Source: a virus. From it: 34,414 nt of DNA. The DNA lies in IMG/VR virus record IMGVR_UViG_3300009128_000074, positions 1 to 34,414 of that record. One strand, 5' to 3'. Every line of letters starts with the position of its first letter. Position 1 is the first letter of the stretch. A program made the position numbers and the translations under genes. The notes beneath the pieces are model-generated. The model was not told the DNA's origin, did no database searches, and saw nothing but the letters and a program-made list of their open reading frames with translations. Of this stretch, positions 1 through 34,414 are shown one piece after another.

Positions 1-560
1 TGTCTCCGCGCGTGGCTCCTGATGCGGTGGCAGGCACAGCAGACAAGGTCGCACTTTGCGATTTCCTCAAGCACCCTCTCCCGCCTGTGGTTCGTCATTT
101 TACCAATACTGGTACGCTTGGTACCTCGGACGTGGTCATATTCCATAGTGTAGGGGTCGAACACATGGCCACAGTCGGCACAAGGGACCCCCTCCTTTAG
201 AGAGTTAATCCAGGCACAAAATCTCTCGCGCCGTTGCCTCTGCTGTTCCGTAGTTTTCTCCCTGTTCTCTTCACGCCATTTCTTTCTTGCAGGCCCCCAT
301 AGATGTCCGCGCTCCTTCCATAGGCGCTGTTGGCGTGCCCGGATTTCCTCTCTGAATTCTTCTCTGTAGGCTTTCTGGCATCCCCTTATGCGTTCTTTGT
401 TGGCAGCGTAGTATTCCCGATTCTTGCGCCTCAGGCAGTTACGGCACTGTGCCCCTCCCCGATTCCACTGCCACGGGGGGTACTTCTCCCTAGGCAGTGA
501 AAGACCGCAGCCCTTGCACAAGCGGGTATCTTGGCTGGGGGTCAAAAACTGAGTCTCCAC
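1..560 (-). CDS. HNH homing endonuclease, 3' end beyond window
   Basis: This gene is not closed inside the window: the frame is open from a TAG at about 570-568 down to base 1, so the C-terminus lies to the left. The protein has an early CxxC pair (CKGC) and a second (CRNC), then a long Arg/Lys/Glu-rich helix. Next come PCADCG, the HNH core around YDHVRG and the end CDLVCCACHR, which is typical of small phage zinc-binding HNH nucleases. By family knowledge it would nick or cut DNA and promote its own spread. The start is uncertain: GTG at 560 or TTG at 545, and the TTG overlaps the TGA of the upstream structural gene (544-542) as TTGA. About 180-186 residues are visible, and the family normally ends soon after CHR, so little is probably missing. 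Confidence 0.8.
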   Translation of the reverse strand, partial: METQFLTPSQDTRLCKGCGLSLPREKYPPWQWNRGGAQCRNCLRRKNREYYAANKERIRGCQKAYREEFREEIRARQQRLWKERGHLWGPARKKWREENREKTTEQQRQRRERFCAWINSLKEGVPCADCGHVFDPYTMEYDHVRGTKRTSIGKMTNHRRERVLEEIAKCDLVCCACHRIRSHARR

Positions 561-1216
561 GTCAGACTAATCACCGCCGTACTGGGCTTGGTGACGACGC
601 TGAAGGTAAGGTAATTACACAACAAATCGTAGCCCGTCACGTCGATGGTCGGGTCGTAGGTCGGGTCCGAAGTCCCCGGTCCATTCTCGATGGGGTTTGT
701 CGTGGCTGGGGACAGCGAGTTGGTGAACATCAGGCCCATCTCGTTCCACGGCCCGACCGCCTCGCCCTCCCCGAAGGTCGCGGTGAAGTCCACGATGTGT
801 GTCGGGTAGGCAACGGCTATGCCATCCGCATTCCGGAACTGTGTGGACGAGAAGGCCTTGCGGCCAATCTCGGTCACGAGCCTCCGCTGCTCCTGCTGCG
901 GAGCATCCGGGGAGAGCAGGTTGCCGGGAGCCCCCGTTCCGACCCCTAGCATGATGAGGCCGTTGTTGCGCCCTGCGGTCGGCTCCTGGCTGTCCTTGAA
1001 CAACCGGGCAGCCAGGATGCTGGCGTCGAGGGTGATGATGTTCTTCAGCTTCCGTTCGAGGAGCAGCTTTCCGCTCCCCGCGTCCCGCATCTCCAAGAAG
1101 ACCTCGCCCTTCTTGGGGCCACAGCAGAAAGCTTCGGGGAACACCCCTAGATTGACCCCCACCGCCTGCAAGGCATCAGAGGCGCGGGGCATCTTGTCGT
1201 GGAAGGTTGGAGGCAT
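542..1216 (-). CDS. tail-associated structural protein, 224 aa
   Basis: No catalytic motif is visible. The middle region reads like a widespread phage tail/fibre-associated family: a KLKNIITLDAS segment, then LGVGTGAPG, then an acidic and Gln/Glu-rich stretch, then a beta region with FTATFGEGEAVGPWNEMGL, and a beta-rich C-terminus. A pattern of 'no value/constant, VGTG, then TATF...GE..G...E.GL' is common in proteins encoded beside tail fibres, so a fibre-attachment or tail-tip role is inferred. It is the last structural gene visible, downstream of the 2094-aa adhesin across a 58-nt gap. ATG at 1216 is chosen because it opens the frame after that gap. GGAG lies about 11 nt upstream, which is loose spacing. 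Its stop is overlapped by the following HNH gene. Confidence 0.7.
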   Translation of the reverse strand: MPPTFHDKMPRASDALQAVGVNLGVFPEAFCCGPKKGEVFLEMRDAGSGKLLLERKLKNIITLDASILAARLFKDSQEPTAGRNNGLIMLGVGTGAPGNLLSPDAPQQEQRRLVTEIGRKAFSSTQFRNADGIAVAYPTHIVDFTATFGEGEAVGPWNEMGLMFTNSLSPATTNPIENGPGTSDPTYDPTIDVTGYDLLCNYLTFSVVTKPSTAVISLTWRLSF

Positions 1217-1256
1217 GGTTCACCGTACTCCGCCGCGCGGTTCTACTTGGGTGCCA

Positions 1257-1264
1257 GGATAGGC
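1257..1264 (-). promoter_or_regulatory. GCCTAT(A/C)C motif upstream of the 224-aa gene
   Basis: The 58-nt gap at 1217-1274 holds no gene. Read on the minus strand it contains GCCTATCC about 40 nt before the ATG. Nearly the same octamer (GCCTATAC) lies 35-41 nt before the start codons of the two other structural genes that have gaps over 45 nt. It could be a late promoter -10 element or an RNA processing site. No convincing -35 box is seen, and short matches also occur inside genes. Confidence 0.3.
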
Positions 1265-1274
1265 GCTCTATTGA

Positions 1275-4200
1275 CTAAGGGTTCGCTGCCCGGAGGGTGC
1301 GCATCAGGGAGACCCCGCCGGGAAGTGCGGAACCACCCAAGCACACCATACCGAGGGCAGCGTCGTGGGCACCCCCCACGACCGTCGCGGACCCCCCGAC
1401 AAGAAGAGAGCTTTGGGCGAGGCCGGCCCCGCCTGTGAGCACCCCGGCTTCCCCAGAAGGTGGCGGTGTTGCGTCCGGGAGCACCCCTGTCAGAGCGATG
1501 AGGCCGGGGCCGTAGGTCGTAATAACCGGGAGCCACGTTGTGCTAACGACAGGGAGGGACTCAACCAGCACCGCAGGACGGCCCGCAACGGTTACCCCTG
1601 AAGAGGCCACATAGGTACCAGAGGCCACATTTGCGTTGATGGCGGCTGCAAGCTGGACGTGCGGCTGGACGAGCACTCCGAAGTCAGTCGGGAGGGCTGG
1701 CACTTTGCGGCCCGTCAAGACCACAAAGACCCCCGACACTTCGTCCTCGACGCGGACCTGCACCCCATCGAGGCTGTCCGGGTCCGACGTGAGGAACTCA
1801 AAGTAGCCGTGGTCCCGTTCCGGCGTGAGGGAGCCGAGTCCGGCCCAAGGACCGATGTGGGAGTAGTCGCCGGCACCCGTAAACACGAGAAGGGCTGCCC
1901 CCATCCCATTCGACGAAGGGGTGCCGTCCGGATTCCATGTCCAGGAAGCCGGGCGCGTCGGAGGCGTGTTGTCCACCCCTGTCCAGTCCCAAATCTCATC
2001 AAGGGGGGCCTCGTCGGCCCCGACGGAGTCCGGGCCGAGGGAGCCGATGCTCATCCCCTGAGAGCGGTACGCTGTCACGACTGCACGCAGCCGCATGTAC
2101 CAGTCGGTTCTCTGGTAGATGCGCCCTTCCCCACGTCCTGCTCGTACACGCCCGGACGGGTAGTTGGGCCACAGGAGCGCAGTCCCGGGCCCCAACGTGC
2201 CGCCCAGGGGCTCCTGGCCGATGGGATTGCCGCTCCCGTCCACGACCGGGCCCAGGTAGCTGCCCCCCGAGGCAAAGAGCACATGCCCCGGCATTCCGCC
2301 GCCCTGCTCGAACTCCGGCTGCTTGGGTGTCTGGACCTTCTGCCAGAACTTCGTGCCCTTGATGTCGAGAACGTGGGCACCTGTCGGAGACCCTACGGTG
2401 TCCCCGGTAGTGACCAAATCCTTACTCGCACCCGCGCCGTCGAGGGGGTCGCCCCCTGCACTTCCCACGGACTCGTCGGAGCGCGTGTAGATGTCGTCAC
2501 CACCCTCGTCGGAGAAGCCGGAGAAGCCCTGCGGGAGCGTCCCCTCGCAGATAGGAGAGAGCAGTCCTTCTTGGCCGTCGTTGTCCACCTCGATGAACTC
2601 AAGAGCCTCGTAGCGGCTTCCGGCCTCGTCCCTAAAAGTTAGGATTTCAGTAGGGCCAATACGTGCAACAGAAGGGTCTCCCGTGGAGCCCCCCGGACCA
2701 TCGAGCCGCGTTGCCTCGACCTCCTCCCATTCCAGGTCCCCGACCTGGCTTTTGGGCACGGGAGGTGTCCCCTCATTCAGGAGAGTCACGCCGTCGAGGA
2801 GCGGCTGGTTCTCCAGGTATGTCGTCGTCGGCTGACCAGGAATGAACAGTACCTCGACGGAGGCGTGTTCCCCCGAGAACTCGTAGTCGTTGCCGTCGCT
2901 GTCCCGCCCGAGAGTTAGGACCTGCGAGTCCTCGTCGAACGTGTACTGCAAGTAGGTGTAGATGGTCGCGCCGTCGATGACCTTGTAGATGCTGCTCGCG
3001 TACATCTGTGTAGGACGGAGGGATAGCCTGCGGGTGTCGAGGGTCTGCACCGCGACACGCTCATAGGTCACATCCTTAGTGCGCTCGCCACTGGCGATGA
3101 TGTTGGCCCGGTTGAGCACCATTCCCTGAGGAGCGATGTAGTCCTCGACAGCCACCTTGAATAGCCGGTAGCGCATGTAGTCCCAGCGTTGCTGGGCGAT
3201 AGAGCGTGAGTCGAAAGAGCCAAAGCCCAGGAATCCGAAAGTCGAAGGAACGCGGGGAAGTACGGGATATTCGACGTTAATCCACCCCGCTGAAGGCTCT
3301 GTCGTCTCGTTGATGAAGCCCGAGCCCGGGACCCCCGGGGTCTCGGGCTGGTAATAGGGCGGGAGCGCCATATCGGGACGAAAGACCGTTACCCCCCATG
3401 TGGGGGTGCGGAGGATGCGGACCTCCATTGACTGCCGCCAGTCCATGTCCTGCACGACCGGGCCCACCTCGGCGGAGTTGGGAGCATCGGTGGCGTCGGT
3501 GCGGGGAATCTCCCAGTTGTCGATGTCGTCCTTGTCGCCGCCCTTCCAAACACCCAGAGTACGATAGGCGTCCACAGGAGCAAGCATCGAGTAGGACAAG
3601 GACCTCCACCGGACGCTGCTGCTGGTCTGCAACGAGGTCGCGCCCACGACATTGTGGACGCCCCAAAGACAAGCGGTGCCCCCAGTGCCCCCGGGGAACT
3701 GCGTAGCGAGGAGCGTGGGCGACTGGATTTCGTCGTCCAGGAACAGCGAGACCACACCCTGGGACGCCACAAGCCGATAGGTGTGCAGCTCTTCGTCGTC
3801 CCAGTCGAAGGTGTAGTCCTGTACGGTTGCCCCGTTGGCGTCGAGCAGCCGTACCCCGCCGTCGATGAGACGGATTTCGGCGTAGTTGTCAGCGGTCCCG
3901 AAGTCCGCGCCGATGAAGATGCCCGAGACACCACCGCTGAAGGTCACGGAGTCCACTGCCAGCCGGGCCTCGAAGACCCGGTCCCCGAAGTCCCCGTAGC
4001 TCAGGCCGACAGTGTCCAGGACGCCCGAGTACCGGAGAGTTTCTGCGGCGGCTTGTGTGGTCACGAAGTCCGAGATGTGGACCTCGCCCGAGGCCGTCGC
4101 GCCCGTCACCTCTGTCCAGTCTTGGGCGGTGGGAGTCAGGATGCCGGAGGCGCTTACCACAGGGAGCTGGATGAGCCGCCTGTAGAGCCGCTGCCCGGGG

Positions 4201-7200
4201 CACTTGACGTATAGGAGGGTCGCCAGACGGACTTCCCGATTGCCGTCGTTCAGCACAATCTCGGTGTCCCCGGCCCCCAAGACCCCGGTGTCCAGCCGGT
4301 ACTTTGCCCGAAGGTCCAGATTCGAGTCGGGGGCGAAGAAGGGCTCTATGCGCTCGTACCCGAAAGAGAAGTCGAGGCTCTCGGAACCCGAGGTCGCCTT
4401 TAGGAGCACCTCTCCCGAGGAGGCGAGCGCCCGTGAGTACCCAAAGGCCTGCCGGGCGAACCACTCCCAGTTCGGGTCGGCCTCCGGAACGACGCCCATC
4501 TCGGTTGCCACAGACTTCGAGTGGCTGCGGAAATGAGATTGGTCGGGCACCACCCCGTAGCGGGCAAAGGACCAAGTGCTGGAATTCGTGGCCCTCCGGC
4601 TCAGGGAACCAAAGAAAACCTGGCCCTCCCCTCCCGTGGACAAGATGAGGGAAGTCTCTGCTGGCATGGGAAGCGCAGGGACGTTCCCGTCGATGGTCGT
4701 CACCAGTGACGTGGTGGTCCCCGACATCTCCAGCGTAGCGACCTTCTGCTCGGGGTCAGCCACGAGACGGTAAGTCGAAAGCCCTGTCCACGGTGTCTCG
4801 AAGATGGCGGTCGGGTAGTTGTTGCCGTACTTGGTCGGGTCGGCGGGGAAGGCGGGGCTGACCGTACAGGTCGTCGTGCCGTCGCATTGGGGCACAACCC
4901 CGGAGGCGGTGTAGGAGCCCGCCTGAGTCCCGGTGAGAATCTGGAATCGGTCGCCGTCCTGGAAGGTCGTCGGCACTTGAGCGGTGGGCACACTCATAGT
5001 GGTGGAGCTAGCGATGGTTGCTGTCGCGGAAGGCCCGATGGACCAAGCACCCACCTCCTGCACCTTCCAGGGGTCGGTGAGCATCCCGACATGCTGGAGC
5101 CCATTCACCAGGAGGGCCCCGGCCAGGTACAGCTCGTGGTTGTTGTGGAAGCCGAAGCCCACGCCAGTAAACACTCCGTCGGAGCTGACAGAGGAGGTGC
5201 TGGGGATGAGGAAGCGGGTGTTGAGCGTCACCGCTGAGGGGAAGCTCAGGTCCATCTCGCGCGAGTAGACCACCACCTGCGGGTCATCCGGGTCGTAGGG
5301 CCCGTCGTTGGCATCGGTGAGCGTGTAGGTACCCGCTCCCACGTTGTAGCTGCCCGAATCTGTGCCCAGGAGAACCCAAGCAGGGTCGGTCTCGGTCGGT
5401 TTCTCCGTGGCCTCCCACGCAACGGCAACCCCGGCCACATCGGCCTCGAAGGCGTCTGTAGAAGAATGATGAGGGTTCTGATTGAGCAGCAAAGTCGTCG
5501 GGCTGTTGAGCAGCGCCGAGTATTCCCGCTCGAAGCCTAGGTACCTGTGCCCGATGAGCATCGGGGAGGGCCTCGTCATCGGCCCCAGCACAACACCCAT
5601 CGGGAAGCGCGCCGTGTCAGGCGCCCCCTTCGGATGGTCGGGGAGGTCCTGGTTCTGCTCCCCGTGAGCTGCGGGGTCGTGGTGGCCACGTCCACGGTCC
5701 CACTTGTTGAGGATGAGGCCCTCGGTGTTGAGCCCGGCCAGCTCCATCATCGGCGTGGCGAACCACTTGTAGTCTACCTTCACGTCGATTTCGCCGGGCG
5801 GCAGCAGCGGAATCGGGACGGCTAGTGTGACCTTGCCGATGTACGGGTTTACCTTCTCGACTTCGACCTCAGAACCGTTGACGGAGACCGTGACATCCTG
5901 CTTCGTAGCCGGCGTTGCGTCGCCCCAGCCCTTCACAAGAGGGCCTCGCTTGGTCAGCAGCCAATCGCGGGTGTTGGCGGAAGAACCTGTGAAGGAGGCT
6001 TCGTGGTTATGCAGGAAGTTCCACGCCTCAGAGAAGACCGTGTACGTGGAAGTGGCTTCAACTGCGTGAATCTGGAAGCCCGTCACCACAGTCGGAGCGT
6101 CAAGCAGAAGGAAGGTCACGCCTGGGCCATCGTCGTCGGTCGGGTCCAGGTTCGAGAGCAGGGTAACCGCCACAGGAAGGCCGTCGAGCAGGAGAGCCGC
6201 AGTCGCGGCCTTCTGATTCCAGACCAGAGACAGCGTGTGTGTCCCCGTGCTCCAGGTTGCGGGCACGTCCACTGAGAACGACCCGTTGGTGAAGCCCAGA
6301 AGGTCCGTACCTCCGGCATTCCGCTTGAGAGCCACCCGGACCCCAAGACCTTGGGCAGCAGGCCCATTCTGGAAAACTACCTCCCCCAGTGTGAAGGCCG
6401 CCAGGTCACCCAGGGGCGGGTTGTAGATGGCCTGCCCGGCATCGAAAGTAAAGTCGATGCGAGTAGTTGCATCTGGGGTGATGTGCTTGTAGCTGCCTGC
6501 TGTGGGCTCGAAGAAGGCCCACCCGTAGGGGAGCCAGCCAGGGCGGCTGACCCGGAGGATGGAGTTCGACACCTCCGAAGAGCCGTTAGCGGGGTTCTGC
6601 TCCTGCCCATCGCATCCCGAGGCGGCTGAGGGCAGCGCGCTCCCGTCGTATTCCAGAGCAGCGGCATCGGTGATGACGCTTGTGTAGTCGAGGGCGGTCA
6701 TGCCGTAAACGGTCATGCCGACCTTGGCGGCACTCCCCTCAAAGGGGTGCTCAACCGCCCGAACTGTTAGCGGGATGGGGTAGTCCGGGTCGGACGTGAA
6801 GGAGTAGGAGTTCGTCGAGCTGATGCCCTGGCCCGGATGGGGCTCTTCGGCGGACGGCAGCATCGGCTGGGTGAAGGTCAGCCGGAGGGTCTCGTCGTCA
6901 ACAACAGCCAGAATGTAAGGCGGGGACTCCCCCCGGCATAGCAGGGCGGCCTCTGTAACCAGGAGCGGGTTCCCGCCCATGTCCGTAGGCCCCGTGACCT
7001 GGAGCCGGTAAGAGCCGCCCAGCGTTGTGCCAGTGTGGGTAAGGACAACCGACGTGGCCCCGGGCGGCGTGGCTCCATCGTCTGTGGCCAGTGTCTCGAC
7101 ACGGACGCTGCTGACTGCGAGGGTGGGAGAGGCCCCGGCAATCGGAGTCAGGGCATAGGAGGACGGGTCAAGCAACGCGGGATTCCCGGTGTCCATCTCC

Positions 7201-7559
7201 TCCGAGAAGAAGACCTCGATTTCCCAGCCTGAGATGCTCAGCGCGGATGTGACCTGCGGGGGAACCTTGTCCGAAGACCCATAACCTCCGAGCCCGTAGG
7301 GGTCGCCGCCAAAGCCGCCCGAGATAGGGACAGGAGGGGCGGCGAAGCCACCCGCTCCCCCGTACGGGAAGAAGCCATACGCGGCACCTGAAGGTGGGTC
7401 GCTGTAGGGATTCTCAGCCCACCCAACCCCGCCGTAGCCTGAGGCCTCCGGGTGCGGCGGGCACACCACCACTGACTGGCACTGGCAGGGGAAGGGGCCA
7501 AATCCGAAGGGGCCAGTGTTCCAGCACTCAGCCGGGTCGATAGGGGTACCGTTCGACAT
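1275..7559 (-). CDS. giant tail fibre / adhesin with Ig-like and lectin-like domains, 2094 aa
   Basis: This is a very long secreted-surface-type virion protein, probably for host binding. Residues 1-95 are low complexity: a Cys cluster (residues 12, 25, 27, 33) and then a Gly/Tyr/Pro/Phe-rich segment. From about 100 to 205 and again from about 212 there are Ig-like beta domains with the 'PPQVTSA...IEVFFSEEMD...SYAL' layout of bacterial Ig-like/SbsC-type modules. Several later stretches look like LamG/concanavalin-type jelly rolls, with patterns such as GIFIGADFG...YAEIRL...HTYRLVASQGVVSLFLDD and GVGFGFHNNHELYLAGAL. One segment near DNA 4980-4850 has the 'GDRF.I..G..AGSY' module also present in two neighbours. 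The ATG at 7559 follows the upstream stop by 11 nt, with GAAGG upstream. The domain assignments are pattern-based; the fibre role is inferred from them and from position. Confidence 0.75.
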   Translation of the reverse strand: MSNGTPIDPAECWNTGPFGFGPFPCQCQSVVVCPPHPEASGYGGVGWAENPYSDPPSGAAYGFFPYGGAGGFAAPPVPISGGFGGDPYGLGGYGSSDKVPPQVTSALSISGWEIEVFFSEEMDTGNPALLDPSSYALTPIAGASPTLAVSSVRVETLATDDGATPPGATSVVLTHTGTTLGGSYRLQVTGPTDMGGNPLLVTEAALLCRGESPPYILAVVDDETLRLTFTQPMLPSAEEPHPGQGISSTNSYSFTSDPDYPIPLTVRAVEHPFEGSAAKVGMTVYGMTALDYTSVITDAAALEYDGSALPSAASGCDGQEQNPANGSSEVSNSILRVSRPGWLPYGWAFFEPTAGSYKHITPDATTRIDFTFDAGQAIYNPPLGDLAAFTLGEVVFQNGPAAQGLGVRVALKRNAGGTDLLGFTNGSFSVDVPATWSTGTHTLSLVWNQKAATAALLLDGLPVAVTLLSNLDPTDDDGPGVTFLLLDAPTVVTGFQIHAVEATSTYTVFSEAWNFLHNHEASFTGSSANTRDWLLTKRGPLVKGWGDATPATKQDVTVSVNGSEVEVEKVNPYIGKVTLAVPIPLLPPGEIDVKVDYKWFATPMMELAGLNTEGLILNKWDRGRGHHDPAAHGEQNQDLPDHPKGAPDTARFPMGVVLGPMTRPSPMLIGHRYLGFEREYSALLNSPTTLLLNQNPHHSSTDAFEADVAGVAVAWEATEKPTETDPAWVLLGTDSGSYNVGAGTYTLTDANDGPYDPDDPQVVVYSREMDLSFPSAVTLNTRFLIPSTSSVSSDGVFTGVGFGFHNNHELYLAGALLVNGLQHVGMLTDPWKVQEVGAWSIGPSATATIASSTTMSVPTAQVPTTFQDGDRFQILTGTQAGSYTASGVVPQCDGTTTCTVSPAFPADPTKYGNNYPTAIFETPWTGLSTYRLVADPEQKVATLEMSGTTTSLVTTIDGNVPALPMPAETSLILSTGGEGQVFFGSLSRRATNSSTWSFARYGVVPDQSHFRSHSKSVATEMGVVPEADPNWEWFARQAFGYSRALASSGEVLLKATSGSESLDFSFGYERIEPFFAPDSNLDLRAKYRLDTGVLGAGDTEIVLNDGNREVRLATLLYVKCPGQRLYRRLIQLPVVSASGILTPTAQDWTEVTGATASGEVHISDFVTTQAAAETLRYSGVLDTVGLSYGDFGDRVFEARLAVDSVTFSGGVSGIFIGADFGTADNYAEIRLIDGGVRLLDANGATVQDYTFDWDDEELHTYRLVASQGVVSLFLDDEIQSPTLLATQFPGGTGGTACLWGVHNVVGATSLQTSSSVRWRSLSYSMLAPVDAYRTLGVWKGGDKDDIDNWEIPRTDATDAPNSAEVGPVVQDMDWRQSMEVRILRTPTWGVTVFRPDMALPPYYQPETPGVPGSGFINETTEPSAGWINVEYPVLPRVPSTFGFLGFGSFDSRSIAQQRWDYMRYRLFKVAVEDYIAPQGMVLNRANIIASGERTKDVTYERVAVQTLDTRRLSLRPTQMYASSIYKVIDGATIYTYLQYTFDEDSQVLTLGRDSDGNDYEFSGEHASVEVLFIPGQPTTTYLENQPLLDGVTLLNEGTPPVPKSQVGDLEWEEVEATRLDGPGGSTGDPSVARIGPTEILTFRDEAGSRYEALEFIEVDNDGQEGLLSPICEGTLPQGFSGFSDEGGDDIYTRSDESVGSAGGDPLDGAGASKDLVTTGDTVGSPTGAHVLDIKGTKFWQKVQTPKQPEFEQGGGMPGHVLFASGGSYLGPVVDGSGNPIGQEPLGGTLGPGTALLWPNYPSGRVRAGRGEGRIYQRTDWYMRLRAVVTAYRSQGMSIGSLGPDSVGADEAPLDEIWDWTGVDNTPPTRPASWTWNPDGTPSSNGMGAALLVFTGAGDYSHIGPWAGLGSLTPERDHGYFEFLTSDPDSLDGVQVRVEDEVSGVFVVLTGRKVPALPTDFGVLVQPHVQLAAAINANVASGTYVASSGVTVAGRPAVLVESLPVVSTTWLPVITTYGPGLIALTGVLPDATPPPSGEAGVLTGGAGLAQSSLLVGGSATVVGGAHDAALGMVCLGGSALPGGVSLMRTLRAANP

Positions 7560-7570
7560 TCAGCCTTCGC

Positions 7571-9481
7571 CTAGATGGAGAACCACGTGCTGCCGTAGTA
7601 GTAGAAGGTAGCGGAGCCCCAGTCAGCGTTGATGGTGTAGGAGGCCCCACCACCCTCAAAGGTCTCCCCCGCCGCTGCCTGTACGGTGATGTTGGTAGCA
7701 GCGGCGCTGCCGTTTGAGTCCTTGATGGTCACGACTCGGCCATCGGGGGGTGCTAGCGGTAGCTGCACGGTGATGGGACCGGGACCGGTCTCGCAGGCTA
7801 CAATCGACGTGAGCGCAGGCAGGGTGTAGGGACTCATCGCCGCCGTCACCCGGTCGAAGGCCCTCACCTCTTCTCCGACGATGTGCCGGACGTAGCGGTA
7901 GATGTTCGTACCGACCAGCTCTAGGTGGCTTGGGTCGAACAAGGCCGCCGCAGCGGTGGTCAACCGCACGGTGTTCGTCGTAAAGGCGGACTCCACTCGG
8001 AAGCGCCCGCCCAAGTAGGAGTTCTTGATGGCTACCTCTACCTCTTCAGCGGTGGAGGCCGCAGCAGCACCAACACCGACACCGACCGCACCCCCTGTCG
8101 CTCCAGAGGTAATCCCGACGTAGCTGTGCTCCATGTCTAGGTGGGCAACACCCAAATAACCCCACCCGCTCGTGTGGGCGACCTGAATCGGAGAATACCC
8201 GATGAACACTTCTGCGCCGACTGTGGGAGCAACGATGCCGTTGGCACCAACCGCAGCCGTCTTCAACAGGGAGACGTGCCCTTCCCCAACCACGTGAAGC
8301 GCACAGGGGTTCTCCCCCGGTGCGATGCTGGCGGGAGTAGGCCCTAGAAGCACTGAATCCCCCACCTGCGCCCAGCCCGGATTCGTTCCCCCGACGGTCA
8401 GGGCACCCCCAGAGTCTGCCCTCTTGTGGAAAGTGCTGGTTGTCGCAACCAAAGTAGCCCCATCCACCAAGAAAACCGGCACGTCGGCGGCTACAGTGCT
8501 TTCTAGGGTGAGCCCCACCAGCATTGAATACTCATCGATATCTCCAGAACCGATGAGTGTGTGGTAGGTAGTCGGCAGAAGCGTGGAGACTGCACGAACC
8601 ACAACTGCACCTGTAGGCACAGAGGTAGCTGAGGGGTTCGGGTACGCTGCGCCTGATGGGGTGCCCCCAACGAGGTGGATGAAGGGCTGGAGAGCCAGCG
8701 TCTCCTCGTAGTAGCCAGGCGCTATGACGATGACGTAGGGGTCAGAAGCCGACAGTGCCGCTTCCCCTCGCGTCGCAGCCGCTGCTGCGTAGGTGATGGC
8801 ATCGTTGATGGAGGAGAAGTCCGCGAAGCCCTCGGCGGCGGTCCGGATTCCGGTCTCGTCGCGAGCCGCAGAGTCGGGGCCTGGCATCCGGATGATGTTG
8901 TCGGGGTCGTTCTGGTCCTCGGAGTAGTCGCGGCCTCGGTTGGCGTCCACGTAAAGAACACGCCCCGACACTGAAACACGGCGGACAAGAGCGAGAAGCC
9001 GTTGGATGTTGGAGTTCTGGTCCCCGGCCCAGCCCTCGGTTGAGGCATCGTGCGGCACAACACCTTCTGAATCGCGCCGTTCACCTCCGGCTACGAGCTT
9101 CAGCTCCCCGAAGCGGGTCAGCGAACGGAAACGAAGGAAGATAGTGTCTTCGGTGGGCAGCCCGGCATCCACCACAAGGCGGAGGAGGTAGGAGCCGTCC
9201 CAGTCGGCGTTGAATCGGCAGGTCTTGGAGGTGCTGCCCTCTGGCGACAGTAGTGCCGCCTGAGAGGCGGTGCCAGCGTAGTCACTTCCAGAGGCCGCCG
9301 TGGGACCGGCAGAGTCCGGTGTGAAAGCCAGAGTCCAGCTATAGGTGGAGGCGTCGTAGACTGATGAGCAGACGACTTGGTAACCCTTGCGGAGGTCGTC
9401 GCGACTTGTGTCCGTCGTGACGGGGCCAACAGGGGTTCCCCCCGGGCTGTTCAAGAAGGTGGTCTGGATGCTGGCTGCCAT
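7571..9481 (-). CDS. tail fibre/spike with parallel beta-helix, 636 aa
   Basis: Probable receptor-binding fibre or spike. Residues 1-130 look like an Ig/PKD-type beta sandwich (Y.W.LAF.P, then DWDGSYLLRLVVDAG). Around 175-270 is a signature of pectate-lyase-like right-handed beta-helices: VLYVDANRG, then FSSINDAITYAAA, then YVIVIAPGYYEE. Short, Gly/Val-rich coils follow to about residue 470. The last 75 residues (VTIKDSNGSA, an ETFEGG turn, and an end in YYYGSTWFSI) match a common phage-fibre C-terminal domain. Catalytic residues for polysaccharide cleavage cannot be assigned by eye, so depolymerase activity is only possible. It starts with ATG at 9481, with a strong AGGAG six nt upstream, after a 52-nt gap. 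The 2094-aa fibre gene follows 11 nt downstream. Confidence 0.8.
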   Translation of the reverse strand: MAASIQTTFLNSPGGTPVGPVTTDTSRDDLRKGYQVVCSSVYDASTYSWTLAFTPDSAGPTAASGSDYAGTASQAALLSPEGSTSKTCRFNADWDGSYLLRLVVDAGLPTEDTIFLRFRSLTRFGELKLVAGGERRDSEGVVPHDASTEGWAGDQNSNIQRLLALVRRVSVSGRVLYVDANRGRDYSEDQNDPDNIIRMPGPDSAARDETGIRTAAEGFADFSSINDAITYAAAAATRGEAALSASDPYVIVIAPGYYEETLALQPFIHLVGGTPSGAAYPNPSATSVPTGAVVVRAVSTLLPTTYHTLIGSGDIDEYSMLVGLTLESTVAADVPVFLVDGATLVATTSTFHKRADSGGALTVGGTNPGWAQVGDSVLLGPTPASIAPGENPCALHVVGEGHVSLLKTAAVGANGIVAPTVGAEVFIGYSPIQVAHTSGWGYLGVAHLDMEHSYVGITSGATGGAVGVGVGAAAASTAEEVEVAIKNSYLGGRFRVESAFTTNTVRLTTAAAALFDPSHLELVGTNIYRYVRHIVGEEVRAFDRVTAAMSPYTLPALTSIVACETGPGPITVQLPLAPPDGRVVTIKDSNGSAAATNITVQAAAGETFEGGGASYTINADWGSATFYYYGSTWFSI

Positions 9482-9522
9482 GTCGTCTCCTGTGGCCCTT
9501 ATCGGCCTTCACTAGGCTCTCC

Positions 9523-9530
9523 GTATAGGC
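9523..9530 (-). promoter_or_regulatory. GCCTATAC motif and 10-bp palindrome upstream of fibre gene
   Basis: The 52-nt gap 9482-9533 carries GCCTATAC about 41 nt before the fibre ATG. It overlaps a perfect 10-bp palindrome, ATAGGCCTAT, at 9525-9534. The gap also supplies a strong AGGAG ribosome site just before 9481. The motif is shared with the gaps before the 375-aa and 224-aa genes. A start site for fibre transcription is one explanation; this is inference. Confidence 0.35.
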
Positions 9531-9533
9531 CTA

Positions 9534-10898
9534 TCAGCGGTAGAAGAAATCGGAGGCATCTTCATCGCTCTCTTGCCGGGGCACCTGCACGCCAAGCCTG
9601 TCTACAGACACCGTGTAGCTTTGCCCGGTTGCCGCCTGAGCCATCCGTTTCCGAACGCGGAGGATGCTCGGGGCTATGCGCACCCGGGTGGCGGGGGTCG
9701 CGGGGGTCACGAAGCCGACAGGTCCCCCCTCGCTACCCAAGACAGTTTTCAGCCGGTAGCTGCCTGCATTGGGGCCCTCGGAGAAAGTCAGGATGTCGCC
9801 TTCCGGGGCTTGCCCCCAGTCCTGCGCTGAGTCTGTAATGATGTCCCCGGACACCGTAGCCGTGCCCGAGAGCCCGCTCACCGTCGTGTAGGCCCTCGCG
9901 GTGGAGTCATCTCCTACAGGGAAGCCCCGGACCTCTTCGACCCTGTAGTGCCCCGCCCAGCCTTCATCCGTGGAGCTGGCAGCGGTCGAGTTCGGACCTG
10001 TCGAGATTATCAGGGTAGCCCCGAGCTGCACCGCAGTGAAATCCCGATTTGGGTCGCTGAAGAGGGTGCGGTCGGTCAACGTGACTCCCGCTGTGCCCGC
10101 GATGCGCTCGGCCCCCAGACAGAACTTCCGGAGGTCATCGTAGTAGTAGTTGTCAAAGGTGAAGGTCAGCTCGTCCGTGAACAGCGTCCCGAAGGAGTCC
10201 CGGAAGAGGTTGCGGTAGTCGTAGAGGGTGTGAGCCGCTTTCAGCGCCCGCAACACGATGGCAACATTGCTCGCCAAGGTGAGGGGGTCGTCGGGAAAGT
10301 CGTCCAGTGTGAGTGTCTCGCTCCCGACTACGACGGTGCGAGAGCCGGTGACGTTGACTTCAAAGGTGAACTGGTCGGCAGGTCCCCATGCCGAGTTCGG
10401 GGTCTGCCGAGCTGCCACAGACCTCTCGATGACCTCCACTAGAGCTGTCGTGAGCAGCTCGATGCCCGCTTTGACCGACGCCTCCGTGGCCCCTTGCAGG
10501 AGCAGCTCGACCATCTGTTGCAGGAACTCACGATAGGTGAGGTCACCGTCCAGCTCGGGCCAGCCGTCCGTCTCCGCATCGGGGAACACCAAGGCTCCCA
10601 GGATTTGGAAAAGGACCTCTGAGCGGGTGTAGTCAAACACGGAGTCCGCCCACACCTCCTGCGCGGCTATTTGGAAGGAGGCAATCTGCTCCGCCGCAGC
10701 CTGGAACTGAAGGGTGTAGCTGGGCCCCGTGACCTGCGCGACATAGTTGCTGGGGAGTACCTTGAAGAAGACCTCCATAATGCGGTCCACCTGCTCACGC
10801 ACCGCATCCTTCCGCCCTTGGCTGCCTTCATCGAAAGGCGCAGGGTTCTGCGGTATCAGCGCTGGGAGAGCGTCTTTATCGGTGGGCCAGTCTGCCAT
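9534..10898 (-). CDS. baseplate-associated structural protein in the gpI position, 454 aa
   Basis: The gene directly follows the J-like gene with a TGATG overlap (10900-10896). In many contractile-tail phages the J gene is followed by gpI, which links baseplate to fibres. Similarity to gpI itself is not evident, so the name rests on position. Residues 1-170 are helical and acidic (MEVFFKVLPSNYVAQV, then QFQAAAEQIASFQIAAQEV), resembling an assembly or docking domain. The C-terminal half is beta-rich and has two copies of a module of the type 'D.......G..L.I..GPN..G.Y.....V', at DNA about 10050-9920 and 9850-9750. The same module recurs in the 2094-aa and 3768-aa proteins. Downstream there is a 52-nt gap and then the beta-helix fibre. 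Confidence 0.65.
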   Translation of the reverse strand: MADWPTDKDALPALIPQNPAPFDEGSQGRKDAVREQVDRIMEVFFKVLPSNYVAQVTGPSYTLQFQAAAEQIASFQIAAQEVWADSVFDYTRSEVLFQILGALVFPDAETDGWPELDGDLTYREFLQQMVELLLQGATEASVKAGIELLTTALVEVIERSVAARQTPNSAWGPADQFTFEVNVTGSRTVVVGSETLTLDDFPDDPLTLASNVAIVLRALKAAHTLYDYRNLFRDSFGTLFTDELTFTFDNYYYDDLRKFCLGAERIAGTAGVTLTDRTLFSDPNRDFTAVQLGATLIISTGPNSTAASSTDEGWAGHYRVEEVRGFPVGDDSTARAYTTVSGLSGTATVSGDIITDSAQDWGQAPEGDILTFSEGPNAGSYRLKTVLGSEGGPVGFVTPATPATRVRIAPSILRVRKRMAQAATGQSYTVSVDRLGVQVPRQESDEDASDFFYR

Positions 10899-13800
10899 CA
10901 GCCTGCGCGCCTCCCCGTGACGAGGGTGCGGAAGTCGGTGTCCTCGTCATAGCTGAAGTCAAGGTCCCCCAGCTCCAGGTACTCAGTTGGGCCTGGCTCG
11001 ATGTTCTTGACCCCCGTGTCCCCGTAGACCACGTAAGTCGCTGTCCAGTCGGAGTCCGTGGGGTCTTCCCCCTTGGCGATAGCTACGAGGATGCGGCGCT
11101 GGGTCACCTGCTGCCTGAGTGTGTCTAGCTCGTCTGGGGTGGCGTACGGGTAAGTTTGGGACAGTGTGGTGTCGTCGCTGTAGCCGGGAATGTAGAGGCC
11201 GTCGTTCCCGATGATGAAGGCCGCGCCCGCTGCGTACTTGAGGGGGACACCGTTGAAGTTCGGAGCGGTGTCGTAGAGGGTCAGAGCCACCTCGTCTTTG
11301 AAGACGCCGCGAGGCTCGTTGAAGTAGCCGCCCCCATTGACGGTGCCGCTCTCCAGGGGCACCCCCACCCCCAAGACGTACACGTCTACAAGGTCTGTGG
11401 ACCAGGCGGTGATGTGGGCCACGTCTGTAGCCTGGGAAGCCTGCACTTCCTCGCGGACCACCAGGGAACTGTCTGTCTTGGCGAGCTTCACCAACGGAGT
11501 CACGACATAGGAAACGCCTTCGGCGTCTTCGATGACCCCGAGCACGTCAGACTGCCGAAGGGGCTGTCCCAAAGAGAGAGCCCCGAAGAGTCGAGCGAGG
11601 GCTGTCCGGACGTTGGAATCGGCTACATCTCTAGTCACTCCCCGTGTGCGGACGATAGTGCCCGAGATGTCTACCCCGGTCGCCAGGGCGTCCTTGACCA
11701 GCACGTCCGCTGTAATGTGGCGCTGGGTGTCGATGTCCTCTTGGGCGACTGCCACTAGAGAATTCGTCGTGTACTCGACCGTGAAATTCTCGTCGTGCTC
11801 GTAGTCCACGACCACGGTGTCCCCCTCCTCGATTCGGGAGGCACTCGTGCGCACGAATGCAAGAGGGGTCTCACCGTCTTCGTCGATGAAGGTGAAGTCC
11901 TGCACGACTCCCCCAGGATGGAAGGGCCCATAGAATTCCGTAGCGCGGTCTACCGTGAAGATGCGCACAGTGGTCTTGTTGGCCCCCAGATTGTTCAGGT
12001 ACTCTGGGCCGTCGAGCACCACATGCTCTTCCCCGGTGACAACGACGGGGTCTCCAGACGGCACATCAATAGGCTCAGTGCCATCCGTGGGGACAACTAC
12101 CTGCACGTAGTCCCCCGCCTCGGAAGACCGCCCCATGAGAAGGGGGAGCGCTGTGAACAGGCGGTAGGCGGAATCCGTGATGACGCCGGAGCGTGTGGGG
12201 TCTCCGGCAAGTTCGATGATTTCCCGCACAGGTTGATGGGCGAAGATGTGCCGGTTGCTCGTACGGAAGCGGTATGAACCCCTGAATACGTCGGTCAGCG
12301 CACAGCCCACCGGGTCGTTCAGGCTCAGGGAGAGCTGGATACCATCAGGGGCAATGACCTCCACGTCGGTCAGGTCGAAGACCTTGCCCGTCGTGTGGTC
12401 CTCAAAGACGAAGTCCCAGTCAGCGTTGTCGAGCATCTCGACAAGCGGGTTGTCGTCCGACAGAGCGCTGTCGATGGCCCGGAAGCGGAGATTCTGGATG
12501 TCCCCAACGGGCTCGAACTGCTGGTTGAAGCGGAACTCGAAGCTGAAAGCGAAGCTGTCCGTGACAGTGGCAAGGTTTTCACCCCGACACCACACGTCCA
12601 CCTTTCCGCCTGTGTGCTTGCCGTAGTCGGAGTCCCAATCGCGCATCATGAGCGCGTGTCCTGCATCTACGACATTGACCTGCCGGACACCGGCCACCTC
12701 GATGGCGGTCCCCACGTAGCCACGATAGGTCCCCGAGTCCACCCCGGCCAAGCGTCCGTCGGCCCGGACGGCCAGCTCACGGTTGGTTTCGGTATTGCGG
12801 CCACCGAAGGTCTTTCCTTCGTTGGTGACCTGCACGCCCGGGGGTCCGTTCACCAGAGTCTGGATTTGCCCCGTCGCCAGGTTCCCGGCCTCGCCCGCAT
12901 CCTCGGCCTGGATGAACACCTGCGTCGAGTACCGGCCCGTTGTCGGGTTGTACGTTGTCCCGGAACCTCCGGCGGAGATGGAGCCCGCCGAGGTCAGCCG
13001 GAAGGAGATGCCGCCACCTTGGGCCTCCATGCCAATGGCAAGCACCAGCGTTGTGGTCGGTTGGGCGGATGTGAAGGCTGTGAGAGTGCCCCTGGCTCGG
13101 GTTCCTAGCCTGCGCACCACCCCTCGCCGGGCAGCCAGCGCATCGAAGGCGTTGTCGATGACGAGCTGCGTGTCGGCGTCGCTCTGAAGGAAGAGGGCCT
13201 GCTTGAGGGCCATTTTGTAGGCGGACTGGTTGACCGGAAGGGACTCCCCAGTGTTGCCAGGGTCGTCGATGGCCAGCAGCGAAGCGAAGTTCTGTGCCGC
13301 CTGCACGAATCCCAGCACGAAGCGTATGCGCTCTGCTTCGGTGGCAAAGGGGTCCACGAACGTGTCCCGGAGAGCCGCACCAGGCTTGATGTCCAGCTCA
13401 GGCTGTGACCTGTAGATGGCCAGGGACGTGTCGCGGACAATCTGTTGGTGCGAAACGGACGGGAGCAGCGCCAATGTCGGCGTTATGGAAAGAGGAGAGG
13501 CCGCCAGCTCGGGCGAGAGGACCGACTCGTACTCTACATTGTCGATGAGGTAGACCGCTGTCACGGTGTAGTAGAGGGGGTCCTCGGCGGGGAGCGCCAG
13601 GAACGCAGAGTTCGGAATGGCCGGGTTTGTTGTGGATGAACTCGTAGAGCGGCGGTCATGGGTGAAAGAGAACACCTCCACCTGCCGCACGTCCTCAACC
13701 GACACAGTGGCCTTGAAGCGGCTCACTGTGTCCGGGATGTCGAGGGATTGGTCCCAGTCGGCCTGAAGAACGGTTCCTGTCCTGTCAGTCTGCCTACCGA

Positions 13801-14419
13801 TGACGTTCAGGTAGAGAGGGTCAGCCAGAAGTTCCCCGTCTGCGGTCCTAGCAACGGTGGCATCCACCACCAGCTCTGCCAAATCGCTGGTCTCTTCCGT
13901 GGTCTCCCCGGAGATGACCATCCCCGGATTGATGCGATAGTAGCCGACACTCCCGCCCCCCGGGGCAGTCGCGGCATAGAAGTTGTACCCGATGACATTC
14001 ACGTCATCGAGCCCCTCCACCATGACCTTCACCGTCTGGTCTTTCCGCTCGACCGACACTCCGGAGGGGGCAAGAATCCCAGCCTTCACGTCCCGGTCAA
14101 GAGCCAGCCTCGCCGTGATGGTGCCTACCGGGGTTGTCTCCCCGTTCGACAGGACCGCCCGGACCTCGATGTCGTTGTCCCCGGGAAACAGCTCCAGGCC
14201 TGCTGGGAAGGCTGCGGGATTCGGGATGGTGAATCCAGTTCCCTCAAAGATGATGACATCAGGGTCCGAGGTGAAGGCCGCGCCCCGGATGGACACTTGC
14301 ATGTCCACCGTGTCGGCATCGGTTGTGCCCGTGAAGAACCGCGTAGAGATGTCCGTGGAGAAGATGTACTCGCTTCGGAGCACTCCGTCAGGTCCATAAA
14401 ACTGGGGCGGATTCGCCAT
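10898..14419 (-). CDS. Baseplate_J-like wedge protein, 1173 aa
   Basis: This is the probable baseplate wedge subunit of the gpJ/gp6 family. The diagnostic part is at about residues 440-620: G..GNLATGQI (511-519), followed by NTETNRELAVRADG and SGTYRGYVGTAIEVAGVRQV (to 580), the usual Baseplate_J pattern of a charged helix, a Gly-Thr-Gly turn and a GV..V strand. The protein is far longer than P2 J (about 300 aa). It has an N-terminal ~320-residue extension of beta domains, including Fn3-like segments (YTVTAVYLIDNVEYES near 285-300), and about 550 extra C-terminal residues. The start ATG at 14419 is preferred over GTG 14464, because GGGAG sits about 9 nt upstream and the extra 15 residues look like leader. 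The HNH island separates it from the gp25-like gene, its usual neighbour. Confidence 0.85.
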   Translation of the reverse strand: MANPPQFYGPDGVLRSEYIFSTDISTRFFTGTTDADTVDMQVSIRGAAFTSDPDVIIFEGTGFTIPNPAAFPAGLELFPGDNDIEVRAVLSNGETTPVGTITARLALDRDVKAGILAPSGVSVERKDQTVKVMVEGLDDVNVIGYNFYAATAPGGGSVGYYRINPGMVISGETTEETSDLAELVVDATVARTADGELLADPLYLNVIGRQTDRTGTVLQADWDQSLDIPDTVSRFKATVSVEDVRQVEVFSFTHDRRSTSSSTTNPAIPNSAFLALPAEDPLYYTVTAVYLIDNVEYESVLSPELAASPLSITPTLALLPSVSHQQIVRDTSLAIYRSQPELDIKPGAALRDTFVDPFATEAERIRFVLGFVQAAQNFASLLAIDDPGNTGESLPVNQSAYKMALKQALFLQSDADTQLVIDNAFDALAARRGVVRRLGTRARGTLTAFTSAQPTTTLVLAIGMEAQGGGISFRLTSAGSISAGGSGTTYNPTTGRYSTQVFIQAEDAGEAGNLATGQIQTLVNGPPGVQVTNEGKTFGGRNTETNRELAVRADGRLAGVDSGTYRGYVGTAIEVAGVRQVNVVDAGHALMMRDWDSDYGKHTGGKVDVWCRGENLATVTDSFAFSFEFRFNQQFEPVGDIQNLRFRAIDSALSDDNPLVEMLDNADWDFVFEDHTTGKVFDLTDVEVIAPDGIQLSLSLNDPVGCALTDVFRGSYRFRTSNRHIFAHQPVREIIELAGDPTRSGVITDSAYRLFTALPLLMGRSSEAGDYVQVVVPTDGTEPIDVPSGDPVVVTGEEHVVLDGPEYLNNLGANKTTVRIFTVDRATEFYGPFHPGGVVQDFTFIDEDGETPLAFVRTSASRIEEGDTVVVDYEHDENFTVEYTTNSLVAVAQEDIDTQRHITADVLVKDALATGVDISGTIVRTRGVTRDVADSNVRTALARLFGALSLGQPLRQSDVLGVIEDAEGVSYVVTPLVKLAKTDSSLVVREEVQASQATDVAHITAWSTDLVDVYVLGVGVPLESGTVNGGGYFNEPRGVFKDEVALTLYDTAPNFNGVPLKYAAGAAFIIGNDGLYIPGYSDDTTLSQTYPYATPDELDTLRQQVTQRRILVAIAKGEDPTDSDWTATYVVYGDTGVKNIEPGPTEYLELGDLDFSYDEDTDFRTLVTGRRAG

Positions 14420-14441
14420 GTTAGAGGTCTCCCATTGACAA

Positions 14442-14456
14442 GGGTCCGCACATCTT
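14442..14456 (+). repeat. short imperfect repeat flanking the HNH island (left copy)
   Basis: GGGTCCGCACATCTT here resembles GGGTGTCCACATCTC at 15358-15372, at the far side of the HNH pair. Only CACATCT is an exact 7-mer. It could mark the edges of the inserted DNA or be chance, because CACAT also codes part of the conserved CPH of the HNH protein. Confidence 0.25.
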
Positions 14457-14486
14457 GTACCCATAAATACAGCAGAGGGCGATTAC

Positions 14487-14759
14487 GTGCATACTTGGCA
14501 TCGACTGCGCGACGAAATCCTTGAGGCGTACGGAGCGCAATGTGCCTGCTGCGGGGAGACCCACAAAATCTTCCTCACCATTGACCATGTGTTTGGGGGA
14601 GGGCGCAAGCACGTCAGGAAGACGGGCTCCCGGCTTAAGACCTACCAGGAAATTATCAAGCAGGGATTTCCCCCGGACTTCCAGGTTCTTTGCTGGAACT
14701 GCAATTGGGCAAAGTCTAATGGCGGATGTCCGCATACCATCCTCGACATGTCGGGTTGA
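14487..14759 (+). CDS. minimal HNH endonuclease, 90 aa
   Basis: This is a plus-strand gene inside a minus-strand structural operon. It has a GTG start at 14487 with GAGGG about 8 nt upstream. The protein is almost only an HNH core: CACC (Cys19/Cys22), IDHV with His34, then FPPDFQVLC and WNCNWAK with Cys69/Cys72, ending GGCPH. The two CxxC pairs and the DHV are the expected zinc-ribbon HNH arrangement in phage homing endonucleases. By eye about 40 of 70 residues match the core of the next gene, so they are paralogues. Its last 41 nt overlap the second HNH gene in another frame. A 60-base sample is 50% GC, below the structural genes. It probably acts as a nickase or homing nuclease, or is a remnant of a larger enzyme. 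Confidence 0.8.
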   Translation: MHTWHRLRDEILEAYGAQCACCGETHKIFLTIDHVFGGGRKHVRKTGSRLKTYQEIIKQGFPPDFQVLCWNCNWAKSNGGCPHTILDMSG

Positions 14760-15438
14760 CGGTTGCACCAGGACCATTCTGGCGAGGGGCTGGTGCCGTA
14801 AGCACTATGACAGGTGGCGAAAGAACGGAAGTCCTCTTATCCGCAACCGCCCAAAACCCAAGAAAAAGTGTACCGTTACGGGCTGTCATGGAACCCTGAA
14901 AGCTCGCGGTTACTGCATCAAGCACTACACCCGATGGCGCAACCACGGGGACCCCAACGTCGTCAAACGGAGGTCGAGATTTGATGGCACCTGCGCAGTC
15001 TGTGGGCAGGCTGGACCTTTTTTTAAGGGGGGGACTACCTGCATTCCCTGTACCTATGCAAAAGCCAGAGTACACGCACAGACAAACCAGGAGAAAGTCA
15101 GGGCTAGAAATCGAAGGTACAGCGCACGAAAACGCAAAAACCTCCGCCTGGAGGTAATCAACGCCTATGGCGGGAAATGCGCCTGTTGCGGAGAAACCAA
15201 TCTGGTTTTCCTGGCCCTCGACCATGTTGAAGGCGGTGGTTCCCAACACCGCAGACGGTTGCCCGGGTACCAAGTGTACCGTCAGGTCCGGCGTGACGGC
15301 TTCCCTCCTGGTTTCCAGGTACTGTGTCATAATTGCAACTGGGCCAAGTATCGGGGCGGGTGTCCACATCTCACGGAGAAGGCCGGCGCTCAAGAAGGAA
15401 GTTGCTCCCCATCATGGACACCACCTCGGGGACCGTGA
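14719..15438 (+). CDS. HNH endonuclease with Cys/His repeat DNA-binding part, 239 aa
   Basis: The frame is open upstream to 14521, but that part is an off-frame reading of the first HNH gene, so ATG 14719 is the sensible start. A weak purine run lies upstream and no good ribosome site is seen; coupling to the first gene is possible. Two repeats of the pattern 'C....C....A.G.C.KHY.RWR..G.P' are at residues 11-39 and 51-79, a motif well known in phage HNH proteins. Next come CAVC...CIPC (92-111), a basic helix (KVRARNRRYSARKRK) and an HNH core at 149-217: CACC, LDHV with His169, and CHNCNWAK. Its last 22 residues lie on the antisense of the gp25-like gene's 3' end, beyond the conserved CPH. A 60-base sample is 48% GC. 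Confidence 0.85.
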   Translation: MADVRIPSSTCRVDGCTRTILARGWCRKHYDRWRKNGSPLIRNRPKPKKKCTVTGCHGTLKARGYCIKHYTRWRNHGDPNVVKRRSRFDGTCAVCGQAGPFFKGGTTCIPCTYAKARVHAQTNQEKVRARNRRYSARKRKNLRLEVINAYGGKCACCGETNLVFLALDHVEGGGSQHRRRLPGYQVYRQVRRDGFPPGFQVLCHNCNWAKYRGGCPHLTEKAGAQEGSCSPSWTPPRGP

Positions 15439-16498
15439 ATACGATGGTCAGGTCGATGGCTTCCGCTGAGGCATTCTGGACAACGACCTTGACCATGAAG
15501 GTCGTTGGGTCTTGCGCATGCGGGAGCACCTCAACACTCAGGATGGTGTAGAGGCGCTCCTTGAACGTGACCGTCTGGTACTTGGCCTGGGACTCTTGCA
15601 GAGCCTGAAAGCGAGACAGCCCTTGTCGGACATCTTCGCTGATGAGAGCCGCCACTCCAGAGAGGGCCTTGCTGCCGATGCGGGAGCGTAGCTGTGTCCC
15701 GTACCAGGGCTGGTAGATGTTGCTCCCCCTGTCGGTGAGAAGCACTTTCAGGGCTGCCTGGTAGAGGAGGTCCTCGTTCTCGACGAAAATGGCCCGCCCC
15801 GCTGTGTCGTAGCGGAAGTCATTCTCGATGTAAGCACCTCTACAACGGAGGCACCTGTGCGGGGGCACTGTGTAGGTGACCTTGAAGAGGGGGTTGTTCC
15901 GGATGGGTGTGCGAAATCTGGGGAAGCGGTTGGTTATCTCGTCCGGGCGTACCTCCAGGTCCCAGCCAGGGTAGAGCCTTTGCCCGGCTGCACGCCACTG
16001 GTAATCGGCACCCCCGCAATTTCCAATGCCTGCGGGAGCCCCGAAACCCAGAGCCGTGGCAGCACCCCCACCGACGCGCACGAAGGACTCGTGCCCGACC
16101 GTCTCGGTGTCGGAGAAGGCAAGATGCCCGTTGATGTCCTCCGCGAGCAAACTCGTAAGCCCCTGGCGCAGCATCTCTTTGATGACCTGCTCCGCAGTGC
16201 GCCGCTGCGTTCCCCGGATGCCAAACGAGAAGGTCTGAGTGCCGAAAGGGGATTCCACTACGAGAGTGTCTTCGTTTTCAACAAGGTCGAACGGCCCCGA
16301 GTCCGCCCCAAAGAGCTGGGCCGGAATGGAGAGACCTCCCTGGGGAATGAACAGCTCATCGTTGACTAGGATGCGCACCAGGCCAGAGCCCGCAACAGGC
16401 TGCCGCGTGTCCAGAGAGCGCCTATCACTCCCCAGAGAAACCGCCTCCTCCACCGTGAGGTGGGTGCAAGGCCAGGCCAGTTGAAAATCCTTCGCCAT
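15371..16498 (-). CDS. gp25/W-like baseplate wedge protein with N-terminal extension, 375 aa
   Basis: Probable baseplate wedge subunit. The GpW/gp25-type domain spans about residues 226-355: FVENEDLLYQAALKVLLTD, then YQPWYGTQL, a helical stretch with ALISEDVRQGLSRF, and the strands ILSVEVLP and MVKVVVQN. T4 gp25 is about 130 aa, so the first ~225 residues are an added domain. That part is mainly beta with a basic and acidic loop and a CLRC pair at 216-219 just before the gp25 part, possibly a zinc knuckle. ATG 16498 has GGAG six nt upstream and follows a 52-nt gap. The gene ends TGAGATG at 15371, where the reversed HNH gene overlaps its 3' end by 68 nt. Confidence 0.82.
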   Translation of the reverse strand: MAKDFQLAWPCTHLTVEEAVSLGSDRRSLDTRQPVAGSGLVRILVNDELFIPQGGLSIPAQLFGADSGPFDLVENEDTLVVESPFGTQTFSFGIRGTQRRTAEQVIKEMLRQGLTSLLAEDINGHLAFSDTETVGHESFVRVGGGAATALGFGAPAGIGNCGGADYQWRAAGQRLYPGWDLEVRPDEITNRFPRFRTPIRNNPLFKVTYTVPPHRCLRCRGAYIENDFRYDTAGRAIFVENEDLLYQAALKVLLTDRGSNIYQPWYGTQLRSRIGSKALSGVAALISEDVRQGLSRFQALQESQAKYQTVTFKERLYTILSVEVLPHAQDPTTFMVKVVVQNASAEAIDLTIVFTVPEVVSMMGSNFLLERRPSP

Positions 16499-16533
16499 CG
16501 GGGCTCCGTACGCGGGGCTTCATTGGGGGAGTT

Positions 16534-16541
16534 GTATAGGC
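16534..16541 (-). promoter_or_regulatory. GCCTATAC motif upstream of gp25-like gene
   Basis: The 52-nt gap 16499-16550 has GCCTATAC about 35 nt before the ATG at 16498, followed by a pyrimidine-rich CTCCCCC. The same octamer occurs at the matching distance before the fibre gene. It may mark a late promoter or a processing site. It is the only gene-free stretch over 15 nt between 31901 and 15438. Confidence 0.35.
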
Positions 16542-16550
16542 TCCTAACTG

Positions 16551-17441
16551 CTAGCCCATCGGGTCTCTCTTCTCCGAGGGCACTCCGGGGAAGGTGAAGG
16601 TGAGGAAAGGAACCTTGTCCTCGTTCGCGGCGAACGGCTCGGCTTGGTTGGCGTCGTCCAACACGTAGAGCCTCTCGTACATCTCCTGCACCAGCACCTG
16701 CATGCGCAGGGCGGGGTCAAACCGCTCAGAATCGAACTCCCTGAGCCCCGACAGGACGCCCCCAAACGCCTGCTCCAGCACCTCATCCCGCTCGGTCTCC
16801 AGTTGCTCACGGAGGTCGCAGAGCTTGATGATTTGCCACTCAATGTCTTGTAGGCGTTCCTTGATGTCCTGGTTGGCCCAGCCGCGAATCTGGTGCATGT
16901 AGCGGAGGACTGTGTCGGCGTCGTAGCTTCCCGGCCCAGCACGGCCCCCCTGGCGTGCTGGGTAGTAACCGTCAGCACGAACCCAACCTCCCCGGTACGC
17001 ACCGTAGCCGGTGTCGTCGCCCTCAATGGCGATGGGCTCGTTGTAGTTGGATGAGCGGGGGGCTAGGACACCTCCGTGGGGGTAGGTCTCTCTCACCTTG
17101 ATGGTCTGGCTGGCCTCGTCCTCCTCAATGATTTCAGTGCTATCAGGGTGCCAGAAGGAGGAGATGTCGAGGGGGTTGCCCCCATTCGCCACATAAGCCC
17201 GGACGAGTCTGCTCAAGGAGGAATTCCCAGTGACAGAGAAGTGGGTGCGCTCCTCTGTAGCCCTGATGCTGCCAGCTCTCGTCACGGTGCGGTAGGTAAC
17301 TTTGACGAGCCCTATCCGAGCCAGCTCCGCGTCCAAGGCCGCAAGCCGATGAGGAACGGCGCGCCGGTTGCGGAGGAGCCAGCTAGAGATGGCCCTGTAG
17401 TAGCCAACCGGCCACACAGTCATCTTGGCGAAGGATGCCAT
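16551..17441 (-). CDS. baseplate/tail structural protein with coiled coil, 296 aa
   Basis: Unrecognised family. Residues 1-45 are basic and helical (YYRAISSWLLRNRRAVPHR). Residues 45-160 are beta-rich, with the element ANGGNPLDISSFWHPDST at 85-102 and a Tyr/Gly-rich loop (144-175). Residues 189-225 form a charged heptad-like helix (DIKERLQDIEWQIIKLCDL, then REQLETERDEVLEQAF), likely a coiled coil. It lies 9 nt after the stop of the 970-aa gene, with a GGGGG-rich site before ATG 17441, and before the gp25-like gene. Membership of the baseplate wedge or a connector is inferred from position only. No signal peptide or membrane span is seen. Confidence 0.7.
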   Translation of the reverse strand: MASFAKMTVWPVGYYRAISSWLLRNRRAVPHRLAALDAELARIGLVKVTYRTVTRAGSIRATEERTHFSVTGNSSLSRLVRAYVANGGNPLDISSFWHPDSTEIIEEDEASQTIKVRETYPHGGVLAPRSSNYNEPIAIEGDDTGYGAYRGGWVRADGYYPARQGGRAGPGSYDADTVLRYMHQIRGWANQDIKERLQDIEWQIIKLCDLREQLETERDEVLEQAFGGVLSGLREFDSERFDPALRMQVLVQEMYERLYVLDDANQAEPFAANEDKVPFLTFTFPGVPSEKRDPMG

Positions 17442-17450
17442 CGGTGCCCC

Positions 17451-20363
17451 CTACAGCACGTCGGGTTCTGGGTCGGGCGGCACCGGGGTCGAAGCTGGGA
17501 ACCCTTCGATGCCAATAACCGGGGGAGTCTGGCCTTCTTCCGACAAGTAGCCAGTGGCCTCCCCGTCGGACACTCCCATAAGCGTCTTGATGATGGCCAG
17601 GACCAGGGGTGGCCCCACTGGGATGACCACAGCAATCCCGGCCCCGAAGGCGAGCGGGGAGTCGGGTGGCTTGTTCTTGGCCGTCGTCAGGTCGGAGACC
17701 ACCCCTCCAGTGCCGTTCGACAGAAGCATGAGGGCGCTGCACTTCGGAATCTGGAAGGTATAGCCAAGTAGGGACTGGATGAGGGCATTGATGCGGCGGA
17801 TGAGCTGCTGAATCCCGATGATGCGGGCTTCGACGAACTCGATGTACTTCTTGATGGCGTCCACAGCCGATTGGGCTGTCTTCGCAATCGCCTCCAGCCA
17901 GTTGACGAATTGCGTCAGCACATCTTCGAGCGCCGGGTACTGGTCGAGAAGACGGATGGCAATCCACTCCCCATCGTCGGGGGACCTGTTGAGGGCAGCC
18001 CCGGCCACGCTCAGCGCCAGGGCGGCCTCCTGTAGGAGCTGCCCGTCCCTGTACCCTGTTAGGAGCCCTCGGCAGTAGTAAACTCTCCCCGACACGGAGG
18101 AAGCAGTTGTGTTCTGGCGCACGTCCTCCAGGCTGCTCCGGTTGACGTAGAAGACCGGGGAGAGGTCCGCCGACCCGACTATCTGCCGTTTGGCCACGAT
18201 GTCTTCGAGAGCCCCTCGCTCCTCCTCAGGCACCACGATGGACCCGTCCTTCTGAATGCTCGTCTCGTAGAACATCCGTAACGATGGGGGCAGGTCGCGC
18301 AGGAAGGCCGTGGCTTCATCTGCGCCCACCGTCATCCTGGCAGTGAAGTCGGAGTCTTCGCCGCCCACCACCCCCTCCTGCATTTGGGGCAGGCGGTCGG
18401 TAACAAGGCCATCCGCGAAGAACATCTTGTCCACAACTTCCTCGTCCACGCCCATGCAATAGGGGTTCAGTGCTACACCAGAGTTGAGGAAGCCTCCTGC
18501 CTGCTCGTCATCGGTGTCCAGGGACTGAAGGATGGTAGCCTCCTGGAGCTTCTGAGAAAGAAGCTCTGTCTTATCGGGATGCTGCGCCCCGAAGATGTCC
18601 TTCCACTTCACCTCCCGAAGATGCTTGGTAGCAGCCACCACCGAAGCTTCGGCGTCGGGCAACGGCCCTGTCTTCGAGTAGAGGTCATGCGCAACTGCCC
18701 GGATGCGGCTCCGCACATGGTCCCGCATCTTGGTCGGGGACTCCCCTACCGCGCGTAGTGCCGCTGCGTAGTCCTCGTAGATGAACCCCACAAGATGCTT
18801 GAGCCCTTCCAGCCCACTTCGCTTCAGGGCGAGCCCAGGCACGATGAGTTGGTTGCTCTTAATGGAGGCAACCTGCTCCTTGGAGAGAACACCCTCCAGA
18901 GTGTCCACCGGGGTCAAGTCCGGGCGCGTCAGCACGAGGAGAGCGAGGGCCGCCTCAACGGACTGAAGGTACTTCTGCGTGTTCACGGTTGGGAAGACAG
19001 CCTGGCGGGGCTCCGAGAAGGGACTGACATCGCTGAAGGCCGCGTCCGGGCTCTCGGTTGTCACTCGGGGCTCTACCGAGGAGTCGTCCTTCAAAGGGAG
19101 CAGCTTCGAGAAGTCATAGCGGAAGGGGTTCGTGCCGTCCGCGATGCTCCGAGTGGTCGAGGCTATCCGGACGAACACAGTGGAGGCAGGCCCGGCGTCC
19201 TCGATGGTCACCTCTCCCTTGCTGTCCTTGCTGACCGAAGCGTAGCGGGGCATCTCCTCAGACTGGAGCAGGTAGGTCAGGCCCTCATCTATCCACCGCT
19301 CGACAGCCGGAACCTCCACGTTGAAGGAGCGCTGGAAGTAGTAGACGGTGTCACCGCCGACGGTGCCCTTCAAGTCTTCGAGCGGAATCGGGTCTCCCGC
19401 AGGGGTCTGCCCGTAGACCCGCATCTTGTTGTCTTCGAGCGTTCCGTCGTCCTTGATGGGGGCGTTGTACTCTAGGTCGGAGGGCAGGATGAAAGACTCT
19501 GCCCCACCATAGAGCACAATCTGCCGCCCCGCCTCATCCAGGACTTTGCCGGACTCCCTGGGCTGCTGGCCGTCTACTTTGCCCAAGCCCGTGCGGGGCC
19601 GATCATAGACGAGGGGGATGCCGTCTCTGAATGTCGAGACAGTGATGATGTAGCCGCCAGGTGGTAGCGGCGGGAAGGGGTCAAAGGGGCTGTTCTTGGT
19701 GGGCACTGTGGCGACCCACTTCACCTGCGCCACGTTCGGCGGCGACCCGTCCCCTTTGTTGAAGAAGGCTCCCAGGTCCGACAACTGGAAGACACTGGCG
19801 GCGTTATTCCCGTACCTGACCTCTGTAATGGCCGGAACGGGAGGTCCCGAAATGGTGTAGTCCTGCTGGAAGTAGGCGACCAGCTTCCGCATGAATGCGA
19901 TGAGCTTCTCAATCTGCGAGATGTCCACCGACAGGTAGAAGAAGAAGCTCAGAATGGCCGTCTGGCTCGACAAGTCCGGGCGTGTGGGGTCCGTGTGGTC
20001 GGTCAGGCGCGCCAGCATCCGGCGCTCGTACTCGGGGAATCCGCCTCGCAAATCCTGGTAGGGCCACTCCAGAAGCGGCCAGTCCCCCGTAATGTAGAGG
20101 CCCATCTGGCGGAGGTCCCGCAGGATGGCCTTGAACTCGTCCAGGATGGCCTGGACCAAGGCCAGAATGGGGTCGAGGTAGCCAATGAGGAACGCCTTGG
20201 CGATGTTCAGCATGGCCAGGGCAATGTCCAAGAAGGAGGTCAGGAACTCCGCTATCTCGTTGATGGTCTCGCGGGCATCTTCCAGGAAGTCGGGAACGCC
20301 AAGAGTGAGGGTGCCCCATTGCCCTGTCGCGGTGTCCACCATCTCTGTCACGGTGTTCGCCAT
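17451..20363 (-). CDS. large tail/baseplate structural protein, 970 aa
   Basis: Unrecognised. Residues 1-75 are strongly helical and hydrophobic (NEIAEFLTSFLDIALAMLNI, then FLIGYLDPILALVQAILDEF). They are followed by GDWPLLEWPYQDLRGGF, which looks conserved. A long mixed region follows (residues 150-780). Another hydrophobic helical region is near residues 815-880 (LTQFVNWLEAIAKTAQSAVD, then IGIQQLIRRINALIQSLLG), and a further hydrophobic stretch (VVIPVGPPLVLAIIKTLMGV) is close to the C-terminus. Such paired amphipathic helices fit bundles in a tail tip or membrane-facing part, but nothing shows enzymatic function. It starts within TGATG (20365-20361), overlapping the 79-aa gene's stop. Confidence 0.7.
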   Translation of the reverse strand: MANTVTEMVDTATGQWGTLTLGVPDFLEDARETINEIAEFLTSFLDIALAMLNIAKAFLIGYLDPILALVQAILDEFKAILRDLRQMGLYITGDWPLLEWPYQDLRGGFPEYERRMLARLTDHTDPTRPDLSSQTAILSFFFYLSVDISQIEKLIAFMRKLVAYFQQDYTISGPPVPAITEVRYGNNAASVFQLSDLGAFFNKGDGSPPNVAQVKWVATVPTKNSPFDPFPPLPPGGYIITVSTFRDGIPLVYDRPRTGLGKVDGQQPRESGKVLDEAGRQIVLYGGAESFILPSDLEYNAPIKDDGTLEDNKMRVYGQTPAGDPIPLEDLKGTVGGDTVYYFQRSFNVEVPAVERWIDEGLTYLLQSEEMPRYASVSKDSKGEVTIEDAGPASTVFVRIASTTRSIADGTNPFRYDFSKLLPLKDDSSVEPRVTTESPDAAFSDVSPFSEPRQAVFPTVNTQKYLQSVEAALALLVLTRPDLTPVDTLEGVLSKEQVASIKSNQLIVPGLALKRSGLEGLKHLVGFIYEDYAAALRAVGESPTKMRDHVRSRIRAVAHDLYSKTGPLPDAEASVVAATKHLREVKWKDIFGAQHPDKTELLSQKLQEATILQSLDTDDEQAGGFLNSGVALNPYCMGVDEEVVDKMFFADGLVTDRLPQMQEGVVGGEDSDFTARMTVGADEATAFLRDLPPSLRMFYETSIQKDGSIVVPEEERGALEDIVAKRQIVGSADLSPVFYVNRSSLEDVRQNTTASSVSGRVYYCRGLLTGYRDGQLLQEAALALSVAGAALNRSPDDGEWIAIRLLDQYPALEDVLTQFVNWLEAIAKTAQSAVDAIKKYIEFVEARIIGIQQLIRRINALIQSLLGYTFQIPKCSALMLLSNGTGGVVSDLTTAKNKPPDSPLAFGAGIAVVIPVGPPLVLAIIKTLMGVSDGEATGYLSEEGQTPPVIGIEGFPASTPVPPDPEPDVL

Positions 20364-20602
20364 CAGCTTCCCCCTCCATACTGGAGCCGCGCCAGTTGCT
20401 CCTTCAGCGCTGCCAGGGATTTCTGGTCCTGCTCGACCAAGCCCCCCAGAAGTTCCCGGAGCCGCTCAAGCTTCTGGCGCTGTCGGAGAACTAGCTCGGG
20501 GGTGACCCTGCAAGAATCCCGCTCCTGCCACTCCCCACTTTCGACACCCAGCTCGTTCAGGAGCGTCTGAAGCTCTTCCGGTGTCTGTTCGGCCCTAGTC
20601 AC
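20363..20602 (-). CDS. small helical protein, 79 aa
   Basis: Unknown small protein: charged, Leu/Gln/Glu-rich and predicted to be helical. A heptad-like run lies at about residues 38-72 (LRQRQKLERLRELLGGLVEQ, then LKEQLARLQ), ending in GGGS. The GTG start at 20602 overlaps the giant gene's end by 8 nt, and AGGAG stands about 7 nt upstream inside the giant gene. Its own stop is fused to the 970-aa start as TGATG. Being locked between two large structural genes suggests an accessory structural or chaperone role; that is inference. Confidence 0.75.
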   Translation of the reverse strand: MTRAEQTPEELQTLLNELGVESGEWQERDSCRVTPELVLRQRQKLERLRELLGGLVEQDQKSLAALKEQLARLQYGGGS

Positions 20603-23600
20603 TTACAGCTCCTGTTGTCTCCTCAAGCAGCAGAAGACGCTCCCTCTCTGCGAGTCTCTCGGGCAGCTCGTCGTCGTACCGTCTGATGGCCGCCAAAGTA
20701 CCCAGAATCTTGTGGACCCTGTAGGCGAGCCAGACGTACCGGATAGAGCGGAAGCGGTCTGACTCATCCAAGACAAGGTCCACACGCTCGGGGAGCACCG
20801 GGCGCACATCGCTGCCTCCGCTCACGTCGTCCGTGAAGGCGGTGTAGGGGGTGTCCCCGGGGCCGGAGAGCCTCATAGACACGTCGCTGGCCGTGGTCAG
20901 GCGGTCGAGCCGCAGGTCGAAAATCCAGAAGCGGCGGTCGAGCAGAGACAGGCAACCCCGGTTATTCAAGAAGGGTACCGTCCCCAGCTCTCCGATGATT
21001 TCCTCGATGTACCTGTTGGTCAGGACGCCCTTGCCGGATTCGGGGTCGGTCGTGAGGCCAAGGTCGGAGATGTGCTCGTCCCGCTGGAAGACGAAGTAGG
21101 AGCCGTACTTCCAGCCGTACAGAAGCCCCCGGAGCATCTCGATGAGCGACAGCATCCGCTCTCGCATGAAGAGCACGAGGTCGATGGCCTCCCCCGAGAA
21201 GAGTGCGGAGGGGCGGATGACCCGGTAGCTAAAGGGCCGGATGGAGTAGTCATTGCCCCCGTAACTCTCCGTCACGGGGTCGCGCTTCTCCGTGGGCCTC
21301 AAGTCCATCTGGCCCTCGAAGTCTCCGGTCAGCCCTGAGTCAGAAATCGTCGGGTAGACGGCGTACTCCCGGTTCGGCGAGGTGCCTTCTGCGAACGTCA
21401 CCCAATCGGTATTGGTGGGACCTCCCGCGAAGGTCGAGATGGGGTCCACCACCAGAGAGACGGGCGAGCCGGGGACGACCTGCGCGACGCGGTAGAAGCC
21501 TCGGTTGTCGTCGCGCTCGCCTGGCTTGCCCTCAAACACCGTTGGGGTGCCCCGACTCGTGACGCCGAGGTCCCCGAAGGGGCGCTGGCCCCGGTCGGGA
21601 ATCACGGGGAGGCCGCCCCACTGCGGGAGCGTCCCGGCGGGGTCGATAACTACGATGTCCCCGACCCGCACGCCCTTGGAGATGAAGCTGTCGCCGGTTT
21701 GGGCCAGCTCGTCATCGTACATCGTGTTGAAGGTGCTCGTCTCGACGTAGCCGCCGCGCTCATTCTCCCAGTCGGCGTCGGTGCGGTAGACCTCGCGGTC
21801 GCTGATAAGGTCGAGGAGCTGCTCGTTGGACTGCTCCAAGGGCACAGGCACCTGCCGGAGCCAAATCTCGAAGCGCATCCCGTCGTCGGCAATGAGCTGA
21901 GCCGCCGTCCGCCGGGTGATGCCGGGCATAGCCAGCTTGATGGTGCCCGGCCCCTCGACCCCCAGAATCTCGCACTCCTCGATGAGCGTCCCGTCGTCGT
22001 CCAGAAGCCGAAAGCGGTCCCCGGCGTTGATGTCCACGTCGGGGTCATCGAAGGGGCCGAGATTTGTCCCCGTGTACGTCTCGCCGTCGTTCCACACATC
22101 AGGGGCCAGAGGGCTGGCCGGGTGCGGGTGGTCAGTGTTCCAGTCCATCGTGAAGCCAGTGGCCTGGAGAACCCCCCGCTGCCGGACGTTCGTCGAGTAG
22201 CCGGTGATGCGCCCCCTGCGGATTTCGTAGGCGTAGCGGAGGGCCTTGAAGGCGTCGCCAGCGTCGTCCATGACCGAGTGCCAGCGCCGGACGCGCCGGA
22301 CGTGGAACTTCACCTGCTCGGGGAGCGTGATAGCGGTCGCAGTGTACTCCGACGTGTCCCGCATCCAGCTCTCGCGTTGCAGGTCATTACCTGCGGTGAG
22401 CGGGTCCGTGATGGTGTGGCTGGCATCCACTACACGAGGGTGTGCGCCAATCAGGTTGAGGGCGGAGCGTGGAAACGAAGGCTCCAAGAAGATGCCTGCC
22501 TGCGCCCAGTAGCCGGGCGTCGTGCCTGCCAGGTCCTCCAAAGCCAGCACGGTAGATGGCAAGAGGCACTGCGGGGGCACCGCGCTCGGGGCCGGTGCTG
22601 CCGCGTTGACGTTCAGGGCATCCCAGACAGACGAGGGCACATCCCCGATGTCCAGGGTGTCCACGACATTGTGGTAAACGGGCGTGGCCACATCCGGCAG
22701 GAAGGCATGGCTCCCCGCCACACTCGGGCGGTTGTAGAAGGTAAGCTGGCCAGGGCTGGCGGGGTCTGCCCCGGTCCCGATTTCCCGGTCGGGAGGCGGG
22801 GGGGCAAGCCCGGTCACGGAGCCGTCAAACTGCTGGTCAGTCCCCCCAACGACCACCGGAGACCGGAATGTCGCGTAGCGCACCCCGCGCGGGGACACCC
22901 ACGAACCGAAGTCCTCGTAGCCGATGCAGTTGTTGCTGGGGAGCCCGTACTCCGAGCCCCCCATCTGGACGGGCAGCCGGGTCATTCCGGCAACCTGAAG
23001 AGCGCGCCCGGCGATGAGGCTGTTGAAGGCAGACGCGGTGAGAGGGTTCCCGATAGAGTCCTGGTAGGACGAAAGGGTGAACTCCTCTGGGGTGGCCGTC
23101 GCCGCGAAGATGGCGCTGACGGCCCCATACTTGTAGTCGTCGTCCTGGTCCGAGCCCAGCGCCCCCAAGTCGAGGATGACGTACATGCGGCGAGAGCCGT
23201 CAGGGTCGAAGCCTGGCCCTTCTTCCGTCGTCGGGGCGGAGTCGAGGGTGATGGTGTCGGTGTTGGGGTCGAAGTCGGCGACGCGGGGGAACTCCACCGG
23301 GCACCAGCCGTTGCCCGCTCCCGCGATGGCCGTGGGGTTGGTTTCTCTGTAGTGGTCGCCCACGTTGGGTTCGACAGCATGGCGGACGAGATACGTCCCG
23401 ACGTAGGGGGACGCCGGGTTGGCCACGTCGGCAGAGCGCTCGATGACGAGTACGTCCCCGGCCACGACCCGTTCCAAAGACGTGGTGGCCGCGACGACGG
23501 ACACCCGGTTGTCCTGAATCCGGCGGGTGTTCACGCCGAGCCCGGTGTTGAAGTAGCTGCCCACGAAACCCGTGCCGGAGCAGATGGCGGCGGTCGAGCC

Positions 23601-26600
23601 CTCCATGTAGTCGTTCGAGGGCATCGCCGAGAAGGTCACACCCGTCCCGATGATGGGCGTGTTGCCGTGCCCCTCGAAACCCATAACCTTGATGCTGCCC
23701 GGTGGGGTGTAGTCCCCGACCACCCCGGCGCGAGCCAGGAAGGTGAAGGGCGTCGGGTCAACGACGAGCCCGTTGGAGTAGCGGTTGACCGCACTCCAGT
23801 AGAAGCCACCGCCGGGGTCTGGAACTGTCACCTCATCTATGACGAGTTTCGCGTCCAGCACTAACTGCGGGTGCGGGGCTGGGTCGATGGGGTGGGTGAA
23901 GCCCCGCTCCTTCGCCAACCGGAGGTCGATGTCCTCGTAGAAGGTCAGCCGGTCCTCGTCTATCCACGCGGTCGTGGACTCGCCATCCGGGGTCGGGAGT
24001 GTCGTGTCATAGGTGATGACATCGAACGAGAACTCTTGCCCGTATAGGGTCTTGAACACCTGCGGGCCTGCAACCCCATACTCATACGGCATGAACCACT
24101 GGTTACGCAGTGGAGGAGCCAGCGGCGTCGAGGGACCGAGGTCGCTCCACGGGAACCATCCGACAGCGGGGATGATGACCTGCATCCCAATGGCCCACCC
24201 TGGGTAGGCATAGGTCTGCCCGAACTGCACAGGAGCCCCGAGAGGCACAGGCGGGAGCAGGAGGTTGCCGGACTCGTCGGCGGCCCACACGTCACCGTCG
24301 TAGAAGTGGATGATGAGCGCGATGAGGCCGCCCGTCTCGTTCGGCCAGGGCATGTTCGGGTCGTAGGGGGCCGGGGGCCAGAGTCCCACATCGAGGTCGA
24401 GCCGGGCGATGACCTTGATGCTGATGTGGTTCTTGGCCGAGGCCGCGAAGATGTCGTTGAGGTTCCCGACGCCGGGGGCCCCGTTGTTGAGAGCGAACGT
24501 GCCCACCGAGGTGAAGTCGAGGACGGTCAGGCCCGCTACCACGTCCTCCAGAATCTCAATGCCCGCCGGGGGTGCCGGTTGGGCCTGCGGGTCGGGCGGG
24601 TAGACCCCCGAGGGGTCCAGCCACACCATCGCGTCCTCGAAGGTGTAGCGGATGGGGGAGCCCGCTGCCGTGTGGGTTACGAAGCGAGGGGGCTCGATAG
24701 TCGAGGAGGAGCCCGGGTAGTTGTCCGTAACCGCCCCGACCGTGTGGATGCCCAGTGGACCGTCGTTGCCGAAAGGGCTCGGGCTGTCGGGCTGGATGAG
24801 CACTACGTCGAAGGGGCGCACGAGCCGCTCGCCCACGCCAGAAGGTGCCAGGTCTTTGTCGGTCAACAGGGCAGCAGGGGCATCCACCGCCGGGGGTGCC
24901 GTGACCACCTCCCCGTCGTTGTCGAGAATCTCATCCGGGTAGACGGCTTGGGAAGCGAAGCCGTCTACTGTGGTCATGACTAGCGGGAAGCTGAAGGTAA
25001 TCTCGTCGAAGCGGTCCAGCTCCGTGTCGCCCGCACGCATGTAGGGAATCTGGTAGTCGCCTGAGTCGTCGGTCGTGAAGCCATCCAGGGCTGGGACGCG
25101 CAGTGGGTTCTGCTCTGCGTAGACGAACTCCACCGGGCCTTCGAGTGCCGAGAGTGGGTCTGGCGGCTTCTGCCCCTGAAGCTCCTTCAAGCCAAAGAAG
25201 TAGGGGTCGCCGAAGGACGGCATCGTACGGTCGATGATGCGCCCGTCCGTCTGGATGGAGAGGTCAACCCCTGGCCGGTAGAGGTCGAGTCCCCCGGCCA
25301 TACCCTCGAAGTCCTCGAATTCCGGCGGGTCGTTGAACGCGGTGGAACGTGAGCCCGTGGGGGCTCCGGCGTACACGGTGTCCCCCTGCTCAGCCGCAAA
25401 CTCGTGCAGCGGAATGCCGGTGCTCGGGGTCAGGCCGACCAACACCTGTCCGGCGTTCGAGATGTCGTTCCCGTCGGCGTCGGCTAGGGTGAGCACGCAG
25501 CCGTACAGCACCTCCTTAACGAAGACGCCCGTATAGGTCGCTCTGCCGAATACGTCGATGCCGCCGTCCCGGTAGAACAGCTCATAGGTTGTCCCATCTG
25601 GACGACCCCACCGGAGCTGCTGGCCCTCCTCGAAGCCCGGCACTGCCAACTCAAAATCCCCGCTCAGGGCATCCGGAACCTCGCCGCCCTGGGAGAGAAG
25701 CTGTTGGTTGTCCGGATAGCCTGTCTCGGGGTTGACTGGCACGTCTCGGAGCAACGCCGGGAATGCAATGACCACGGGGCGCGCAAGGGCTGCGCTGGGA
25801 GGCACTGCCACCGTGAAAGCCCCCGCCGGGAGCCCTGCGGGGAGGTAAGCCCACACCCGACCCCGCGCTCTCCGGCGTCCAAGCTCTGCCGTGCTGACAG
25901 CCGTGAGGTCCCCGAGGACCGGGTTGAAGAGCTGGCCGATGGTCTCCCCGTTGGTGCTCTGCCTCTTCCCGTCGATGACGCGCCCATACGTGTAGACGCC
26001 GGGCTCGTTCTCTTCGAGGTCTGCCTCAACACCCGGATAGGTCATAAGGAAGGCACGGGTCAGCGTCGGGTAGAGCCGGGAGAAGCGATGCTGGTCGGCC
26101 ATCCGGGCATAGAGCCCCTTGGCTTGGTAGGCATAGTAGGGCGCTGTCGAGGACCGGGTGATGCTGCGCTCTCCGAGCTGGATGAACACCCGGTCGTCCA
26201 CGTCGTTCTGGACCAGTGCCCGCTGCTGCGAGGCCATCTCCCGCATCTTGTCCGGGTCAGGCAGGTAACCTGTCACGGCCCCACCACTGATGGCGAGGGA
26301 GGAGGGGGACACAATCCAGTCGGTTTCGAGGAAGGTCAAGTCCAAGTCCGGGCGCTCACTGCCGTAGACCTCGGACCAGGCCCGGCGTGGGCTGAGTAGC
26401 CCGGAGATGGCGTCTTCGTAGCCCGGGGTCGGCCAGTCCTTGTCGTGGCCGACGAAGAATCGGAACTTGCCGTCCCGGTCCCCGATGAAGCCGCCGGACA
26501 CCGTTTCGAGCACCTGCTCGAAGGCCTCTACCGACTGGTTGTAGAAGTCGAGGAAGGTCCGGGCTGCGCGGTCTTTGTCCTCCAGATGGCCGCGCTCCCC

Positions 26601-29600
26601 GAGCAGGCCCGTACGACCCTGTTCCCAGTTCTCGCTACCCCCTCCGCCAGGCTGTGGGGCTCCCGAGGCTGGTTGCTTCGAGGTAATTTCCTCAACCGCC
26701 TCCTGCGCGGCCTCGGCCAGGAACGAAGGCAGGCGCACCGACCGGAAGTAGAAGCTGTCCGGGATGCGGAAGGTGTACGTGCCAGTCAGCGTCGCGCCGA
26801 GTACCCCGTTACTCGCGCTCGGCGTGTCACCATAGAGGAAGTCCGCCGTGTAGCGCGGGGCGATGACCTCCCCATCCTCGACGAAAGGCTGAAGGGTCCT
26901 GATGCGGGTGAAGAAGAAGTAAAGCTGCTGCCCCGGCCCGAGCGCGTCCTGTAGCGGCGAGACGAGCTGGAAGTTCCCGGTGTCGGGGTCGATGCTGTAC
27001 TCGATTCCCTCGGACAGAGTACGGCCCGGCATTTCATTGCCGCTGGCGTCGGTTTCCCCGTAGAGGACTAGCTCATAGGCTTCGTCTGTCAGGACGGCCC
27101 CCGCTCCCAGGAAGTCCCGCGTCTGGGGCGGGTAGACGGGCCGGTATGAGAGCTTCACAGTGGGGGCCGCACTGACCGAATAGCCCGTCCGGAACGGGGC
27201 GGTGACGGAAATCTTGGTGTGCCTACCGTCCGGGTCCAGCTCGACTTCGGAGATGGTGAAGGGGGAGCCGTCCAGCTCAAAGATATGGCCGGGCTGCGCG
27301 AAAGCAGTCAGGTCCCCTTGGAAGACGATGGTTTTCTGCCCCCGGCTGACTGGCTCGAAGGGGAAATCCGCCGTGTTGATGGCCGACATGAAGCCCAGCG
27401 GGGCGTTCGTCGGAGTGGGGCTGCCCCCGGAAGGAGTCACCTCTGTTGCCACGGGCTCTGAGGTGACGACCGTGATGACATCGTTCCCCGGTGCTCGCGT
27501 CCCGACCTCAGTTGTGGTCGAGGGGTAGATGCCGATTGCTGTGATGCCCTCGGTCTGAGGCCCCTGAGGCGGATAGTAGGTGAGCTTCGTGACGTAGAAG
27601 CAGTCGCCCCCGATGCGGAACATCTGACCCAGCTCAAACTCCGCCACCCGGTTGCCCCAAACCCCGAACTGGTGCTGCTCCTCCTTGATGAAGAAGGGCG
27701 GACGGTAGACCGGCTTGCGGCTAGTCTCGTAGGCCTTCTCGCCACCCTGAGCCTCGAAGACGGCATAAGAGACCGTCACGGGCAAGCTGGACTCGATGGT
27801 CTTGCTGATGAAGGTGAGACGGCCTTTTCCGTTCAGCTCCGGCGGGTAGTCCACGAGGTAATCCGTGGTGCCGAAGTTCTGCATCATCGGGCCGATGTAG
27901 GCCGTGGGCGCAACCCTCTGGTCGATAGTCGTGCTCTCTGACCCGAAGGTCAGTGTAGTTCGGTTCACCCAAACCGCTGCCTCGTCCCGAACAAAGACGG
28001 GAAGGAACTCGATGCGCTGGCCACCTGTCTTGCGGCCCTCGTAGTCCGCCTCCCAATACTCAATCTCAACCGCAGACCCTTCAGGCACGGGCGTCTTGAA
28101 GGCGACCGCTCCAAGCAAGGGGCTCACGCCCACGTCTGTCTGCTCCTCCGTGACCATCTGCTCGACGAAGTAAGCTGCCGTGCCCGCGAAAGCGGCCATG
28201 TCCGCCGAGGAGAAGTTGAGGTCACCGGTCGCCGGACGGTACTCGACAGTGAGGCTGGAAAGGCCGGCAGAAGGCTGGAACTCCTCTACATAGAGGACGT
28301 TTGCCGCCGCGAATTCTGACAGGAGGTTCGAGCCGAACTTCAGCCTCCCGGCAGGGTCGTCCCCGGAAGCTGCCGTCAGGTACTCGATGCCATCCCCGCT
28401 GCCGGGGTCGGGGCTGAATGAAGCGACCCCAGTGAGCCCACCCCCCTGGGGATAGGTCGTGGCCCCGACCTTGACGGAGAAGGACCCCGAGCTGAAACGC
28501 GCTGTCCCTGCGGGCACGTCGAGGGCATCGTTGGCGATGGCCCCCAGAGCGGTCTGGGTAAGGGCAACAAGAGCTGCCGTATTTGTGGCCGCCGCCTGCA
28601 CAAGTCCGTAGCGGATGCTGATGATGCGCCCGCTGGCAAGGGCTGCTTCCATGTTTGCCCGCAGAGGCGTCGCGGGCGTGCTTGTGGGGACCTCCCCGAC
28701 CGAAGAAAGCTGCCGGACCTTGAAGGGCTCTTCTTGGAGGTGATTGAAGCTCTTGTACGTGATGTCGGCGATGACCGATTGGTCATACACGTCACGAGAG
28801 TAGCCCTCGAAGACCTCCCACACGACCGGGCTGGACGCGGAAGACCGGAAGGGCGGTGTCACAGCCAGCTCTGTAGGGCTGGTGACCGCCGTGACCCGAT
28901 AAGAGCCGAGAGCCTCTCCTGAGCCTACCTTGAGTCGGTAGCCCGGCAACACCGAACTGAAATCTGCGTCTGCGTCCGTGAATGCCGTGCCGCTGGCCTG
29001 GTAGGTCCCCCGTGCCCCGTACGTCACCCGCGAACCGAGCCGGGCTACGAGGAGGATGTTCCCCGAAGCGCCGTCCTGAGGCATCACGTAGTCCGTTTCC
29101 TGGCTCTGGAGGACCGTCGAGCCGCCCCCTTCCGCCACGTAAAGACCGCCCCCAATGCCTGGAGCCCCAAGCATGGACTCCGGTGGCACTGCGGTTCTTC
29201 CCAGCACCAGCGTCGCGGTGGTGTTCTCTAGCGCCTCCTCGACCGTGTCGCGGGCCACCCAGTCGAAACGGCGCTGCCCGAAGCGGTGGATGATGTCGCG
29301 ATAGTGCTGGAGGGGCTTGTTGACAATCTGCACCGACTGCCCATCGTCCAGCACGGTCTGGAGGCCGAAAAAGACCCCATCGCCATAGCCCGCGATGTCC
29401 TGAAGCGGGGGGTAGTCGAGGAAGTGGTACGGCGTCCCGGCAACCGACTTAGTGAGAAGGGCATCTTCGAGCCGCTCTGTGGCCCGTACATCTGGAGTGG
29501 CCGCCGCCCGGTTGAGGTTGACGGGGCTGCGGAAAAGCCCAAGGGCAGCACCAGAGTCGGGCAGCCAGTTCGTCACCCCACCGACAGCACGCCAACCAGG

Positions 29601-31901
29601 CAAGAAGCCCAGGACCGCCGCCCCGGTGAGGTCCTTGACAGGCTCCAGGCTGATGGGGTCGAGCTTGCCCCAGCCGATTTCAACACTCCCGGTCGCAGGA
29701 GTACCTGCCTCCAACACGACTCGTCCGTTCTGGGCGTAGGCGCTTCCGGTGCCAGTAATGGCGGCATCGAGGCTGGCGGCCACCTGCTCTGGCGTATAGA
29801 AGCTCAGCGCCGTGGGGGCGGCCCACTCGTAAGCGGTCCCGTCGATGGCGAAATAGAGGGTCTGCCCCTCCTCGAAGCGGAAGATGTCGCGATTCCGGCT
29901 GACGAGTCGGGCCTCCTCCGTGTGCGTCGCCGGAGTGAGGGTCATCTGGATGAAGTAGATGGCCTCGTCGTCTCCGGCCCAGTCCCGGAGGTCGTCGCGA
30001 CTCAGCATCACTCGGGAGCCGTAAGTGCCTCGCTCCCTCGCGATGTAGGCCTCCCCCTTCTGGACCTTGTAGGGCTTGGAAGGGAGGTCGTCTTCTCGGT
30101 CCACCTCTTGGACGGTAGAGACGGCACCCTTCTTCGAGAAGAGCGTCATGTCCCCCACACCGTCGTCAACCCGGCGAAGGCGTCCGGGGTTCTGACTCAC
30201 GGCGTCGTCACCTCCGGGGCGCACGGAGGCGTCCAGGAGCGGGTATTTGGGGGTGGCCCCGGTGCCATCAGGAGCGTCCAAGACGCCGGACTTCCCCAGC
30301 CCCCTGAAGGCATCCGAGAGAGCGAACTCCTCCGGGAGCACGACCTCATCCGGGATGTAGAAGGCCGAGGAGGCGGTCGTTGCGGGCACCCCATTTTCGT
30401 CGAGGAGTGGCACGGCCTCCTTGGTGGGTTGGGGCGTCTGGTTGAGCGCCAACCCGTCGTACACCACGTCCTCGCCCAGAAAGTGCTTGTCGAAAAAGGG
30501 CGAGGTGGGGTCTGCCTTGGCGAGGTCCGCCGAGCTAAACAGCAGGCGTCCCGTCGAAAGAGACACGAGAACCTCACCCTCGGCGGGAGCCGCTGAGGAC
30601 AAAAGGGCGCTGTCGGTGGCGACCAGGGTAGGCTGGAGGTAACGCCGGTTGCCGAATCTGAGGAGCGGACGGTCAGCGGGGCCGGGGATGGGTGCAAGGT
30701 AGAGCGGCTGCACGTCGGCGCTCCGGAGCTGGCCGACTATCCCGTCTGCCGTCTCGGAGAAGCTCTTGTAGACGAACCAGATGGTCTTGCCCGCGTGCAG
30801 CTCGACGAAGCTGGGGTTGAACTCCAGCATCCCGTTGGACTGCCCCATAACCGCCTTGGAGGTCGGGTCCAGGGTGAAGTCGTAGCCGTCCTCGACCTCC
30901 CTGTCTGGGCGGACCCTAACGTGAGTCACAGGCTCGCTCTCCACCGCTCCCGGGCTCGTCCCGACCCGGAGCATCGCATAGGCGTCCCGCGTCGAGGTGC
31001 CAGGCAAGTAGGCGTTGACAGGCAGATTCGTGACCTTGGGGTCCAGCCGGTATGACTCGTCCGGCAAAAGGCGGCCCACCTCGACCACGCCGGAACCTTT
31101 GTAGGGGGCCCAGCGTTGCAGGGTGCCGTCCCACCCAAAGCGCGTCTCGTAGCGGTCGTTCCTCGTCCACCAGAATCTCGCCGGAGCAAGCGTGTAGCGG
31201 ACCTCCTGGATGCGGTCGCCCCGGTCTTCCGAGAGTCCGCCCCCTAGGGCTGTCAGCACTTGGTCCCCGGAGCCTTGCGGGGTAAAGCCCGTGCGGGTCA
31301 GCCGAACAATCCCGGCATCCGGGTCCTGGTCCGTGCTGGTTGGGAGCAATACCATGTAGGGCTTGGTGCCCGCCCTGCCCGAAGCGAGATTGTCCTCGTC
31401 CACCCAGCCGTCATCGTCGTAGTCGTCCACGTCCCCGCGTGAGATGACGACAGCAACGATGGAGCCGATAGAGCGCGCGCTGTCGTCCTGGACGATGAGA
31501 CTGTCCGACCCATCGAAGAAATAGCCATAGCCCGCCGGAACGGGCTCGCCAGGCACGATAGGCGCGGGCGAAGCGTCGGTGACTACCAGCTCCCCTAGTG
31601 GGATGGAGCCCGTACCTTCTTCGGTCCACCAGTCCGGGTCGTCTGCCACAGCGAGCTGGGCGGTGTTCGCGGCCCAGACGAGGTACTCGACCGGAGCTGT
31701 GCCCGGCGCTTCGAGGATAGCAGCCCTGTACTGGTCCGCCCGTGCGTCCACGAACTCAGGCGACTGCGCCGACAGGTCATAAACTGGCGGCACCACGCGG
31801 GCATCCCGGATGACTCCCGTGACCGGCTCACCGGTCGTCTTGGCGTTCGTGGGGGCGACCCTTGGCGGTCGCAGGACCCGTCCGTCAAAGCTGAAGCCCA
31901 T
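20595..31901 (-). CDS. giant multidomain virion protein, 3768 aa
   Basis: One uninterrupted frame of 11.3 kb, a third of the window. No catalytic motif is evident. It is mostly beta-sheet rich, with an EF-hand-like calcium loop at residues 160-171 (DYDDDGWVDEDN). Short 'G.L.FSSADL/M' elements lie near residues 457 and 1230, and beta modules with the 'G..LKV..G..LGSYRV..V' pattern near 980-1020. A Gly/Pro linker lies near 1750 (APQPGGGGSENW), followed by a helical motif 1780-1820 (FYNQSVEAFEQVLETV, then GDRDGKFRFF). A helical region at about 3570-3610 and a charged helix end the protein (ERLAERERLLLLEE). Positions are converted from DNA. The start ATG overlaps the previous stop as TGATG (31903-31899). 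Its place between spike and wedge genes suggests a baseplate or tail-tip scaffold; that is inference. Confidence 0.8.
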   Translation of the reverse strand: MGFSFDGRVLRPPRVAPTNAKTTGEPVTGVIRDARVVPPVYDLSAQSPEFVDARADQYRAAILEAPGTAPVEYLVWAANTAQLAVADDPDWWTEEGTGSIPLGELVVTDASPAPIVPGEPVPAGYGYFFDGSDSLIVQDDSARSIGSIVAVVISRGDVDDYDDDGWVDEDNLASGRAGTKPYMVLLPTSTDQDPDAGIVRLTRTGFTPQGSGDQVLTALGGGLSEDRGDRIQEVRYTLAPARFWWTRNDRYETRFGWDGTLQRWAPYKGSGVVEVGRLLPDESYRLDPKVTNLPVNAYLPGTSTRDAYAMLRVGTSPGAVESEPVTHVRVRPDREVEDGYDFTLDPTSKAVMGQSNGMLEFNPSFVELHAGKTIWFVYKSFSETADGIVGQLRSADVQPLYLAPIPGPADRPLLRFGNRRYLQPTLVATDSALLSSAAPAEGEVLVSLSTGRLLFSSADLAKADPTSPFFDKHFLGEDVVYDGLALNQTPQPTKEAVPLLDENGVPATTASSAFYIPDEVVLPEEFALSDAFRGLGKSGVLDAPDGTGATPKYPLLDASVRPGGDDAVSQNPGRLRRVDDGVGDMTLFSKKGAVSTVQEVDREDDLPSKPYKVQKGEAYIARERGTYGSRVMLSRDDLRDWAGDDEAIYFIQMTLTPATHTEEARLVSRNRDIFRFEEGQTLYFAIDGTAYEWAAPTALSFYTPEQVAASLDAAITGTGSAYAQNGRVVLEAGTPATGSVEIGWGKLDPISLEPVKDLTGAAVLGFLPGWRAVGGVTNWLPDSGAALGLFRSPVNLNRAAATPDVRATERLEDALLTKSVAGTPYHFLDYPPLQDIAGYGDGVFFGLQTVLDDGQSVQIVNKPLQHYRDIIHRFGQRRFDWVARDTVEEALENTTATLVLGRTAVPPESMLGAPGIGGGLYVAEGGGSTVLQSQETDYVMPQDGASGNILLVARLGSRVTYGARGTYQASGTAFTDADADFSSVLPGYRLKVGSGEALGSYRVTAVTSPTELAVTPPFRSSASSPVVWEVFEGYSRDVYDQSVIADITYKSFNHLQEEPFKVRQLSSVGEVPTSTPATPLRANMEAALASGRIISIRYGLVQAAATNTAALVALTQTALGAIANDALDVPAGTARFSSGSFSVKVGATTYPQGGGLTGVASFSPDPGSGDGIEYLTAASGDDPAGRLKFGSNLLSEFAAANVLYVEEFQPSAGLSSLTVEYRPATGDLNFSSADMAAFAGTAAYFVEQMVTEEQTDVGVSPLLGAVAFKTPVPEGSAVEIEYWEADYEGRKTGGQRIEFLPVFVRDEAAVWVNRTTLTFGSESTTIDQRVAPTAYIGPMMQNFGTTDYLVDYPPELNGKGRLTFISKTIESSLPVTVSYAVFEAQGGEKAYETSRKPVYRPPFFIKEEQHQFGVWGNRVAEFELGQMFRIGGDCFYVTKLTYYPPQGPQTEGITAIGIYPSTTTEVGTRAPGNDVITVVTSEPVATEVTPSGGSPTPTNAPLGFMSAINTADFPFEPVSRGQKTIVFQGDLTAFAQPGHIFELDGSPFTISEVELDPDGRHTKISVTAPFRTGYSVSAAPTVKLSYRPVYPPQTRDFLGAGAVLTDEAYELVLYGETDASGNEMPGRTLSEGIEYSIDPDTGNFQLVSPLQDALGPGQQLYFFFTRIRTLQPFVEDGEVIAPRYTADFLYGDTPSASNGVLGATLTGTYTFRIPDSFYFRSVRLPSFLAEAAQEAVEEITSKQPASGAPQPGGGGSENWEQGRTGLLGERGHLEDKDRAARTFLDFYNQSVEAFEQVLETVSGGFIGDRDGKFRFFVGHDKDWPTPGYEDAISGLLSPRRAWSEVYGSERPDLDLTFLETDWIVSPSSLAISGGAVTGYLPDPDKMREMASQQRALVQNDVDDRVFIQLGERSITRSSTAPYYAYQAKGLYARMADQHRFSRLYPTLTRAFLMTYPGVEADLEENEPGVYTYGRVIDGKRQSTNGETIGQLFNPVLGDLTAVSTAELGRRRARGRVWAYLPAGLPAGAFTVAVPPSAALARPVVIAFPALLRDVPVNPETGYPDNQQLLSQGGEVPDALSGDFELAVPGFEEGQQLRWGRPDGTTYELFYRDGGIDVFGRATYTGVFVKEVLYGCVLTLADADGNDISNAGQVLVGLTPSTGIPLHEFAAEQGDTVYAGAPTGSRSTAFNDPPEFEDFEGMAGGLDLYRPGVDLSIQTDGRIIDRTMPSFGDPYFFGLKELQGQKPPDPLSALEGPVEFVYAEQNPLRVPALDGFTTDDSGDYQIPYMRAGDTELDRFDEITFSFPLVMTTVDGFASQAVYPDEILDNDGEVVTAPPAVDAPAALLTDKDLAPSGVGERLVRPFDVVLIQPDSPSPFGNDGPLGIHTVGAVTDNYPGSSSTIEPPRFVTHTAAGSPIRYTFEDAMVWLDPSGVYPPDPQAQPAPPAGIEILEDVVAGLTVLDFTSVGTFALNNGAPGVGNLNDIFAASAKNHISIKVIARLDLDVGLWPPAPYDPNMPWPNETGGLIALIIHFYDGDVWAADESGNLLLPPVPLGAPVQFGQTYAYPGWAIGMQVIIPAVGWFPWSDLGPSTPLAPPLRNQWFMPYEYGVAGPQVFKTLYGQEFSFDVITYDTTLPTPDGESTTAWIDEDRLTFYEDIDLRLAKERGFTHPIDPAPHPQLVLDAKLVIDEVTVPDPGGGFYWSAVNRYSNGLVVDPTPFTFLARAGVVGDYTPPGSIKVMGFEGHGNTPIIGTGVTFSAMPSNDYMEGSTAAICSGTGFVGSYFNTGLGVNTRRIQDNRVSVVAATTSLERVVAGDVLVIERSADVANPASPYVGTYLVRHAVEPNVGDHYRETNPTAIAGAGNGWCPVEFPRVADFDPNTDTITLDSAPTTEEGPGFDPDGSRRMYVILDLGALGSDQDDDYKYGAVSAIFAATATPEEFTLSSYQDSIGNPLTASAFNSLIAGRALQVAGMTRLPVQMGGSEYGLPSNNCIGYEDFGSWVSPRGVRYATFRSPVVVGGTDQQFDGSVTGLAPPPPDREIGTGADPASPGQLTFYNRPSVAGSHAFLPDVATPVYHNVVDTLDIGDVPSSVWDALNVNAAAPAPSAVPPQCLLPSTVLALEDLAGTTPGYWAQAGIFLEPSFPRSALNLIGAHPRVVDASHTITDPLTAGNDLQRESWMRDTSEYTATAITLPEQVKFHVRRVRRWHSVMDDAGDAFKALRYAYEIRRGRITGYSTNVRQRGVLQATGFTMDWNTDHPHPASPLAPDVWNDGETYTGTNLGPFDDPDVDINAGDRFRLLDDDGTLIEECEILGVEGPGTIKLAMPGITRRTAAQLIADDGMRFEIWLRQVPVPLEQSNEQLLDLISDREVYRTDADWENERGGYVETSTFNTMYDDELAQTGDSFISKGVRVGDIVVIDPAGTLPQWGGLPVIPDRGQRPFGDLGVTSRGTPTVFEGKPGERDDNRGFYRVAQVVPGSPVSLVVDPISTFAGGPTNTDWVTFAEGTSPNREYAVYPTISDSGLTGDFEGQMDLRPTEKRDPVTESYGGNDYSIRPFSYRVIRPSALFSGEAIDLVLFMRERMLSLIEMLRGLLYGWKYGSYFVFQRDEHISDLGLTTDPESGKGVLTNRYIEEIIGELGTVPFLNNRGCLSLLDRRFWIFDLRLDRLTTASDVSMRLSGPGDTPYTAFTDDVSGGSDVRPVLPERVDLVLDESDRFRSIRYVWLAYRVHKILGTLAAIRRYDDELPERLAERERLLLLEETTGAVSD

Positions 31902-32509
31902 CAGACCACCGTGCAGGCCGTGAATCCCGTCGCCGGGACGGGCGGAACCGTTGGGGTTCCCACGACAGCGGCCTTACCGCCGCCTGTGAGAATCATGGCA
32001 GCGATTCCGTTCGCCAATCCTGTAGCCAGTTGGGGCAAAGCTGGCCCCGCGCCCAACACAGAAGAAAGGGTGCTCATGAGCGTACTCCGTAGCGTCATTG
32101 GATCGGCCACCACAATCTTAGACCACTCCGCCCCCACCCCGACGCCCGCAGAGGCCCCAGAGTACCGCGCCGACAGGGAGAATCCAGTGGCCACTCCGAC
32201 TGCCACGGCAGTTGCGAGACTGGGGGCCAACACCCCTGCCACACCCGCCCCGATAAGACAGGACTGCACCAGCGGAGGCATGGGGGGCACAATTAGCCTG
32301 GAGGTCACAGAGGACACCATACCTACACCCGCCACTCCCGTTGCTCTCCCCGCTACAGCCAGGTTGAAGGGTTTCAGGCTGCCCCAGTCGGACACGGCTT
32401 CCGCGATGCCCAGGGCCAGCCGGTCATACTGGGGTCCCAACAATGGGTGAGCCCCTGTGACTCGTGCCACTTGTAGCGCGGCAAAGAGGGCTGGAGCGTT
32501 TAGTCCCAT
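31901..32509 (-). CDS. hydrophobic Gly/Ala/Val-rich structural protein, 202 aa
   Basis: Unrecognised. It is very rich in Ala, Gly and Val, with almost no charged runs, and ends VPPVPATGFTACTVV. Hydrophobic stretches lie at about residues 55-70, 85-125 and 155-178; some could be membrane segments. Internal features include GVGVGAEWSKIVVADPMTL (about 122-140). The start is ATG 32509, inside TGATG shared with the HNH stop. An upstream in-frame ATG at 32572 lies wholly inside the HNH gene and is less likely, since those 21 residues are an off-frame reading. It sits just after the spike gene apart from the HNH insertion, so a small baseplate-spike partner is a guess. Confidence 0.7.
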   Translation of the reverse strand: MGLNAPALFAALQVARVTGAHPLLGPQYDRLALGIAEAVSDWGSLKPFNLAVAGRATGVAGVGMVSSVTSRLIVPPMPPLVQSCLIGAGVAGVLAPSLATAVAVGVATGFSLSARYSGASAGVGVGAEWSKIVVADPMTLRSTLMSTLSSVLGAGPALPQLATGLANGIAAMILTGGGKAAVVGTPTVPPVPATGFTACTVV

Positions 32510-33306
32510 CAGGGTCCGACCCTGTGGTTGGGGGGTGCCCCCCGCGCATATTCCACAACCTTCTGGCACCATTTAAGGAAGTCCTCATGGGAAAGGTCCG
32601 ATTTCATTCGCTGGATGCCCTTGTGTACCCACTGAACATTGTCCGGAGTGTACCCCTTAGTGCTGTCGATGCGGTCCAAGGAAGCAGTTGTGGCGCTGAG
32701 AGGCTCCCCGATGGCCGGGAAGCGGAGGGGCTCCCCAGTTAAGGCACATCTCTCTCCTTGCTTGTTAAGCAGGGCCACACAGTATTTATGGGTGACGCTA
32801 ATCTTCAACCCTCTCGACCGTGCCGCCCACAAGATGCGACCCCAGTGCGACCCCGACATCCCCCCCTCGCCTTTCCAATTCCCAGGACGCTTCCCCTTTC
32901 TGTGCTTGTTTTGAGCCGCCCGTTCTTGTTGTAGACATCCACAACTTTGGGTGTGTCCGCTCCGCAGATTCTTGGTGAACACCTCCACGTAAGAACCGCA
33001 GGCACAAAGGCACTTCCAATACTGCCGCCCTTTCCGTACCGCTGCTCGCTCTAACACTACTAGCCGCCCGAATTTCTTCCCCAACATCGAACGGGCAACG
33101 GCCTCTCTCTTCCGCTCACCTTTCAAGCAACCACAACTTTTTGTATGCCCACGCGTGATTTTGGTCAGCGGTCTGTCCATCTCGGTGCCACACTCACACA
33201 CCACATGCACCCATGTCCCTTTGCGTCCTGGCGGGGCAACGGCCCCCCTCTCTATAGTCAGCTTGCCAAACTTCTGCCCTTCAAGGGATTCACCGGAAGA
33301 AGACAT
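32509..33306 (-). CDS. HNH homing endonuclease with two SCGCL modules, 265 aa
   Basis: This gene is inserted between two structural genes, in their direction. Residues 8-62 and 74-125 are two copies of a module with the pattern 'GQKFGKLTI...C.CG...TKI..GHTKSCGCL', which is well known at the N-terminus of phage HNH enzymes and probably binds zinc and DNA. The HNH part is at about 180-250: CALTG, then SLDRIDSTKGYTPDNVQWVHK and MKSDLS. Known family behaviour is homing by site-specific DNA cleavage. The start is ATG 33306, with GGAGGTG five nt upstream; ATG 33345 (AGGAGA upstream) is possible but adds residues not typical of the family. The TGA forms TGATG with the next gene. Confidence 0.87.
   Translation of the reverse strand: MSSSGESLEGQKFGKLTIERGAVAPPGRKGTWVHVVCECGTEMDRPLTKITRGHTKSCGCLKGERKREAVARSMLGKKFGRLVVLERAAVRKGRQYWKCLCACGSYVEVFTKNLRSGHTQSCGCLQQERAAQNKHRKGKRPGNWKGEGGMSGSHWGRILWAARSRGLKISVTHKYCVALLNKQGERCALTGEPLRFPAIGEPLSATTASLDRIDSTKGYTPDNVQWVHKGIQRMKSDLSHEDFLKWCQKVVEYARGAPPNHRVGP
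32510..32543 (-). repeat. two adjacent inverted repeats before the 202-aa gene start
   Basis: Two perfect inverted repeats lie at the end of the HNH gene. CAGGGTC G GACCCTG spans 32510-32524 and ends one base before the ATG; its minimal hairpin is 5 bp with a 5-nt loop, TCGGA. GGGGGG CA CCCCCC spans 32530-32543. No T-run follows, so a terminator is unlikely. They could fold in mRNA and control initiation at 32509, or reflect the insertion junction. Confidence 0.5.
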
Positions 33307-33311
33307 GCACG

Positions 33312-33318
33312 CACCTCC
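33312..33318 (-). promoter_or_regulatory. strong ribosome binding site of HNH gene
   Basis: GGAGGTG on the minus strand, 5 nt from ATG 33306. It fixes the likely start of the HNH gene. In the same 76-nt gap (33307-33382), GCCCTATAT lies at 33334-33342, a relative of the motif in other gaps. Confidence 0.6.
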
Positions 33319-33376
33319 TATGCTGTGGACCGAATATAGGGCCATAAGTGCGTTTCTCCTGAATCCTCTTAGTGAG

Positions 33377-33391
33377 GGCCCCTTACGGGCC
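33377..33391 (-). other. small hairpin spanning a stop codon
   Basis: Minus-strand GGCCC GTAAG GGGCC places the spike gene's TAA in the loop of a 5-bp GC stem. There is no T-tract after it, so it is not a normal terminator. GC-rich DNA gives such stems often by chance. Confidence 0.3.
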
Positions 33392-34414
33392 AATGTTAAA
33401 GGCTTTAGCCCCTATACCCCAAGTCGCAAAGGGAAGTCCTGTTAGGGGTTCTAGGCTCCCAGAGACCAAAATGGCACCCATATCAGAGCCAAAAATAGGC
33501 CCTCCCAGGTAGACACCCGCTCCACCGCGCACGGTGGCCAGGCCCGCTGTCGAAGACATCCGGACCCCTGCGAGCCCCTCCATAGAAGCAAGGCCTGTGG
33601 TGGCTTTGAGGGTCACCGTACCCACTGCCGCTGCACCAGAGATGCCGCCCGGCCCCATCTCCAATGTGCTCGTGGTCCCGCGTGCGGACCACGTTCCCAG
33701 CCACACATCGAAGGACATATTGCCCACAAGGATGGTGGTGGAATGGCTGCCTAGATTGAATCTTTCTTCACGGTCCCCGAGCGTGTAGAGGACTTTTTCT
33801 GCCACGATGCCGGGGTACGCAGGCGAGTAAGTCCTTTCGTGGAGCGGCCCAGACGTGGGTAGGAGCATTTTGGGGCCGGAGTAACTTTCCTGGGCCTTCC
33901 CCCCAACAGTCTTGAGAAAGCTGTCGGTCGTGAGAGCCATCTTCTTGACGGCATTCAGCTCCATCTCCTGCTGGGCAGTCATTTGGATGGAAGTTGCGCC
34001 GCCGTCGATAGCGTTGCCCTGGAGGAAGACCGTCTCGTTGGCCCGCACCCGTGCGTTCGTTCGAGCCACGATGTCCACAGCAGGCAACGTGCCCGTCTCA
34101 CCTGTGCTTGCCGCAACTTTGCTTTCGGCCCCCTGCGGCGGCCCACCCCCGTAGATGAGAACCGGACCCTCTCTTGACCGCAGATTGAGGCTGGCCTTGC
34201 TCAGGGTCTCGACCACAGTGTGGCCGTCCATAAGGAAGTTCAGCTCACCACCGAGCCCCAGCTTGAGCCCACCATGCAGGAACGCCTCTACAGAAGACTC
34301 ACCGGGAGGGCCGCCAATGGCGGCCTTGAGCTGCCCCTTCTTGTTGAAGGAAACAAAGCTCTCGGCTCCTCGGCCAGAGGGAGGCAGCAGCCGGAACAAC
34401 GTAGCGGCGTGCTC
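33383..34414 (-). CDS. baseplate central spike-like protein, 5' part beyond window
   Basis: The frame stays open to the right edge (bases 34414-34400 encode EHAAT), so the N-terminus is missing and the apparent TTG start at 34399 is not real. The visible ~343 residues are Gly, Ala, Ser and Thr rich. They contain short repeated beta-strand/turn units such as ATTGLASMEGLAGVRMSSTAG and ATVRGGAGVYLGG (about 264-300), plus LKLGLGGELNFLMDG. This is the texture of gp5/VgrG-type spikes with an intertwined beta-prism, which pierce the host membrane. It ends LPFATWGIGAKAFNIGP. No enzymatic residues are visible in this part; a lysozyme or hub domain could lie to the right. It is followed by the HNH gene and then the small hydrophobic protein. 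Confidence 0.7.
   Translation of the reverse strand, partial: EHAATLFRLLPPSGRGAESFVSFNKKGQLKAAIGGPPGESSVEAFLHGGLKLGLGGELNFLMDGHTVVETLSKASLNLRSREGPVLIYGGGPPQGAESKVAASTGETGTLPAVDIVARTNARVRANETVFLQGNAIDGGATSIQMTAQQEMELNAVKKMALTTDSFLKTVGGKAQESYSGPKMLLPTSGPLHERTYSPAYPGIVAEKVLYTLGDREERFNLGSHSTTILVGNMSFDVWLGTWSARGTTSTLEMGPGGISGAAAVGTVTLKATTGLASMEGLAGVRMSSTAGLATVRGGAGVYLGGPIFGSDMGAILVSGSLEPLTGLPFATWGIGAKAFNIGP

Follow-up and report, generated by a model that had tools for sequence, protein, structure and literature searches.

The window analyzed in this work, one complete IMG/VR record of 34,414 bases, encodes on its minus strand a giant protein of 3,768 residues that sequence comparisons place in a widespread family without earlier description, whose members in uncultured huge phages are conserved from end to end. 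These comparisons further make it part of a lineage-specific module of five genes between the spike and the sheath initiator genes, because the corresponding cluster of Bacillus phage G is the same without detectable versions of the genes so bracketed. We hold it to be somewhat better than an even bet that the giant is a structural scaffold of an enlarged contractile-tail baseplate, made and assembled with four neighboring proteins. The genes concerned, listed from the upstream to the downstream end of the cluster, are as follows.

33383-34414, minus strand: spike gene, truncated at the edge of the window so that its 3' part is left; corresponds to proteins of ~807 aa in 50 loci
31901-32572, minus strand: ~200-aa partner with three tandem ~60-aa repeats, next to the giant in most loci
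20595-31901, minus strand: giant 3,768-aa beta-modular protein; open frame, 57 distinct colinear relatives (its own sequence counted), dN/dS of ~0.22
20363-20602, minus strand: 79-aa charged, helix-rich partner, overlapping the giant stop, with homologues in relatives
17451-20363, minus strand: 970-aa partner that follows the giant in most loci; hydropathy shows hydrophobic helices toward each end
16551-17441, minus strand: 296-aa partner, at the same position in 49 loci
15371-16498, minus strand: sheath initiator (gp25-like) with an extra N-terminal domain; PHROG baseplate matches, phage G gp187 at 6e-25
10898-14464, minus strand: Baseplate J-like wedge protein; PF04865 at E 4e-20, phage G gp188 at 6e-47
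9534-10898, minus strand: tail protein I-like, by gene order; its profile matches phage G gp189 at 2e-17

The giant frame and its family

The frame runs from an ATG at 31901 to a stop at 20595 without an internal stop and specifies an acidic protein of 407 kDa (pI 4.5). The single frame of this length described in the first-pass annotation is borne out, as it lies far above anything obtained from shuffled window DNA (mononucleotide shuffling, n=200), in which the longest open run averaged 244 codons and reached a maximum of 386. Its GC content by codon position is 0.65/0.48/0.82, and comparison with the relative L034 (~65% identity) gives an overall dN/dS of ~0.22, with values well below 1 in each 250-residue window and a peak of dN at about residues 2500-3250. 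The coupled small genes that the annotation had seen on either side are also present: that at 20363-20602 overlaps the stop of the giant and that at 31901-32572 abuts its start, and an overlap of 1-8 nt between the giant's stop and the following gene is seen in 27 of 60 complete loci. Although this sequence is known from a single 34-kb metagenomic record, the probability of an assembly chimera or a spurious frame is practically nil: the premature stop or chimera that the annotation had kept in view is contradicted by the lack of an internal stop and by relatives of full or nearly full length from independent assemblies, with 60 complete frames in other contigs and 57 proteins distinct at 95% identity, the window's own included, among the IMG/VR matches listed. 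These proteins range from 3,007 to 4,164 aa, a few of them being cut by contig ends.

In a profile-guided scan of IMG/VR contigs, a query made from a two-sequence alignment recovered at least 75 loci encoding colinear relatives; a single-sequence query had no matches. A tblastn search of 50,697 phage records with the two halves of the giant returned one relative, the 485-kb uncultured huge phage LR745208.1, where a 3,642-aa frame matches nearly end to end at ~34% identity (40% in a global alignment). As in the window, this full-length relative is followed by the 970-aa partner; unlike in the window, the J gene is ~25 kb off, the ~200-aa gene is inverted, and the giant itself was never annotated. 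None of the isolates searched carries the giant. In one further locus (L048:10001-21144, plus strand), two overlapping frames of 2,189 and 1,589 aa take the place of the single giant frame, through either a sequencing error or a real frameshift. Relatives are also seen in bacterial or archaeal bins (L078-L080), which may be misbinned and were left out as host evidence; one of them is labeled Terriglobia, an Acidobacteriota group, and the host of the phage Tunturi_5 considered below likewise belongs to the Acidobacteriota.

Neither whole-protein nor profile searches found a Pfam, PHROG, or PDB family for the giant. A Pfam search of 13 family members gave no match, PF04865 included, the J protein being encoded by a separate gene. 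Single members show scattered matches to PHROGs of baseplate wedge, hub, and tail fiber families, and one has a weak match to a hub/lysozyme PHROG (E 0.001). Whole-length homology to a known tape measure or hydrolase, which the annotation had named among the findings that would refute it, is seen in none of Pfam, PHROG, or PDB; a tail-associated hydrolase was considered and is contradicted, with no catalytic domain recognizable by Pfam or PDB.

The baseplate cluster and the five-gene module

The usual gene order leads from a tube initiator-like protein (~420-520 aa) through the hub (~1,700 aa), the spike (~807 aa), and the ~200-aa protein to the giant, and continues with the ~80-aa charged protein, the ~970-aa and ~300-aa proteins, the sheath initiator (~390 aa), Baseplate_J (~1,165 aa), and the tail protein I-like protein. 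The order from tube initiator to tail protein I is shared by most relatives of the giant, though not all, and Baseplate_J was found in 14 of the 16 giant-carrying records tested. In the divergent loci L001, L014, L068, L069, and L077, J is distant or out of reach and the ~970-aa partner is kept; the last three also retain the ~200- and ~300-aa partners beside the giant. The J protein is named by its profile and the sheath initiator by weaker profile matches and homology to phage G (a relative in L012 matches Pfam Sheath_initiator below the cut-off), whereas the names of hub, spike (including the fragment at 33383-34414), and tube initiator come from gene order and sequence pattern, with homology to phage G that is weak for the hub and clearer for the initiator. 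By gene context, the giant is thus encoded among spike, sheath initiator, and Baseplate_J genes, and the spike fragment on one side and the baseplate wedge genes on the other agree with its earlier placement between spike and wedge. Separate fiber genes lie downstream.

The ~200-aa partner, whose true start is suggested by its relatives to be near 32509, is a candidate pseudo-threefold spike tip; because of its three tandem repeats and its usual place after the spike gene, it may sit on the trimeric spike as a cap, a part that PAAR proteins play in other contractile systems. The 970-aa partner has no PDB match and a weak match to a tape-measure PHROG (E 0.009); its hydrophobic segments lie near residues 45-63 and 907-925, and it is possibly membrane-active.

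Some further features of these loci are seen alongside the module. A zinc-ribbon/HNH-like ORF between the spike and the ~200-aa gene (32509-33393, minus strand) has no Pfam match, recurs at the same site in L009, L010, L033, L034, and L051, is missing in most relatives, and is probably a homing endonuclease. The J and sheath initiator genes, which overlap in relatives such as L012, are separated in the window by ~0.9 kb of lower GC (14465-15370) with only doubtful ORFs and no Rfam or Pfam match; an intron was sought in the window with Rfam and was not found. An ARAGORN call of a tRNA-Tyr (32436-32533, plus strand), antisense to the start of the ~200-aa gene, is probably spurious since Rfam finds no tRNA. 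Among the relatives, the hub-like protein of L012 (L012:1805-7006, plus strand; 1,733 aa) contains a weak M15 peptidase-like stretch at residues ~159-223, and a 2,181-aa frame of the L045 record (L083:12752-19297, minus strand) contains the tail protein I-like gene and is apparently a tail protein I-like/fiber-like fusion.

The contrast with phage G is what delimits the module. Like the window, phage G has genes, in gp184-gp189, for a tube initiator, hub, sheath initiator, J, and tail protein I; their order is unchanged, and these genes, which come after the tape measure, are homologous to ours at 2e-11 for the tube initiator, 1e-6 for the hub, and the values listed above for the other three. 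Counterparts of the giant and of the ~200-, ~970-, and ~300-aa proteins were not detected there (the ~80-aa gene was left out of this comparison). The simplest reading of these sequences would be that one lineage gained the five genes between spike and sheath initiator, or that other lineages lost them. A profile of the middle region of the giant gave no match anywhere in the records of phage G, Tunturi_5, and S-TIM5; as a control, it recovers relatives with only ~27% identity at E-values no higher than 1e-244, these being members of its alignment, so that the sensitivity shown holds within the family and not beyond it. Tunturi_5, an isolated Tunturiibacter jumbo phage from the Acidobacteriota with a 167-nm contractile tail (PMC11924767), resembles the giant-carrying phages in that its 309-kb genome encodes a related large sheath, a sheath initiator, and J; it differs in that the giant is not detected and unrelated large proteins lie upstream of its sheath initiator.

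The sheaths of the giant-carrying phages are themselves oversized, unlike that of phage G (579 aa). In the L045 record, the tail sheath (L082:2863-8220, minus strand) is 1,785 aa long (phrog_2839, E 1e-21); only its C-terminal ~350 residues form the sheath domain, and it carries a large insertion. Related frames of ~1,607-1,881 aa occur in 10 of 16 records, for instance at ~330433-335358 of LR745208.1. PF04984 yielded no sheath match in 10 of 10 records, a result discarded because the sheath is present in the records by other means. Two-domain sheaths measured 426-713 aa in a modeling survey (PMC9230969), and the sheaths of S-TIM5 and Tunturi_5 have 1,137 and ~1,204 aa, respectively. Upstream of the tube initiators, at the tape-measure position, the L045 record encodes a helix-rich protein of 1,175 aa, which is a probable candidate for the tape measure; no profile match confirms it.

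Motifs, modules, and predicted fold

Within the giant, the following elements were delineated, given by window position and by residue.

31392-31433, minus strand: EF-hand-like acidic loop, residues 157-170, in few relatives only
29700-29939, minus strand: module resembling the N-terminal domain of the sheath initiator (15371-16498), residues ~655-734; hhalign probability 92.8, E 4e-7 per comparison
28884-29039, minus strand: module also in tail protein I and a 2,094-aa fiber gene, residues ~955-1006; hhalign probability 96, E 4e-9
24582-28154, minus strand: modeled region with beta modules, a long helix, and a mixed domain, residues 1250-2440; AlphaFold2 pLDDT 78.8, pTM 0.50
26454-26483, minus strand: GDRDGKFRFF, residues 1807-1816; near-invariant block (G1807 in 57/57, D1810 in 55/57, G1811 in 56/57)
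21858-22058, minus strand: second copy within the giant of the module at residues ~955-1006, residues ~3282-3348; hhalign probability 90, E 1.5e-6
20598-23984, minus strand: compact C-terminal body of 1,129 residues, residues 2640-3768; AlphaFold2 pLDDT 85.8, pTM 0.80

The two motifs noticed in the first-pass annotation have fared differently. The GDRDGKFRFF element is near-invariant, as GDRDGKFRF, across the 57 proteins. The EF-hand-like loop is indeed present at residues 157-170 but is no family feature: its columns are missing in more than half of the relatives, and no conserved DxDxDG calcium loop is found across the family. It appears to be a clade feature at most and is best dropped as a clue.

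The E-values of the modules are per comparison, and ~6,500 of 7,874 planned profile-profile comparisons were run; for this reason, the match at 4e-9 (residues ~955-1006) may be regarded as secure and that at 4e-7 to the sheath initiator (residues ~655-734) as probable. A module common to the giant and the sheath (43% in the scan) gave an E of 0.04 on direct comparison and was dropped. The AlphaFold2 models cover residues 1250-2440 and 2640-3768, ~60% of the giant, and the second of these predicts a body that terminates in a long helix. Together with the module matches, these beta-rich modular models uphold the beta modules of the earlier annotation. Structure prediction and fold search, both of which it had proposed, revealed no convincing known fold: Foldseek of both models against PDB gave nothing at E<=0.001, and the remaining matches are at chance level or to single modules, with weak viral matches at TM-scores of 0.1 or less. 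Large cyanophage proteins among these were considered as relatives and rejected, in view of those scores and of the silence of the giant profile on S-TIM5. Conservation across the family extends to both termini, variation being greatest in internal stretches; the variable stretches at ~2500-2620 and ~3000-3060 could be receptor-binding parts. The giant has no strongly hydrophobic stretch (maximum 1.5).

The proposed role of the giant in the tail

The first-pass annotation took the giant for a virion protein of the baseplate cluster and thought its role beyond assignment from motifs. The former is supported by synteny, by the shared modules, and by the lack of tape-measure or hydrolase homology, which together suggest presence in the virion; the latter stands insofar as there is no family match, but the contrast with phage G allows the role to be narrowed. 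A scaffold is supported by the full-length colinear conservation, both ends included, of 57 distinct proteins, a pattern typical of a core part and not of a mosaic fiber. It is also supported by the hub-spike-giant-sheath initiator-J order, the flanks of which phage G possesses without a detectable giant, by the modules common to the giant and the wedge-side and sheath-initiator proteins, by the separate tape-measure candidate, by the overlap of the giant with the next gene, and by the scattered single-member PHROG matches to wedge, hub, and tail fiber families. Against it stand the lack of a fold match for the giant in PDB/Foldseek, its absence from the isolates searched, and the variable stretches that could bind a receptor.

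As such a scaffold, the long, acidic, beta-modular giant would be assembled with its ~200-, ~80-, ~970-, and ~300-aa neighbors, several copies most likely forming an enlarged outer layer of the baseplate. Strung together, the beta modules would reach from the neighborhood of the hub and spike as far as the wedge, namely, the sheath initiator, J, and tail protein I, and docking would fall to the rigid C-terminal body. The giant would keep the baseplate intact until contraction and bear the fibers encoded downstream. We infer its virion presence, copy number, position, bridging, and fiber-carrying roles from the evidence above; that the layer is probably peripheral is a guess, against which the gene order places the giant beside the spike as much as beside the wedge.

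The main rivals to the scaffold are a fiber and an extension of the central hub. A giant tail fiber or adhesin, whose beta modules would form a long fiber with one end binding the host surface, is unlikely but deserves to be taken seriously, given those modules, one of them common to the 2,094-aa fiber gene, the insertion-rich stretches, and a match of one family member to a tail fiber PHROG at 8e-5. However, fibers usually combine a conserved attachment end with a variable distal end, whereas both ends of the giant are conserved, strong purifying selection acts on its compact C-terminal body, and fibers have genes of their own downstream. Rather improbable is the reading in which the giant extends the central hub or tip and would form, with the ~200-aa and ~970-aa proteins, a distal complex crossing the envelope. 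The module does come after the spike gene, the three repeats of the ~200-aa protein could match a trimeric spike, and the 970-aa protein has its hydrophobic segments and tape-measure PHROG match; yet the strongest shared modules are on the wedge side, with tail protein I and the sheath initiator, and the giant lacks a strongly hydrophobic stretch. Since the virion location of the giant and its relatives is read from sequence, a nonstructural or injected protein encoded in the tail operon has also to be weighed, but the conserved overlap with baseplate genes, the shared structural modules, and the failure to find an enzyme family make this very improbable. That the giant is itself the tape measure, for which its length speaks, is hardly credible, as tape measures are long, mainly helical, and encoded at the tape-measure position, whereas the giant is beta-rich in the models and already contradicted by its predicted fold, has no tape-measure homology, and leaves that position to the 1,175-aa candidate.

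Huge-phage proteins of such dimensions have precedents: Al-Shayeb et al. 2020 reported predicted proteins of up to 7,694 aa, some tentatively structural (PMC7162821). Giant structural proteins of huge phages are therefore already mentioned, in that account of them without family, gene context, or role; what is added here is the family, its distribution, the module, and the contrast with phage G. Some very large "structural" proteins of huge phages have thus become a defined and testable family with a known gene position, and the giant can be viewed as a modular addition to a recognizable baseplate operon, comparable gene by gene with that of phage G. It is possible, though we would put it at somewhat less than even, that these phages form a lineage with a baseplate layer unknown from isolates, in which the five-gene module and sheaths of two- to threefold length make up a reinforced contractile machine of several megadaltons, with a protein of 3,000-4,200 aa at the core of an otherwise phage G-like baseplate. 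If this layer exists, contractile injection machines would be enlargeable by the addition of whole modules, alongside an oversized sheath, and the question would arise of which host envelopes require such a baseplate.
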